Position numbers and translations under genes: made by a program. DNA of 64,000 nt from Micrococcaceae bacterium Sec5.1. Its GTDB lineage: Bacteria > Actinomycetota > Actinomycetes > Actinomycetales > Micrococcaceae. Numbering within the stretch: position 1 is the stretch's first letter; each line of letters starts with the position of its first letter. Shown here piece after piece: positions 1-64,000 of the stretch. Where the stretch lies: positions 868,001 through 932,000 of the forward strand of contig CP143430.1 of the NCBI GenBank assembly GCA_039636795.1, written 5' to 3'. The notes beneath the pieces are model-generated. The model was given only the letters and a program-made list of their open reading frames with translations. It did no database searches and had not been told where the DNA came from.

Positions 1-75
1 CTTGGCTTTTTCCGTATCGGATGTCATCAGATCAATCCAGCACGGTGCGCCGGTGGTGATGTCAGGCGTAGGCAT
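1..75 (-). CDS. VOC (glyoxalase/bleomycin resistance) family protein, N-terminal fragment
   Basis: Only the first 25 codons are present; the gene runs off the left edge. The peptide starts MPTPDITTGAPCWIDLMTSD, and the segment CWIDLMTSDTEKAK is typical of the first beta-alpha unit of VOC-fold proteins, where it precedes an FYGxLFGW motif. The ATG is preceded on the minus strand by AGGAG at good spacing, which supports the start. Substrate and function cannot be judged from this fragment. The family assignment rests on N-terminal resemblance only. Confidence 0.7.
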   Translation of the reverse strand, partial: MPTPDITTGAPCWIDLMTSDTEKAK

Positions 76-240
76 AAGTGAGGCTCCTGTGTTTGCTCCG
101 CGGCGAAAGCCACGGCTGTTTGTCGGCGGTTGTGAGGACAAGCAGAACACTATGCGGGGGCTATGACAGTTTCAATGATTTTCTGGGTGTCAGTTCTCAG
201 ATCCGGATGAGAGTCCAACATCTGGCCCCGGTTTTAAGCC

Positions 241-272
241 AAAAATGCCCCGGGTTCGTGAACCCGGGGCAT
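241..272 (-). terminator. Rho-independent terminator of tRNA-Ser
   Basis: A perfect 12-bp inverted repeat (245-256 with 261-272, loop CGTG) is followed on the minus strand by a run of T (241-244). It lies 8 nt beyond the 3' end of tRNA-Ser, so it fits as that gene's intrinsic terminator. Confidence 0.85.
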
Positions 273-279
273 CTGCTGG

Positions 280-367
280 CGGAAGGTAAGGGATTTGAAC
301 CCTTGGTACGGGGTTACCGCACACTGGTTTTCAAGACCAGCTCCTTAGGCCGCTCGGACAACCTTCC
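280..367 (-). tRNA. tRNA-Ser (anticodon TGA)
   Basis: On the minus strand the 88-nt sequence folds as a class II tRNA. The acceptor arms are GGAAGGT and ACCTTCC with discriminator G. The anticodon arm CTGGTCTTGAAAACCAG places TGA in the loop. A long variable arm and the T arm GGGTTCAAATCCC are present. No CCA is encoded. Length, variable arm and anticodon agree with a serine tRNA reading UCN codons. Confidence 0.95.
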
Positions 368-469
368 CTGCCTAGTAGTGTTTCATAGGGAGTTGGCTGT
401 TCCAAAACATCACGTGCTCCAGTCCCTGCCCCGGGCCTGGATGTACAAGCAAGAAACCGGGAGTTCGTC

Positions 470-1453
470 ATGAAAGCCGTCTTTATTTCCGAACCAGGCG
501 GACCCGAAGTCCTCGAAGTCCGTGACGTACCGGCACCGGTGCCGGGCGAGGGCGAAGTACTGATCGACGTCGTAGCTGCTGGCCTCAACCGTGCCGACGT
601 CCAGCAACGCCGTGGCTTCTACCCACCACCGCCAGGGGCCTCGGAAATTCCCGGACTGGAGGTATCCGGCCGCATCGCCGCGTTCGGGCCAGGAGTCACC
701 AAAGCCTTCTCAGTGGGAGACAAAGTAGTGGCGCTGTTGTCGGGCGGGGGATATGCCCAGCAGGTCGCCGTGCCCGCAGAGCAAGTACTGCGACTTCCCG
801 ACGGCGTAGACCTGGTCACCGCTGCGGCACTGCCCGAGGTGGCGGCAACCGTGTACTCGAACCTCGTCATGACGGCCCAGCTACAACCCGGGGAGACTGT
901 GCTCATCCACGGCGCCACCGGCGGCATCGGCACCATGGCCATCCAGCTCGCCAAGGCGTACGGGGCAAAGGTAGCCACCACCGCCGGCTCTGACGAAAAA
1001 GTTGGCACAGCAAAGGCCTTCCTCGGTGCCGACATCGCCATCAATTACAACGAGGAAGACTTCCCTGAAAGCCTCAAGGCTCAAAACGGAGGCAAAGGCG
1101 CGGACGTGATCCTCGACGTCGTGGGCGCCAAGTACCTGCAACAGAACATCGAAGCCCTCGCCGACTACGGCAGGCTGATCGTCATCGGCCTGCAGGGCGG
1201 AAGCAAAGCCGAGATAAATCTGGGGCAACTGCTCAGCAAGCGCGCCGCTGTGATCGGCACGGCTCTTCGGCCCCGGCCGGTGGCCGAAAAGGGCATCATC
1301 ATGTCCGCCGTACGGGAGTCCGTGTGGCCCATGCTCGCAGATGGCCGCATCAAGCCTCTGGTGGCCAAATCATTTCCGCTGGATCGGGTCCGCGAGGCAC
1401 ATGAATACTTTGATTCCGGAGAGCACGTAGGAAAGGTCCTCCTGCTCCTCTAA
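470..1453 (+). CDS. NAD(P)H-quinone oxidoreductase, PIG3-like (MDR superfamily)
   Basis: A 327-aa zinc-independent medium-chain dehydrogenase/reductase. The N-terminal GroES-like half starts MKAVFISEPGGPEVLEVRDV. The Rossmann half carries the nucleotide-binding motif HGATGGIGTMAIQLAK at about residues 144-159. The FYPPPPGASEIPGLEVSG segment is typical of the TP53I3/PIG3 quinone oxidoreductase subgroup. Family members reduce quinones with NADPH in the cytosol. The ATG has a GGGAG ribosome-binding site. A PadR-type regulator follows 62 nt downstream in the same direction and may be co-transcribed. The physiological substrate is not evident. Confidence 0.88.
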   Translation: MKAVFISEPGGPEVLEVRDVPAPVPGEGEVLIDVVAAGLNRADVQQRRGFYPPPPGASEIPGLEVSGRIAAFGPGVTKAFSVGDKVVALLSGGGYAQQVAVPAEQVLRLPDGVDLVTAAALPEVAATVYSNLVMTAQLQPGETVLIHGATGGIGTMAIQLAKAYGAKVATTAGSDEKVGTAKAFLGADIAINYNEEDFPESLKAQNGGKGADVILDVVGAKYLQQNIEALADYGRLIVIGLQGGSKAEINLGQLLSKRAAVIGTALRPRPVAEKGIIMSAVRESVWPMLADGRIKPLVAKSFPLDRVREAHEYFDSGEHVGKVLLLL

Positions 1454-1515
1454 CAGTCACAGCAGCCCCTTCCACGCAGGACGTCCGCCAACCACCCCCA
1501 GTAGCGAGGAGCCTC

Positions 1516-2058
1516 ATGTCCATCCGGCACAGTCTGCTTGCCCTGCTTCAGGACCAGCCCCGGTATGGCTATGAGCTGCGCGTGGAATTCGAGGACCGCA
1601 CGGGTGCTGCCTGGCCACTGAACATCGGTCAGGTGTACACCACGCTGGACCGGCTTGAGCGCGATGGCCTTGTCAGCAAAGACGGCGACGACGGCGGCGG
1701 CCACGTGGTTTACAGCATCACTGACGCCGGGGTCGAGGAAGTTGCGGCCTGGTTTGAGGGAGCCGTTGACCGCGACAACCCGCCGAGGAATGAAATTGCG
1801 ATCAAGCTTGCGCTCGCCGTGACACTGCCGGGCGTGGACGCCTCGGCTGTCATCCAGTCCCAACGCGAAGTTTCCGTTCGCGCCCTGCAGGAACATACGC
1901 AAACGCGGAAGGCCGTCTCAGCCAACCAACGCTCCTCAGACACCGCATGGCTCCTGGTGCTCGATTCCCTGATCTTTCAAGCCGAGGCGGAAGTGCGCTG
2001 GCTGGATCTTTGCGAGGCGCGCATGGTTCAGTCGCAGGGCAACAGAGGGCTCAGTTAG
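1516..2058 (+). CDS. PadR family transcriptional regulator
   Basis: A 180-aa protein with the PadR winged helix at the N terminus (SIRHSLLALLQDQPRYGYEL, then IGQVYTTLDRLERDGLV as recognition helix and wing, ITDAG at the end of the wing). A longer C-terminal helical part (about 80-180) resembles the dimerisation domain of subfamily-2 PadR proteins. Such proteins are usually repressors of detoxification or efflux genes. Its position 62 nt behind the quinone oxidoreductase suggests it regulates that gene, possibly with itself. The preceding ribosome-binding site is GAGGAG. The ligand is unknown. Confidence 0.88.
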   Translation: MSIRHSLLALLQDQPRYGYELRVEFEDRTGAAWPLNIGQVYTTLDRLERDGLVSKDGDDGGGHVVYSITDAGVEEVAAWFEGAVDRDNPPRNEIAIKLALAVTLPGVDASAVIQSQREVSVRALQEHTQTRKAVSANQRSSDTAWLLVLDSLIFQAEAEVRWLDLCEARMVQSQGNRGLS

Positions 2059-2211
2059 TACGCCCACCGCAGGGGTACTACCGCTTATCGCAGGACCATG
2101 GGCGTTCCGGTGTCACCTGCACGTTCTGTATGTCCTCTTTGTTAGCGTGCCCTGACTGTTCAGCGCACCCGCGGCCACCACCGCAGCAGTTCTCAAGGAG
2201 GAGACACGGGC

Positions 2212-4524
2212 ATGACCCCTGACCATACAGAACCTGACCAAACGGAACTTGACCGAACAGAACTTGATCGAACAGAAGAAGTGAAGGGCGCCGATCGTAC
2301 GCTGCCCCCAACCGCCGTGGACGAGTCTGTTCTGGAGGCCGATGACCGAAGGTGGACTCCGGCGAGGATCGCAATCTGGGCGGCGATTTCCCTGCTGGGG
2401 GCCGTGGCCTGGTTCATGCTGGCATTGGTCCGCGGAGAGACCGTCAATGCCATCTGGTTTGTTTTCGCAGCCGTGTGCACCTACCTGATCGGCTACCGCT
2501 TCTACTCGAAGGTTATTGAACGGTATCTCCTCAAGCCCAATGACCGCCGCGCCACTCCGGCCGAATACAAGGCCGACGGCAAGGACTACGTCCGTACTGA
2601 CCGCAACGTCTTGTTTGGTCACCACTTTGCCGCCATTGCAGGCGCGGGACCGTTGGTGGGTCCGATCATTGCAGCACAGATGGGCTATCTCCCCGGCACT
2701 ATCTGGATCATCATAGGCGTCGTTCTTGCCGGTGCGGTGCAGGACTACCTGGTCATGTTCTTCTCCATGCGCCGTGGTGGCCGCTCGCTGGGCCAGATGG
2801 CCCGTGAGGAACTCGGTGTCATTGGTGGAACTGCGGCGCTCGTGGCAACGCTGCTCATCATGATCATCATCGTGGCCATTCTTGCCTTGGTGGTGGTCAA
2901 CGCCCTGGGTGAAAGCCCGTGGGGCGTGTTCTCGGTGGGCATGACAATTCCCATTGCACTCTTCATGGGCGTCTACCTGCGTTATCTTCGTCCGGGCAAG
3001 GTCATGGAAGTCTCCATCATTGGCTTCGTTCTCCTGATGGCAGCCATTATTGGTGGCGGTGCCGTGGCTGGCACCGAATGGGGCGCGGCCTTCTTCCACC
3101 TGGACAAGGTCACCATCGCCTGGGGCCTCATCGTCTACGGTTTCATCGCGGCCATCCTGCCTGTGTGGTTGCTCCTTGCGCCGCGTGACTACTTGTCTAC
3201 GTTCATGAAAATCGGCGTGATCGTGATGCTCGCTGTCGCCATCATCGTGGTTCGCCCGGAAATCAGCGTCCCGGCGTTCAGTGAGTTCGCTGGCCGTGAG
3301 AACGGCCCGGTCTTCTCCGGGGCGCTCTTCCCGTTCCTCTTCGTCACCATCGCCTGTGGTGCCTTGTCCGGTTTCCATGCACTCATCTCGTCGGGAACCA
3401 CTCCCAAACTGATCGAGAAGGAACGTCAGACCCGCTTCATCGGCTACGGCGGCATGTTGATGGAATCCTTCGTGGCCATCATGGCGCTGGTAGCTGCCAT
3501 TTCGATCGATCGCGGCATCTACTTCGCCATGAACGCGCCACTGGCACTTACGGGTGGCACGGTGGAATCCGCTGCGCAGTGGGTGAACAGCCTTGGCCTG
3601 GCCAACGTCAACATCACTCCTGACCTTTTGGCGCAGACTGCCAAGGACGTGGGAGAAGAGAGCATCATCTCGCGTTCGGGTGGGGCCCCTACCTTGGCGG
3701 TCGGCCTGGCCCACATCATGCAACAGTTCATTGGTGGGCCGGCAATGATGGCCTTCTGGTACCACTTCGCCATCATGTTTGAGGCACTCTTCATTCTGAC
3801 GGCCGTTGACGCCGGAACCCGCGTGGCGCGCTTCATGCTGCAGGACTCCATCGGCAACTTCGTGCCCAAGTTCAAGGAGCCCGCCTGGCGTCCGGGCGCT
3901 TGGCTGTGCACGGCCATCATGGTGGGAGCCTGGGGCGCCGTACTGTTGCTGGGCGTGACGGATCCACTGGGCGGCATCAATACGTTCTTCCCCTTGTTCG
4001 GCATCGCAAACCAGCTCCTGGCCGCAATTGCCCTGGCGGTGTGCATGGCCATCGCGGCCAAGCGCGGGGCCTTCCGTTACCTGTGGATCGTGGCGGTCCC
4101 CTTGGCCTTCGCGGCCGTCGTCACCATTACGGCCAGCTTCCACAAGATCTTCTCGCCGGTTCCGGCAGTGGGCTACTTCGCCAACAACCAGGCATTTGCG
4201 AAAGCCCTGGCAGATGGCAAAACGCAGTTCGGGACGGCAAAGACTGTCGCAGCCATGGAAGCGGTGGTCCGCAATACTGCGATTCAAGGCGTGCTTTCGG
4301 TCATCTTTGTCGCTTTGAGCATCATTGTGATCATCACTGCAGTGGTGGCGACAGTCAGGGCTTTCCGTGCCGGTGGCGGGAAGGACCACGAGGATCCGGC
4401 CTTGCCGTCCAAGGTCTTTGCCCCTGCCGGGCTGATCCCGACCTCCGCAGAGAAGGAGTTGCTCGCTGAATGGGACGCCTTGCCGGCCGGGCAACGGACA
4501 AAAAAGGCGGGGCATCACTCATGA
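2212..4524 (+). CDS. cstA: Carbon starvation protein CstA family transporter
   Basis: A 770-aa polytopic inner-membrane protein of the CstA family (peptide and pyruvate uptake). After a hydrophilic 40-residue N terminus there are many hydrophobic spans. Family-typical segments are visible: YRFYSKVIER, the FGHHFAAIAGAGPLVGPI block, LGVIGG, and the late DAGTRVARFMLQD and FPLFGIANQLLAAIAL motifs. The ATG follows the strong site AAGGAGGAGA. The N terminus contains three 15-bp tandem repeats encoding E-[PL]-D-[QR]-T. The stop overlaps the start of the next gene (ATGA), so the two are translationally coupled, as is usual for cstA and ybdD homologues. Confidence 0.95.
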   Translation: MTPDHTEPDQTELDRTELDRTEEVKGADRTLPPTAVDESVLEADDRRWTPARIAIWAAISLLGAVAWFMLALVRGETVNAIWFVFAAVCTYLIGYRFYSKVIERYLLKPNDRRATPAEYKADGKDYVRTDRNVLFGHHFAAIAGAGPLVGPIIAAQMGYLPGTIWIIIGVVLAGAVQDYLVMFFSMRRGGRSLGQMAREELGVIGGTAALVATLLIMIIIVAILALVVVNALGESPWGVFSVGMTIPIALFMGVYLRYLRPGKVMEVSIIGFVLLMAAIIGGGAVAGTEWGAAFFHLDKVTIAWGLIVYGFIAAILPVWLLLAPRDYLSTFMKIGVIVMLAVAIIVVRPEISVPAFSEFAGRENGPVFSGALFPFLFVTIACGALSGFHALISSGTTPKLIEKERQTRFIGYGGMLMESFVAIMALVAAISIDRGIYFAMNAPLALTGGTVESAAQWVNSLGLANVNITPDLLAQTAKDVGEESIISRSGGAPTLAVGLAHIMQQFIGGPAMMAFWYHFAIMFEALFILTAVDAGTRVARFMLQDSIGNFVPKFKEPAWRPGAWLCTAIMVGAWGAVLLLGVTDPLGGINTFFPLFGIANQLLAAIALAVCMAIAAKRGAFRYLWIVAVPLAFAAVVTITASFHKIFSPVPAVGYFANNQAFAKALADGKTQFGTAKTVAAMEAVVRNTAIQGVLSVIFVALSIIVIITAVVATVRAFRAGGGKDHEDPALPSKVFAPAGLIPTSAEKELLAEWDALPAGQRTKKAGHHS
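2230..2274 (+). repeat. Three 15-bp in-frame tandem repeats at the cstA 5' end
   Basis: The units start at 2230, 2245 and 2260. The last two differ by one base (GAACTTGACCGAACA and GAACTTGATCGAACA); the first is more diverged. They encode EPDQT-ELDRT-ELDRT in the cytoplasmic N terminus of CstA, so the copy number can change without breaking the frame. Confidence 0.85.
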
Positions 4525-4721
4525 TTTCCATGGCAAAGGGCTTTAAGGGCTTTCGAGGTTTTGCCGCGTACATGAGCTCACTCATGGGCGCAGACGCTTA
4601 CCGGAAGTACCTTGAGCACTTCAGGTCCACGGGCCACTCCGGTCCTGCCATGACAGAACGCGAGTTCTGGCGGGACCGGATGGACCGGCAGGACAGCAAT
4701 CCCCAGGGCCGATGCTGCTGA
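4521..4721 (+). CDS. ybdD: YbdD/YjiX family small protein (DUF466)
   Basis: A 66-aa protein matching the length and layout of YbdD. It has a basic start, a central YRKYLEHFRSTG segment, TEREFWRDRMDRQ, and a terminal RCC. Genes of this family almost always follow cstA/btsT-type transporters, and the protein is thought to assist the transporter. The ATG overlaps the cstA stop codon by four bases, so its translation depends on cstA. It is probably membrane-associated through the transporter; no membrane span is visible. Confidence 0.9.
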   Translation: MISMAKGFKGFRGFAAYMSSLMGADAYRKYLEHFRSTGHSGPAMTEREFWRDRMDRQDSNPQGRCC

Positions 4722-4795
4722 AGTTTCGCTACGAACGAAGTCCAAAATCCGGTCCTGGACCCTGGTTCCCGTAAACCGCATGAGAGTATGAACGG

Positions 4796-5437
4796 ATGAG
4801 CGATCTGAACGACATTCAGCCCACGGATGAGGCTTCGGACGACACCCCCGTGGAGGGAACCACCTTGGAGGAGGGCACAGTCGCGCCCGGCGAACAGCAG
4901 CCTGGCAAGGGAGTCCCTGTCAAGGATGGCAAGCCCAGGGGCGCGAACCTCCAGGAACTCGTTGACGAACCGGCCAAGGTAATGAGGATCGGGACCATGA
5001 TCCGCCAGCTCCTTGAAGAGGTGAAGAGTGCGCCGCTGGACGATGCCGCCCGGGGCAGGCTGGCAGAGATTCACGAGCGCTCCATCAAGGAACTCGAGGA
5101 TGGATTGGCTCCGGAGCTCATCGAAGAGCTGGAACGCATCAGTCTTCCTTTCCCCGATGAGAAGGCACCATCGGATGCAGAGCTTCGTATCGCCCAGGCC
5201 CAGCTTGTCGGCTGGTTGGAGGGCCTGTTCCATGGCATCCAGGCTGCTGTAGCGGCACAGCAGGCCGCCAAGGCACAGATGCAACTGCGTCAGCTTCCCC
5301 CGGGAACTGTCATTGCGCCTGGTATTGTCATCGGCGAAAATGGTCAACCCCAGCGGGCCGCTGCACCGGGTGCGCCCGGCGCCGTGCCCCAGGGCCGGCC
5401 CGAAGATCCGGACCATGGCCCGGGCCAGTACCTCTGA
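4796..5437 (+). CDS. bpa: Bacterial proteasome activator (Bpa/PafE)
   Basis: A 213-aa protein of the DUF2587/Bpa family, which forms dodecameric rings that open the 20S proteasome gate without ATP. After an acidic low-complexity N terminus (1-45), a helical core (about 55-165: VDEPAKVMRIGTMIRQLLEE, LAPELIEELERISLPF, AQLVGWLEGLFHGIQ) matches the family. The C terminus is GQYL, the hydrophobic-Tyr-X motif by which Bpa docks in proteasome alpha-ring pockets. No proteasome subunit gene is in this window. It is followed 2 nt later by a small conserved-looking gene. Confidence 0.93.
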   Translation: MSDLNDIQPTDEASDDTPVEGTTLEEGTVAPGEQQPGKGVPVKDGKPRGANLQELVDEPAKVMRIGTMIRQLLEEVKSAPLDDAARGRLAEIHERSIKELEDGLAPELIEELERISLPFPDEKAPSDAELRIAQAQLVGWLEGLFHGIQAAVAAQQAAKAQMQLRQLPPGTVIAPGIVIGENGQPQRAAAPGAPGAVPQGRPEDPDHGPGQYL

Positions 5438-5439
5438 GC

Positions 5440-5898
5440 TTGACTGTGGGTTTCTTTGGGGCCGTCCGGCAAGGGCGGAAGGACGATCTTGAGCTGGGTA
5501 AGGGGCTCTGGCGCCGCGCCCACGATCGCTTTCACCGCGGATTGGACCGGTACCACCAGGTCCTTGAGGGCGTCGAAGACGACCAGCTCTACAACGAGCT
5601 CGTGGAGATCGCGAATGAGCTGGCTGAGTTGTCTCCTCGTGTAAGGATCATCTGTGTCGAAGCCCAAAAGAGGGCGCCGAGCGATGGCTTGGACGTTCCT
5701 GGTTCACTCGCCGGTGTTCACCGCGCTCTGTCCAAGGCTGGAAATTCCTTGGCCACTACGGCAGAAGCGGCAGCCATGCTTCGGCTCGCCGTTGGACCCG
5801 TACCGGTGGGCGCATTGTCCGTTAGGCGCCGGGCAGAGTCGGTCTTCGAGCAGGTGGCCGACGCCGAACGCCAACTGCAGGCGCAAGGGATCCAATAA
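5440..5898 (+). CDS. Hypothetical protein downstream of bpa
   Basis: A 152-aa, mostly helical soluble protein starting at TTG 2 nt after the bpa stop, so probably co-translated. No catalytic motif or membrane span was found. The N-terminal half (LGKGLWRRAHDRFHRGLDRY, DDQLYNELVEIANELAELSP) is amphipathic and may form a helical bundle. I do not recognise a named family. The tight coupling to bpa suggests a role related to proteasome activation or simply a shared transcript. A later GTG at codon 3 is an alternative start. Confidence 0.65.
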   Translation: MTVGFFGAVRQGRKDDLELGKGLWRRAHDRFHRGLDRYHQVLEGVEDDQLYNELVEIANELAELSPRVRIICVEAQKRAPSDGLDVPGSLAGVHRALSKAGNSLATTAEAAAMLRLAVGPVPVGALSVRRRAESVFEQVADAERQLQAQGIQ

Positions 5899-5908
5899 AG
5901 GAAGCGTT

Positions 5909-5938
5909 TGCAAATACTGGCGCTCGCCTGTATTTGCA
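5909..5938. other. 14-bp inverted repeat (hairpin) between the bpa operon and the aldo-keto reductase
   Basis: TGCAAATACTGGCG and CGCCTGTATTTGCA flank a 2-nt CT gap with one mismatch. It begins 11 nt after the preceding stop codon. There is no T-run on either side, so it is not a classic intrinsic terminator. It could be an mRNA-stabilising hairpin, a weak terminator, or an operator for the gene starting at 6019. Confidence 0.7.
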
Positions 5939-6018
5939 GATTGCAAGCAGTTAAGCGGATAGCTGATCTCTGTAATATTTGGTGCCTCAGGCAACCCTTT
6001 GCTGGCAGGATGGCACAC

Positions 6019-6858
6019 ATGACTTCGTCACCAACACTTACTTTCAACGACGGCAACACCATCCCCCAACTCGGCTACGGGGTGTGGCAAGTTGAAGACG
6101 ATGTAGCCGAAAAAGTTGTCCGGCAGGCATTCGAAGCGGGCTTCCGCCACATCGACACCGCAAAGATTTACGGGAACGAGTCTGGTGTAGGCCGCGCCAT
6201 TGCTTCCTCTGGCCTTTCTGCCGAAGAAATCTTCATTACGACCAAGCTGTGGAACGCCGACCAAGGCTATGAGTCCACGCTGGCCGCTTTCCAAGAATCC
6301 ATGGACCGCTTGGGCCTTGAGACCCTGGATCTCTACCTCATCCACTGGCAGCAGCCCAAGCAGGACAAGTTCGTGGATACCTGGAAGGCCCTCATTGAGC
6401 TGAAGAAGCGCGGCCGGGTCAGGTCCATCGGTGTTTCTAACTTCACGGTTGAGGGACTGCAGCGCATCATCGATGAAACCGGGGTTGTTCCGGCCATCAA
6501 CCAGGTGGAACTTCACCCGTTCTTCAACCAGGCCGAACTGCGCGCGTTCAACGCCTCCAAGGGCATCCTGACGCAGGCTTGGTCGCCGCTTGGCCAAGGT
6601 GGGGAATTGTTGGAGAACGCCACAATGGCCCAAATCGCAGCCAAGCATGACGCCACCCCGGCCCAGGTAGTCATAGCTTGGCACCTGGCCATCGGCAACG
6701 TCGTGATCCCCAAGTCCGTTACGGAGTCCCGTATCCCGGAGAACTTCGCCGCCTTGGACGTCAAACTGAACGAGGCCGACGTCGAGGCAATCAATGGCTT
6801 GGACCGCGGTGCCGAAGGCCGCATCGGCCCCGACCCGGCGGTTTCCGACTTCGCCTAA
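6019..6858 (+). CDS. Aldo/keto reductase (2,5-diketo-gluconate reductase-like)
   Basis: A 279-aa NADPH-dependent (beta/alpha)8-barrel reductase. The family signatures are present: GFRHIDTAKIYGNESGVGRA (catalytic Asp and Tyr), the LDLYLIHWQQP motif with the catalytic His, IGVSNF, and the C-terminal VIPKSVTESRIPENFAALD for the cofactor phosphate. The catalytic Lys lies in ITTKLWN. This resembles the AKR5 group that reduces 2,5-diketo-D-gluconate, methylglyoxal and other aldehydes. The ATG at 6019 has AGGA at 8-nt spacing; an in-frame ATG at 6010 is an alternative. A terminator follows at 6875. Confidence 0.92.
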   Translation: MTSSPTLTFNDGNTIPQLGYGVWQVEDDVAEKVVRQAFEAGFRHIDTAKIYGNESGVGRAIASSGLSAEEIFITTKLWNADQGYESTLAAFQESMDRLGLETLDLYLIHWQQPKQDKFVDTWKALIELKKRGRVRSIGVSNFTVEGLQRIIDETGVVPAINQVELHPFFNQAELRAFNASKGILTQAWSPLGQGGELLENATMAQIAAKHDATPAQVVIAWHLAIGNVVIPKSVTESRIPENFAALDVKLNEADVEAINGLDRGAEGRIGPDPAVSDFA

Positions 6859-6874
6859 GCCCGAAGCCTGAACC

Positions 6875-6909
6875 AGGTGCCCCGCTCCCTTACCTGGGGC
6901 GGGGCACCT
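6875..6909. terminator. Bidirectional terminator hairpin
   Basis: An 11-bp perfect inverted repeat (AGGTGCCCCGC/GCGGGGCACCT) with a 13-nt loop lies between the convergent aldo-keto reductase and hydantoinase genes. The flanks are not T-rich, so efficiency is uncertain, but the position suits termination in both directions. Confidence 0.65.
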
Positions 6910-6966
6910 GCCGTTAACGCGCGACGTCGGTACTCGCCTGGCCGCGCGCGGCACCTCAAATCCGCG

Positions 6967-8391
6967 TCAGCAAGCCGGGCGGTTGAGCACGTCGCTGGAC
7001 ACTCGTTGTTTGAGGAGTGAGCCATCAGGACCGGTCTGCAACTTCCGGTCTTCCACCATGACAGTTCCGCGGAGTACGGTCATGCTTGGCCACGCCGCCA
7101 CCTGGTAGCCCTCCCACGGCGTGTAGTCCGCCTCGTGGAGGTCGGATGCGGTGATCCGACGGTCCACGGTGGTGTCCAGAACTGCCAGGTCCGCGTCGCT
7201 GCCAATGGCAATCACGCCCTTTTGTGGGTAGAGGCCGAGGATCTTCGCGGCATTGGCAGAGGTGATGTCAACGAAACGTGTCAGGTCCAAGCCACGCTTT
7301 GAGACGCCCTCTGTGTACGCCACTGCCATGCGCATCTCCACACCGGCGTGACCCCCGGTTGCGTCCAGGATCGTCTTTCCGCGCGTCTTGACGTCGAGGT
7401 CTGTGCAGACGCCGTCAGTCGCCAGCGTGCTGAGCGAGCCCTCCAACAGCGACTCCCACATCGAATCCCGGTCTGTTTCAGACTTCAACGATGGATAGGT
7501 GTGATAGATGGCGCCGTTCTTCTGCCGGTAATCCTCAGCGGTGAAGTAGGCGTAGTGCGGAAGGATCTCTCCATAAACAGCTTGGCCGCGTCCCCGGGCC
7601 TCGCGGATTGCATCAACGCCCTCACGGGCACTGACATGCATCAAATAGATCGGGGCCCCAACATGATGAGCCAGCGTGATGGCGCGCTGGAACGAGAGCT
7701 TCTCGGACAAGTTGTTGTGGGCATGGTGCATGTACTCGATGCCGATCTTGCCCTCGCGCTGCAACTTCTTGTAGGAGTACATAACGATGTCATCGTCCTC
7801 GGCGTGCACGGCAAGCATGGCTCCAGCAGCCGCGGTCTGCTCCATCAACCCCCACATGTTGCCCAGATCGGTTTTCTGTTTGGGCCGCGTCGGCGTCGTA
7901 TTCGTCATCCACACCTTGTAACTGCCATGGCCCCCAGCTACCGCGTCGGGGATCTGCTCCAGGACCTCGAAGGGGATTTCGGGCTCCTTGAATGTTCCGT
8001 GCAGCGCGTAGTCCGTGTAGGTGGAACCGGCCCATTCGGCCGATTTCCGAGCGAACGACTCAGATAGTTCGTCGCCTGGCTTCCAGTGGGCGAAGTCCAC
8101 CAGTGTGGTTGTGCCGCCATAGATGGCGCCCTCGCTCACGCGGTCAGGGCCGAAGCACATGATGCCGCTCTCGGCCGCGGTGGGAAGCACCGAGTTGGTG
8201 TGTACGTGTGGGTCGACGCCGCCGGGAACCACCAGCTGACCTTTGAGGTCCACTACCCGCCGGGCTTTGTCGGGCGTGCCAACTCCGGTGGCGCGCAGGG
8301 ACACGATCTTGCCTTGGGCTATGCCGATGTCAAGGCGTTCGGCACCCGAGGGCGTGACGACCAATCCATTGGTCAGGAGGAGATCAAACAT
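6967..8391 (-). CDS. Hydantoinase/dihydropyrimidinase family amidohydrolase
   Basis: A 474-aa cyclic amidase of the dihydroorotase/hydantoinase group. Visible metal ligands are H62 and H64 in VDPHVHTN, the carbamylated-lysine segment GSYKVWMTN, His in LAVHAED and YLMHVSAREG, and Asp in LATDGVCTD. Such enzymes open cyclic ureides (hydantoins, dihydropyrimidines, allantoin) to N-carbamoyl acids. The start at 8391 overlaps the upstream acetamidase by 8 nt; an ATG at 8406 is possible. It is the last gene of a leftward operon with an aminotransferase and an acetamidase, so a ring-opening step in the island is likely. The exact substrate cannot be read from the sequence. Confidence 0.9.
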   Translation of the reverse strand: MFDLLLTNGLVVTPSGAERLDIGIAQGKIVSLRATGVGTPDKARRVVDLKGQLVVPGGVDPHVHTNSVLPTAAESGIMCFGPDRVSEGAIYGGTTTLVDFAHWKPGDELSESFARKSAEWAGSTYTDYALHGTFKEPEIPFEVLEQIPDAVAGGHGSYKVWMTNTTPTRPKQKTDLGNMWGLMEQTAAAGAMLAVHAEDDDIVMYSYKKLQREGKIGIEYMHHAHNNLSEKLSFQRAITLAHHVGAPIYLMHVSAREGVDAIREARGRGQAVYGEILPHYAYFTAEDYRQKNGAIYHTYPSLKSETDRDSMWESLLEGSLSTLATDGVCTDLDVKTRGKTILDATGGHAGVEMRMAVAYTEGVSKRGLDLTRFVDITSANAAKILGLYPQKGVIAIGSDADLAVLDTTVDRRITASDLHEADYTPWEGYQVAAWPSMTVLRGTVMVEDRKLQTGPDGSLLKQRVSSDVLNRPAC

Positions 8392-9361
8392 GAGAGGCCT
8401 GCGCATTCGTAGTGTCGGGAGTTTCCAAGGAGAAGGGTTCAGTGCTGAAATAGCGGGAGGCCAGCGTGACCTTGGCCGAGACCCGGGCGTTGACCAGCTG
8501 TGAAACGGACACGTCCGCGGCGGCGCTCAGCAGCATTGCGGTCTTCTCCCGCGACCATTGCCTGTCGGTTTGGAGCAGTTCCAGCATGTCGTCCAAGGCG
8601 AGCCTCGCCGCCTCATCCAGAGTGTCGCCGTCGCCAATTGTGATGACTGAACCGCCGCTGAGGACCACCGGCCGCTGGCTGCCGGTGGCCGATTTCGCTG
8701 CAGCTGGAAGTGTGGAGCGGGGAACGACTGTGCAGGAGAGCCGCACGCTGCCTTCGACCTCGACCGCCGTCAGTGAGCACTCGCCATCACCCTGCGCGGC
8801 GTGCAGGTCACCGGCGTACAGCATCGCCTCGGCTACTTGGACAGGGATCACGACGGCGGAACCTGCTGTTACGTCCTTGCAGTCCATATTGCCGCCATGG
8901 ATTCCCACGGTGCTGGAGTTCGGGCCGGCGCCCACAGGTGCCACTCCGATTTTCCCCACCATGGGTCGGACAGGAATGGTTGTGTCCTCGTCGAACACAA
9001 CATGCCCGTCCACGATCTCCACTACGTGGCCTGCCCGCCCGAGGCCATCAGTGAACCCGCCGCGTCCTGGCAGCGTCACCATCGCACCGCGACGGTCGAT
9101 CCTGATTTCGTGAATGTCTATTCGCAAAATATCGCCCGGATTCACTCCGCGGACGGCGATCGGACCCGTGACAGGGATAGAGAGCTTTTCGTACTCCCCG
9201 GTCTCTTCGAAGAGGTCTCCGGTGAGCAGGCTGCGCGCTTCCAGCCAGAAATGCTCGCCTTGGTCGACGGTAAGTTCTGGTTCGGCTGCAGACTCAAAGA
9301 AGAGTGACGCGTTGCCAAATCCGACGCGCGGCACTTTCTGCAGCGTCTTCGTTTCGTTCAT
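8384..9361 (-). CDS. Acetamidase/formamidase family protein (FmdA/AmdA)
   Basis: A 325-aa protein of the FmdA_AmdA family, which hydrolyses small amides such as formamide and acetamide. Typical segments are GDILRIDIHEI, the GPIAVRGVNPGD block, IGVAPVGAGPNSSTVGIHGGNMDCKD (part) and GDLHAAQGDGE. The chosen ATG has GGAGG at 6-nt spacing; an ATG 12 nt earlier lacks this. It lies between the aminotransferase (12-nt gap) and the hydantoinase (8-nt overlap), so all three are probably one transcript. In this setting it may remove an ammonium or formamide-type group from a ring-opened intermediate. Confidence 0.9.
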   Translation of the reverse strand: MNETKTLQKVPRVGFGNASLFFESAAEPELTVDQGEHFWLEARSLLTGDLFEETGEYEKLSIPVTGPIAVRGVNPGDILRIDIHEIRIDRRGAMVTLPGRGGFTDGLGRAGHVVEIVDGHVVFDEDTTIPVRPMVGKIGVAPVGAGPNSSTVGIHGGNMDCKDVTAGSAVVIPVQVAEAMLYAGDLHAAQGDGECSLTAVEVEGSVRLSCTVVPRSTLPAAAKSATGSQRPVVLSGGSVITIGDGDTLDEAARLALDDMLELLQTDRQWSREKTAMLLSAAADVSVSQLVNARVSAKVTLASRYFSTEPFSLETPDTTNAQASHV

Positions 9362-9373
9362 TGGTGCCTCCAT

Positions 9374-10348
9374 TCAGGACGGGTAGACGGGGATAGCCCA
9401 TTGCTGGTCCTGGGCGACCTGTCCTATCACTGCCCTCCGGTAAAGGTCCTGGAGGCTGCGGGTGAGGTCCCCGGCGGTTCCCTTGCCGATAGTGGTGCGG
9501 TCAACCGAGGCAACATGATTTACCTCTGCAGCACTGCCGCAGACAAAGACTTCGTCAGCTGAGTACAGTTCTGTGCGGTCGATGGGTCGGACGTCAACGT
9601 CCAGGCCCAATTCGGTCCGGGCAAGGTGCAGGACGCTGTCCCGCGTGATTCCCTCAAGGATGCTGTCGGTGACGGGGGGAGTGCATAACCTTCCGTGGCG
9701 GACCATGAAGACGTTGTAACCGGCGCCTTCAGCCACATGCCCGCTGTCGGTGAGAAGCAATGCCGCGTCATAGCCGTTTCGCTTGGCTTCCAACAGGGCC
9801 AGCCTCCCGTTCTGGTAATTGGCAATGGACTTGACCCTGGGTGGCATGGACCGATCGGAAAGGCGGGCCCAACTGCTGATTTGCACATCCAGGCCGGTAG
9901 CGCCGAAGTAGTTGCCCATGGGAATGGCTGCCATAAAGACTGTGGAGGGACCCGTGTCTTCCGGCTTGCCATCCTTGGAGTCGACGAATACCTGTGCCCG
10001 CATATGGAGATTGCCCCGCAGATCGTTGGCGCGAATGAGTCCAAGCAGCTGATCGCCTAGCTGGTCGATGTCCTGCGGGCCGTCAATTTCCACAACCCGC
10101 ATGGAATCAATCAGCCGCTTCATATGGTCGGCCACCCTGAAGGCGTACAGTTGCTGATCCTCCTCGCTCCAATAGGCGCGGAAGCCCTCAAATACTCCGA
10201 CGCCGTACTTCAGCGATGTGCTCAGCACATGGAGGCGGGCATCGGCATAGTCCACCAGCTCGCCGTCGTGGAGAAGGTACTTCACAGGCTGGGCTGGAGC
10301 TGGCTGCCGAGTGGCAACTGCGGCTGTTGCTTCTTGAAAGTCGTCCAT
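9374..10348 (-). CDS. Branched-chain amino acid aminotransferase-like (class IV PLP enzyme)
   Basis: A 324-aa fold-type IV PLP aminotransferase. Features: YGVGVFEGFRAYW near the start, RVKSIANYQNGRLALLEAK with the PLP-binding lysine, TDSGHVAEGAGYNVF, and the glycine-rich EVFVCGSAAEV near the end. Members transfer amino groups between branched-chain or D-amino acids and 2-oxo acids. I chose the ATG at 10348, which gives a family-like length and has GAGGAA upstream. An upstream GTG at 10435 would add 29 residues containing an AASADE repeat, but no SD precedes it. It heads the leftward operon, so it probably works on an island intermediate rather than in general valine/leucine synthesis. Confidence 0.88.
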   Translation of the reverse strand: MDDFQEATAAVATRQPAPAQPVKYLLHDGELVDYADARLHVLSTSLKYGVGVFEGFRAYWSEEDQQLYAFRVADHMKRLIDSMRVVEIDGPQDIDQLGDQLLGLIRANDLRGNLHMRAQVFVDSKDGKPEDTGPSTVFMAAIPMGNYFGATGLDVQISSWARLSDRSMPPRVKSIANYQNGRLALLEAKRNGYDAALLLTDSGHVAEGAGYNVFMVRHGRLCTPPVTDSILEGITRDSVLHLARTELGLDVDVRPIDRTELYSADEVFVCGSAAEVNHVASVDRTTIGKGTAGDLTRSLQDLYRRAVIGQVAQDQQWAIPVYPS

Positions 10349-10366
10349 TGTAGGTTCCGTTCCTCG

Positions 10367-10402
10367 TTCATCTGCGCTGGCGGCTTCATCTGCGCTGGCG
10401 GC
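10367..10402. repeat. Two perfect 18-bp tandem repeats at the aminotransferase 5' end
   Basis: The unit TTCATCTGCGCTGGCGGC occurs twice head to tail (10367-10384 and 10385-10402). If translation starts at the upstream GTG it encodes a duplicated AASADE in the N-terminal extension. If it starts at 10348 the repeat lies in the leader. Confidence 0.9.
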
Positions 10403-10438
10403 GTCGACAGCAGCCAGCTTCATCTCAAGCGGCACTTA

Positions 10439-10473
10439 ATCACTATATTGAAGTCACTTGGCGGCGGTGTCAA
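10439..10473 (-). promoter_or_regulatory. Promoter of the leftward operon with island motif copy A
   Basis: On the minus strand a perfect -35 TTGACA (10468-10473) lies upstream of TTCAATATAGTGAT (10439-10452). The motif contains two -10 candidates: CAATAT at 17-bp spacing or TATAGT at 20 bp. The motif is shared with four other island promoters. The promoter lies directly ahead of the aminotransferase gene. Confidence 0.6.
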
Positions 10474-10609
10474 TGATCCGCACGTGTCTTGTGGCGCACC
10501 TCTGGGCTCGCGTAGTCGAAGGAGTCGCAATCACCGAAGACTCTGCCATCCGGGCTCGCAGCGGCGCCAATCCGGCGATTTTCCAAAAAAGGAGTGCAAT
10601 TCGTCACAC

Positions 10610-10640
10610 TTGGCGCTACAGTCAAATTCAATAAAGTGAT
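10610..10640 (+). promoter_or_regulatory. Promoter of the ABC transporter operon with island motif copy B
   Basis: TTGGCG (10610-10615) and TAAAGT (10632-10637) are spaced 16 bp. The -10 sits inside TTCAATAAAGTGAT (10627-10640). A weaker related sequence, TTTGATATGAGGCT, follows at 10646-10659, 19 bp downstream, and may be a second half-strength site. The promoter is about 55 nt ahead of a small open frame and 170 nt ahead of the permease. Confidence 0.55.
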
Positions 10641-10691
10641 GAGACTTTGATATGAGGCTCTGGCCCGTCAAGGTCCGAACAGGAGCTGAAC

Positions 10692-10811
10692 ATGCACCAG
10701 CCACCGGTCCGCAGTCAGGACGATCTTCAATACATTGTGAGTGGGCTCAACCGGAGCAAGCCCGGGGATTGCCTCTCAACCACGCACGGACTCCGCGAGG
10801 AGGCTCCATGA
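10692..10811 (+). CDS. Candidate small protein or leader peptide ahead of the ABC transporter
   Basis: A 39-codon frame starting ATG with AGGAG at 6-nt spacing. It ends in TGA that overlaps the permease ATG (ATGA), the same coupling used through this operon. The product begins MHQPPVRSQDDLQYIVSGLN and has no signal peptide or membrane span. No family is recognised. It could be a short functional protein, a leader peptide coupling translation to the transporter, or chance. The ribosome-binding site and the stop/start overlap argue for real translation. Confidence 0.45.
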   Translation: MHQPPVRSQDDLQYIVSGLNRSKPGDCLSTTHGLREEAP

Positions 10812-11695
10812 GCATTCAAGGTCTTCCGCGCACATCGCCCGGCCTCCGAGTCACCGGGTGGGCCCGCCGGGGCCAGAACCTCTTGATGAACCGGTCCAGC
10901 ACCATCATGGTTGCCCTCGCCGTAACCATCATTGTGGGGTTACCGCTGATGGCTATAGTGGCTCCGCTGCCGCACGACCCGCTACGTCCGGATACAGACG
11001 CCATTGGTATTGCACCCAACGGAACCCATTGGTTCGGAACTGATGGAAACGGCATGGATATTTTCTCCCGCACCATCGAGGCCGCGAAGCTTGACCTGCC
11101 AGTTGCGCTCGCCGCCACAGCGTTGTCGCTGGTGGTTGGCGTTCCTTTGGGTCTGTTCGCAACCAGCGGCAAGCTCGGCGATGTCATCATGCGCGTCATT
11201 GACGCCTTCGCAGCCCTTCCGATCATCGTGATCGCCGTGGTCTCCATCAAGCTCATGGGCGGCGGGCCCACGGATGTGGTCCTTGCGATCGCTATCGTGG
11301 CTGCGCCCAGATTTGTGCGACTTTCCCGCGCTGCGGCCCTGGCACTTCGGTCCGCACGCTATGTGGAGGCTGCGGCAGCGATTGGTTGTTCACCCATCCG
11401 CATCGCCTTCAACCACATCTTCCGCAACGCTTATGGTGTGGTCCTGGTGCAGGCAACGCTTACCGCTGCCAACGCGCTCGGAACCATTGCCGCATTGAAC
11501 TTCCTTGGCGTAGGCGTGAAACCTCCCACACCCACGTGGGGGGCAATGATCAACGACGGTGTCAGCATGCTGATTCGCGGGGAATGGTGGGCTGCTGCCT
11601 TTCCCACCCTTGCGATGCTCCTGGCCATTGGTTCACTCAACGTGATCGCAGGGGGAATCGAAACCAAGATCGAGCGAGTGGAAAGGGCACGATGA
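10808..11695 (+). CDS. ABC transporter permease, DppC/OppC type
   Basis: A 295-aa inner-membrane permease of the peptide/nickel (BPD_transp_1) family. It has an N-terminal OppC-type region (LMNRSSTIMVALAVTIIVGL as first span), the HWFGTDGNGMDIFSRTI segment typical of DppC, further spans, and the EAA loop EAAAAIGCSPIRIAFNHIFRN that contacts the ATPase. I chose the ATG at 10808 because GAGGAGG lies 6 nt upstream; an upstream in-frame ATG at 10652 adds a non-family tail. It forms the channel together with the DppB-type permease encoded at 13409. Confidence 0.93.
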   Translation: MSIQGLPRTSPGLRVTGWARRGQNLLMNRSSTIMVALAVTIIVGLPLMAIVAPLPHDPLRPDTDAIGIAPNGTHWFGTDGNGMDIFSRTIEAAKLDLPVALAATALSLVVGVPLGLFATSGKLGDVIMRVIDAFAALPIIVIAVVSIKLMGGGPTDVVLAIAIVAAPRFVRLSRAAALALRSARYVEAAAAIGCSPIRIAFNHIFRNAYGVVLVQATLTAANALGTIAALNFLGVGVKPPTPTWGAMINDGVSMLIRGEWWAAAFPTLAMLLAIGSLNVIAGGIETKIERVERAR

Positions 11696-12606
11696 TGACA
11701 GGACTCCACGTACAGGACCTCGTGACCGAGTTCCACTCGCGGGGCGGCGTAACGCGGGCCCTGCACGGTATTTCCTTCGATGTCGGCGCCAACGAAGTCG
11801 TAGGCATCGTGGGCGAGTCGGGATCAGGGAAGTCCACTGTGGTGCGCTCGGTAATCAAGCTGCTGATGCCTCCCGGTCGTGTCATGGAAGGTACTGCCGA
11901 ATTCCATGGCCAGGATCTGATCCGCTTACCGGAGCGTCAAATCCGCCATATCCGCGGCAAGGAGATCGGCTTCGTGGCGCAGAACCCCTTCAGCGCACTG
12001 AACCCCGTTGTCCGCATAGAGAAGCAGTTCGCGAACATTGCCAAGGCCCACGGGCTGAAAGCGGACGGTGAATTACGTGGCCGTGCGCTCGAATTGTTGG
12101 CTTCCTCCGGCGTCAACGAACCCGAACGCGTTATTCGTGGCTATGCGCACGAACTCAGTGGCGGCATGGCACAGCGCGTCGTCATCGCCATGGCGCTGTA
12201 CCTCAACCCGCGCCTGGTCATTGCCGACGAACCGACGACGGCGCTGGACCTCACTGTGCAGCGGCAAGTGCTGGACACGCTCACGAGGTTGACGAAGGGG
12301 AGTGGCCGATCGATGTTGATCGTCACCCACGATCTTGGAGTGGTGGCCAACTACTGCGATCGCGTCCTCGTGATGTACCGCGGCCGGATTGTTGAACATG
12401 GTCCTGTGTCCGAGGTTTTTGTCCACCCAAAGGATCCTTACACCGTGTCCCTGCTTGATTCTGTCGTGCAGCCGAAAGCCGCTGTACAGCCGAAAGCCGC
12501 TGCGACTCCCACAGCAGAGCCAGGAGCCGAGAGGCCTGACGGCACACAGCCGAAGAGTGCCGACATAACGAAACCCACCGTTCTCTCCCCGTCCAGGAGT
12601 GCCTAG
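11692..12606 (+). CDS. ABC transporter ATP-binding protein, DppD/OppD type
   Basis: A 304-aa ATPase. It has Walker A GESGSGKST, a Q-loop in VAQNPFSALNP, signature LSGGMAQRV, Walker B LVIADEPTTALD and the switch His in IVTHD. It is paired with the next gene as the second nucleotide-binding subunit. The ATG overlaps the permease stop (ATGA). The C-terminal tail is unusual: about 50 residues rich in Pro, Ala and Lys, including two 18-bp repeats encoding QPKAAV-QPKAAA (12469-12504), in place of the usual short oligopeptide-transporter C-terminal domain. Confidence 0.93.
   Translation: MMTGLHVQDLVTEFHSRGGVTRALHGISFDVGANEVVGIVGESGSGKSTVVRSVIKLLMPPGRVMEGTAEFHGQDLIRLPERQIRHIRGKEIGFVAQNPFSALNPVVRIEKQFANIAKAHGLKADGELRGRALELLASSGVNEPERVIRGYAHELSGGMAQRVVIAMALYLNPRLVIADEPTTALDLTVQRQVLDTLTRLTKGSGRSMLIVTHDLGVVANYCDRVLVMYRGRIVEHGPVSEVFVHPKDPYTVSLLDSVVQPKAAVQPKAAATPTAEPGAERPDGTQPKSADITKPTVLSPSRSA
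12469..12504 (+). repeat. Two 18-bp tandem repeats in the DppD-type gene
   Basis: CAGCCGAAAGCCGCTGTA and CAGCCGAAAGCCGCTGCG are adjacent and in frame, coding for QPKAAV and QPKAAA in the C-terminal linker of the ATPase. They look like a recent in-frame slippage duplication. Confidence 0.88.
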
Positions 12607-12608
12607 CC

Positions 12609-13412
12609 ATGCCCATCATCGAACTGAAGGATGTTCGGAAAACGTTCCGAAGCCCCCAAGGGCAGCTTGTCACGGCGGTGGACGGAGTTTCACTTGCCGT
12701 CGAACGGGGCGAAACCTTGGGGATCATTGGTGAAAGCGGCTCCGGCAAGTCCACGCTGGGCCGCCTGATTCTTAGGCTCATTGAAGCAGATTCCGGAACC
12801 ATCCTCCTGGAAGACGAGGACATCCGGGGCTTGTCGAAAGCACAGCTGAGGAAACGACGCCGGCGCTGGCAGATAGTCTTCCAAGAGCCTTTCGCGTCAC
12901 TGAACCCCCGTTTGACGATCCGCCAGATTGTCGAGGAGCCTCTGATCGTTGCAAAGACATACGGCTCGCGGGCTGAACGTCTGCGCCGTGTCACGGAAAC
13001 GCTCGAAGAAGTGGGATTGTCTCAGGAATTCCTCAGCAGGCGTCCCGCGAACCTCAGTGGTGGCCAGCAGCAACGGGTGGGAATCGCCCGCTGCCTGGTG
13101 ACTGACCCGACGTTGATAGTCCTGGATGAACCGACGTCCTCGCTGGACCTGACGATCCGGGCATCAATCCTGCGCATGCTGGCCAAGCTCCAAGTGGCCA
13201 GGGGATTGACCTACGTCTTCGTGTCCCACGACATCGATACAGTCCGGCACTTTTGTACGAGCGTGGCTGTAATGCATCGAGGACGGTTCGTCGAGACGGG
13301 TTCCACGGATGACGTTCTTTCAAATCCCCAAGAGTCCTACACCCAGACCCTGATGTCCGCGGCGATGCCTCCCATTCCCTATAACCCAGGAGCCAAGGAG
13401 GCCATGGCATGA
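12609..13412 (+). CDS. ABC transporter ATP-binding protein, DppF/OppF type
   Basis: A 267-aa ATPase with Walker A GESGSGKST, Q-loop IVFQEPFASLNPRLT, signature LSGGQQQRVGIAR, Walker B LIVLDEPTSSLD and switch FVSHD. The C-terminal NPQESYTQTLMSA segment is the usual oligopeptide-transporter ATPase end. It starts 2 nt after the DppD-type stop and overlaps the DppB-type start by ATGA. With the DppD-type ATPase it would energise import of the island's substrate. Confidence 0.94.
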   Translation: MPIIELKDVRKTFRSPQGQLVTAVDGVSLAVERGETLGIIGESGSGKSTLGRLILRLIEADSGTILLEDEDIRGLSKAQLRKRRRRWQIVFQEPFASLNPRLTIRQIVEEPLIVAKTYGSRAERLRRVTETLEEVGLSQEFLSRRPANLSGGQQQRVGIARCLVTDPTLIVLDEPTSSLDLTIRASILRMLAKLQVARGLTYVFVSHDIDTVRHFCTSVAVMHRGRFVETGSTDDVLSNPQESYTQTLMSAAMPPIPYNPGAKEAMA

Positions 13413-14494
13413 TCCGCTACATCCTCTCCCGACTTGTTATTGCGTTCCTGCTCCTGTTGGGGCTCATTAGCCTGAGCTTTGGCCTGGTTTCCTTGCTCCC
13501 CGGCAACCCGGCGGTGGCCCTCCTCGGCGAGTATGCCACTGAAGCTGATATCGCCCGCATCAATGCCCAGCTTGGGTTGGACCAGCCATTTTGGGAACGC
13601 TACTTCCACTACATTGGCCGTACTTTGAGTGGGGACCTGGGGAATTCGTTCTTCACGGGAAGCTCCGTTTCGAGTGAGATCTGGACACGGTTGCCCAACA
13701 CGCTTGTCTATCTTGTGCCTGGGCTTTTGCTTGCCCTGCTCATAGGCATGGGAATGGGCACCCTTGCGGCCTACCGATATGGGCGCCCGGCAGACAAAGC
13801 ATTCACTGCCGGCGTTTCTGTCCTGATGGCCATGCCGGAGTTTGTCCTGGCGCTCCTTCTCCTCTTTATCTTCTACCAACAACTCCATTTGGCCCCCGCA
13901 CCCTTGGGTATGTTGTCCAGCTCCGATATCCCTCCCCCCAAAGTCACGGGATCTTTGGCGCTGGATGCCATGCTCGCCGGGCAATGGGGGACCCTGCAGT
14001 CCATTTTCAGCAGGGCGGTGCTGCCGATCATTACCATGGGGTTGTTTTTTGCGGCTCCTTTTGGAAAGACCGTTCGGACAGGTCTCCTTCAAGTGCTCAA
14101 CTCACCGCAGATCGAGTTTGCGAGGGCGTGCGGATTGAAGCCGCTGCAGGTATTCCGTTACGCGCTCAGCGACGTGCGCGGGGCTTTGATGACCTACATG
14201 GTGCTGTTGTTCGCTGCTGCACTGAGCGGCGCGGCAATTGTGGAAAGTGTCTTCTCCTGGCCAGGCGTTGGTGGCTGGTCATTGGACGGAGTGCTTAAGG
14301 GCGATGTACCCGTCATCCAAGGATTTGTGCTGATCATGGGTGCCACGAGCCTCCTTGGGTACGTGCTGCTGGACACCCTTATCACGCTCCTCGATCCGAG
14401 GACTCGAAACAACGTCGTCCACGGGGTAAAGCGTCCCTCGAAGCTGGGCCCTGCTGCGCAGCCAGCGGTGGAGCCCGTTGTGCAACAGGGCTAG
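13409..14494 (+). CDS. ABC transporter permease, DppB/OppB type
   Basis: A 361-aa inner-membrane permease. The N-terminal MIRYILSRLVIAFLLLLGLI span, the PGNPAVALLGEYATEADIARINAQLGLDQP periplasmic segment (cited in part) and the EAA loop EFARACGLKPLQVFRYALSD are DppB-type. The gene order permease-ATPase-ATPase-permease is unusual, as the permeases normally sit side by side. The substrate-binding lipoprotein is encoded 1.7 kb downstream beyond two MBL-fold genes. A hydrophilic 35-residue C-terminal tail is present. Confidence 0.93.
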   Translation: MIRYILSRLVIAFLLLLGLISLSFGLVSLLPGNPAVALLGEYATEADIARINAQLGLDQPFWERYFHYIGRTLSGDLGNSFFTGSSVSSEIWTRLPNTLVYLVPGLLLALLIGMGMGTLAAYRYGRPADKAFTAGVSVLMAMPEFVLALLLLFIFYQQLHLAPAPLGMLSSSDIPPPKVTGSLALDAMLAGQWGTLQSIFSRAVLPIITMGLFFAAPFGKTVRTGLLQVLNSPQIEFARACGLKPLQVFRYALSDVRGALMTYMVLLFAAALSGAAIVESVFSWPGVGGWSLDGVLKGDVPVIQGFVLIMGATSLLGYVLLDTLITLLDPRTRNNVVHGVKRPSKLGPAAQPAVEPVVQQG

Positions 14495-14507
14495 CCCAAG
14501 AAAATCC

Positions 14508-14538
14508 TTGACAAAACCTTCAGATTCAATAGATTGAA
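14508..14538 (+). promoter_or_regulatory. Promoter with island motif copy C, probably leaderless
   Basis: A perfect -35 TTGACA (14508-14513) is followed after 16 bp by TAGATT (14530-14535). The -10 lies inside the palindromic motif TTCAATAGATTGAA (14525-14538). The next ATG starts at 14542, 6 nt after the -10 box, so transcription would begin at about the start codon and give a leaderless mRNA. Confidence 0.65.
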
Positions 14539-14541
14539 GAT

Positions 14542-15369
14542 ATGTTCACTTCATTGCATACAGACAAGTTGACGGTCCTCGGCGGAAACATCCCGCTCGA
14601 CGGCCGCGTGAGCTGGGTTCCAGAAGGTGCAACAGGCTTCCAGCCGTCGAACGCTTACCTCCTGACCGAAGGAACTTCCCGCCTTCTGGTTGATTCAGGT
14701 TTGGCTGTCCACAGCGAAGAGATCCTCGAGGACCTGGCGGAGCTTATTGGTGAAGGCGGGGGAGTATCCATCTTCTTCACCCGGAGCGAGATGGATTGTG
14801 TGTCCAACCTCGAACCGATCGCCGGGCGGTTCGACATCGAGCGGCTCTTCACTGGCGGGGTAATCAACCCCTTCGATGCCTTCGATGACCTGAGCCGGAT
14901 GGCACTTCGAGGCAGGCGCCACCAGATCGACGCACACAGGACCGAAGAGGGTGACTCCCTTGCCCGGGCTGCCGAGATCGAGATAGCGCCCGGTCGCGTG
15001 CTCCAAGTGGAATCGCCCCTGCTGCGCCTCCTTCCCACATTCTGGGGCTGGGACGAGGAGACAGGCACGCTGTTCACCTCGGATACCTTCACGCACGGTG
15101 TTATGGATCGGCCCGACGGGCAGCGCATCATCGACTCCACCGTGGAGGACACCACCACGGTGGAACAGGTGGCCGGACACTTGTATGCGAAGTACGAGTG
15201 GATCCCGCGCTCCACATGCGAACCCCTGAGGGAATGGCTGCAGGAAAAGTTCCAAACCTTGGACCCCGAGATCATTGCCCCTTCCCGCGGTTGCGTTCTC
15301 AAGGGCCGCGACGTGGTGCGGCGGCATTTGGATTTCATGCTCGACGCCCTCACCCCGCAGTTGGTTTAG
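14542..15369 (+). CDS. MBL-fold protein with degenerate metal site (pair 1, pseudo-subunit)
   Basis: A 275-aa metallo-beta-lactamase-fold protein. Fold landmarks are present: NAYLLTEGTSRLLVDSG at 37-53 and LFTSDTF around D181. The metal motif HxHxDH is replaced by R81-S-E83-M-D85-C86, and the C-terminal His is replaced by R249 (PSRG). It is thus unlikely to bind the usual metals by itself. The closest relative in the window is the protein at 18625, which has R-T-E-M-E-C at the same place. It is followed after 9 nt by a partner that keeps a metal site. I infer a non-catalytic or regulatory half of a heteromer. No RBS is obvious; translation may be leaderless. Confidence 0.82.
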   Translation: MFTSLHTDKLTVLGGNIPLDGRVSWVPEGATGFQPSNAYLLTEGTSRLLVDSGLAVHSEEILEDLAELIGEGGGVSIFFTRSEMDCVSNLEPIAGRFDIERLFTGGVINPFDAFDDLSRMALRGRRHQIDAHRTEEGDSLARAAEIEIAPGRVLQVESPLLRLLPTFWGWDEETGTLFTSDTFTHGVMDRPDGQRIIDSTVEDTTTVEQVAGHLYAKYEWIPRSTCEPLREWLQEKFQTLDPEIIAPSRGCVLKGRDVVRRHLDFMLDALTPQLV

Positions 15370-15378
15370 GAGAGAATC

Positions 15379-16209
15379 ATGGAAGAACAACTCGTAGAAA
15401 CGATGAGCAGCGACCTCCCACGCAGCGTCGCGAAGGGCGTCACGTGGATGAGTTCCTGCCTCCCGTTCCACTTGGCCGACCGCGTAATCCACGGCCATAA
15501 CTCCACCTACTTGGTCCAGGGAGAACACTCGTCCATCCTGGTCGATACTGGCAACCCGTCCAGCTGGCCGATCATTTCAAGCACTCTGGACGAGCTGCTG
15601 GATGGACGCGAGCTGACGTACGTTTTCCCCACGCACCCTGAGCTTCCCCACACCGGAAACCTGCCCAGGCTGGTGGAGAAGTATCCGAACATCCAGGTGG
15701 TGGGCGACACCCGCGACTACCACTTGTTCTACCCGCAGATCGTTCCGAATCTCCACGCAAAGGTGCCTGGCGACAAAGTGGATCTGGGTGGGCAGGAGTT
15801 TGTGGTTGTGGAGGCCCTCATCCGGGACCTGCCCAACACGCAATGGGGATTTGCCCCTGGAGCAGGCGTGCTCTTCACTGCGGACGGCTTCTGTTACATG
15901 CACCGTCCCGAACTCGACGACGAAGACCCAGTACACCTCCCCGGCGAATGCGGTTTGACCACCGGCGAACTGCAGGTTCCCATCGCCGTCGAGAACGCCG
16001 CCTTCTTCACCGGAAGCGCCCTTTATTGGGCGCGCTTCGCAAACGACGCAGACGCAGTTTACGATCGCGTTCTTCATCTTATTGATGAACTCGGCGTCAC
16101 CTCCGTGGCCCCCACCCACGGCAACTTCATCAGCAACATCCGCGACGTGGAGCCCATCATTCGGGCGGGCCACAAGCGGGCATACCGCTACGAGACTGCA
16201 CAGTCGTAG
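15379..16209 (+). CDS. MBL-fold protein with flavodiiron-like metal site (pair 1, active-type subunit)
   Basis: A 276-aa metallo-beta-lactamase-fold protein. The first motif is H86-P-E88-L-P-H91, similar to the HxExDH of flavodiiron/oxygen-binding diiron proteins but with Pro for the Asp. D169 in TADGF and H247 in PTHGN are retained. The position of the third flavodiiron His is Q155 in NTQW. There is no flavodoxin domain. Family members bind a diiron or dizinc centre; which metal and reaction apply here is unknown. The ATG follows GGAGAGA and lies 9 nt after the partner gene. A homologous protein is encoded at 19386. Confidence 0.85.
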   Translation: MEEQLVETMSSDLPRSVAKGVTWMSSCLPFHLADRVIHGHNSTYLVQGEHSSILVDTGNPSSWPIISSTLDELLDGRELTYVFPTHPELPHTGNLPRLVEKYPNIQVVGDTRDYHLFYPQIVPNLHAKVPGDKVDLGGQEFVVVEALIRDLPNTQWGFAPGAGVLFTADGFCYMHRPELDDEDPVHLPGECGLTTGELQVPIAVENAAFFTGSALYWARFANDADAVYDRVLHLIDELGVTSVAPTHGNFISNIRDVEPIIRAGHKRAYRYETAQS

Positions 16210-16237
16210 CTTCCCCCCAATAAACGGAGCCACCTTC

Positions 16238-17833
16238 ATGAAAAGTCTGCGTTTGCTCACCGGAGGCGCTGCAATTGCCCTCACCACATCCCTTGTTGCC
16301 TGCGGAGGTCCAGCCCCGCAAACTGCAGCTACCAAATCCATAGAAAACGTTGTTGTTGCCGTGGGCGCCCTGCCTGACAGCCTGACGCCGGCGCCTTGGG
16401 GAGGCAGCGCCTCGCACGTAGTGCTCAGTGGACTCGGCTCGCAACTCCTCGAATACAAGATGGGAACAAGCGACGGCAAGTCGTGCCCCGCGCCGTCCAC
16501 AGAAGTATCGGGTCGCCTGGCCGAAAGCGCCAAACCAAGCCCTGATGGAACGGGCGTGATTGTCACCCTTCGCAAGCTGACGAGTCAGTTTGGAAACACC
16601 CTGTCGGCCGAGGACGTCCGATGGAGTTTCGACATCGGCATGAAGCGTCAGCCGGTTATGAAGGGGACGCTGAAGAGCAGCGGCTTCAATGTTGACAACC
16701 TGGTCAAGGTGATCGACGAGCACACTTTCCAGCTGAACACCACCGGACTTACCTCTTACACAGAAGAATCATTGCAAAACAACCTCTTCTACATCCACGA
16801 CAGCACGGAAGCAAAGAAGCATGCGACGGCGGATGACCCCACCGCCAACGCCTGGCTTTCGAAGAACCTCGCCGATTACAGCGGCTGGAAGCTGGAAGAA
16901 TTTACTCCCGGTGCATCCCTGACCGTGACGGCGGATCCTCAGTGGGAGGGCACTCGCGGCACCGTGAAGCGTGTATCCGTCAAGGCTGTCCAGAGCACCG
17001 CTACCCGCAGCCAGCTGGTCGAAACCGGTGAAGTTCAGGTAGCCAATGGCTTTGAATACGACCAGTACAAGTCACTGGAGAAGTCTCCGGGCGTGACTGT
17101 CATGAACTGCCCCAGCCAGACCCGCGACACCATGATGATCAACACGAAGACCGGTCCACTTGCCGATCCCAAGGTTCGGCACGCAGTCTCCATGGCTATC
17201 GACCGCGAAGCACTGATCAAGGGTGCCTACGCAGGCTTCGGTGAACCCGCAAAATCGATCTTCCCCAATGTTGACGAATCTGCGATCTACAAGTTCAACA
17301 AGGACGAAGCCAAGAAGCTGCTCAGCGAGGCCGGATACGGCAATGGCTTCCCGATGACCCTCAGCTACAGCGTTACGCGTCCGGGGCCTGTAGCGGCCAA
17401 GTCCGCGGTCCTGATCCAGTCCATGCTCAAGGAAGTCGGCATCGACGTCCAGTTGCAGAATGTGGCCAGCTCCACCGACTTCTCGACGGCGCTCATCGAT
17501 GGCCGTTACCAGGCAGTGCTGTACTCGGAGCCGATCGTCATTGCCGATCCCGCCTTCTACAGCTACGCGTTCTACGGCAGTGCCGCCCCCAGCAACAGCA
17601 CCGGCTGGTCCAACCCTGAATTCGATAAGGCACGCAGCGAACTCGCAGCAACTCCGGACCAGGAAACGGAGAAGCGTGATGGCCTCCTGAAGAAGATGGC
17701 CGGGCTGGTGGATGAGGGCGCAGCCATTCTGTCGCTCGTCGAGACCAGGGGAGTGCTGGTCACGAGGGAAGGTCTCACAGGCGCGGTTCCACTGACCAAT
17801 GGCCAAATCTACTTCAATTCCCTGGGCCGCTAG
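16238..17833 (+). CDS. ABC transporter substrate-binding lipoprotein (SBP_bac_5, DppA/OppA family)
   Basis: A 531-aa extracytoplasmic solute receptor. It begins with a lipoprotein signal: MKSLRLLTGG, a hydrophobic core, and the lipobox LVAC with Cys at about residue 22. The body has family 5 features such as SAEDVRWSFDIGM, the DPKVRHAVSMAIDREALIKG block (cited in part), and a C-terminal half with the AKSAVLIQSMLKEVGID segment. It should deliver the substrate to the importer encoded at 10808-14494. I chose the ATG at 16238, which gives the lipobox and has GGAG upstream; the frame is open further upstream but overlaps the previous gene. Confidence 0.93.
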   Translation: MKSLRLLTGGAAIALTTSLVACGGPAPQTAATKSIENVVVAVGALPDSLTPAPWGGSASHVVLSGLGSQLLEYKMGTSDGKSCPAPSTEVSGRLAESAKPSPDGTGVIVTLRKLTSQFGNTLSAEDVRWSFDIGMKRQPVMKGTLKSSGFNVDNLVKVIDEHTFQLNTTGLTSYTEESLQNNLFYIHDSTEAKKHATADDPTANAWLSKNLADYSGWKLEEFTPGASLTVTADPQWEGTRGTVKRVSVKAVQSTATRSQLVETGEVQVANGFEYDQYKSLEKSPGVTVMNCPSQTRDTMMINTKTGPLADPKVRHAVSMAIDREALIKGAYAGFGEPAKSIFPNVDESAIYKFNKDEAKKLLSEAGYGNGFPMTLSYSVTRPGPVAAKSAVLIQSMLKEVGIDVQLQNVASSTDFSTALIDGRYQAVLYSEPIVIADPAFYSYAFYGSAAPSNSTGWSNPEFDKARSELAATPDQETEKRDGLLKKMAGLVDEGAAILSLVETRGVLVTREGLTGAVPLTNGQIYFNSLGR

Positions 17834-17912
17834 GCCGCCAGTAGTTACGTGTGGTGCCGGTCGGTCGCCGTCGAAACCCGGCCGGCATCACCTTACAGAA
17901 GAAGGACTTCCG

Positions 17913-18590
17913 ATGATTGAAATTTGCGGAAAGCAGGTCCGCGACACCCTGCAGGAGTTACTGGATCCAGCCACTACGGCCCTAGTGGTTATCGATATGC
18001 AGGAAGGGGCTGTCTACGCCGGCGGCGCCATCGGCGATTCCGGCCACGACCTGAGCATGATGCCTTCCGTGGCCAAGCGCTGCGGCAGGGCAATTGAGTC
18101 GGCCCGGAAGAACGGTGTTCCGATCTTCCACATCCGGGTCGAAAACCTTCCCGACGGCGCCAGCTCGCCTCCAGCGTGGCTGCGGGCTTTGTACACGGCT
18201 GCCAACGGGCGGCCGATCGATCTTGGCAGGCTCAGCCTCAAGGGCGATCCGGCTACGGAGTTTTGCGCCGAATGCATGCCCGAAGAGGGCGAAGTCATCA
18301 TCACAAAGCGCCGCCCAAGCGCATTTGTAGGCACGGAATTGGCCCTCCTTCTCCGGAGCCAGGGCATTGAATCGGTCGCTCTGGTGGGTGTCTCCACAGG
18401 CGGTTGCGTCGAGGCTACCCTGCGGGACGCGGTTCACAACGATTTCTACGCAGTCCTGATCGAGGACGCTGTGGGCGCGTACGACACCGTGGTCCACGAC
18501 GCTGCGCTGACTGTCATGAGGGCCCGCCACGATGTCTGCACACTGGACCAGGCCATTGAGGTTTGGGACTCGGCCGGCGCCGGCTCCTGA
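17913..18590 (+). CDS. Isochorismatase family cysteine hydrolase (N-carbamoylsarcosine amidase/maleamate amidase-like)
   Basis: A 225-aa cysteine hydrolase. The catalytic triad is visible: D28 in VVIDMQ, K132 in ITKRR, and C165 in VSTGGCVEAT. The cis-peptide segment before the Cys is also normal. Such enzymes hydrolyse carbamoyl or amide groups (N-carbamoylsarcosine, maleamate, ureidoacrylate, nicotinamide). In an island with a hydantoinase-like enzyme, removal of a carbamoyl or amide group from the opened ring is a reasonable role. The ATG has AAGGA at 7-nt spacing. It lies between the two MBL-fold pairs. Confidence 0.9.
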   Translation: MIEICGKQVRDTLQELLDPATTALVVIDMQEGAVYAGGAIGDSGHDLSMMPSVAKRCGRAIESARKNGVPIFHIRVENLPDGASSPPAWLRALYTAANGRPIDLGRLSLKGDPATEFCAECMPEEGEVIITKRRPSAFVGTELALLLRSQGIESVALVGVSTGGCVEATLRDAVHNDFYAVLIEDAVGAYDTVVHDAALTVMRARHDVCTLDQAIEVWDSAGAGS

Positions 18591-18624
18591 TTCGACTGAC
18601 GAGAATCATGGAGAGGAGAAGCCG

Positions 18625-19389
18625 TTGAATCCAGGCACAGCCCAGCGTGCGGTGGCCACCGACGCGCACCGCCTCATTGGAGACCGAGTTCACCGTTTGG
18701 CAGCAAACATCGTCCTGGACGAAAACGTGAGTTGGTGTCCGCCCGGGACCCGGACCATCCAGCCCGTGAATTGCTACCTCATTAAGGGAGACAACGGCTC
18801 AGTGCTGGTGGATACGGGTATCCGGCTACATGAAGCTGAAATCATCCAGCAGTTGGACTCACTCCTGGAACAGGGCGAACGGCTGGCTGTGGTGCTGACA
18901 CGAACAGAAATGGAATGTTGCCTGAACCTTCCGGCCATCGAAGCACGGTTCAACGTCGAATCGGTCTGGTACACGGGCGGAATTACGGTGCCGAGGATGA
19001 GTGCGTCACCGCAGCGCATCATGGTCAATCCTGGAACCTCGCGTGAGGTGGAGGTTATCGATGGCCTGACGTTGGAGTTCGTGTCGCCGTTGATGCGGCT
19101 GCTGCCGACGCTTTGGATCTTCGATCCAGTCTCCAAGGTGCTCCTGACCTCGGACGGTTTCACCCATCGTTACCCGGGCAGCTCGACTGCTGAGGCGGGG
19201 CTGCAGAAATTCCAATGGTTTGCCCAGGCGGATACGAGGGACATTGCAGGGGACGTTGAAGAAGTAATCCTTCGGCGACAGGTTGCGGCCATCGGCCCCG
19301 GGTACGGGGAGCCGATCGTCGGCGCAGGCGAATCTGCCTCCGAGGCCGGCGCCCTGGCCGAGGCGATCAGGAAGGTGGGTCTTCAGTGA
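18625..19389 (+). CDS. MBL-fold protein with degenerate metal site (pair 2, pseudo-subunit)
   Basis: A 254-aa MBL-fold protein, paralogous to the one at 14542. The fold landmarks NCYLIKGDNGSVLVDTG and LLTSDGF are kept. The metal motif reads R93-T-E95-M-E97-C98, and the C-terminal His position is Y227 (PGYG). The start is TTG at 18625 with GAGGAG at good spacing; the upstream frame overlaps the previous gene and has no such site. Its stop overlaps the next start (GTGA). The shared R-[ST]-E-M-[DE]-C in both pseudo-subunits suggests a conserved non-canonical function rather than decay. Confidence 0.82.
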   Translation: MNPGTAQRAVATDAHRLIGDRVHRLAANIVLDENVSWCPPGTRTIQPVNCYLIKGDNGSVLVDTGIRLHEAEIIQQLDSLLEQGERLAVVLTRTEMECCLNLPAIEARFNVESVWYTGGITVPRMSASPQRIMVNPGTSREVEVIDGLTLEFVSPLMRLLPTLWIFDPVSKVLLTSDGFTHRYPGSSTAEAGLQKFQWFAQADTRDIAGDVEEVILRRQVAAIGPGYGEPIVGAGESASEAGALAEAIRKVGLQ

Positions 19390-20210
19390 GTGCCGACGTT
19401 CCGGGCGCGGAGCCAACCAAGGGCCGCGTCATCGCAGAAGGGGTGTATTGGCTGGGCGGATGCCTGTCCGCCAGCGCCGAGGGACAGGAAGTCCACTACC
19501 ACGTTTCGTCTTATCTGGTGATGGGCTCCGAAGCATCCATCCTGGTGGACACGGGAGATCCCGCGCATCGGGATACCGTCCTGGCCGAACTGGAGAATGC
19601 GCTTGGAAGCAGATCACTGGACTACGTCTTCCCAACGCATCCGGAAATCCCGCATGCTGGCAATCTTCCGGTTCTGTTGGAACGTTATCCGTCGGCTGTC
19701 GTCGTTGGGGACGTTCGTGATTATGCACTTCATTTCCCCGAGTATGCAGACCGTCTGACGGCCAAGCATGCTGGGGAGTCGGTCGCCCTCGGGGACAGGG
19801 AGTTCCACTTCCTTCCGGCCTACATTCGTGACCTGGAGAACACTCTCTGGGGTTACGACTCCGGTGCGGGGATCATGTTCGTTTCCGATGGCTTTTCCTA
19901 CATCCACGACATACCAGGACCGGATGAGGACGATGAACCCGTGCATCTGCCCGGGCAGTGCCGTTTGCTCTCCACCGAAATGCCCGAACCGCCGTCCGTG
20001 GAACAGGCGGCGTATGGTACGGGCCGTGCCCTCTACTGGACCAAGTTCGTTGATGTGGGCACGGCGTTCCGAAGCATCGAGGAAGCCCTGGAGGACTACC
20101 CAACCAGCTTGATAGGGCCTGCCCACGGAAACGTCATTGACGACGTCCAGGGCATGCTCACGACATCGCTGGCTGCCCATCGCAAGGTTTACGAAGGGCG
20201 GAGGCTCTAA
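19386..20210 (+). CDS. MBL-fold protein with flavodiiron-like metal site (pair 2, active-type subunit)
   Basis: A 274-aa MBL-fold protein, paralogous to the one at 15379. It has H85-P-E87-I-P-H90, D168 in VSDGF and H247 in PAHGN. The position of the third flavodiiron His is L154 (NTLW), versus Q155 in pair 1. The stretch VVGDVRDYALHFPEY matches VVGDTRDYHLFYPQI of pair 1. The GTG start overlaps the partner's stop, so the two subunits are translated together. The active-type proteins are more alike than either is to its partner, consistent with duplication of the whole pair. Confidence 0.85.
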   Translation: MSADVPGAEPTKGRVIAEGVYWLGGCLSASAEGQEVHYHVSSYLVMGSEASILVDTGDPAHRDTVLAELENALGSRSLDYVFPTHPEIPHAGNLPVLLERYPSAVVVGDVRDYALHFPEYADRLTAKHAGESVALGDREFHFLPAYIRDLENTLWGYDSGAGIMFVSDGFSYIHDIPGPDEDDEPVHLPGQCRLLSTEMPEPPSVEQAAYGTGRALYWTKFVDVGTAFRSIEEALEDYPTSLIGPAHGNVIDDVQGMLTTSLAAHRKVYEGRRL

Positions 20211-20248
20211 ATGAACCCCCGTCACTATGATCAGCAAGGAGAGAGTCA

Positions 20249-21181
20249 ATGCGGGACCTGATTGGATATGGGGAGAACCCCCCGATTGTCACTTGGCCTC
20301 ATGGCGCCAAGGTTGCCGTCTCCTTGGTGCTGAACTACGAGGAAGGCGCTGAAAGTTCCATCGAAGCCGGTGATGAGCGGGACGAGGACGTTTCGATCTT
20401 TGGAGGGTGGTCCTCTGATCCCTCGCGGCGCAGCCTTATGAAGGAGTCCTTCTTCGAATACGGCAGCCGCGTCGGCATTTGGCGGTACCTGGGAATGTTG
20501 CGGGAGTACCACGTACCAGCAACTGTCATGGCTTGCGGAGCTGCCCTGGAACGGAACCCGGACGCGGCGCTGGCTATTGTCCGGGACGGTCATGAGATCT
20601 GTGCCCACGGCTACAAGTGGCGCGGAACCGTGGGAATGGAGCCGGATGAAGAGCGGCGCGAAATACGGAAGTCTTTGGCCGCCGTCGAGGCTGTGTCCGG
20701 AGTACGGCCGGTGGGCTGGTATGTCCGTGAGGGCATCACCGAGAACACGCGGACCATCCTGGCGGAGGAAGGCGTCCTTTACGATTCCAATTCCTACGCA
20801 GACGACCTTCCCTACTATGTGAAGGCCGGCACCCACAATCACTTGGTGGTGCCATATTCGGGTGACACGAACGATGCCCGCTTCTGGGGCAACGGGAGCC
20901 TGGGGACCGCGGAGGACTTCTTCAACGTGCTGAAGGACTCTCTGGACTGCCTGCTGATTGAGGGCGAAACCGTGCCCAAGATGATGTCCGTCGGGCTGCA
21001 TTTGAGGATCGGCGGCCGGCCCAGCGTCGCCCACGGGGTGCGCCGTTTTCTGGAGTACGCCCTTGCCAAAGAGGGAGTCTGGTTCGCCACCCGCGAGGAG
21101 ATCGCACGCTGGTGGATGGAGCACCCGCCTGTTGAGGCCAACGCCAGTTCGGCCGAGGCTGCTTTCGAGGGGGCGGCGTGA
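20249..21181 (+). CDS. Polysaccharide deacetylase-fold protein, PuuE allantoinase-like (copy 1)
   Basis: A 310-aa NodB-fold protein. The start MRDLIGYGENPPIVTWPHGA and the FVLNYEEGAE-type segment (here LVLNYEEGAESS) mark the PuuE-like group, whose characterised member is a metal-independent allantoinase. Other hallmarks are GHEICAHGYKW, VVPYSGDTNDARFW and MMSVGLHLRIGGRPS. It could open a cyclic ureide or amide. No other purine pathway gene is nearby. AAGGAGA precedes the ATG. It overlaps the following cupin gene by four bases. A second, leftward copy is at 23840. Confidence 0.88.
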   Translation: MRDLIGYGENPPIVTWPHGAKVAVSLVLNYEEGAESSIEAGDERDEDVSIFGGWSSDPSRRSLMKESFFEYGSRVGIWRYLGMLREYHVPATVMACGAALERNPDAALAIVRDGHEICAHGYKWRGTVGMEPDEERREIRKSLAAVEAVSGVRPVGWYVREGITENTRTILAEEGVLYDSNSYADDLPYYVKAGTHNHLVVPYSGDTNDARFWGNGSLGTAEDFFNVLKDSLDCLLIEGETVPKMMSVGLHLRIGGRPSVAHGVRRFLEYALAKEGVWFATREEIARWWMEHPPVEANASSAEAAFEGAA

Positions 21182-21606
21182 TGGGAACAGGAGACGGGCA
21201 AACAGCCACGGTCAACATCGATCGCCTGGTGCACAACGTCCACGAGCAAGGCTTTACTGCCCTGGACAAGATAGGACTCAACGGTCAGCGCGACCAAGGC
21301 CTGGTCAGCACGCTCATTTCCCGGGACCTCAGTGGTTCTGATGATTTGTGCGTCAGCTGGGGTCGGATCCTTCCCGGTCAGCACCATCTATGCCACCATC
21401 ACCCGGACGCGTCAGAGTTCTACGTTGTCCTTAGCGGAACCCCGATCGTCCATCTTGGCGACACCACGTACCGGGCAAAACCGGGCGATGGCATTTACAT
21501 CCCACGCGGAACTACGCACGGACTTACCAACGATGGCTCGGAAAACGTGGAACTCGTTGTTGGCGTGAGCAAGCCTGCTGACTGGCAATTCGTCCCGGAT
21601 GAGTGA
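21178..21606 (+). CDS. Cupin domain protein
   Basis: A 142-aa single-cupin protein. Motif 1 is GQHHLCHHHPDASEFYVVLSG (cited across its residues: His at the first two positions, Glu before F) and motif 2 is PGDGIYIPRGTTHGLTN. The three His and one Glu ligands of a mononuclear metal site appear intact. Such small cupins act as isomerases, dioxygenases or sugar/ureide lyases (ureidoglycolate lyase has the same fold), so a role on an island intermediate is plausible. The start is GTG at 21178, overlapping the previous stop, or the adjacent ATG at 21181. Confidence 0.85.
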   Translation: MMGTGDGQTATVNIDRLVHNVHEQGFTALDKIGLNGQRDQGLVSTLISRDLSGSDDLCVSWGRILPGQHHLCHHHPDASEFYVVLSGTPIVHLGDTTYRAKPGDGIYIPRGTTHGLTNDGSENVELVVGVSKPADWQFVPDE

Positions 21607-21619
21607 GGAGGATCCACAC

Positions 21620-22342
21620 GTGACCCAGGAACAGTCTTCGATCCTTAAACGCAGCGTTGGCATCATTACCGCCGATCCCACTCCCACTTTGCTGGCCCTC
21701 CTGGCGCACGCCGACGTGGACTTCCTGGTCCTCGATGCTGAACAGACAGGGATTTCCGTCGGGCAGTGCCGCGATGCAGTGCAGCGCCTGGCTGGCTCCG
21801 GGGTGCACGTGGCAGTGCGGGTACCGGATTTGGAACCGAACACCCTGGTGGCTTTCGCCAACACCGGTGTAGCCGAGATCGTCCTTCCGCAGGTCCGGAC
21901 GGTGGACCAACTCGAACAGGCCTACGAGGCCACGAGGTATGCGCCCCTGGGATCGCGCCCCCACCAAGTAACACCCGCTTCGTCATTTGGCATGGACTAT
22001 TCTTCCTCTCCGTTGCTCACCGTCTTGTTCGAGACAGCGGAAGCTGTGGAACGCGTCAAGGAGTTCGTTGACAGTGTCGCGTTTGGCGGAGGCTGGGTGG
22101 GGCCGACTGACCTGGGGGCGGACCTCCGTCGACTGGGAGAAGAGCGCCCTGAAGCCTTGCAGGAAGCCATCCAGCATGTGGTGGACATTGTTGCAGGGGC
22201 CGGTTACAGCATCGGAGTTCCGGCGCCGGCAATGGCCGCAGCGGCGACTGTTTTTCGCCGTGGCGCTGACCGTTGTGCCGTTTATTGGGAGAAAGAGGTT
22301 GCTTCCATGTTGACCGGTTACGCCGGGTTGCGGGCGGCGTGA
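21620..22342 (+). CDS. HpcH/HpaI family aldolase (2-oxo acid aldolase/citrate lyase beta-like)
   Basis: A 240-aa TIM-barrel class II aldolase. Segments: FLVLDAEQTGIS (DxEH region), VAVRVPDLEPNTLVAFANTGVAEIVLPQV (cited in part; metal-binding region follows), TVLFETAEAVERV (metal Glu), and WVGPTDLGADLRRLG. Members cleave 4-hydroxy-2-oxo acids to pyruvate or glyoxylate plus an aldehyde. The GTG at 21620 has GAGGAG at 8-nt spacing and is preferred over an in-frame ATG at 21599 that overlaps the cupin gene. It is a plausible last step in the island, turning an oxo acid into central metabolites. Confidence 0.88.
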   Translation: MTQEQSSILKRSVGIITADPTPTLLALLAHADVDFLVLDAEQTGISVGQCRDAVQRLAGSGVHVAVRVPDLEPNTLVAFANTGVAEIVLPQVRTVDQLEQAYEATRYAPLGSRPHQVTPASSFGMDYSSSPLLTVLFETAEAVERVKEFVDSVAFGGGWVGPTDLGADLRRLGEERPEALQEAIQHVVDIVAGAGYSIGVPAPAMAAAATVFRRGADRCAVYWEKEVASMLTGYAGLRAA

Positions 22343-22411
22343 GCAACTTTGCCAGGGCCGCTGGGGCCGTTGAATCCAGTGTCTTTAAAAAGGCATCCAA
22401 GCCAAATCATC

Positions 22412-22425
22412 TTCGATATACTGAC
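22412..22425 (+). promoter_or_regulatory. Promoter of the regulator gene with island motif copy D
   Basis: TTCGATATACTGAC embeds a good -10 box TATACT (22417-22422). The start codon of the XRE-cupin gene is at 22456 with GAAGGAG just before it, so a leader of about 27 nt is expected. No clear -35 is seen, which would fit a weak or regulated promoter. It lies in the only sizeable gap (113 nt) of this part of the rightward cluster. Confidence 0.55.
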
Positions 22426-22455
22426 GCAAAACCGAGGACTAATGAAGGAGTCGTC

Positions 22456-23073
22456 GTGGACGGTACGGACACAGCACAAGGCGAAGTAACCGAGTCCCTG
22501 GAACGCGACTTCTGGATTGCCCATCTTGGGGCCATGATCAAGCAGCAGCGACTCGGCCGCTTCACGGTGGAGGAGCTTGCTGAACGCGCAGGTGTCAGCG
22601 CGGGGCTCATCAGTCAGATCGAGCGCGGAATCGGCAATCCTTCCTTTGCGACGCTTCTTCGTTTGGCGAACTCGCTGGACCTTCCGCTGGCAAGCATGTT
22701 CATGGACCCCAATGAGGGCCAGGACCACATGCTGGTACGCCGGGCGGACAGGCGGCGAATCGAAATTCCTTCCCAGGGCATCATCATGGAGCTGATCGTT
22801 CCGGATTCAGAGCGAAAGCTGGGTGTCATCAGCATGACCATTCCGGCCAACTTCGAGGGCGCACACGTTCCGCATTCCCATGAGGGCGAGGAGTGTGTCA
22901 TTCTGCAAGCAGGCACCCTGGTGGCGACCATCGGGGGCCAGGATTTTGTCCTTGAAGCGGGCGATAGCCTCACATACGACGCTTCCTTGCCACACTGGTG
23001 GAGCAACCAAACGAATTCGGCCGCAGTCATGCTCGCGATATCCACACCACCCTCGCTCGGCAAAGCGCACTGA
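22456..23073 (+). CDS. XRE-family transcriptional regulator with C-terminal cupin domain
   Basis: A 205-aa regulator. The helix-turn-helix (about 18-75) reads GAMIKQQRLGRFTVEELAER, then AGVSAGLISQIERGIGNPSFATLLRLANSL (cited in part). The cupin domain (about 115-200) includes HVPHSHEGEECVILQAGTL and EAGDSLTYDASLPHWWSN and probably senses a small ligand. The GTG start has GAAGGAG directly upstream. It is the only DNA-binding protein in the island and is preceded by one copy of the shared promoter motif, so it is the best candidate to bind all five copies and to regulate itself. Confidence 0.9.
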   Translation: MDGTDTAQGEVTESLERDFWIAHLGAMIKQQRLGRFTVEELAERAGVSAGLISQIERGIGNPSFATLLRLANSLDLPLASMFMDPNEGQDHMLVRRADRRRIEIPSQGIIMELIVPDSERKLGVISMTIPANFEGAHVPHSHEGEECVILQAGTLVATIGGQDFVLEAGDSLTYDASLPHWWSNQTNSAAVMLAISTPPSLGKAH

Positions 23074-23075
23074 TC

Positions 23076-23795
23076 GTGGGCGTTCCTGGCCCGGCGACCA
23101 GGCTTGGCATCCTGGTCCCATCGAGCAATTCGAATGCAGAAACGCTCACAGCCTCGATCGTTGCGGAACAGCCCGACCTTGGAGTGCACTACACACGCTT
23201 CCGTCTGCCTCCAAGTCTTGATGATCCAGTTGATCTGGGCGTCCTTGGAGAGGCTCCTTCCTTGTTGAACGACGCCGAGCTGCAAGGCGTTGCTTTCCAC
23301 GGCACTTCCGGCTCCTGGACGGGTATCGCCGGCGATCAGGATCTATGTGCCGGGCTCAAGTCCATGTGCGGGGCGCCGGCCACCACAGCCTCCTTGGCCG
23401 TCGTCGAGGCCCTTGCTGCATTGCAGGCAACACGCATCGGCCTCGTTTTTCCGGGGCCCGGAGGTATCGCGTCGCTGATTCAGGAGGAGTATGCCGCGCA
23501 CGGCATTGACGTTAAGGGTATTTCGGTTCCAGAAGTTGTGATGACCAACCCGGAAATAGCCAGGCTTGACCAGTCCGGAGTGGTGGGGCTGATGAGGCCC
23601 GCCTTCACTCGGGACGTGGATGCCGTGGTGTGTATTGGAACCAACCTTCGCTCGGGATACTTCGTGGCCGGTCTCGAGCAGGAGTTCGGCATTCCCGTGG
23701 TGGACAGTGCTATCGCGACCATATGGCATCTGCTCCGCGTCGCCGGAGTCGCCCGCGCCATCCCGGGATGGGGAGCGCTGCTGGCTTTGGAGTAG
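23076..23795 (+). CDS. Asp/Glu racemase superfamily protein (arylmalonate decarboxylase/maleate isomerase-like)
   Basis: A 239-aa protein. Superfamily landmarks are RLGILVPSSNSNAE, AFHGTSGSW, GAPATTASLAVVEAL, VVCIGTNLRSG and the C-terminal VARAIPGWGALL, which is much like arylmalonate decarboxylase. The first catalytic position (Cys in maleate isomerases and racemases) is G76 in HGTSG, as in arylmalonate decarboxylase. The second is also unusual: G188 stands where SCTN is expected, with a Cys two residues earlier (C186). The enzyme may decarboxylate or isomerise an intermediate. It starts at GTG, 2 nt after the regulator gene; the RBS is weak. Confidence 0.8.
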   Translation: MGVPGPATRLGILVPSSNSNAETLTASIVAEQPDLGVHYTRFRLPPSLDDPVDLGVLGEAPSLLNDAELQGVAFHGTSGSWTGIAGDQDLCAGLKSMCGAPATTASLAVVEALAALQATRIGLVFPGPGGIASLIQEEYAAHGIDVKGISVPEVVMTNPEIARLDQSGVVGLMRPAFTRDVDAVVCIGTNLRSGYFVAGLEQEFGIPVVDSAIATIWHLLRVAGVARAIPGWGALLALE

Positions 23796-23839
23796 AAGCG
23801 GCCTCGAAGCCAGCTTCGCGGTACTCCACTTAGGTGACC

Positions 23840-24769
23840 CTACGACGTCGGAGGTCCGCCCGCCGTCGTCTGCTCCGCCGTCGTAACCCGCAGCCAGGCA
23901 TTGACGATGTCCTGCCGGGTCGCGAACCAGACATCTTTCTGCTGTGCATAGGTTATGAATCGCTCAAGCGCCACTGCATACGCCGGCCGTCCGATGAGCC
24001 GCGGGTGGAGGCCCACGCTCATCACGGAGGGGCCGCCGCGGGGGTCTTCGAGCAGCATGTCCAAGGCAGCGATCAGATGATTGCCGAACGCCGTCGCGGT
24101 GGGAAATTGCTTGAACAGCCCGGAATCGTTGGTGTCGCCTGCGTATGGCAGCACGGGAAGACGCGGGTTTCCATGACCGCTGCCCCAGTGCGGCAGGTCG
24201 TCGTTGAAGCTGTTCGATTCGTAGGTGAACCCGGTGGTGGCGAGCACCTGGCGCGTCCCCGGCTTGAGTCCATCACGCGAGTACCAGCTCGTGGGAGCCA
24301 GGCCTGTGCTGGCCTCTATCGCATTCTTGGAGGCGACGATCAGGCGCTGCTCCGCTTCGTCGTCGAGGTCTGTGTGAGTGTCCCACTGGTGCCCGTGATC
24401 TGCGATCTCATGTCCGTCGCGGACCAATGCGGCAGCGATTGGAGGGTTGAGTTGCAACGCTACTGCACAGCAGAATGCGGTGGCGCGGACGCTATGCTTC
24501 CGCAGGATCCTTAGTAAGCGCCAGATCCCAGCCCTGGAGCCGTATTCGAACGCCGATTCCAAGGTGATGTTCCGTTCCGCTGATGCCTGGGCGGGAATCC
24601 AATGTGCCGCAAGATCATTGGCCTTGTCGCCGCGGGCGATGCTGCGCTCAGCACCCTCTTCAACATTGATCACCAAGGAAACCGCCACCTTGGCATTGCC
24701 CGGCCAGCGGAATTGTGGCGGAGTTTCGCCATATCCGATGAAATCCCGCTGCGTGGGCATCTGTGCCAT
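23840..24769 (-). CDS. Polysaccharide deacetylase-fold protein, PuuE allantoinase-like (copy 2)
   Basis: A 309-aa PuuE-like protein, paralogous to the one at 20249. It has RDFIGYGETPPQFRWPGNA, LVINVEEGAERS, GHEIADHGHQW, VLPYAGDTNDSG and VMSVGLHPRLIGRPA. It is leftward, convergent with the racemase-like gene (44-nt gap) and divergent from the amidohydrolase. GGAGAAG precedes the ATG. Differences from copy 1 in the third motif (IADHGHQWDTH versus ICAHGYKWRGT) suggest another substrate. It probably shares the regulatory region at 24827 with the amidohydrolase gene. Confidence 0.87.
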   Translation of the reverse strand: MAQMPTQRDFIGYGETPPQFRWPGNAKVAVSLVINVEEGAERSIARGDKANDLAAHWIPAQASAERNITLESAFEYGSRAGIWRLLRILRKHSVRATAFCCAVALQLNPPIAAALVRDGHEIADHGHQWDTHTDLDDEAEQRLIVASKNAIEASTGLAPTSWYSRDGLKPGTRQVLATTGFTYESNSFNDDLPHWGSGHGNPRLPVLPYAGDTNDSGLFKQFPTATAFGNHLIAALDMLLEDPRGGPSVMSVGLHPRLIGRPAYAVALERFITYAQQKDVWFATRQDIVNAWLRVTTAEQTTAGGPPTS

Positions 24770-24826
24770 TGGCTTCTCCGTTCGGGGGTTCCGGCGCCGC
24801 AGCCTTACGGCTATAGTGAAGCAAAC

Positions 24827-24840
24827 TTCGATATGATGAA
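24827..24840 (+). promoter_or_regulatory. Divergent regulatory region with island motif copy E
   Basis: TTCGATATGATGAA lies between the divergent PuuE-like (leftward) and amidohydrolase (rightward) genes. It embeds TATGAT (24832-24837), a near-consensus -10 for the rightward gene, whose ATG is at 24861. For the leftward gene it would overlap the -35 region. No convincing -35 was found on either strand. Confidence 0.55.
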
Positions 24841-24860
24841 ACTAGTCGAGAGGGGCGGAA

Positions 24861-26234
24861 ATGTCTACGCTCATTCGCGGGGGCACGGTCATTACGGCCT
24901 CCGGCGAGACAGTCATCGACGGCGGAGCAGTAGTCATCCGTGATGGCCGGATTGCAGATGTGCTCCGCCGCTGGGATGCAGGACAAGCATTTGACGGCGA
25001 TGTCATCGACGCGTCCGGCTGCGTCGTCATGCCAGGTCTCATCAATATCCACACCCACGGAGTGACGCCCGGCCCGCTGTTCCCGAGTGCGGCAGCGGCA
25101 CTGCCCGCCGAGCGATGGATGGCGAATCTCGACAGGCACCTTCTAGCCGGAACCACCACTGTCCTTAGCCTGTGTGGTTTCGCTTCGATGGACGATGTCC
25201 GCGAAGCCGACAAGCGGCATGCCGTGCACGTTCGCGGAGCGACGACGCATTTGCCACATTGCTTGCGGGCCGCTGAATTGGCGGACGGGAAGGGTCTTAC
25301 CACGGAGGCGGGGGAACTCACCGTTGAGGGGATGCTCGACGACGGTGCTATCGCCATCGGGGAGCTGGGCGGTGGCCAAACTTTGGGTGGGGGTGGGCAA
25401 GACCTCGTCTACATCCCGGCAGCCATCCAAAAATCCTCCGGCATTCGAGTCAGTATCGATCAAGCCCGTCGCATAAAAGAAGCAGTCCTGGGCAGGTTTA
25501 TCGATATCCGTGCCTTCGATCCGGCCGAGCTGGCCGGGGCGGCCAGGGACGCAGGACTGGCGGATGCCTTCACAGCTACCCAATTGGCCAAGCTCGTCAG
25601 GGACACGGTGATGCCATCATTTGTCCCCGCCATAGAAGGGATCCGGGAGGGCGTCCGCGCAGCATCAAAGTTTGGCGTTCCGGCCATCGTCCACAGCGCA
25701 TCAGCCACTGCCAGCGTCTTAAGGGAATTGATGGTCGAACTTGAGGGAACTGGAGCCACGCTCATCGCTGCCCACGCGAACCACCCTTCCCACACGCCGG
25801 CCGAGGCCCACGAACTGGCTGTCCTGGGCAACAAAATGGGTTGGCCTGCCGAGGCTTCGGTGTTTGACCTTCTGCACCGCAGGCGAACGATTAAGACGCG
25901 TGAGCACTGGGACTTGCTGCTTCAGGAGCCCGGACTGATCTCAGTCATCGGGACCGATTATGGACACGACGGCGATCATGACGAGCTAATTTCTGCCGTC
26001 CAGGACATCGCGGCGCGTGGACATCGTTCCTTGGCTGGTGCCGTTGCCATGGCCACCTCGGCTGTGGCTGACCTCGTCCCGGGTATCGCGCCCGGAAGTG
26101 GGCGTCTTGAGGCCGGGAGAGCCGGAGATGTAGTTGTCGCCAATGCCGAGGATTTCCGCGATGTACGCGTTGTCCTGGTGGACGGCGTCAGCGTGGTCCG
26201 CAATGGGCAGCTCACCCCGGAGGCCCACCGATGA
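24861..26234 (+). CDS. Amidohydrolase family protein (enamidase/imidazolonepropionase-like fold)
   Basis: A 457-aa metal-dependent amidohydrolase. It has the N-terminal beta-sandwich (TLIRGGTVITASGETVIDGG), the metal motif VMPGLINIHTHG (H64, H66), a middle AIAIGELGGG segment reminiscent of the Glu-containing strand of enamidase, AIVHSASATA and LIAAHANHPSHTP for further His ligands, and the catalytic Asp in VIGTDYGHDGDH. It would hydrolyse a cyclic amide or enamide. The ATG has GAGGGGCGGA upstream. Its stop overlaps the next gene (ATGA). It is the first gene of a three-gene unit with a small protein and an amidase. Confidence 0.85.
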   Translation: MSTLIRGGTVITASGETVIDGGAVVIRDGRIADVLRRWDAGQAFDGDVIDASGCVVMPGLINIHTHGVTPGPLFPSAAAALPAERWMANLDRHLLAGTTTVLSLCGFASMDDVREADKRHAVHVRGATTHLPHCLRAAELADGKGLTTEAGELTVEGMLDDGAIAIGELGGGQTLGGGGQDLVYIPAAIQKSSGIRVSIDQARRIKEAVLGRFIDIRAFDPAELAGAARDAGLADAFTATQLAKLVRDTVMPSFVPAIEGIREGVRAASKFGVPAIVHSASATASVLRELMVELEGTGATLIAAHANHPSHTPAEAHELAVLGNKMGWPAEASVFDLLHRRRTIKTREHWDLLLQEPGLISVIGTDYGHDGDHDELISAVQDIAARGHRSLAGAVAMATSAVADLVPGIAPGSGRLEAGRAGDVVVANAEDFRDVRVVLVDGVSVVRNGQLTPEAHR

Positions 26235-26446
26235 GTGGGCCTTTCAAGAGGGCGCTCCCGCTAAGCAGTCACCATCTGGCCATCCTCCGTGATCTGGTTG
26301 GATCTTCAATTGCCCAGCAGGACCTTCCAGCGCTGGAGAGCGCGTACCGCGACTTCCGGACCGGGATGGATTCCTTGAAGGCTGCCTTTGAACAGCAAAT
26401 TCTTCTGGAAAAGGAGACTGGCGCAAAACGGGAGGCGAATCCTTGA
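26231..26446 (+). CDS. Small helical protein encoded directly ahead of an amidase
   Basis: A 71-aa soluble protein, predicted helical (HLAILRDLVGSSIAQQDLPA, then SAYRDFRTGMDSLKAAFEQQ). Its start overlaps the amidohydrolase stop and its stop overlaps the amidase TTG start, so the three are translationally coupled. The size and position recall AtzG, the small stabilising subunit encoded next to the amidase AtzE in cyanuric acid breakdown, but I see no clear sequence match. I infer an amidase partner or subunit; the function is otherwise unknown. Confidence 0.7.
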   Translation: MSGPFKRALPLSSHHLAILRDLVGSSIAQQDLPALESAYRDFRTGMDSLKAAFEQQILLEKETGAKREANP

Positions 26447-27849
26447 CCGAAGCATGGGAGCTCGGCATCGCGGAAGCAGCAGTACTCATCCGTGGCCGCC
26501 ATTTATCGGCAGTTGAACTGCTCGACTCTGTTCTGGACCGTGCCCGGGCCACGGAGGAGTATGCCCAAGCCTGGGCGCATATAGACGAACGCGGCGCGCG
26601 TGAAGCGGCCCGCATCGCCGATCACCTGGCCGTCGGAGGCCAGTTCGCAGGCAGCCTTCACGGGATTCCCCTTGGAGTGAAGGACGTCATCGACGTCCGG
26701 GGAATGCCGACGGAGGCCGGCTCCGAAAGCCTCCGCGGGAATATCGCCCTGGACGACGCCGGAGTGGTACGGCGACTCCGTGGCAACGGAGCCGTGATCC
26801 TCGGAAAGCTTCAAACACACGAGTTCGCTTTCGGACAAGGAACTCCACCGTCACGAAACCCTTGGGATCCTGACCGATATGCAGGCGGCTCATCCGTTGG
26901 GTCGGGCGTAGCCGTGGCTGTGGGATCCATTCCCGGAGCGCTGGGAACCGACACCGGTGGCTCCGTCCGAAACCCGGCTGCCGTCAATGGTCTGGTAGGG
27001 CTGAAGCCAAGCAACGGCGTCGTGTCTTCCTCCGGCATCCTTCACGTAAGCCACACCATGGACCAAGTGGGACCTATTGCCCGGAGCGTCGAAGACTGCG
27101 TCGCGCTGCTGGACGGCATGGTGGAACCACACGGGACCGCCCTGCTGGGGGGACTCGTGTCAGCGCAAATCCGGGACGCTACTGCCCCGGTCAGGCTTGG
27201 GGTTGATCGCAGAATGTGGTCGGAATGGGGAGTTACGGCGGAAGTCAGGGAGGCTGTGGAAGGAGCTTTGGGCATACTCAGGGACCTTAAATTCGAGGTC
27301 GTGGAACTTCCGCTTCCCGAGCTTGACCTGGCGCTGCATGCCAGCGTGGCAATCTCTCTTTCCGAAGCTGCCCAGCATCACCGCGCCAGGCTGGGAAGCG
27401 CGGCGGAACGATACTTGCCCGCCACGCGCATCATGATCGAAACAGGTGCACTGGCTTCGGAGGAGGACATTCATCTCGCGTGGCAGGTTAGGGAGCACCT
27501 CCGGTCGTTTTTGCCGCGGGCCATGGCACGGGCCGGGGTGCAGGCAGTGGTGTCACCTACCCTTCCGGCGATCGCCCCCTTGGCCCAGGCGATGTCCTCT
27601 GAACTCACAGGCTCTCCAGACGAGGGTTCCCTATCCGCAGCCCTTCGCATGCTGTCAGCTGCAAACCTGACCGGCATACCGGGGGTTAGTATTCCCTGCG
27701 GCTTCGTCAACGGGCAGCCCGTTGGCCTGCACATTATGGGACCGGAACACGCCGATGCCACAGTGCTCGCGATCGCCCAGGCCTATGAGCGCGCCACCCA
27801 ATGGAAGGGGTTTGTGCCGGTCCACACGCTGCCACAAACCGTTGCGTAG
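26443..27849 (+). CDS. Amidase signature family amidase
   Basis: A 468-aa amidase of the amidase signature family (AtzE, GatA, allophanate hydrolase relatives). The Ser-cisSer-Lys triad is visible: K80 in GIPLGVKDVID, Ser in AGGSSVGSG (150-151), and nucleophile S174 in GTDTGGSVRNPA. The C-terminal part has LTGIPGVSIPCGFVNGQPVG, typical of the family. The TTG start overlaps the small upstream gene and has GGAGG at 7-nt spacing. It probably hydrolyses a linear amide produced by the ring-opening enzymes of the island. It is the last gene of the island. Confidence 0.92.
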   Translation: MTEAWELGIAEAAVLIRGRHLSAVELLDSVLDRARATEEYAQAWAHIDERGAREAARIADHLAVGGQFAGSLHGIPLGVKDVIDVRGMPTEAGSESLRGNIALDDAGVVRRLRGNGAVILGKLQTHEFAFGQGTPPSRNPWDPDRYAGGSSVGSGVAVAVGSIPGALGTDTGGSVRNPAAVNGLVGLKPSNGVVSSSGILHVSHTMDQVGPIARSVEDCVALLDGMVEPHGTALLGGLVSAQIRDATAPVRLGVDRRMWSEWGVTAEVREAVEGALGILRDLKFEVVELPLPELDLALHASVAISLSEAAQHHRARLGSAAERYLPATRIMIETGALASEEDIHLAWQVREHLRSFLPRAMARAGVQAVVSPTLPAIAPLAQAMSSELTGSPDEGSLSAALRMLSAANLTGIPGVSIPCGFVNGQPVGLHIMGPEHADATVLAIAQAYERATQWKGFVPVHTLPQTVA

Positions 27850-27991
27850 GCATCTGACAGTCGGAGTGTGCTTGGCTGATGACACGCAAATTCCCTGAGG
27901 ACCCGGAAACGGGCTGAGGACGCTTGGATTTCGGGGGCGTCAGCCCGTTGGTGTGGCGCGCACTAATACGGGTGTCGCCAGCGAAAATAAC

Positions 27992-28029
27992 GAGAACCCC
28001 CGGAAATCCTTTGATTTCCAGGGGTTCTC
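27992..28029 (-). terminator. Terminator hairpin behind tRNA-Thr
   Basis: GAGAACCCC...GGAAATC pairs with GATTTCC...GGGGTTCTC around a short loop, with a single bulge. On the minus strand it is followed by GTTATTTTCG, a short T-rich stretch. It begins 6 nt after the tRNA-Thr 3' end and would also stop rightward read-through from the amidase operon. Confidence 0.8.
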
Positions 28030-28034
28030 AACCG

Positions 28035-28107
28035 AGCTTCCTATCAGAATCGAACTGATGACCTTTTCATTACGAGTGAAACGCTCTACCGACTGAGCTA
28101 AGGAAGC
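28035..28107 (-). tRNA. tRNA-Thr (anticodon CGT)
   Basis: A 73-nt class I tRNA on the minus strand. The acceptor is GCTTCCT/AGGAAGC with discriminator T. The D arm has AGCTCAGTCGGTAGAGC. The anticodon arm is TTTCA-CTCGTAA-TGAAA with CGT at the centre. The T arm is ATCAGTTCGATTCTGAT. CCA is not encoded. It reads ACG codons, which are frequent in high-GC genomes. Confidence 0.96.
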
Positions 28108-28324
28108 ACCGCGTTCATCACCGGTTTCCCGGGCGATCACGCAAGACATAACTGTAATAGAGGCACCGCGCCCGGGTCAAAACGAGGGCGGTGGCGGCCG
28201 TTGCGGGGATGTTCACCTGCACGTCGGGCCGGGTTCAGGCGGCCTTCTCTCCGCCGCCGGAGGCTGGGAAATCAACGATGGCCGGTTACATCCAGCCACG
28301 GAAACCAGCCGAAGGAGCCGCTCT

Positions 28325-29056
28325 ATGACCGCGGATGCAATGACCAGGGACACCAACAACACTCCCACCCGGCTGCGGCTGGCTGTGGTGGACATGGTGG
28401 GGACAACCATTACTGACGAGGGGCGCACGGAGCGGGCCCTGTCCCGTGCCTTGGCCGAGCACGGCGTAGAACCCGGCAGCAGCCGCTTCGAGAGCATGCT
28501 CGGCTACGCGCGCGACACCATGGGCTTTTCGAAAATGGCCGTCTTCGGGGACCTTTTTGGCGACCCCACAGTGGCCGAGAGCGCAAACAAGGTCTTCGAG
28601 AAGGCTTACGACGAGTTGATTGAAGATGGTGGTATCCGCGCGATTCCAGGCGCGGAGGACGCCATTATCTGGATGCGGGAGTCCGGCATGCAGGTTTGCC
28701 TCGCCACAGGCTTTGGCCGCCACACGCAGAACATGGTCCTCGAATCACTGGGGTGGATGGGCTTGGCTGACCTCAGCTTGTGCCCGGCAGATGCCGGACG
28801 GGGCCGGCCCTACCCGGACATGATCCTGACGGCGTTGCTCGCCTTGGACTTGGACGATGTCCGTGAGGTCGCCGTGATCGGAGACACCAGCTCAGACATG
28901 CTCTCAGGAGTCCGCTCGGGCGCATCGCTGATCGCCGGCGTCCTTACGGGCTCCCATTCGGAGGCGACGCTCCGCGCAGCGGGGGCCACCGTCGTCGTGG
29001 ATTCCATCAAGCAGCTCCCGCTCCTGCTGGAGAAACGCGAAGCCAGGCACCTCTAA
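28325..29056 (+). CDS. Phosphonatase-like HAD superfamily hydrolase
   Basis: A 243-aa HAD subfamily IA protein with a helical cap. Motif I is VVDMVGTT, with the nucleophile Asp but Val in place of the second Asp, as phosphonoacetaldehyde hydrolases have Ala there. Motif II Thr lies in LATGFGR. Motif III is RGRPYPDMI and motif IV VIGDTSSDM. This matches the group called phosphonatase-like hydrolases. The true substrate is unclear, and no phosphonate uptake or C-P lyase genes are nearby. The ATG has GAAGGAG 9 nt upstream; an ATG five codons later is possible. Confidence 0.88.
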   Translation: MTADAMTRDTNNTPTRLRLAVVDMVGTTITDEGRTERALSRALAEHGVEPGSSRFESMLGYARDTMGFSKMAVFGDLFGDPTVAESANKVFEKAYDELIEDGGIRAIPGAEDAIIWMRESGMQVCLATGFGRHTQNMVLESLGWMGLADLSLCPADAGRGRPYPDMILTALLALDLDDVREVAVIGDTSSDMLSGVRSGASLIAGVLTGSHSEATLRAAGATVVVDSIKQLPLLLEKREARHL

Positions 29057-29081
29057 CGGCACGGCTTAGGTCAACGCGGAC

Positions 29082-30689
29082 CTAGCACTGGAGCCCGTCC
29101 TGCGGCAGTTTGCCGTCAACAAAGTAATCGTCGACGGCGGTGCTGACGCACGAGTTCGAGCGACCGTAGGCTGTGTGGCCCTCGCCTTCCCATGTGACCA
29201 GCGCGGCGTTTTCAAGCTGTTTGCGTAGGGACTGTGCCCACTCGAGGGGAGTGGCCGGGTCTCCAGTGGTGCCGATAACGACGATAGGGGCGGAGCCCTT
29301 GTAGTCCACCGGGGCAGGTGTGCGGGTGTTTTTGTACGGCCAGTCCTTGCAGGTGACCCCGCCGTAGGCGAAGAATGCGCCGAAAGTTGGAGATTCCTGC
29401 TTGAGCCGGGCTTCCTCGGCCCTCATCCCGGCGGTATCGGTGACCATCGGGTAGTCGAGGCAGTTGATGGCCTGGAACGCGAATGCGGAGTTTGAACTGT
29501 AAGTACCATTGGCCTCGCGGTCCGCGCCGAGATCGGCAATGCGCATCATCTGGGAGACGTCACCGGAGAAGGCACTGTCCAGAGCCTGGGTTAACGCGGG
29601 CCAGCTTTGGTTGTCGTAGAGCGGGAGGAAGAGCCCGTTGACGAACTCGGTCCCGGTCACGAGCCTCCCGTCCTTGGCTGTTTGGGGGTTCTGGTCCACT
29701 GCGTTGATGAGATCCCTGATTTCCTGGACCCCGTTGTCAACGGACCCACTGAGGGGGCAGTCCTTTTGACCAAGGCAGTCGTCAACGTACGTGCGGAGGG
29801 CCTTTTCAAAGGCTTTTGCCTGCCCCGCAGTCAGTTCCTCATTGCTGATGGACGGATCAACGGCACCGTCCAATACCAGGTGCCCGACGTTCTCTGGGAA
29901 CAGCGACGCGTACGTGGAGCCGAGGAAAGTGCCGTAGGAATAGCCAAGGTAATTGAGCTTGGCATCGTTGACAACGGCACGCAGGACGTCCAGGTCCTTG
30001 GCAGCACTGACGGTATCAATGTGCTCCAGGACGGGTCCGGTCTTCTCTACGCACTTCTCAGCCAGGGACTTGTTGAAGGCCAAAGCGGCGGCCAGGCCCT
30101 CGTCAGTGTCCTCCCGGAATACTTTCGCGCGGGCGGCATCGCGTTCTGCGTCTGACAGGCACGTGACCGGAGCAGACCGCTTTACGCCGCGGGGGTCGAA
30201 GCCCACCATGTCGAAGTTGCCGCGGAGTTTTTCGGTGAAGTGGGTGTTTCCCGCGTCCTTGACGAAATCGACACCCGAGCCGCCCGGACCTCCGGGATTG
30301 ACCAGGATGGAGCCCTTCTTGGTGCCAGTGCTGGGCAATTTAATGGCGGACAGCGTGATCTCGGCGGAGTCCGGATTGCCGTAATCCAAGGGAACCTTGA
30401 CCTCAGCACACTGGAAGCCGTCCTCACACGAGCTCCATTTCACGGACTGTGAGTAGTACTTTTCGAGGCCTTTAGGCGCGGACGCTGCAATGGACGGGTC
30501 GACGGTGCTGGTGCTCGGCTTCGCAGTTGGTGTTGGAAGGAACGGCAAGGAGCAGGCACTGAGCACCAGCACGGAAGCAAGGGCCAAACAGAGGGCCGCG
30601 AAACCCCGCCGGCCACCCCCGGCCGCAGCAGGCTGGACAGACCGGTCCCTTGAGGGGGTACCGGCGGGCCGGCGAGGTGCGGACTTCAT
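29082..30689 (-). CDS. Secreted alpha/beta hydrolase, tripeptidyl aminopeptidase (TAP)-like lipoprotein
   Basis: A 535-aa exported alpha/beta hydrolase. A basic N terminus is followed by a hydrophobic stretch and the lipobox VLSAC (Cys about residue 46). The oxyanion segment is LVNPGGPGGSG, the nucleophile lies in LGYSYG, and the C-terminal TAP-like domain holds the Asp in TTGDPATP and the His in GEGHTAYG. Relatives (Streptomyces SlpD/SlpE and tripeptidyl aminopeptidases) cleave short peptides outside the cell. Two late Cys pairs probably form disulphides. It is followed on the minus strand by no close partner; holB lies upstream with an 8-nt gap. Confidence 0.92.
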   Translation of the reverse strand: MKSAPRRPAGTPSRDRSVQPAAAGGGRRGFAALCLALASVLVLSACSLPFLPTPTAKPSTSTVDPSIAASAPKGLEKYYSQSVKWSSCEDGFQCAEVKVPLDYGNPDSAEITLSAIKLPSTGTKKGSILVNPGGPGGSGVDFVKDAGNTHFTEKLRGNFDMVGFDPRGVKRSAPVTCLSDAERDAARAKVFREDTDEGLAAALAFNKSLAEKCVEKTGPVLEHIDTVSAAKDLDVLRAVVNDAKLNYLGYSYGTFLGSTYASLFPENVGHLVLDGAVDPSISNEELTAGQAKAFEKALRTYVDDCLGQKDCPLSGSVDNGVQEIRDLINAVDQNPQTAKDGRLVTGTEFVNGLFLPLYDNQSWPALTQALDSAFSGDVSQMMRIADLGADREANGTYSSNSAFAFQAINCLDYPMVTDTAGMRAEEARLKQESPTFGAFFAYGGVTCKDWPYKNTRTPAPVDYKGSAPIVVIGTTGDPATPLEWAQSLRKQLENAALVTWEGEGHTAYGRSNSCVSTAVDDYFVDGKLPQDGLQC

Positions 30690-30697
30690 GGATTCTC

Positions 30698-31849
30698 CTA
30701 TTGCTGGATGAGGCTCGTCGCCATGGACTCGACCGCCAACAGCGGTGCAACGTTGGTGGTGGTAATGCGGACACGGGCCTTGTTGATCGCGTCCATCCGG
30801 GCGAGGGTCGCTTCCGGGGTGGAGCGGGCGGCGTATTCTTCAAGATCGCTCTTGAGCTCAACGTTGACCAGCTCTACGGCGTTCCCCAATTGGATGATCA
30901 GGACGTCCCGGTAGAAGGACAACAGATCTGTCAGCGTGCGGTCCAGCGAGTCCGTGATGGAGCGCTTGGCACGGCGCTTTTGGTCGTCCTCAAGCTGCCT
31001 CACCTGGCTTCGCATGGACGGTGGCAGTGTGCCCGACTCCGGTGCACCAAGGCTTGCCAGGAGCGCGATTTTTTCGGCGGCGTCGCGCTCATCATTGGAG
31101 CTGTTGGCTTCATCGGTGGCGATTTTGACGAGCTTCTCCGCCATCATCACCGCTGCCGTAACCCCACGGAGCCCAAGCGGGATGCGAACCGTTTCGAGAC
31201 GGCGTTCGCGGGCGTCCGCATCCCGGGCCAGGCGGCGGGCAATCCCGATGTGGCCTTGGGCGGCACGCGCTGCCCGGTCCGCGAGTTCGGGATCAATGCC
31301 GTCGCGCCTCACGAGCAGTGCGGCGACGTCGGAGGCTGGCGGAAGGCGCAGACTAACGGGACGGCAGCGCGAACGGATGGTGACCAATACGTCTGCGGGC
31401 GATGGGGCGCACAGCATCCAAATGGTACGCGGAGTTGGTTCTTCGATGGCCTTCAACAGGACGTTGGTGGTTCGTTCCGCCATGCGGTCCGCGTCCTCAA
31501 CGATGATGATCCGCCAACGGCCAGTGGCGGGGCGGTCACCAGCCTTTGAAACAAGTTCGCGGGCCTCGTCAATGGTGATGGTGACCTTTTCGGTCCGCAC
31601 GAACGTGACATCAGAATGGGTCTCGCCGAGGATCGTGTGGCATGCGGCGCACTCGCCGCAGCCCCGCAAAGTGACGTCGTCCTGCTCGCAGTTCAGCGCG
31701 GCAGCGAAAGCCTTGGCAGCATTGGAACGGCCCGAGCCCGGAGGGCCGGTAAAGAGCCAGGCGTGAGTGAGGCCGGATTCGCCCTGGGCTGCCTGCTTCA
31801 GCTGGGCAACCACCGGCGCCTGGCCTTGGAGGTCGTCCCAAACGCTCAC
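30698..31849 (-). CDS. holB: DNA polymerase III subunit delta'
   Basis: A 383-aa clamp-loader ATPase-fold subunit. It has GPPGSGRSNAAKAFA as a near-canonical P-loop, the zinc-type cluster CGECAACH, VEDADRMAERTTNVLLKAIEEP for the Walker B/sensor 1 region, and SRCRPVSLRLP. In the clamp loader, delta' helps open and load the sliding clamp. The GTG start overlaps the tmk stop (GTGA), so the two are coupled, an arrangement common in actinobacteria. The C-terminal collar region (about 270-383) is helical. Confidence 0.93.
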   Translation of the reverse strand: MSVWDDLQGQAPVVAQLKQAAQGESGLTHAWLFTGPPGSGRSNAAKAFAAALNCEQDDVTLRGCGECAACHTILGETHSDVTFVRTEKVTITIDEARELVSKAGDRPATGRWRIIIVEDADRMAERTTNVLLKAIEEPTPRTIWMLCAPSPADVLVTIRSRCRPVSLRLPPASDVAALLVRRDGIDPELADRAARAAQGHIGIARRLARDADARERRLETVRIPLGLRGVTAAVMMAEKLVKIATDEANSSNDERDAAEKIALLASLGAPESGTLPPSMRSQVRQLEDDQKRRAKRSITDSLDRTLTDLLSFYRDVLIIQLGNAVELVNVELKSDLEEYAARSTPEATLARMDAINKARVRITTTNVAPLLAVESMATSLIQQ

Positions 31850-32520
31850 AGGTGGTTCCCTGAAACGCGTTCGCCCAGCCCGCGCTCAGCCAGCAAGGCC
31901 TCCACCCGTTCAAGGATCTGCGCCGCCAGCGAGGCAATGTCGGACTTGGCCGGCAGCACCAGGTAACCCGAGGGAGCAGCGGCTGCGAGGTCGAGGAAGG
32001 CATGGCGGATGGTGGCATGGAACGCGTCGGGTTCGGATTCCAAACGATCCTCAGCAGCCGCGCCGGCGGTGCGGCGTTCGCGGCCGTCGGAGGGCTCGAC
32101 GTCGAGCAGTACAGTCAGGTCCGGATGCAGGCCTTCCGTGGCCCATTCGTTAAGGGACAACACACCCTCTGCTCCAAGCCCACGGCCAGCACCTTGATAG
32201 GCAACAGACGAATCAATGTAGCGGTCCGTGATGACCACCCGCCCTGCTGCAAGCGCCGGGCGGATCACCTGGCTGGCGTGCGCTGCACGCGCCGCGGCGA
32301 ACATCAGGGCCTCCGTGCGGGCATCGATGGTGCCGTGGCCATGGTCCAGGACAAGGGAGCGCAGCTTTTCTCCAATGGGAGTCCCGCCCGGTTCGCGGGT
32401 GCGCACCACGGACAGGCCCCGTGATTCGAGGGCGTCGCAGAGCCGGGCAGCCTGGGTGGACTTGCCGGCTCCATCTCCGCCTTCGAACGCGATGAAAAGA
32501 CCGGGGCTCTGAATACTCAC
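31846..32520 (-). CDS. tmk: Thymidylate kinase
   Basis: A 224-aa dTMP kinase, which makes dTDP for DNA synthesis. The P-loop is FEGGDGAGKSTQ. The dTMP-binding DRYIDSSVAYQG and the REPGGTPIGE motif are typical. The lid region has ERRTAGAAAEDRLESE. It starts at GTG; TAGGCT lies 6 nt before it on the minus strand and there is no clear Shine-Dalgarno, so a leaderless transcript is likely. It is coupled to holB. Confidence 0.95.
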   Translation of the reverse strand: MSIQSPGLFIAFEGGDGAGKSTQAARLCDALESRGLSVVRTREPGGTPIGEKLRSLVLDHGHGTIDARTEALMFAAARAAHASQVIRPALAAGRVVITDRYIDSSVAYQGAGRGLGAEGVLSLNEWATEGLHPDLTVLLDVEPSDGRERRTAGAAAEDRLESEPDAFHATIRHAFLDLAAAAPSGYLVLPAKSDIASLAAQILERVEALLAERGLGERVSGNHL

Positions 32521-32594
32521 TTGTCTAGCCTACCGATCAGGGGCAAACCGTAACGGCTTTCATCCACAGGCTCGCCCACGACTACCCTGAAACC

Positions 32595-33779
32595 ATGAGC
32601 CTTTCCGATCAGCGTGCTGCCGATTTGTCCCCGGAAACCGTTGTGGTGGCTGCGGGCCGCCCCGAGCGTAAACACGATGAACCGGTGAATCCGCCCATCG
32701 TCCTGTCCTCCACATACTTTGGAACTGGTTCTCTTGGCGACGGCGATCGTGGCTATGGGCGCTACGCCAACCCCACCTGGGACCCGTTCGAGGACGCCCT
32801 GGGCAAGCTGGAAGGCGCTGCCCTGCCCGGCTTGCTCTATGCATCCGGGCTTGCTGCCGTCAGCTCGGCCCTCTCCTTGGTACCTGCCGGTGGCGTTGTT
32901 GTCATGCCATCACACAGCTACTCGGGCTCGTTGGTCATGGCGACCGAACTTGCGGAGAAGGGCTTCCTGGACCTCCGGATTGTGGACATTACGGACACGG
33001 ACGCAGTGAAGGCCTTGATCAGCCCGGCAGATGGCAAAGCCGCGGACCTGCTCTGGCTGGAAAGCCCCACCAACCCCATGCTCGGAATTGCCGATGTCCG
33101 GGCGCTCACCGACGCCGCCCACGCTGTGGGCGCGATCGTGGTCACGGACAATACTTTCTCCACGCCGTTGGTGCAGCAGCCGCTTAGCCTGGGCTCCGAC
33201 GTCGTGCTTCACTCGGTGACCAAATACCTGGCGGGCCATTCCGACGTCGTCCTGGGCGCCTTGGTGACTTCCAACCCGGAACTGCGGGCCACGCTCCTTC
33301 ACCACCGCATCATCCACGGCGGCATCGCCGGCCCGTTCGAAGCATGGCTGGCGCTCCGGGGACTCCGCACGCTTGCGCTGCGGATCGAACGTTCGCAAGC
33401 ATCCGCGGCAGTGCTGGCCGAGCGCCTCAGCACCCATCCGAGGGTCGAGTCCATCCGCTATCCGGGCCTACCCGCGGATCCGGGGCATGAGCGCGCCAAG
33501 GACCAGATGAAGGGCTTCGGTTCCATCCTCTGCATCCAGATCGCCGGAGACGATGCCCGCAGCGGCGCCGAAGCGGCCGACGACTTGGTCCGTGCGCTTC
33601 AGCTCTGGCTCCCGGCGACATCCTTGGGCGGGGTTGAGTCGCTGATCGAACGTCGACGCCGGCACGCAGCTGAGCCGGTCAGTGTGCCGGAGAACCTGGT
33701 CCGTTTGAGCGTCGGGATCGAGAACGTGGAAGATCTCTGGTCCGACCTTGAGCAAGCACTGAAGTCGCTGGACAGTTAG
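32595..33779 (+). CDS. Cystathionine gamma-synthase-like PLP enzyme (Cys/Met metabolism family)
   Basis: A 394-aa fold-type I PLP enzyme. Features: YGRYANPTWDPFEDAL, the YASGLAAVSSAL loop that binds PLP phosphate, LWLESPTNPMLGIAD, VVTDNTFSTPLVQQPL, and the PLP lysine in HSVTKYLAGHSDV. It belongs to the MetB/MetC/MetZ group and probably catalyses a gamma-replacement or elimination with homoserine derivatives or cystathionine. The exact reaction cannot be fixed from sequence. The ATG lies 6 nt after TACCCT with no Shine-Dalgarno, suggesting a leaderless mRNA. Confidence 0.9.
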   Translation: MSLSDQRAADLSPETVVVAAGRPERKHDEPVNPPIVLSSTYFGTGSLGDGDRGYGRYANPTWDPFEDALGKLEGAALPGLLYASGLAAVSSALSLVPAGGVVVMPSHSYSGSLVMATELAEKGFLDLRIVDITDTDAVKALISPADGKAADLLWLESPTNPMLGIADVRALTDAAHAVGAIVVTDNTFSTPLVQQPLSLGSDVVLHSVTKYLAGHSDVVLGALVTSNPELRATLLHHRIIHGGIAGPFEAWLALRGLRTLALRIERSQASAAVLAERLSTHPRVESIRYPGLPADPGHERAKDQMKGFGSILCIQIAGDDARSGAEAADDLVRALQLWLPATSLGGVESLIERRRRHAAEPVSVPENLVRLSVGIENVEDLWSDLEQALKSLDS

Positions 33780-33789
33780 GCTAAGGGGC

Positions 33790-34131
33790 GTGGACGGAAA
33801 ATTCTTGATCGCGATTGTCACCAACGCGGTCTACTTCATCCTTGGCTTGGTGGCCGTTGTCCTTGAACTGTGGGCTTTTGTGGATTGCCTGCGCCACCGG
33901 CCCACGCTGTTCGTGGCCGCATCCAAGCGCACCAAGACGTTCTGGTTGGCCCTTACCGGCGTTGCCTTTGCCATCGGCGCGCTGACCCTGTTGAGCGGTG
34001 GAAGCGGCCTCGGCCTGTTCGGCATCGCCGCGGTGACGGCTTCCTGTGTGTACCTTGCGGACGTCCGTCCAGCAGTCCGGGAAGCAGGCAGCGGCGGCAA
34101 CCGCAACGTCGGTCCTTACGGCCCCTGGTAA
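33790..34131 (+). CDS. DUF2516 family membrane protein
   Basis: A 113-aa protein with three predicted membrane spans (about 8-30, 50-70, 73-90) and a basic loop (RHRPTLFVAASKRTKTFW) between the first two. The segment WAFVDCLRHRPTLF is typical of the actinobacterial DUF2516 group. Function is unknown. The GTG start lies 10 nt after the preceding stop and has both AAGGGG and an upstream TAGGCT at 7 nt, so either an SD-led or leaderless start is possible. Confidence 0.82.
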   Translation: MDGKFLIAIVTNAVYFILGLVAVVLELWAFVDCLRHRPTLFVAASKRTKTFWLALTGVAFAIGALTLLSGGSGLGLFGIAAVTASCVYLADVRPAVREAGSGGNRNVGPYGPW

Positions 34132-34955
34132 ACAGCCCTCGGCGCAACCGCGTCCCAGTCCACCGTAACTTCACCCAGGCGCCACCGCGACGGACCATGC
34201 TGAAGCGGCCATCCGGCGTCGCGCAGTAAGCGGCACATTCCTGTCCAGCGCTGCCGGTTGCCGAACGATGCCAGCGGCGCCGCTTCCAGCCAGGCCTTGT
34301 CCATGGCCTGCAGGAATGTATGGATGGGTTCGCCAGGCACATTGCGGTGGATAAGGGCCTTAGGCAGCCTCTCGGCCACTTCCGACGGCAGCTCGAAATT
34401 GCCAAACCGCACTGAGAAACTGAGGCTCCGGGGCCCTGCCGGATCCAGTGCCACCCACGTGACGCACCGACCGATCTCATCGCAGGTGCCATCAATGAAC
34501 AGGCCGCCCGGAGCCAAACGGGATTGAACCAGCCGCCAGATCCCGGCCACGTCGGCTTCCTCATACTGACGGAGCACGTTGAAGGCCCGCACAACTATGG
34601 GGTCACCGGGAACCGGCAGTTCGAAACCACCCACGTGGAAGCTGAGCCCGGGACGTTCAAGCACCTTAGCGGTTCGCACCCTGTCAGGCTCGATCTCGAT
34701 CCCGCAGACGCGCACATCCGAGCGGACGGCCTGAAGACGCTCAAAAAGTTCGACGGCGGTAGCCGGCGAGGCGCCATAGCCCAGGTCCACAACCAAAGGG
34801 TCGACGGCGGCGCGGAGCCGCCACGCCTGCGGACCGGCGAGCCACCGATCGAGGCGGCGCATACGGTTGGGATTGGTGGTGCCGCGGGTGACGTTGCCAA
34901 CAGGCTTCCCACTTCGACTTCGGGAAGTACTGACCCGTTCCGCTTTTTGCACCAC
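34116..34955 (-). CDS. Class I SAM-dependent methyltransferase-like protein
   Basis: A 279-aa protein with a Rossmann methyltransferase core. LVVDLGYGASPATAVELFERL is motif I, VCGIEIEPDRVRTAK is the SAM ribose-binding acidic strand, and IVVRAFNVLRQYEEADV is around motif IV, followed by APGGLFIDGTCDEIGR. The target is not known. The frame stays open far upstream, but the likely start is GTG at 34955, which has TAAAGT 7 nt upstream (leaderless). Its 3' end overlaps the convergent DUF2516 gene by 16 nt. Confidence 0.78.
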   Translation of the reverse strand: MVQKAERVSTSRSRSGKPVGNVTRGTTNPNRMRRLDRWLAGPQAWRLRAAVDPLVVDLGYGASPATAVELFERLQAVRSDVRVCGIEIEPDRVRTAKVLERPGLSFHVGGFELPVPGDPIVVRAFNVLRQYEEADVAGIWRLVQSRLAPGGLFIDGTCDEIGRCVTWVALDPAGPRSLSFSVRFGNFELPSEVAERLPKALIHRNVPGEPIHTFLQAMDKAWLEAAPLASFGNRQRWTGMCRLLRDAGWPLQHGPSRWRLGEVTVDWDAVAPRAVYQGP

Positions 34956-34973
34956 GGTCCCCACTTTATCCTG

Positions 34974-35036
34974 CAACGCGGGGTCACTTATGGCCCGTTC
35001 GGAGCCGTCTAATGGGCCATAAGTGACCTCGCGTTG
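34974..35036. repeat. Large near-perfect inverted repeat (23-bp arms)
   Basis: Arms 34974-34996 and 35014-35036 are complementary with a single mismatch, around a 17-nt loop. The core is GGTCACTTATGGCCC and its complement. It lies between the divergent methyltransferase and gpmA genes, only 18 nt from the methyltransferase start. It looks like a mobile palindromic element or a cruciform-forming site; it is much larger than a typical operator. Confidence 0.9.
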
Positions 35037-35087
35037 AGAAACGTAACGCCCGGCAAGGCACAGGACCCCTCGGCTAGGATGAAAACC

Positions 35088-35834
35088 ATGACTTACAAGC
35101 TGATTCTGCTGCGCCACGGCCACAGCGACTGGAACGCCAAGAACCTGTTCACCGGCTGGGTGGACGTAGACCTGAACGACCAAGGCCGCGAAGAAGCAGT
35201 GCGCGGTGGGGAACTCCTGGTTGAGAACAACATCCTCCCGGACATCCTCTACACCTCGCTCCTGAAGCGGGCCATCAACACTGCCAACATGGCACTGGAC
35301 AAGGCCGACCGCGGCTGGATCCCCGTCAAGCGCGACTGGCGACTCAACGAGCGCCACTATGGTGCGCTGCAGGGCAAGGACAAGGCCCAGACCCTCGCCG
35401 AGTTCGGCGAAGAGCAGTTCATGGAATGGCGCCGCAGCTACGACACCCCGCCGCCGCCCCTGTCCGACGACAGCGAATTCTCGCAGGCACACGACGTCCG
35501 CTACAAGGACCTCGGTGACGCCCTTCCGCGCACCGAATGCCTCAAGGACGTCCTTGTCCGCCTCCTCCCGTACTGGGAATCGGACATCAAGGAAGACCTC
35601 AAGGCTGGCAAGACCGTCCTGGTCACCGCGCACGGCAACTCCCTGCGCGCCCTGGTCAAGCACCTTGATGGCATCAGCGATGACGCCATTGCAGGATTGA
35701 ACATCCCCACGGGCATCCCGCTGGTCTACGAACTGGACGAGGACTTCCAGCCGATCAACCCGGGCGGCACGTACCTGGACCCCGAGGCTGCGGCAGATGC
35801 GATTCTGGCTGTAGCCAACCAGGGCAAGAAGTAG
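35088..35834 (+). CDS. gpmA: 2,3-bisphosphoglycerate-dependent phosphoglycerate mutase
   Basis: A 248-aa glycolytic mutase that interconverts 3- and 2-phosphoglycerate. The phosphohistidine motif is [10 protein letters not shown] (R9, H10). [15 protein letters not shown] and the second histidine in [11 protein letters not shown] are present, and the length is standard. The start at 35088 gives the canonical N terminus [17 protein letters not shown] ends 7 nt before it, so the mRNA may be leaderless. The neighbouring phoU-senX3-regX3 order is typical of actinobacteria. Confidence 0.97.
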
Positions 35835-35924
35835 GTTCTCCGCTACTGCCGCGGCGGCTGCTCGGTCGTTCCTCCCTTGGACGCAGCTCGCCCGCGGCAC
35901 CAGCTACGAAGCGGTTTTAATCGA

Positions 35925-35963
35925 CGACGGCGGCCGGTCACCTTAGGTGACCGGCCGCCGTCG
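35925..35963. terminator. Bidirectional terminator between gpmA and phoU
   Basis: A perfect 18-bp inverted repeat with a 3-nt loop, very GC-rich. It is followed on the plus strand by CTGTTTA and on the minus strand by TCGATTAAAACCGC. It lies between convergent gpmA and phoU and should terminate both. Confidence 0.88.
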
Positions 35964-35986
35964 CTGTTTACGTTGCAGGGAAGCTG

Positions 35987-36640
35987 CTAGAAACCCTCAG
36001 GCTGCCATTCGCCGGTCACCAGGTACGTGACCTTGCGGGCAACGGAGACGCCGTGGTCGGCGAAGCGCTCGAAGTAGCGGCTGGCCAGGGCCACATCCAC
36101 GGTGGTGGAAGCAGTCTCGTTCCAGTCAGGGGAGGCGATCGCCTTGAAGACGCTGAGGTGGAGGTCGTCCACGGCGATGTTGATCTTGAGGATGTCGCGG
36201 GCCACCTCGAGGTTGCGGGTCTGGAGGAGTTCGATGACCTTGGCCGTGATGTCGATGTCGTGCTGGGCCATCGCTTTGAAGGTCTGGGTCAGCAACGCCG
36301 GGATGACGGTGGCGGGGTAGCGGAGGCGGGCCAGCTGCGCTACGTGTCGGGCGAGGTCACCCATCCGCTCCAGCGATGCGCTCATGCGGAGCGAACCAAC
36401 AATCATGCGGAGGTCGCTGGCAACGGGACCCTGCAATGCCAGGATGTCGATGGCACGTTCGTCGAGGCTGTTCTGCAGGAAGTCGATGCGTGCGTCTGCA
36501 GCGATGACGTCCTGGGCAAGATCGACGTCGGCGCCTTCGAAGGCCGTAGTGGCCTTCGTGATTGCTTCGTGAACCAGTTTGGAAATCTCGACGAGGTCGT
36601 CACCGACCTGGGTGAGCTCCTCCTGAAAAACCTTGCGCAC
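35987..36640 (-). CDS. phoU: Phosphate signalling protein PhoU
   Basis: A 217-aa all-helical PhoU with two three-helix repeats. MRKVFQEELTQVGDDLVEIS starts repeat 1; SLRMSASLERMGDLARHVAQ and YFERFADHGVSVARKV carry the metal-binding E/DxxxD motifs of the two halves. PhoU dampens signalling by the phosphate two-component kinase through the Pst transporter. The GTG start has AAAGGAC upstream. It is divergent from senX3-regX3, and a four-unit PHO box lies between them. Confidence 0.95.
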   Translation of the reverse strand: MRKVFQEELTQVGDDLVEISKLVHEAITKATTAFEGADVDLAQDVIAADARIDFLQNSLDERAIDILALQGPVASDLRMIVGSLRMSASLERMGDLARHVAQLARLRYPATVIPALLTQTFKAMAQHDIDITAKVIELLQTRNLEVARDILKINIAVDDLHLSVFKAIASPDWNETASTTVDVALASRYFERFADHGVSVARKVTYLVTGEWQPEGF

Positions 36641-36727
36641 TAAGGCGTCCTTTCCTTGGAAATCCCGTCCTATGGTGGGGTGCGGATTTCAAATACCATT
36701 GGCAGTCCAACCAGTAACTGTGTCAGG

Positions 36728-36771
36728 AGCCAGTGAACGGTTGCGCACCTTTAGATGAACGTTAGTTGAAC
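36728..36771 (-). promoter_or_regulatory. PHO box: four 11-nt direct repeat units
   Basis: Read on the minus strand: GTTCAACTAAC, GTTCATCTAAA, GGTGCGCAACC and GTTCACTGGCT, head to tail with exact 11-nt pitch (three good units and one weak). This is the layout of the PhoP-type PHO box known in Streptomyces (GTTCACC plus four bases). It lies between phoU and senX3-regX3, so RegX3 probably binds here to control both, including its own operon. Confidence 0.75.
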
Positions 36772-36830
36772 CGCCCCCGTTTGGCACCGGATCAACACTT
36801 TGGCGAGATTCAAGAGCATAAGCTGGACAC

Positions 36831-38078
36831 GTGGATCCGTTGCTTATAGGTGTCGTTGCAGGCTTGGTTGGCCTGTCACTGGGCGTCTTTGGCATGCTCG
36901 CTTTCAGGATCAGCGAGCGGCAGCGCAGGATCGTGGACCTGGACGTTACCGAGCCACTGCTTCCGGAAGGTGCAGCGGAGGTGCTTGCCGTCGTCGGCCG
37001 CGCGTTTGTGGTGGTCGATGCGATCGATGGCGTGGTCCGCGCGAGTCCGGCAGCGTACGCCTACGGACTGGTCCGCGGCCACACAGTGGTTCACAAGCAG
37101 CTCCTGGACATGACCGCAAAGGTCCGTCGCGATGGCGTGATCCTGGAGCAGCAGTACGAACTTCCCCGCGGCCCGCTCGGCAAGGGCACCATCGTGGTCC
37201 AAGTGCGGGCAGCCATGTTGGGTTGGGAGTACATCGTGCTCCTGGCCGACGACCGTACCGAGATCACCCGCACGGAGGAGATCCGCAACGACTTCGTGGC
37301 CAACGTTTCCCACGAACTCAAGACGCCGGTGGGTGCTATTTCGCTGTTGGCTGAGGCCCTGGAAGCCTCGCCTGACGATGAGGAAGCAGTTCGCCGCTTC
37401 GCCAAACGCATGCATAAAGAATCCGGACGCCTCGCCGCGCTGGTCCAGGACATCATTGAGCTTTCCCGTCTTCAGGGTGCAAATGTTGCCCAACAGGGCC
37501 ACACGGTGGACATCAACACTGTGATTACCGAGGCAGTGGACCGCTCGCAGCTCCCGGCCGAGAGCAAGAATATCCAGATCCTGGTGGGTGGCCATTCAGA
37601 TTCCCTGGTGTTCGGTGACAGGGACCTGCTGGTCACCGCCCTGCGCAACCTGATCGACAACGCCATCCGCTACTCGCCGGAGAACACCCGGGTGGGCGTT
37701 GGAGTCCGGACGCGGGAGGGGGTCGTGGCTATTTCAGTCACGGACCAGGGCGAGGGCCTCACCCCGGAGGACCAGGAACGCGTCTTCGAACGCTTCTACC
37801 GGGTGGACGCTGCACGCTCCCGGCACACCGGCGGCACCGGCCTCGGCCTCAGCATCGTTAAGCATGTTGTGTCCAACCATGGTGGCGAGGTCACCGTGTG
37901 GTCCCAGCCTGGTCAAGGCTCAACGTTCACCATCCGCTTGCCCGAGATGGAAGGCCAGGACGACGACGCCGGCCTCCCGGCTCATGCTGCGTCCACTGCT
38001 GAGTCCCCGGAGCTACCAGCGGGGGGTGCCGCCGTCGAAACCCACCACGCGACTCAGCAACCGCATCACGCGAATTAA
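36831..38078 (+). CDS. senX3: Phosphate-sensing histidine kinase SenX3
   Basis: A 415-aa sensor kinase. One membrane span at about 4-26, a PAS-like region (45-140), then HisKA with the phosphorylated H161 in VANVSHELKTPVG, and an ATPase domain with N box NLIDNAIRYSPE, G1 VTDQGEGL and G2 GGTGLGLSIVKH. It senses phosphate status through PhoU/Pst and phosphorylates RegX3. The GTG start lies 6 nt after TAAGCT with no clear SD, so it may be leaderless. The 3' end runs into an 18-bp tandem repeat. Confidence 0.95.
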   Translation: MDPLLIGVVAGLVGLSLGVFGMLAFRISERQRRIVDLDVTEPLLPEGAAEVLAVVGRAFVVVDAIDGVVRASPAAYAYGLVRGHTVVHKQLLDMTAKVRRDGVILEQQYELPRGPLGKGTIVVQVRAAMLGWEYIVLLADDRTEITRTEEIRNDFVANVSHELKTPVGAISLLAEALEASPDDEEAVRRFAKRMHKESGRLAALVQDIIELSRLQGANVAQQGHTVDINTVITEAVDRSQLPAESKNIQILVGGHSDSLVFGDRDLLVTALRNLIDNAIRYSPENTRVGVGVRTREGVVAISVTDQGEGLTPEDQERVFERFYRVDAARSRHTGGTGLGLSIVKHVVSNHGGEVTVWSQPGQGSTFTIRLPEMEGQDDDAGLPAHAASTAESPELPAGGAAVETHHATQQPHHAN

Positions 38079-38115
38079 CCGCATCACGCGAATCAACCGC
38101 ATTACGGGAATCAAC
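38062..38115 (+). repeat. Three 18-bp tandem repeats at the senX3-regX3 junction
   Basis: The units CGCATCACGCGAATTAAC, CGCATCACGCGAATCAAC and CGCATTACGGGAATCAAC are contiguous. The first contains the senX3 stop codon (TAA at 38076-38078); the others lie between the two genes. In mycobacteria the senX3-regX3 gap also carries tandem repeats (MIRU type), but the sequences differ. Confidence 0.92.
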
Positions 38116-38154
38116 AAGGGGCGCCGGCGGCGCCCAAGAGCAAGGAGCCAGCGC

Positions 38155-38835
38155 TTGAGCAGGATTTTGATAGTGGAGGACGAAGAGTCCTTCAGCGACC
38201 CCCTGTCCTACCTTTTGGGCAAAGAGGGTTTCGACGTCGAGGTAGTGGATAACGGCACCGACGCCTTGGTGGAATTCGACCGGAATGGGGCCGACCTCGT
38301 CCTGCTGGATCTCCAGCTGCCTGGAACGCCGGGCACGGAGGTGTGCCGTCAACTGCGCCAGCGTTCCAGCGTGCCGGTGATCATGCTGACCGCCAAGGAC
38401 TCGGAGATCGACAAAGTGGTTGGCCTGGAGCTGGGTGCAGACGATTACGTCACCAAGCCGTACTCCTCACGCGAACTCGTAGCGCGGGTGCGTGCAGTGC
38501 TCCGCAGGCAGGGTGAACCCGAAGAGCTGATCACCTCCACCGTGCAGGCCGGACCCGTCCGCATGGATATTGAGCGCCACGTGGTGAGCGTAAACGGCGA
38601 ACAGGTATCACTGCCGTTGAAGGAATTTGAACTCCTTGAAATGCTGCTCCGCAATTCCGGGCGTGTGCTCACCCGGGGCCAGCTGATCGACCGCGTGTGG
38701 GGTTCAGACTACGTAGGCGATACCAAGACCCTTGATGTCCACGTAAAGCGCCTGCGCAGCAAGATTGAGCCGGATCCGTCCGTTCCGAGGTACCTGGTGA
38801 CGGTGCGTGGACTGGGCTACAAGTTCGAGCCGTAA
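38155..38835 (+). CDS. regX3: Phosphate response regulator RegX3
   Basis: A 226-aa OmpR/PhoB-type regulator. The receiver domain has the acidic pair in IVEDEESFSD, phosphoacceptor D52 in LVLLDLQLPG, and the conserved Lys in DDYVTKPYS. The winged helix ends KTLDVHVKRLRSKIEPD...VRGLGYKFEP. The start is TTG at 38155 with AAGGAG upstream, giving the family length; the frame is open far upstream inside senX3 but has no better start. It likely activates phosphate-starvation genes through PHO boxes such as the one at 36728. Confidence 0.95.
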   Translation: MSRILIVEDEESFSDPLSYLLGKEGFDVEVVDNGTDALVEFDRNGADLVLLDLQLPGTPGTEVCRQLRQRSSVPVIMLTAKDSEIDKVVGLELGADDYVTKPYSSRELVARVRAVLRRQGEPEELITSTVQAGPVRMDIERHVVSVNGEQVSLPLKEFELLEMLLRNSGRVLTRGQLIDRVWGSDYVGDTKTLDVHVKRLRSKIEPDPSVPRYLVTVRGLGYKFEP

Positions 38836-38876
38836 AGCTAAGTCAGTCGGCATTTAGCCAGCAGACTGTCAAGACA

Positions 38877-38920
38877 ACAACAAGGAAGGGTTCCGCCGAA
38901 GCGGAACCCTTCCTTGTTGT
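38877..38920. terminator. Strong bidirectional terminator between regX3 and a lipoprotein gene
   Basis: A 20-bp perfect stem (38877-38896 with 38901-38920) with tetraloop CGAA. It is followed on the plus strand by CTTTGCTTG. The minus-strand flank is less T-rich. It lies between two convergent genes. Confidence 0.9.
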
Positions 38921-38940
38921 CTTTGCTTGTAGCCAGCCTG

Positions 38941-39513
38941 CTAGTGGCCGGCAGCTGCAGATTCGGTGGCGGTCGGCGTTGCAGTCGACGTTGCCGTGGA
39001 AGTCGAAGACGGAGTTGCCGAGGCGCTCGAGGAGGGCAAGTATTCCTTGTACTCAGGGAGCGTGCCATCAACTACGGGAACGTTGATTTTTGCGGTGTCC
39101 GAACCGCTGCGAATGGTTACCGGGCTCAGTCCACCGGGCTTGGTGCCGGCGGAGCTAAGGACCGCAGCGTCGGATTCGCTATTCAGGTACGTCTCCGAGT
39201 TCGCCTTAACGGGAATCTCCGTCTGGGCCCCATTTGCACCACTGATGGTCAGGGTTGCATCCGAGTTGGACTTGTTGAACACTGCGCCGATCACGCGGCC
39301 GGGCTGGTTCTCGCCGGAGGCGACGATCAGCATGTTGCGCAACTGCAGCTGGCCGAGATCTGCTCTGATCCCGTCCGATGCTGAGTACTGGTGGGAAGTC
39401 TGCTGGGCGTTGACGAAGCCGCAGCCGGTAACGGACAGAAGACCGACGCCGATTGCAGCCGCCGCAATTGCCAGCTTGCCGCGCTGGACAGGGTTCATCG
39501 CAGTAATGCGCAC
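38941..39513 (-). CDS. Putative lipoprotein of unknown function
   Basis: A 190-aa protein with a lipoprotein signal: basic start, hydrophobic stretch, and lipobox SVTGC (Cys about residue 31). The mature part (about 40-150) reads as a beta-rich extracytoplasmic domain with LRNMLIVASGENQPGRVIGA and SDATLTISGANG. The C terminus is low-complexity Ser/Thr/Pro/Ala, probably a flexible wall-spanning tail. I do not recognise the family. GTG at 39513 has GAGGAG at about 9 nt; an ATG five codons later is possible. It is divergent from carD. Confidence 0.75.
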   Translation of the reverse strand: MRITAMNPVQRGKLAIAAAAIGVGLLSVTGCGFVNAQQTSHQYSASDGIRADLGQLQLRNMLIVASGENQPGRVIGAVFNKSNSDATLTISGANGAQTEIPVKANSETYLNSESDAAVLSSAGTKPGGLSPVTIRSGSDTAKINVPVVDGTLPEYKEYLPSSSASATPSSTSTATSTATPTATESAAAGH

Positions 39514-39791
39514 GACACCTACTCCTCAAGAGTCATTGGAACACTTTTCAGCCATAGCCTATCGGCAAAGCGGCCGAAATAAGGATTCGAGAAGGCATTG
39601 TGGCGAACGCGACCGGGAAGATCCGACGCGCAGCTTGCTTCCGTGAAGCATCTTTCGGGGCTCACGTCAAGGGGTATCGTGAGCTCGTTTGGGGCCTATT
39701 TCCCTTTATTGGCGCGGCTGGAGGCCCCGTCGGGTGCCAGTCGTATGCCTTAATCGTGATAGACTAGTCTGCGGGAAAGGGGAAAGTCCAC

Positions 39792-40274
39792 ATGGTTTTT
39801 GAGGTCGGCGAGACAGTAGTTTACCCTCACCACGGTGCAGCAAAAATTGAGGAAATCAAGATGCGCACCATCAAGGGCGAAGAGAAGATGTATCTCAAGC
39901 TCAAGGTGGCTCAGGGTGATCTGACCATTGAAGTTCCAGCAGAGAACGTTGACCTTGTTGGGGTCAGGGACGTAGTGGGCAAAGAAGGCTTGGAGCACGT
40001 ATTTGACGTTCTCCGCGCCGAGTTCACTGAGGAGCCTACCAACTGGTCACGTCGTTACAAGGCAAACCTGGAGAAGCTTGCTTCGGGCGATGTCATCAAG
40101 GTGGCGGAGGTCGTTCGCGATCTTTGGCGTCGTGATCATGATCGCGGCCTTTCCGCAGGTGAGAAGCGCATGCTGGCCAAGGCGCGGCAGATTCTGATTT
40201 CAGAACTGGCCCTGGCTGAGAAGACGGACGAAGAGAAGGCAGCAAGCGTTCTTGACGAGGTCTTGGCTTCCTAA
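39792..40274 (+). CDS. carD: CarD family transcriptional regulator
   Basis: A 160-aa RNA-polymerase-binding factor. The N-terminal RID domain is [20 protein letters not shown], with the typical VYPxHG motif. The C-terminal helical DNA-binding domain includes [13 protein letters not shown] and the conserved Trp in [14 protein letters not shown]. CarD stabilises the open promoter complex, notably at rRNA promoters. AAAGGGG lies before the ATG and TAGACT (39760-39765) is a likely -10. It is followed by a strong terminator, then ispD and ispF, the usual actinobacterial order. Confidence 0.96.
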
Positions 40275-40282
40275 GAATTGAT

Positions 40283-40319
40283 ACCCGGTGGTGCGAAAGC
40301 GCCGCCGGGTTTCTTTTTG
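40283..40319 (+). terminator. Rho-independent terminator of carD
   Basis: A 12-bp stem (40283-40294 with 40299-40310, two G-U pairs) with a GAAA loop, followed by TTTCTTTTT. A classic intrinsic terminator, 9 nt after the carD stop. Confidence 0.93.
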
Positions 40320-40393
40320 CCGCAAAGTAACCGCAGCAGCGGAATTACCCGGCATGTGGGTTTTCCATGCACATTCCGCATAACCTTGGGCGC

Positions 40394-41176
40394 ATGAGTA
40401 TTCCTTCCAAACGCGCTGTTACGGCGGTGATCGTGGTGGCTGCCGGCTCGGGCGAGCGCCTCGGCTACGGCATGCCCAAAGCCAAAGTTCCTCTCGGTGG
40501 TGAAACCATCCTGATGCACGCCCTTCGTGGCGTTGTCGCTGCCGATGTTGCGCGCCAGATCTGCGTTGCAGTGCCCAAGGGGGATGCGGAACTCCGCCAA
40601 CTGATTGCCGGGTTCACCGTTGAACTGGTAGATGGTGGCCCTGAAATAACCGTCGTCGACGGCGGGTCCACCCGTGCTGACTCCGTCCGCGCTGCTTTGG
40701 CTGCTTTGGAAGACGGCACCGAAGCCGTGCTCGTCCATGACGCAGCCCGCGCACTGACCCCCGAGCGCGTATTCCAGCGCGTAGCCGATGCTTTGGCCTC
40801 CGGCGCCAAGGCCGTCATTCCGGCCATGCCTGTGGTGGACACCATCAAGACCGTGGCCCAGACCAGTGCTTCGGACTCCGGCATCGCCCCGGAAGTTGTC
40901 ACGGGAACAGCACCCCGGGAACAGCTCAGGGCAGTTCAGACGCCGCAGGGCTTCGACCTCGCAACGTTGCGCCGCGCGCACGACGCTGCCGAGCTCTTTG
41001 ATGACAAGCAGGCCGCCGCAGTCACGGATGACGCCATGCTGGTTGAGCTTCTGGGCGTTCCGGTCCACGCAGTCCGCGGGGCCAGCCAGTCGCTGAAGAT
41101 CACTACGCCCCTGGATCTCATCATTGCCGAAGGCCTCTTGGAGGGCCCTCTCGGAATGCGCTGGGTGGAAGGCTGA
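40394..41176 (+). CDS. ispD: 2-C-methyl-D-erythritol 4-phosphate cytidylyltransferase
   Basis: A 260-aa enzyme that joins CTP and MEP in the non-mevalonate isoprenoid pathway. The nucleotide-binding motif is [23 protein letters not shown] (cited in part; Arg and Lys of the G-rich loop visible). [11 protein letters not shown] and TPQGF are other landmarks. The ATG at 40394 is preferred because TAACCT ends 7 nt before it (leaderless), and it gives the expected N terminus; an upstream in-frame ATG exists at 40367. The stop overlaps the ispF start by one base. Confidence 0.95.
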
Positions 41177-41739
41177 TGGCGGCTCCGCAAGCTGCAGGCC
41201 TTCCCGGACACTCGGTCCTGCCTCGTACCGGAATCGGCGTCGACGTGCACGCATTCGCACCGGAGGACGATCCCCAGCCGCTCTGGTTGGGTGGCCTCTT
41301 TTGGGAAGGCGAGCAGGGGCTGTCAGGACATTCCGACGGCGATTGCGTCGCCCATGCGGCTGCCGACGCCCTGTTTTCCGCGTGTGGAATTGGTGACCTT
41401 GGCACCCATTTCGGCACTGACCGCCCCGAGTTCGCCGGTGCCTCCGGGGTAAAGCTCCTCGGTGAGGCTGCGCGGATAGTCAGGGCCGCAGGGTTCGAGA
41501 TCGGCAATGTCGCCGTCCAATTCGTAGCCAACCGCCCCAAGTTCGGCCCCCGCCGCGAAGAATCCCAAAGGATCCTGACCGAAGCCGCGAACGCACCAGT
41601 CAGCGTCACAGCCACCACCAGCGATGGTTTGGGATTTACTGGCCGCGGTGAAGGAATTTCTGCAATTGCCACCGCCCTCGTCTACCCCGTCCAAGGAGAA
41701 ACCCAGCCCGGTTCCACTGAAGGTGGGCTGAATGACTAA
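41176..41739 (+). CDS. ispF: 2-C-methyl-D-erythritol 2,4-cyclodiphosphate synthase
   Basis: A 187-aa enzyme that makes the cyclic diphosphate of the MEP pathway, normally as a trimer. Metal ligands lie in GVDVHAF and in [19 protein letters not shown] (cited once). DLGTHFGTD and the C-terminal [16 protein letters not shown] are conserved. It has about 18 extra N-terminal residues compared with the E. coli enzyme. It is coupled to ispD and overlaps the next gene by 8 nt. Confidence 0.96.
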
Positions 41740-42088
41740 GGTGCGTTCCGGCGTCGTGCGTTCCGCCCTACTCTTGTCCGCGAGCGTGGCTGCTGCGCTC
41801 CTGCTCGGCGGCTGTGCAGGGACGCCGAAGATGGATGTGAAGGCCAGTTGCGAGTTCCTCAACAACGACACCTTCAAGCCCGACGGCAACCAACAGCAGC
41901 AGTCCAAGCAGATCGCTGCCCACTATCACGAGATCGCGGACAAGCTGGCTCCGGAAATCGGCGATCCCATCAAGGAGATGGCCGCCATCATGGACAAAGC
42001 CGCCGCTTCCTCGCTGGGAGCAACCACTCAGGAACAGCAACAACAGCTGACCGTGCATTTCAACAAAATCGGCGAGTACTGCAAGTAG
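41732..42088 (+). CDS. Small putative lipoprotein
   Basis: A 118-aa protein with a signal ending in lipobox LLGGC (Cys about residue 28). The mature domain is short and helical ([20 protein letters not shown], then [17 protein letters not shown]) and ends with a Cys that may pair with Cys40. No family is recognised. It overlaps the ispF 3' end by 8 nt, so it is probably co-transcribed with ispDF, though a direct link to isoprenoid synthesis is not evident. Confidence 0.75.
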
Positions 42089-42123
42089 GCAGGTCACGCC
42101 GCGTCATCGGCTAATCTGGAGCG

Positions 42124-43593
42124 GTGACCCTGCGCTTCTATGACACCGCCTCCGCCGAAGTCCGCGACTTCGTTCCCCTCGAACAGGGCAAGGCCAGCGT
42201 GTACTACTGCGGGGCTACTGTCCAGGGCATGCCGCACGTTGGGCACGTCAGGTCGGCAATCGCGTTTGATCAGCTGACGCGCTGGCTCGAATTCCGTGGC
42301 CTTCGCGTCACAGTAGTCCGCAACGTCACGGACATCGACGACAAAATCCTGGCCAAGTCCGAGCAATCCTTCGGCCCCGAGTGGGCTGCCGAGCCGACGG
42401 CGCGGAAAGACGAGGAGTGGTGGGCTTTGGCTTACCGCTATGAGCAGGAATTCGAGAACGCCTACGAATCCCTCGGCGTCCAGCGGCCGACGTACGAGCC
42501 CCGTGCCACCGGGCACATTCCGGAAATGCACGCGCTGATCCAGCGGCTGATCGACCGCGGCCATGCCTACCCCGCACTGGACGACTCGGGAGACGTCTAT
42601 TTCGACGTCCGCTCCTGGAGCAAGTACGGTTCGCTGACGCGGCAGAACATTGATGACATGCAGGGAGCGCCCGACGCCGACCCCCGCGGCAAGCGCGATG
42701 CGCGCGACTTCGCGCTGTGGAAGGGTTACAAGGACGGCGAACCCGTCACCGCCAAATGGGAATCCCCTTGGGGAGCGGGACGACCCGGATGGCACCTCGA
42801 ATGCTCCGCCATGGTCACCAAATACCTGGGCACGCGCTTCGACATCCATGGTGGGGGACTGGACCTCCGATTCCCGCATCACGAGAACGAGATGGCCCAG
42901 TCCCAGGCTGCAGGCGACGAATTCGCCAATTTCTGGATGCACAACGGCATGGTGACCTACGAGGGCGAAAAGATGTCCAAGTCCATCGGCAACACGGTGA
43001 GTCCTGCGGAAATGCTTGAGTTGGCCTCGCCCCGGGTGGTTCGCTATTACCTCGGGCAGGCGCACTACCGGTCCGTACTGGACTATCGGCCTACGTCACT
43101 GCAGGAAGCAGCCGCCGCCGTCGAACGCATTGATGGCTTCATTGCCAAGGCCGCCGCGAAGGTGGGGCAGCAGGTCAGTGAGCCGACGAGCTACACCGAG
43201 GGTGCCCAGGCCGCGATGCCCACCGCCTTCGTGGCCGCTATGGACGACGACCTCAATGTCCCTCAGGCGCTGGGTGTCCTGCACGAGACTGTTCGGGCTG
43301 GCAACACGGCCTTGGCCGCCGGCGACCTGGACGCCGTCAAGGACGCCCTCTCCAGCGTCCACGCCATGACAAATGTCCTTGGCCTGGATTCCGTGAAGCG
43401 CCCGGAGGCCGTGCAAAGCCGCGAACATGCGGCCCTGGAGATTTTGGTGGAAGCACAACTCGAGGCCCGCGCCGCCGCCAGAGCACACAAGGACTGGGCC
43501 GCGTCCGACGCCATCCGCGACACGCTCGCGGCCGCCGGGGTCGTCGTCGAAGATGGTGCGGAAGGCGCTACCTGGAGCCTGAAACGCGACTGA
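42124..43593 (+). CDS. cysS: Cysteinyl-tRNA synthetase
   Basis: A 489-aa class I aminoacyl-tRNA synthetase. The HIGH motif reads HVGHVR, and the KMSKS loop is EKMSKSIGN. The zinc-binding Cys in YYCGATVQG and LECSAM and the HHENEMAQ histidines are in place. The C-terminal DALR-like helical domain follows. The GTG start lies 6 nt after TAATCT; GGAGCG directly before it could act as either spacer or Shine-Dalgarno. The order ispD-ispF-cysS-rlmB is typical of actinobacteria. Confidence 0.96.
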
Positions 43594-43672
43594 CAAACCG
43601 ACGCCACCGCCGAATTGCATTGGGTCAGTAGACTGGAATGCAGACTCATTAATTTCAAGCAAGGTGGACAGA

Positions 43673-44662
43673 ATGGCCAACCACGGTCGCCCGGGTGCAA
43701 TCCGCAAGAGCAAGAAGGGCCCCTCCACGGGTACCGGAGGCCACGGTCGCAAGGCCCTCGAAGGCAAGGGGCCCACCCCCAAGGCCGAGGAACGGACCTA
43801 CCACAAGGCGTACAAGAACAAGCAGCTTTCCGAGCGTTCGGCCGCCAAACGCGGTCCGGCACGCCCGGGTACCGGCGCCCGCTCCGGCCCCAAGGGTCGC
43901 GCAACTGAAGAGCTGGTCACCGGCCGCAACTCGGTCGTGGAAGCGCTGCGCGCCGGCATCCCTGCCAAGGCCCTGCACGTCGCCATCCGCATCGAAATGG
44001 ATGACCGCGTCAAGGAGTCCCTCAAGCTTGCAGCCGAACGCGGTATCCCGCTCCTCGAAACCGGCAAGCCCGAACTGGACCGCATGACCGAGGACGCCGT
44101 CCACCAGGGCCTGGTCCTGCAGATCCCGCCGTACGAGTACGAAGACGCTTACGACCTCGCCGAGACCACCATCGCCAAGTGGAAGAAGGGGCACATCTCC
44201 AACGCCCCGATCTTCGTTGCCCTCGACGGCATCACCGATCCCCGCAACCTCGGCGCGATTATCCGCTCAGTCTCCGCGTTCAGTGGCCACGGAGTCATCG
44301 TCCCCGAGCGCCGGTCCGTCGGCGTCACGGCATCGGCATGGAAGACCAGTGCCGGCGCAGCAGTCCGCGTACCCGTGGCCCGCGCGTCCAACCTGAACAA
44401 CGCCCTCAAGCAGTTCAAGAACATGGGCATCTATGTGCTCGGACTGGACGGCGACGGCGACGTCTCACTGCCCGACCTCACGGTAGCCACCGAGCCCGTT
44501 TGCATCGTGGTCGGCTCAGAAGGCAAGGGCCTGAGCCGGCTCGTCCGCGAAAACTGCGACCAGATCGTCTCGATCCCGATCGACTCCGCCATGGAGTCGC
44601 TCAACGCATCCATGGCTGTGGGTATCTCGCTGTACGAGGTGTCGAGGCAGCGCGCCAGCTAG
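43673..44662 (+). CDS. rlmB: 23S rRNA (guanosine-2'-O-)-methyltransferase RlmB (TrmH family)
   Basis: A 329-aa SPOUT methyltransferase. The first 80 residues are a basic, disordered extension (GRPGAIRKSKKGPSTGTGGH). Then comes the L30e-like substrate domain starting TGRNSVVEALRAG. The knotted SPOUT domain has ALDGITDPRNLGAIIRS (motif 1), VCIVVGSEGKGLSRL (motif 2) and IPIDSAMESLNASMAVGI (motif 3). It 2'-O-methylates a guanosine in 23S rRNA. The ATG at 43673 has AAGGTGG upstream; a GTG three codons earlier is an alternative. Confidence 0.94.
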   Translation: MANHGRPGAIRKSKKGPSTGTGGHGRKALEGKGPTPKAEERTYHKAYKNKQLSERSAAKRGPARPGTGARSGPKGRATEELVTGRNSVVEALRAGIPAKALHVAIRIEMDDRVKESLKLAAERGIPLLETGKPELDRMTEDAVHQGLVLQIPPYEYEDAYDLAETTIAKWKKGHISNAPIFVALDGITDPRNLGAIIRSVSAFSGHGVIVPERRSVGVTASAWKTSAGAAVRVPVARASNLNNALKQFKNMGIYVLGLDGDGDVSLPDLTVATEPVCIVVGSEGKGLSRLVRENCDQIVSIPIDSAMESLNASMAVGISLYEVSRQRAS

Positions 44663-44781
44663 TCCCCGAGGCGCCGCAAGCGAGTCAGCGAGGCGGCGCA
44701 AGCGCCATCCTCCGCGTGCTGCTCCTTCGTCGCTTTGACGCACGCTTCCGGATGCCGCTTGCGCCGCCTTTGGATCCTCTC

Positions 44782-44888
44782 TCACATCCCGCGGGTTTTT
44801 TACGGATGCTCGTTCACATCCCGCGGCTTTTTTACGGATGCTCGTTCACATCCCGCGCGTTTTTTACGGATGCTCGTTCACTTCCTGA
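44782..44888. repeat. Tandem 32-bp repeat array, minus orientation (GGATGTGA element)
   Basis: Three contiguous 32-bp units start at 44782, 44814 and 44846, nearly identical, followed by a diverged partial unit. On the minus strand each unit includes GGATGTGAACGAGCATCC or a close variant (one copy has GGAAGTGA), followed by a run of A before a CG-rich box. The array lies in the 418-nt gap between convergent rlmB and a nitrilase gene. The rest of the gap, about 44663-44780 and 44889-45001, holds no recognisable gene. Confidence 0.92.
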
Positions 44889-45001
44889 CCGTTTTCGGCA
44901 AGCGCTCTCTCACGTCGTCATCGTGGGGGAGCGTTTGCTGTTCTTCAGGAAAGGAGCACGACGTCGGTACCTGGCGCGGGCGGACCGGTCACCCTTTGGG
45001 C

Positions 45002-45077
45002 GGATGTGAGAGAGCATCGGCCAGAAGGTATCCGGATGTGAGAGAAGATCCGCCCAGAAGCCGCAGGATGTGAGAGA
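45002..45077 (+). repeat. 32-bp spaced GGATGTGAGAGA repeats, plus orientation
   Basis: GGATGTGAGAGA occurs at 45002, 45034 and 45066, exactly 32 bp apart, with variable DNA between the copies. It is the same core as the array at 44782 but in the opposite orientation. The last copy ends 4 nt before the nitrilase stop codon. The spacing equals about three helical turns, so bound proteins would lie on one face of the DNA. Confidence 0.92.
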
Positions 45078-45080
45078 ACG

Positions 45081-45890
45081 TCAGAAGTCGCGGCGGTTGG
45101 CCAGGACCGGGAGCTTCTGGCGGGCTTCTTCCACGACGGCGGGGTCGAGGTCGGCGAAGAGGAGCCCAGGTTCGCCGTCGAGGGCTTCCAGGACTTGCCC
45201 GAAGGGGGACACGACGGCGGAGTACCCCACTCCCGTTGGCGCGGCACCCTTGACCTCAACACCTTGCGTAGCAGGATCTCCTTGGCCACAGGCAAGCACG
45301 AACGTGGTGGTGTCCACCGCCCGGGCGCGGGACAGGAGCTGCCATTGATCGGCCTTGCCCGGTCCGGCTCCCCACGATGCCGCCACGATGTTCACCACGG
45401 CACCACGCAACGCGTTGGCTGTGAACAGTGCCGGGAAACGGATGTCGTAGCAGGTGGCCAAACCAAAGGTGACGCCGCCGACGTCGAACGTCACTGGGTG
45501 TGTTCCCGCCTCAACCGTGTCCGACTCCGCGAAGCCGAACGCGTCGAAGAGGTGGATCTTGTCGTAGCTGGTCTCCACGCCGGGGCCTGTGACCATGAGA
45601 GTGTTCCGCACGCGGCGCCCGCCGGAATCCGAAGCGGAGCCGGGCGTGAACATGCCGGCCACGATCACCAGCTGCAATTCGTTGGCGAGCTCGCGCACCC
45701 CGCTTGCCCAGGGGCCGTCAAGAGGTTCGGCGATATCCAGCAGGGAGTTACCGAACGCGCGCATCATTGCTTCGGGGAAAACAACAAGCTCCGCGCCGCC
45801 ATCCTTGGCGCGGCGGGCGTACTCTTCCAGAAGCCGCAGATTGTCAGCCAGGTCCCGTCCGGTGATGACTTGAGCGAGTGCAACGCGCAC
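45081..45890 (-). CDS. Carbon-nitrogen hydrolase (nitrilase superfamily)
   Basis: A 269-aa hydrolase of the nitrilase/omega-amidase type. The catalytic triad is E40 (VVFPEAMM), K111 (SYDKIHLFDAFG) and C147 (GLATCYDIRFP). The DKIHLFD and CYDIRFP motifs place it near Nit2/omega-amidases and deaminated-glutathione amidases. Likely substrates are small omega-amides in the cytosol. The start is supported by GGAGG upstream on the minus strand. It is convergent with rlmB across the repeat region. Confidence 0.92.
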   Translation of the reverse strand: MRVALAQVITGRDLADNLRLLEEYARRAKDGGAELVVFPEAMMRAFGNSLLDIAEPLDGPWASGVRELANELQLVIVAGMFTPGSASDSGGRRVRNTLMVTGPGVETSYDKIHLFDAFGFAESDTVEAGTHPVTFDVGGVTFGLATCYDIRFPALFTANALRGAVVNIVAASWGAGPGKADQWQLLSRARAVDTTTFVLACGQGDPATQGVEVKGAAPTGVGYSAVVSPFGQVLEALDGEPGLLFADLDPAVVEEARQKLPVLANRRDF

Positions 45891-46128
45891 GATTGAACCT
45901 CCAGTTCTGTCAGTCCCAGTATGGCAAGGCTGCAGTCAACCTACAGCCGCAGCGACATATTCGGGGGAGCCGATACGAATGTGCTGTTGCCCCGGCAAAG
46001 CGTTCCAGCACGTGAGCGGCCCGGAACTACGACCGCGGCCGGTACGTACCGGAAATTTGACGTGGTGCGCGCCGTCACACGGGAGGCTGACTCAGCACTC
46101 ATCCTGTATGGAACTAAACTTGCAAGCA

Positions 46129-48243
46129 ATGGTTATGCCTATTTTGGACCCAGCAGCCGCCCTGGATGCATCGCGCCCCAGGCCCTTCGGACTGAGCAAG
46201 CCCCAGCCCGACTTCTTTGATGCAGTCACCCAGCAGACAGACAACGTGAACGTTGCAGTGTTTGCACCCGACCTGGAACGCGTTGAAGTGGCGTACCAGG
46301 CACCGGGTGATGGTTGGCGGGTTCACACCCTTCCCAACCTGGAGGATGGTGTGCACTTTGGCATCGTCAGCGGCATGCCGCCGGGCACACGCTACGGTTT
46401 CCGCGCCGCTCCAGCTGAGGGCGGGCTGCCGATGTCAGTACCGGCACTGGATGTTGATGACGACGGCGAACAGTCACTGTTGCTGGATCCCTATGGTCGC
46501 GCTGTGGATCAGCGGGGCGAATTCCTCACGAGTGTCCATATGGCATCGGATTTTGACTGGGGCGACGACGCGCCGCCGCGGACACCCATGCGTACGTCGG
46601 TGATCTACGAGGCCCACGTACGTGGTCAGACGATGCTCCACCCGGACATCCCGGAGCACCTCCGCGGCACCTATGCCGGGATGGCACACCCCGTGATGAT
46701 CCAGCATCTGACCGAGCTTGGAATCACTGCCGTGCAACTCCTGCCCATCCACTTCCACCTGGACGAGTCCCACCTCCAGGACCTGGGCATGACGAACTAC
46801 TGGGGATACAACACTGCTGCCTTCTTCGCCCCTCACTCCGACTACGCTACGGAGGCTGCGCGGAACGCAGGCCCCCACGCTGTGCAGGACGAGCTCAAGG
46901 GCATGATCAAGTTGCTCCACGCGGCCGGCATCGAGGTCCTTCTGGACGTGGTCTACAACCACACCGCGGAAGCCGGACCGGACGGGCCCGCGTTGAGTTT
47001 CCGTGGCCTCGCGGAGAAGCGCTACTACCGGCACGATGCACATGGGCGCTATCTGGATACCACTGGATGCGGCAACACCTTGGATTTCAGCGATCCCGTG
47101 GTGGTGGACCTGGCGTTGGATTCCCTGAGGTACTGGGTGAATGATTTCCACGTGGACGGCTTCCGCTTTGACCTCGCCGTGACCTTGTGCCGGGACGCTG
47201 GCAACCAATTCGATCCCAACCATCCCTTCCTGCGGGCCATTGCCGAGGATCCGGTGCTGTCAGAGGTCAAGCTCATTGCCGAGCCCTGGGATGTGGGTTA
47301 CGGCGGCTGGCAGACAGGGCGGTTCCCGCAGGGATGGTCCGATTGGAACGACCATTTCCGCGACGGCGTCCGGCGCTTCTGGCTCTCCGATCGCGCTGCC
47401 ATGGAGGCTGGCGGCCAAGGCGGCTCAGTCGCGTCGTTGGCTGAATTGATGGCAGGTTCGGCGAGCCTGTTTGCGCCCTCCGGCCGCACGCGCTTGGCCT
47501 CGGTCAACTTCATCACGGCACACGACGGCTTCACGCTCAAGGACTTGGTGAGCTACGACCGCAAGCACAACGAAGCCAACGGTGAGCAGAACAGGGACGG
47601 CCACGGAGACAACCGCAGCTACAACCATGGCTTTGAAGGCCGCAGCGAGAACGAGGAAATCGTGGCGGCCCGGGCGCTGTCCGTCCGGAATCTGATGGCT
47701 ACCTTATTGTTGTCCATTGGCGTTCCCATGATCACCGCTGGTGATGAGATCGGGCGCACGCAGCACGGCAACAACAATGCTTACTGCCAGGACAATCCCA
47801 CGGCGTGGTTGGACTGGAGCCGGACCCAGGAAGCCAACGCCATGTTCCAGACCACCAGGGAGCTTGTGAGGCTCCGCCGCTGGTTCCTGCGCCACCAGCC
47901 CGAGAGCTTCCCGGCCCACGCGAACGATTCCAACCTGCAGTGGTTCGACGACAAGGGAAAGCGCATGACGCCCGCGCGCTGGAATGATCCCAACGCGCGC
48001 TCCATCCAGCTCCTGATGGGTCACGAGGACAGCGAAATCCGTGGCTTGATCGTGGTGAACGGCAGCAACCAGGACGTGAAGATGGTGCTTCCCGAGATCC
48101 TCAGCGAAACGGGCATCGGCAAGCGCATGTTCGAGCTCCGGTTCACAACCTCGGTGCTGCATGAACGCCGGAAGGGTGCCCTGGTGGCGTCGGGCGAGCG
48201 GGATATCCTGCAAGCCAACACCATCAACATTTACCGCACCTAG
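46129..48243 (+). CDS. glgX: Glycogen debranching enzyme GlgX
   Basis: A 704-aa GH13 isoamylase-type enzyme that removes short branches from glycogen. The N-terminal CBM48 domain covers about 1-120. Barrel motifs: [11 protein letters not shown], nucleophile Asp in [12 protein letters not shown], acid Glu in [13 protein letters not shown], and [16 protein letters not shown]. The [20 protein letters not shown] start region and the C-terminal beta domain are typical of actinobacterial GlgX. I chose the ATG at 46129, which gives the family length and follows TAAACT by 8 nt. Alternatives are ATG at 46108 and 46135. Confidence 0.94.
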
Positions 48244-48253
48244 GAGTCCCCGC

Positions 48254-48718
48254 ATGAAACGGAGCAGCAGCAAACTGCTGGCCTTCGCAGCCCTGGTGAT
48301 TGCCGTCGTCGCGCTTGTGGTCGCAATGGTGGGCGGAGGCCCATTGACAGCCCCTCAAGGAGCGTTCAGCACACAAACCACGACGGCGGAGCCTGGCTCC
48401 GTGTCAACGCCGCCGTCCGTGGCAAACCCCTCTGCGCTGCCCACCATCAACGCCTCGCAGCTGCCCAAGGAAGGGCAACAGACGCTTGCCCTGATCGCGA
48501 AAGGCGGCCCGTACCCGTACCGGGAAGACGACGGAAACTTCGGCAACTTCGAAGGACTCTTGCCCAAGAAATCCAGCGGCTTCTACAAGGAATACACAGT
48601 CGAAACACCTGGTGCGTCCAACCGAGGCGCCCGCCGAATCATTGTTGGCAAGGACACGGCGAAGTACTACACCGCTGACCACTACGATTCGTTCAAGTTC
48701 ATCGTCGAAGGCAAGTAG
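48254..48718 (+). CDS. Secreted guanyl-specific ribonuclease (RNase Sa/barnase-like)
   Basis: A 154-aa exported protein with one N-terminal signal anchor or signal peptide (about 8-27), a Ser/Thr/Pro linker, and a compact RNase domain (about 70-154). Active-site candidates are E113 (FYKEYTV), R127/R128 and H143 (ADHYDSF). The FGNFEGLLP segment corresponds to the guanine-binding loop. It would cut RNA after G outside the cell. The ATG has AGGAG upstream, 10 nt after the glgX stop. A barstar-type inhibitor gene follows 6 nt later, which is the usual protective arrangement. Confidence 0.92.
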   Translation: MKRSSSKLLAFAALVIAVVALVVAMVGGGPLTAPQGAFSTQTTTAEPGSVSTPPSVANPSALPTINASQLPKEGQQTLALIAKGGPYPYREDDGNFGNFEGLLPKKSSGFYKEYTVETPGASNRGARRIIVGKDTAKYYTADHYDSFKFIVEGK

Positions 48719-48724
48719 GAACCC

Positions 48725-49084
48725 ATGAAGATCTATTCCGCAGACACCTGGACCCTCGAAGAACTTCAGGAGCAGATTTCCGACGCCGGCCGCAGGACCG
48801 TGATGGTCCCCCCGGCAGCAACAAAGCAGTCAGTCCTGGAAGTCTTCGCCCAGGTCCTGGACTTCCCGGAGTACTACGGCGTGAACCTGGACGCCCTCAA
48901 TGACTCCCTGCATGACTTCGCCGACGCCCTGTCCGACGACGGCGGCACTCCCGTCACGATGATCTGGCAAGTCCCAGCGGCCTACCGAACGGACCGCTCC
49001 TTCGGCGTGGTCTGCGAAATCCTCCAAGACGCCGAACGCTACGCAGGCCGCGACCTCGCAGTCATCGCCGTCTTCGAAAATTAA
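48725..49084 (+). CDS. Barstar family ribonuclease inhibitor
   Basis: A 119-aa cytoplasmic protein. The segment FPEYYGVNLDALNDSLHDF is the hallmark of barstar, with D56 and D60 at the positions that plug the RNase active site. It should neutralise the upstream ribonuclease inside the producing cell. It lies 6 nt after the RNase gene and ends before convergent glgP. The 200-nt gap to glgP holds no obvious gene. Confidence 0.93.
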   Translation: MKIYSADTWTLEELQEQISDAGRRTVMVPPAATKQSVLEVFAQVLDFPEYYGVNLDALNDSLHDFADALSDDGGTPVTMIWQVPAAYRTDRSFGVVCEILQDAERYAGRDLAVIAVFEN

Positions 49085-49281
49085 AGAACGAAAGACCGCA
49101 CACTCCTGCAAGGACCTCCGAGGACCCGAAGGACACGAGGCGCCACAAAAGTGGAACTGACCGCGAACCGGCTACACCCATTGGCGCCCTTTTGGGCGAC
49201 CGTGACCCGGGAGCGTGCGTCAAAAGCGAGGAACGAGCTAGCACGCCGAGGGTTACGGCCGCCCAACGGGCGAAGCAAGGA

Positions 49282-51906
49282 TCAGGCGTTCGCGATCAAC
49301 CCCAGCTCGGCTTTTGAGGCCAGCGCCGAGTGCTTCGGGAACACGCGGACGGTGTAGCCGAAGGAGCCTGAGCGGTTGATGACCAGGTCGCCGTGGAAGA
49401 GGTGGCGTCCGCCGCCGAGGTTCTCCAGGGAGTCCAGTTCCGCTACGACGATATCCTCAAGCTCGTCGGATTCCTCGGCGCGTCCGAAGGCTACTTCCAC
49501 GGAGACGTCGTCGGGTGTCAGGTTGTGAAGTGCCACGTAGGCGTTGACCTGCAGGGTGTCGCCGACCTGGGGTTCTTCGGAGACCCCGACGGAGTCGACG
49601 TGTTCCACGACGACCTCGGGCCAGGCGCTGCGGACCTTGGAGGTCCAGGCCGCGAGTTCCTTGGCTTCCTTGAAGGATTCAGCGGTGGCCCGACGCCCGG
49701 CTACTGCTGCGGGGCAGTAGAGGTTGTTGACGTAGTCGTGGAGCATGCGTTCGGCTGAGACTGCCGGACCCAGGTTCGCCAGGGTGTGCTTGATCATGGA
49801 CACCCAGTGGGTGGGCACGGTTTCGCGGCTGGATTCGGAGGGTCCTGCTGCCCCGGCGCCTTGGGCCACGGTGGTCCCGTAGAAGCGCGGTGCTACCTGG
49901 GTTTCCAGCAGCTCATAGAGTGCGGAAGCCTCGATGTCGTCGCGTTCATCTGCGGATGCGCCGTTGTTGGCTGTGGGGATCGCCCAGCCGTTTTCGCCGT
50001 CGTACATTTCGTCCCACCAGCCGTCCAGGACGGAGAGGTTGAGTGAGCCGTTGATGGCTGCTTTCATCCCGGATGTGCCGCAGGCTTCCAGCGGCCGCAG
50101 TGGGTTGTTGAGCCAGACGTCGCAGCCGGGGAAGAGGGTGCGGGCCATAGCGATGTCGTAGTTCGGGAGGAACACGATCCGGTGGCGCACTTCGGGGTCG
50201 TCGGTGAACCGGACGAGGTCCTGGATCATTTTCTTGCCGGCGTCGTCTGCGGGGTGGGATTTGCCTGCGATAACCAACTGGATGGGGTGCTTGGGGTCCA
50301 GGAGGAGGGCCTTCAGACGCGCGGGGTCGCGCAGCATGAGCGTGAGTCGCTTGTAGGTGGGCACGCGTCGGGCGAAGCCGATGGTCAGCACGTCCGGATC
50401 CAGTACGTTGTCCGTCCAGCCAAGCTCGGCGTCGGCGGCGCCGCGTGTCTTCCACGAGGCGCGCAGCCTGCGTCGGACGTCTTCGACGAGCTGGGTGCGC
50501 AGTTGCTTGCGGAGGCCCCAGACGTCCTCGTCACTGACGTTGTAGGCGAGGTCCCAGCGGCCCAGGGCTTCGGCTTCTGGACCGAATTGTTGCCGTGCCA
50601 GGGTCGATATCCGCGGGTCCACCCAGGTGGGAACGTGGACGCCGTTGGTCACGGACGTGATGGGGATCTCGGAGTGGTCGAAACCGGGCCACAGACCGGA
50701 GAACATTTCCCGCGAAACCACGCCGTGCAGCTTGGCTACGCCGTTGGCGCGCTGGGCGAGGCGCAGGCCCATGACTGCCATGTTGAAGACGGAAGGGTTG
50801 CCGCCGTCGTAGTTTTCCCGGCCGAGTTCCAGGATCCGGTCCACAGGCACAGCAGGGGCGAGCCCGGCTTCGAAGAAGTGCTTGATCTGGAGGGTCTCGA
50901 AACGGTCGATCCCTGCCGGTACGGGGGTGTGCGTGGTGAAGACGGTGGATGCACGGCCTGCAGCGAGGGCTTCGTCCCAGGTGAGGGGATCAGTCGCGTC
51001 GGACATCGCTTCCTGGATGCGTTCGATTCCCAGGAATCCTGCGTGGCCTTCGTTCGTGTGGAAGACTTCCGGTGCGGGTGTGCCCGTCAGTTCCTGGTAG
51101 ACGCGCAGGGCCTTGACGCCGCCCATGCCCAGCAACAGTTCCTGTTGGAGGCGGTGATCGCCGCCACCGCCGTACAGGCGGTCGGTGATGCCGCGCGCGG
51201 CTTCGTCGTTGGAGGGGACGTTGGAGTCCAGCAGCAGCAGCGGAACGCGTCCGACGTCGGCACGCCAAACATGAGCGTGCAGCTCGCGGCCGTTGGGAAG
51301 CGGAAGCGAAATGTGCACCGGCTTGCCCGGAACGCCGTCCTTGGAGGGCTGGCGCAGAAGCGTCAGCGGCAGGCCGTCCGGGTCCAGGACCGGGTACGTT
51401 TCCTGCTGCCAGGCGTCACGGGACAGCGACTGCTTGAAGTAGCCGGCCTGGTAAAGGAGCCCGACGCCGATCAACGGCACCCCGAGGTCCGATGCGGCTT
51501 TGAGGTGGTCACCGGCAAGGATGCCCAGGCCACCGGAGTACTGGGGGAGAACCTCGGTGATGCCGAATTCCGGCGAGAAGTAAGCGATGCAGGCCGGGGC
51601 TTCATCACCCAAGCCCTGGTACCAGCGGGGCTCGCTGAGGTAGCGGTCCAAATCGGCTGCAGCTTCCTGCACCCGGTTTACGACTTCGCCGTTGCTGGCC
51701 AGGTCCTGCAGCTGCTCCCTGCTGATGGACCCCAGGAGGGCGATGGGGTCGTGCTGCGCGGCCTCCCAGAGAGCCGGGTTAAGGCTCGCAAAAAGTTCCC
51801 TGGTGGGCCGGTGCCAGGACCAGCGCAAGTTGGTCGCCAAGCGGGCCAGGGGCCGAATGGGCTCAGGGAGGACGGTACGGACTGTAAATCTTCGAATTGC
51901 CTTCAC
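49282..51906 (-). CDS. glgP: Alpha-glucan (glycogen) phosphorylase, GlgP actinobacterial type
   Basis: An 874-aa GT35 phosphorylase that releases glucose-1-phosphate from glycogen. It starts MKAIRRFTVRTVLPEPIRPL, as in actinobacterial/thermophile-type GlgP. The PLP lysine is in EACGTSGMKAAINGSLNLS. HTNEGHAGFLGIERI and TSVTNGVHVPTWV are conserved. I chose the GTG at 51906 because TAGTGT ends 7 nt before it and the N terminus fits; a GTG at 51915 is an alternative. It is divergent from glgE with a short gap (131 nt) that must hold both promoters. Confidence 0.93.
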   Translation of the reverse strand: MKAIRRFTVRTVLPEPIRPLARLATNLRWSWHRPTRELFASLNPALWEAAQHDPIALLGSISREQLQDLASNGEVVNRVQEAAADLDRYLSEPRWYQGLGDEAPACIAYFSPEFGITEVLPQYSGGLGILAGDHLKAASDLGVPLIGVGLLYQAGYFKQSLSRDAWQQETYPVLDPDGLPLTLLRQPSKDGVPGKPVHISLPLPNGRELHAHVWRADVGRVPLLLLDSNVPSNDEAARGITDRLYGGGGDHRLQQELLLGMGGVKALRVYQELTGTPAPEVFHTNEGHAGFLGIERIQEAMSDATDPLTWDEALAAGRASTVFTTHTPVPAGIDRFETLQIKHFFEAGLAPAVPVDRILELGRENYDGGNPSVFNMAVMGLRLAQRANGVAKLHGVVSREMFSGLWPGFDHSEIPITSVTNGVHVPTWVDPRISTLARQQFGPEAEALGRWDLAYNVSDEDVWGLRKQLRTQLVEDVRRRLRASWKTRGAADAELGWTDNVLDPDVLTIGFARRVPTYKRLTLMLRDPARLKALLLDPKHPIQLVIAGKSHPADDAGKKMIQDLVRFTDDPEVRHRIVFLPNYDIAMARTLFPGCDVWLNNPLRPLEACGTSGMKAAINGSLNLSVLDGWWDEMYDGENGWAIPTANNGASADERDDIEASALYELLETQVAPRFYGTTVAQGAGAAGPSESSRETVPTHWVSMIKHTLANLGPAVSAERMLHDYVNNLYCPAAVAGRRATAESFKEAKELAAWTSKVRSAWPEVVVEHVDSVGVSEEPQVGDTLQVNAYVALHNLTPDDVSVEVAFGRAEESDELEDIVVAELDSLENLGGGRHLFHGDLVINRSGSFGYTVRVFPKHSALASKAELGLIANA

Positions 51907-52037
51907 GAGCGCCACACTAACGGACTCACATGGCAGTCGGAACTTGTTTGGGTTTCTTTTAGGTAAAAGTCATCTTGCGTCGTGAAGATGGCTCGTGTGC
52001 TTAGCATTCTTGGATTTTTGTCGCTAACGTCGTGGTT

Positions 52038-54118
52038 GTGACGAATACCTCGCGAACCATGACCGCTTTGAAATCCAAGACGAAAACGGACATCACCGCC
52101 GGACTTCGCTTCGGCCGGTTCCCCATCACGGCCGTCCAGCCGGTGGTTGAGGGTGGCCGGTTCCCCGCGAAGGCCCTTCCGGGTGAGGATCTCGCCATCG
52201 GGGCGACCGTCTTTCGTGAAGGACATGATCAACTCGGCGTCTCCGCCGTCCTGCTCGATCCCAAGGGCAAGGAGCGCCAGCGGGTCCGCATGGCACCGGC
52301 CAAGGATGAGCGCTGGAAAGGCCTGGACCGCTGGGAGGGTTTGCTGTCGCCGTCCGGCACGGGCGCGTGGTCTTTCGTCATTGAGGCTTGGCACGACCGT
52401 TATGGAACGTGGCACCACAACGCTGAAGTCAAAGTGGGCGCCGGCATTGACGTCGAGTTGATGCTCGCAGAGGGCGCCGCCCTCCTTTCGGAAGCAGCCG
52501 ACGACGACGCCGGCCGCACCGCGGCGGAGAAGCGCACCCTGCGTGCCGCTTCAGTCGTCCTCGCCGACACCACCAAATCTGCCGAGGAGCGCCTTGGCGC
52601 CGGTTTCAGCCCAGAGGTGCTGACCGCCGTCGGACGCGTTCCGATCCGTGAGCTGGTGACGGTTTCGGAGCCGTTCCCGCTGCAGGTGGAACGTGACCTC
52701 GCGGGTCGTGGTTCCTGGTACGAGTTCTTTCCCCGCTCCGAGGGCGCGGTTTTGGATCACGCCTCAGGTATCTGGACCTCGGGCAACTTCCGCACCGCAG
52801 CCAAGCGCCTGGAGGCGGTTGCGGAGATGGGCTTCGATGTCATCTATCTGCCGCCGATCCACCCGATCGGTTTCCAGCACCGCAAGGGCCGCAACAACAC
52901 GCTGACACCGGGCCCCCAGGACCCGGGTTCGCCGTGGGCCATTGGTTCCAAGGACGGTGGCCATGATGCCATTCACCCGGATTTGGGCACTTTTGAAGAT
53001 TTTGACGCTTTTGTTGCCCACGCCCGCGAGCTCGGACTCGAAGTTGCACTGGACCTGGCGTTGCAGGCAGCCCCCGACCACCCCTGGGTGACGTCAAACC
53101 CGGAATGGTTCACCACCCGTGTGGATGGGTCGATCGCCTATGCCGAAAACCCGCCAAAGAAATACCAGGATATTTATCCCCTGAACTTCGATAACGATCC
53201 CGCAGGCCTTTCCAAGGAAATCCTGAGGATCGTCCAGTTGTGGATCAGCCATGGCGTGAAGATTTTCCGCGTGGACAATCCGCACACAAAGCCTGTCTGG
53301 TTCTGGGAATGGTTGATTGGAAAGATCAACAAAAAGAACCCAGAGGTAGTTTTCCTGGCCGAGGCTTTCACTCGTCCACCCATGATGCACGCATTGGGCA
53401 GGGCAGGGTTCCAGCAGTCCTACACCTACTTCACCTGGCGGAACACCAAGACTGAACTGGAGCAGTATTTCCATGAGGTCAGCCACGAGAGCGCAGCTTT
53501 CTTCCGGCCCAACTTCTTTGTAAACACGCCGGACATCCTCACGGAGTACCTCCAGTACGGTGGTCCCGCGGCCTTCCGCATCCGGGCTGTCCTGGCTGCC
53601 ACGGCGAGCCCGCTCTGGGGCGTGTACGCCGGCTACGAGCTGTACGAACACCTTGCACGGCCAGGTGCGGAAGAGTACATCGATAACGAAAAGTACGAGT
53701 ACAAGGCAAGGGACTGGGAAGGCGCTGCGGCGTCGGGCCGCACGCTCGCGCCGTACATCACCAGGCTCAACACCATCCGCAAGGACCACCTTGCCCTGGG
53801 CGACCTGCAGAACCTGACGTTGCACAGCAGCACGGATGACGCAACGATCGTCTACTCCAAGCACAAGACGCTGCCGGATGGCACGAAGGACACCTTGATC
53901 ATCGTGGTCAACGTGGATCCGCACAGCGCCCGCGAAAGCACGGTCTCCCTGGACTTGGCGGCCCTGCAGCTGGACCCTGCGGACTTCAACGAGGACGGCC
54001 GGTTCCTGGTGGATGACTTGATCAGCGGGCAGAGCTGGTGGTGGGGTGAACACAACTACGTCAGGCTCGACGCACACGTGGAGCCCGCACACATCCTGAG
54101 CATCCGGAGGCAGCCTTA

Positions 54119-54119
<1 letters not shown>
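52038..54119 (+). CDS. glgE: Alpha-1,4-glucan:maltose-1-phosphate maltosyltransferase GlgE
   Basis: A 693-aa GH13_3 enzyme that extends alpha-glucan with maltose from maltose-1-phosphate. An N-terminal beta domain (FGRFPITAVQPVVEGGRFPA) and helical bundle precede the barrel. SEGAVLDHASGIWTSGNF, the nucleophile Asp in IFRVDNPHTKPVWFWEW and the acid Glu in VFLAEAFTRPPMM are GlgE-typical. GTG at 52038 follows TAACGT by 7 nt (leaderless); GTG at 52032 is an alternative. It is coupled to treS by a one-base overlap and forms the glgE-treS-mak/glgB operon. Confidence 0.95.
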
Positions 54120-55915
<1,796 letters not shown>

Positions 55916-55916
55916 G

Positions 55917-58900
55917 ATGAAAAAGGGAACACTTGACCCCTCGATCGAAAGTCTTCTCCGGAGCTGGCTTCCCACCAAACGCTGGTTCCCGGTGAAGAGT
56001 CCCGACTTTGCGCTGGAGCGTGTTGGCGGCTTCAACCTCCCATACCCGGAAGGTAGCGCCGGATTGCAGGTTGAACTGCTCGCCGTCACGTATCGGACGG
56101 CCGACGGCGGTCCCCGGACCGACGTTGTCCAGGTCCCGTTGAGCTTCAGAAGCCAGCCGTTGCCGGAGGCCCCCACAGCTTTGCTGGGGGAGGTCACGGA
56201 CCCGGAACAAGGGCTGCGACTGGTGTACGACGCCGTCTACGACCCCGAGTTCATTACGGCGTGGTTGGATCTCATGCGGCGCGAGGGCGCCGTGGGTGAC
56301 GGTCTTGCCGCGGGCCATCTCACGCGTGGCCGCGTGGCCCTTCCGGAAGGGCCCACCTCGGTCCGCGTGCTTTCCGGGGAACAGTCCAACACGTCCGTCA
56401 TCATTGACGACGGCGGTTCAATGGCGATCGTGAAGATCTTCCGCGTGCTGGCGGCCGGCAGGAATCCCGAAGTGGAGCTGGGTGCCGCGCTGACAGCGGC
56501 GGGGACCACCGAGGTCCCGGCCACGCTCGGCTGGATCACGGGTTCCTGGGAGGGCCAGGGCCCAGGCGGTCCGGCCACTGGCGAGCTCACGGTTGCCCAT
56601 GAATTCCTGCTGGGTGGACTGGATGCATGGAGGCTGGCTGTCGAAGCCGCTGCAGCAGGTGCCGATTTCACCAAAGAGGCCCACGAACTCGGTGCTGCAA
56701 CAGCAACGGTCCACGCCAGGCTCGCGGAAACTTTCGGCACACTGGATGGCCAAACGCAGGGCGCCGACATTATTGCGACCCTGGCCCGTCGCGTCCGCCA
56801 GTCATGGGCGGAAGCGGCTTCCGCCGTCGGGCCTTATGAGGCCAATCTCGAAGAGCTGCTTGCCACGCTGCATCCCCGCGATGTGGGTCAGCTGCAGCGC
56901 GTCCACGGCGACCTCCACCTTGGCCAGATCCTCAAGGTTCCCGGAAAGAATGGGGCACCGGGTCGGTGGGCCATCCTGGACTTCGAAGGCGAGCCCCTCA
57001 GGACCATTAACGAGCGCAACACTCCCGATCTCCCCTTGCGGGATGTTGTGGGAATGCTTCGCTCCTTCGACTACGCGGCAGGAGCCGCTGTTCGTGAGAA
57101 CGCCGAAGCCAAGGTGCCCTCGACATGGGCGGACGACTGCTCCACCGCGTTCCTGGCTGGTTACAGCGAAGTCATGCCGGGAACCATTGACCGCCGCTCG
57201 CCACTCTTTGTGGCATTGTGGCTGGACAAGGCCTTATATGAGGTGGTCTATGAGTTGCGGAACCGGCCGGACTGGCTGTCCATTCCGGTCAACGCATCAC
57301 GGCAAATCCTCGACAACACGAGCCGCGGCAAGCACGCCGCGGCTACAGCGGAAGGTAATGAAATGACAGGCTCTGCACGCACCGAACGGCCCCGAGTTCC
57401 CCTGCATGTGGACTCCGAGACCTTGGCCCGCGTGGCAGCTGGAGCCCACCACGCACCACACTCCGTGCTCGGCGCCCACCTGGACGATCACGGCCACGTC
57501 ACCATCCGGACCGTGAAGCACCTCGCCAAGTCGGTAACGGTGGTGACGGAGGCCGGACGCACTGCCATGGAGCACGAAGCCAACGGCATTTGGGCCGTCG
57601 TCCTGGATCCGCTTCAGCACGGCCATGTGCCGGACTATCGTCTGGAAGTGGTGTACGACGCCGAACCGGTCACCATTGATGATCCGTACCACTACCTGCC
57701 TACCGTGGGTGAGGTGGACCTGCACCTGATTGGCGAAGGCCGGCACGAGCGTCTCTGGGATGTCCTTGGCGCCCACATCCAGCACTACCGCTCTTCACTG
57801 AGTGAAGTAGACGGCGTTTCCTTTGCTGTCTGGGCCCCGAACGCCCAGGCGGTCCGGGTCAAGGGTGATTTCAACGGCTGGGATGGCCGTAGCCACGCAA
57901 TGCGTTCCCTCGGCTCGTCCGGTGTTTGGGAAGTCTTCATTCCGGGGGTTGTAGCAGGGGCGTGCTACAAATACGAGATCCTGAGCAAGACCGGGCACTG
58001 GCTGGAAAAGGCTGACCCCTTGGCCTTCGGCACGGAAGTTCCGCCACTGACCGCATCCCGCGTGGTGGACTCCAGCTACCGCTTCAAGGACGCCGAGTGG
58101 ATGACTGCGCGCGCAGAAAAGGACCCGCACAACTCACCCATGAGTGTCTACGAAGTGCACCTGGGATCCTGGCGCCTTGGCTTGGGCTACAAGGAGCTGG
58201 CCAAGGAACTGGTTGACTACGTGAAGTGGCTCGGTTTCACCCATGTGGAATTCATGCCCGTGGCAGAGCACCCCTTCGGTGGTTCCTGGGGCTACCAGGT
58301 CACGTCCTACTTTGCCCCGACATCCAGGTTCGGGCACCCCGACGAGTTCCGTTTCCTTGTGGACTCCCTGCATCAGGCAGGCATCGGTGTCCTGCTGGAC
58401 TGGGTCCCGGCTCACTTCCCCAAGGATTCGTGGGCGCTGGCTCGCTTTGACGGCGAGGCACTGTACGAGCACTCAGATCCCAACCTGGGCGAACACCCGG
58501 ACTGGGGCACACTGATCTTCGACTTCGGGCGCACCGAGGTGCGGAACTTCCTCGTTGCCAACGCACTGTATTGGCTCGAAGAATTCCACATCGATGGACT
58601 TCGCGTGGACGCTGTGGCCTCCATGATCTACCTCGACTACTCCCGCGAGGAAGGGCAGTGGCGTCCCAACAAGTTCGGTGGCCGCGAGAACCTCGAGGCA
58701 ATTTCCTTCATGCAGGAGGTGAACGCCACCGTCTACAAGACGCACCCTGGCGCGGTCACCATTGCCGAGGAATCCACCGCATTCCCCGGTGTCACGGCAC
58801 CCACCAACCACGGTGGGCTCGGCTTTGGCATCAAATGGAACATGGGGTGGATGCACGACTCCCTGAAATACATCTCCGAAGACCCCATCAACCGCCGCTG

Positions 58901-59573
58901 GCACCACGGCACCATTACGTTCTCCATGGTTTACGCCTTCTCGGAGAACTTCCTCCTGCCCATCAGCCACGATGAAGTAGTCCACGGCAAGGGATCGATG
59001 CTTCGCAAGATGCCCGGTGACCGTTGGCAGCAACTGGCAAACCTCCGCGCCTTCTTCGCCTACCAGTGGGCACACCCGGGTAAGCAACTCATTTTCATGG
59101 GTACCGAATTCGGCCAGGAAGCGGAGTGGTCCGAGCAGTACGGACTCGACTGGTTCCTTGCTGACATCCCGGCGCATCGTGGACTCCAACTCCTTGTCCG
59201 CGACCTTAACGGCCTCTACAAGTCAACGCCTGCACTGCATATCCGCGACAACGAACCTGCCGGCTTCCAGTGGATCAACGGCGGAGACGCCGACCACAAC
59301 GTGCTGACCTTCATTCGCTGGGACCACGATGGCAAGCCGTTGGTGTGCGCAGTCAACTTCTCCGGGGGCCCGCACAACGATTACATTCTGGGAGTGCCGG
59401 AAGCAGGGGAGTGGGTTGAAGTCCTGAACACCGATTCCGAGACTTACGGTGGCTCGGGCGTCATCAACGCTGGAACGCTGAAAGCCACCTCACCTGGAAC
59501 GGACGGCCAGCCGGCGGCATTGACCGTAACACTCCCGCCGCTTGGCGCGTCCTGGTTCACGCTGGCTGAGTAG
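55917..59573 (+). CDS. Fused maltokinase (Mak) - 1,4-alpha-glucan branching enzyme (GlgB)
   Basis: A 1218-aa bifunctional protein. Residues 1-482 are a maltokinase: [20 protein letters not shown] cap, the aminoglycoside-kinase-like [11 protein letters not shown] catalytic loop and AILDFEGEP metal motif. Residues 483-1218 are GlgB: a CBM48 region ([20 protein letters not shown]), nucleophile Asp in [20 protein letters not shown], Glu in [14 protein letters not shown] and [14 protein letters not shown]. The kinase makes maltose-1-phosphate for GlgE and the branching enzyme introduces alpha-1,6 links. The junction holds GGAAGG and ATG (57363) and two out-of-frame stops, as if two genes had fused. 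Confidence 0.94.
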
Positions 59574-59601
59574 TTCTTCAAGCCGAACAGTTCTTCAAGG
59601 C

Positions 59602-59641
59602 CAGGGAGGGTCCGGGGCAACAATGCTCCGGACGCTCCCTG
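59602..59641 (+). terminator. Possible terminator behind mak-glgB
   Basis: A 15-bp imperfect stem (CAGGGAGGGTCCGGG against its near complement, two mismatches) starts 28 nt after the stop. No T-run follows, so it may be a weak or factor-dependent terminator. Just before it, AGTTCTTCAAG is directly repeated. Confidence 0.5.
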
Positions 59642-59726
59642 ACTGCGTCCGGGGGTTGTTGGGTTTGGGTGCTTAGCCGGGTTTCCGGGGTAGTTGTGGC
59701 GCCAAGGTGCCCCTCTTTGAGTGGCT

Positions 59727-59864
59727 TTGCCATCTCGGCTGAGTAGGGGTATAGTTAGTACCCGCGCTGGTCCCCGAGTGGAGATCGCCAAGCTGACAAG
59801 AAACCGCAAGGAAAAATCAAGTCAAGCTTGCCGATTTGACTCCGAGAGATCCAGCCGGTAAGTT
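59727..59864 (+). promoter_or_regulatory. Two rRNA operon promoter candidates (P1 and P2)
   Basis: P1: TTGCCA (59727-59732), 17-bp spacer, TATAGT (59750-59755). P2: TTGACT (59836-59841), 17-bp spacer, TAAGTT (59859-59864). Both have consensus-like boxes at ideal spacing and precede the 16S gene by 350 and 250 nt. Multiple promoters are usual for rRNA operons. The 59574-60116 interval holds no protein gene. Confidence 0.7.
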
Positions 59865-59926
59865 TGAAAAGTTGCTCCGGAGCGATCCAGCGAAGGCTGG
59901 TGGTACTGCTTTGGAATAGTGACCTG

Positions 59927-59950
59927 TTGTTTGAGAACTCAATAGTGTGC
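59927..59950 (+). promoter_or_regulatory. rRNA leader antitermination/processing element
   Basis: TTGTTTGAGAACTCAATAGT is the conserved actinobacterial rRNA leader motif thought to include a boxA-like Nus-factor site. A near copy (TTGTTTGAGAACTACATAGT) occurs in the 16S-23S spacer at 61997, as expected for an antitermination element repeated before each large rRNA. Confidence 0.75.
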
Positions 59951-60116
59951 CAAGTTTGTTGATGCCGATTGTTTTATTGATTGGTTGAAATTATGGCCGG
60001 GCCTCTGCGCACCCCCGTGTGTGGTGGTTTGGTTTTCAGCTGGTTTCGAATTTTGTGCAGCCGTGCCTGTCGTTATTTCCGGTGGGTGTGGTTGTGTCTG
60101 TTTGATTTGTTTTACT

Positions 60117-64000
<3,884 letters not shown>

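Follow-up and report, generated by a model that had tools for sequence, protein, structure and literature searches.

Two adjacent pairs of metallo-beta-lactamase-fold proteins, one member with a probable metal site and the other with that site lost, in a Micrococcaceae gene cassette

The window analysed is a stretch of 64,000 nucleotides from Micrococcaceae bacterium Sec5.1 (contig CP143430.1), and within it four related plus-strand genes stand as two adjacent pairs. In the first pair B1 (14542..15369), an open frame of 275 amino acids whose product is a partner with a lost metal site, has the motif TRSEMDC (14779-14799), the Arg of LLRLLP (15019-15036), the Asp of TSDTF (15076-15090) and PSRG (15280-15291). 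It is followed by A1 (15379..16209, 276 amino acids), a probable metal-bearing subunit by its PF00753 match and the ligand alignment, with THPELPH (15631-15651), RDLPNTQW (15823-15846), ADGF (15880-15891) and PTHG (16111-16122). The second pair opens with B2 (18625..19389), a further partner with a lost metal site by the same two kinds of evidence; its motifs are TRTEMEC (18898-18918), LMRLLP (19090-19107), TSDGF (19147-19161) and PGYG (19297-19308). The start of B2 is uncertain, as its 254 amino acids are counted from a TTG at 18625 and a longer frame opens with an ATG at 18532. Its stop overlaps by 4 bases the start of A2 (19386..20210, 274 amino acids), which by open frame and ligand alignment is the second probable metal-bearing subunit and has THPEIPH (19635-19655), RDLENTLW (19827-19850), SDGF (19884-19895) and PAHG (20118-20129). 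Re-reading of the open frames and motifs puts all four genes where the original prediction had placed them. Because the B1 and A1 frames both match across a TAG, read-through from one into the other was considered; it is rejected, since of 15 relatives read only 7 have the two genes in the same frame.

By alpha-beta-beta-alpha fold or match to PF00753 (Lactamase_B) these are proteins of the metallo-beta-lactamase (MBL) superfamily: A1 scores 45.0 bits, A2 40.5 and B2 a weak 24.7, while B1 matches no Pfam family. A and B are homologous along the greater part of both chains (hhalign probability 100, E 3e-42, 249 columns). The ODP family (PF19583) is reached by A2 at 27.8 bits, against a curated cut-off of 27.2; A1 lies below it at 21.5, and neither B1 nor B2 has a match. 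Structural matches of A, and of a linked B1-A1 model, include Flv1 (6h0c, 6h0d), and by Pfam none of A1, A2, B1 and B2 (254-276 amino acids each) has a flavodoxin domain behind the MBL domain, so that the flavodiiron-like MBL fold free of flavodoxin that had been proposed is borne out. The 5.4 Mb genome holds 22 Lactamase_B matches, and a search of it with A2 at E 0.01 retrieves only A1, A2, B1 and B2.

The ligands were compared in a joint alignment of 61 A, 61 B and two flavodiiron proteins, the columns being fixed by the sequence of L060 and the labels, such as H79, following flavodiiron numbering. Before residues were counted, five ORFs of L087 and a sixth, another MBL protein, of L030 were removed, and the second pair of G492 was left out. 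The cassette type supplies 35 of the 61 pairs, many of them close kin, so that the sequences are not independent. All 61 A have His at H79, H84 and H226, Pro at D83 (the motif Asp) and Asp at the bridging D165; position 81 has 56 Glu and 5 Asp. Among these 61 A, many of them close kin, the ligand columns are conserved beyond chance and only position 81 shows a Glu/Asp exchange. The flavodiiron set HxExDH...H...D...H is found neither in the 61 A nor in degenerate B. It had been recognised earlier that A keeps H-P-E-[LI]-P-H, the Asp of DGF and the His of HG, and that Pro replaces the motif Asp. The Gln or Leu assigned to the third His, H146, was one column off: in the joint alignment and in a phmmer alignment to FprA the residue is Asp, and it is so in 61 of 61 A.

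The partner B, whose product is often annotated as hypothetical protein, has the bridging Asp in all 61 sequences and occurs in two states. Seven of the 61 (six haloarchaeal and one from Paracoccus) keep the ligand set of A and are still paired with it. The other 54 have Arg for the first His without exception, and then 53 Glu and 1 Asp at 81; 35 Asp, 16 Glu and 3 Met at 83; 47 Cys, 6 Ser and 1 Gly at 84; and a gap at 146 in every case. Directly before that gap Arg stands in 50 of the 57 B of a smaller alignment, which is the number of degenerate rows there, and by eye in four further B sequences. Position 226 is the most varied (19 Tyr, 18 Arg, 8 Phe, 5 His, 1 Gln and 3 gaps), so the replacement of the C-terminal His by Arg or Tyr describes B1 (Arg) and B2 (Tyr) well and fails as a general rule. 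Likewise R-[ST]-E-M-[DE]-C is indeed the motif of B1 and B2, and the seven intact partners make degeneracy something other than a fixed trait. Judged by ligands, the bacterial pairs have one member with a site and a homologous one without, a pattern absent in the seven haloarchaeal and Paracoccus pairs.

A scan of the genomes of 84,980 species with the A alignment found 28 loci, every one with an adjoining B, though L087 has both A frames broken and B1 shortened, and in L089 B runs off the contig end. Since these loci had been found by A, B was searched for separately. Among 72,556 plasmid records B is present in 14, two of them added by a second search, always with A adjoining (twelve were fetched as regions, two were judged from match positions, and L021 is unannotated). 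Of 41 plasmid records, the 27 other than these 14 were classed as flavodiiron proteins or other MBL proteins on their annotation and low identity, without alignment, and for one plasmid search 20 of its 25 records were among the matches listed. The plasmid record NC_014299 has a 75-residue A-like remnant and no B. A B profile, with at most six candidates scored per genome, located B in 3 of 396 genomes of a phylum sample and in 4 of 385 of an alphaproteobacterial class sample, all seven with A beside it; in G896 this A missed the E limit and was recognised on reading the locus. At E 0.001 the profile drew 294 of the 396 phylum-sample genomes, by score with flavodiiron and other MBL proteins, and B was counted only below about 1e-45, a line set after viewing the list, which leaves out the next matches, G737 (3e-29) and L036 with an HDDxDH-type motif.

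The numbers of A and B are equal in all 16 genomes or records searched whole (1e-10; sorted by score and place). The strict pairing expected of other genomes is thus upheld in 28 of 28 loci, 14 of 14 plasmid records and 7 of 7 B-profile genomes, keeping in mind that some genomes recur between samples (L080 as G440 and G787, L072 as G389 and L082 as G789) and that haloarchaea were sampled only through plasmids. Cases that would speak against it were looked for, and the genome and plasmid searches gave no recognisable lone B or lone full-length A, and no B with all His and the motif Asp. Outside the window gene order is BA in 38 pairs and AB in 17 (n=55). The family is patchy: in the window's own order sample 7 of 396 genomes match A2 at E 0.001, and only 2 of them, G389 and the genome of the window, reach 1e-70; the nine other genomes of the same genus listed for that sample have no A2 match.

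A quick-method tree of 28 of the 57 pairs with four outgroup rows has the same sub-clades on its A and B sides, namely cassette pair 1, cassette pair 2, Rhodococcus/Tomitella, alphaproteobacteria and haloarchaea, supported at 91 to 100. Support is weak (26 to 54) at the deepest joins, where long branches meet. Pairwise distances of A and B correlate at 0.969 over 57 pairs from 40 loci (the window counted as one), a value not reached in any of 2000 permutations, though shared ancestry alone raises such a correlation. B evolves faster, with a median distance of 0.70 compared with 0.59 for A. Two pairs are present as had been described, but nothing points to a recent local duplication, which is left without support: A1 and A2 are 44% identical, B1 and B2 31%, and their lineages lie deep in the tree, where the A1/A2 and B1/B2 splits are not resolved from that between actinobacteria and alphaproteobacteria. 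Pairing seems to be older than the loss of the site in B, as judged from sequences of intact B that are still paired. That ordering rests on the distribution of intact B and not on a rooted tree because of the weak deep joins and long branches.

B1 and B2 are under purifying selection. Nei-Gojobori comparison with L021, L063 and L075 gave omega of 0.047-0.082 for B1, 0.009-0.048 for A1 and 0.086-0.117 for A2; for B2 it gave 0.183 and 0.194, the third value being undefined by saturation. That B is a decaying, pseudogene-like copy might be thought from its lost ligands, its faster evolution and the shortened B1 of L087. Its omega of 0.05-0.19 and the conservation of its Arg, Thr-Trp and Asp columns across phyla lead us to reject decay, which we hold to be highly improbable, and in L087 both A frames are broken too. 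The earlier view that the same replacement in both partners reflects selection fits this result, and fits the Arg for the first His common to every degenerate B.

Upstream of B1 is an ABC transporter of peptide/opine type (permease, two ATPases, permease; 10652..14494, plus strand), named by sequence reading and by BLAST matches to genes annotated as ABC in L026 and L032. Between the pairs, also on the plus strand, are a family-5 solute-binding protein (16235..17833; PF00496, 204.5 bits) and an isochorismatase-fold cysteine hydrolase (17913..18590) with biuret hydrolase and then RutB as its nearest solved relatives, and A2 is followed by a PuuE-like allantoinase relative (20249..21181, plus strand; 312.9 bits, below the PuuE equivalog cut-off of 424.6). 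The rest of the cassette, within 21178..27849, has a cupin protein, an HpcH aldolase family member, an HTH-cupin regulator, an AMDase/EutA-like protein, a second PuuE-like protein (minus strand), an amidohydrolase and an amidase. A divergent arm on the minus strand (6967..10435) encodes a hydantoinase/dihydropyrimidinase relative, an FmdA-like protein and a branched-chain aminotransferase; L077 has all three genes and L087 the last two, the other loci fetched stopping before the arm.

Both pairs occur in one cassette in 14 loci (L063-L076; Arthrobacter, Sinomonas and Microbacterium), in the order ABC transporter, B1, A1, binding protein, isochorismatase-fold hydrolase, B2, A2, PuuE-like, cupin, HpcH aldolase, HTH-cupin, AMDase/EutA-like, second PuuE-like, amidohydrolase and amidase. 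In L069 the transporter and binding protein are absent at that place, L066 ends before the amidase, and L077 and L078 have rearranged versions. Elsewhere the neighbours include tripartite tricarboxylate or TRAP transporters, HpcH or isopropylmalate-dehydratase-like genes and flavin monooxygenase-type genes, and 10 of 11 annotated plasmid loci have transport genes within the fetched stretch, L022 being the exception. The nearest solved relatives suggest that the cassette may serve breakdown of a cyclic ureide or amide; routes of nicotinate-like and cyclic-imide kind were considered as well.

We consider it somewhat probable that each pair forms one heteromeric metalloenzyme of small-molecule catabolism, A bearing the metal and B serving the dimer and the substrate. 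The catalytic site of A would be of the flavodiiron branch of the MBL fold, made up of His, Glu or Asp, Asp at the place of the third His, the bridging Asp and two further His. The motif Asp of MBL hydrolases binds the second metal. Because the invariant Pro removes it, the second position would be one ligand short, and A likely binds a single metal or has a lopsided site. Bacterial B may have exchanged its metal site for a conserved arginine pocket, in which one Arg replaces the first His and another stands where A has its specific Asp; its role would be to form the dimer and, probably, to bind a substrate that is anionic or an amide. The two such enzymes of the cassette could catalyse two steps or act on two substrates. 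The reaction, a weakly held view, would be a cleavage without external electrons; that it is hydrolytic is not quite an even prospect, and an O2-dependent one is possible but doubtful. Hydrolysis is preferred since the catalytic genes of the cassette that could be named encode hydrolases, an aldolase, a racemase-family protein and an aminotransferase, and is put only slightly higher since Pro removes the second-metal Asp.

The O2-dependent reaction would make A a non-heme iron oxygenase that uses O2 to cleave or oxidise its substrate, with one Fe(II) held by, for instance, H84, H226 and D165 (a 2-His-1-carboxylate site). B would then form the pocket, a part played in protocatechuate 3,4-dioxygenase by the alpha subunit, which has no iron. 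This we regard as rather unlikely. The flavodiiron/ODP branch of the fold, a carboxylate-rich site (Glu or Asp at 81 and Asp at 146 in all 61 A), the aerobic life of the named host genera, and the flavin monooxygenase-type genes, flavin reductase or Rieske protein near some pairs agree with it, but, one cupin aside, the named enzymes of the window's cassette are of hydrolytic or lyase types, and neighbours elsewhere are mixed. Less likely still is that A and B are two separate proteins of one pathway that share an operon, A a homodimeric enzyme and B a metal-free sensor, chaperone or enzyme with a task of its own. Neighbouring genes and matching trees are no proof of contact, and the linked B1-A1 fold model (pTM 0.52) has no predicted interface. 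Against separate roles, the pairing persists across the range from haloarchaea to actinobacteria, even as the other neighbours are exchanged and gene order flips, and the searches recognised neither a solitary B nor a solitary full-length A. Returning to the heteromeric metalloenzyme, a hitherto undescribed family of two flavodiiron-branch MBL subunits, spread over haloarchaea, actinobacteria and alphaproteobacteria, can be put forward tentatively, in which two intact sites came first and one metal later gave way to an arginine pocket in bacteria.

MBL-fold proteins are named by their metal motif, and A carries an unlisted ligand set. With two-site relatives still living, the pair lets one examine how a site is lost from one of two partners and what takes its place, and it points to a reaction, so far uncharacterised, by which cyclic ureides, amides or organic acids are broken down. 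If the proposal is right, a symmetric enzyme has been caught becoming asymmetric with both states alive today, and a catalytic site works without the MBL motif Asp. That one MBL subunit can be live and its partner dead is already a known idea. A narrow search of the open-access literature found no paper on the A/B pair, and neither the family, its ligand set nor its intact relatives turned up there.

CPSF73/CPSF100 and IntS11/IntS9, eukaryotic nucleic-acid enzymes with a beta-CASP insert, are heterodimers in which an active MBL protein is joined to an inactive one, and the parallel with A/B is in that arrangement. The single-gene MBL relatives L037 and L043 have Asp at the third-His column as A does, yet keep the motif Asp (HDDxDH); they served as the tree outgroup, so their position outside the pair is assumed. 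ODP (PF19583; PDB 6qrq, 6r9n) is by its PDB titles a chemotaxis sensor, from which A differs in its ligands (Pro and Asp), and we know of no paired partner for it. The nearest parallel is with cyanobacterial Flv1/Flv3 and Flv2/Flv4, likewise two homologous pairs with one member lacking the canonical ligands. Flv3 and Flv4 have the canonical iron ligands and Flv1 and Flv2 do not, a Flv2/Flv4 heterodimer was seen in native gels and Flv1/Flv3 was inferred from mutants, with cases of Flv3 acting alone noted in review (PMC4390876; PMC6658166). Such pairs are described in an earlier paper as common in oxygenic phototrophs, with heterodimers suggested (PMC2669126). Flavodoxin and flavin-reductase domains are part of the Flv proteins, which serve O2 reduction in photosynthesis, whereas A and B are bare MBL domains encoded in catabolic clusters, and A differs from Flv3 and Flv4 in having Pro in place of the motif Asp and Asp in place of the third His, so that the A/B pairs stand beside the flavodiiron proteins and not among them.

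The two pairs of genes for MBL-fold proteins, each a probable metal-bearing subunit (A) and a partner with a lost metal site (B), lie within a conserved cassette of about 20 genes (6967-27849). The cassette is syntenic among the genera Arthrobacter, Sinomonas and Microbacterium, and one plasmid, from Arthrobacter sp. StoSoilB13, shows this synteny too. The proteins encoded include hydantoinase-like, PuuE-like (two), biuret-hydrolase-like, FmdA-like and EutA-like ones, together with an amidase, and the cassette looks like an undescribed pathway for a cyclic ureide or amide. The two pairs are not obligatory neighbors, as in Amycolatopsis orientalis (genome G785; loci L105 and L078) they are on separate contigs. 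In Arthrobacter sp. Hiyo8 (L087:6271-11733) both A genes and B1 are split or shortened, either by decay or through sequencing error.

At the B1/A1 junction, TAGGAG (15367-15372) combines the B1 stop with an overlapping Shine-Dalgarno-like stretch ahead of A1, and among 15 relatives whose junction was read, 14 also end B1 with TAG.

Plasmid 2 of Halalkalicoccus jeotgali has an A-like remnant of 75 residues without B (L106:2938-3225), flanked by M20 and creatininase genes. Two single-gene MBL relatives (L037:1501-2151 and L043:1501-2118), perhaps placed near the root of the pair, have an HDDxDH motif and Asp in the column of the flavodiiron third His ligand.
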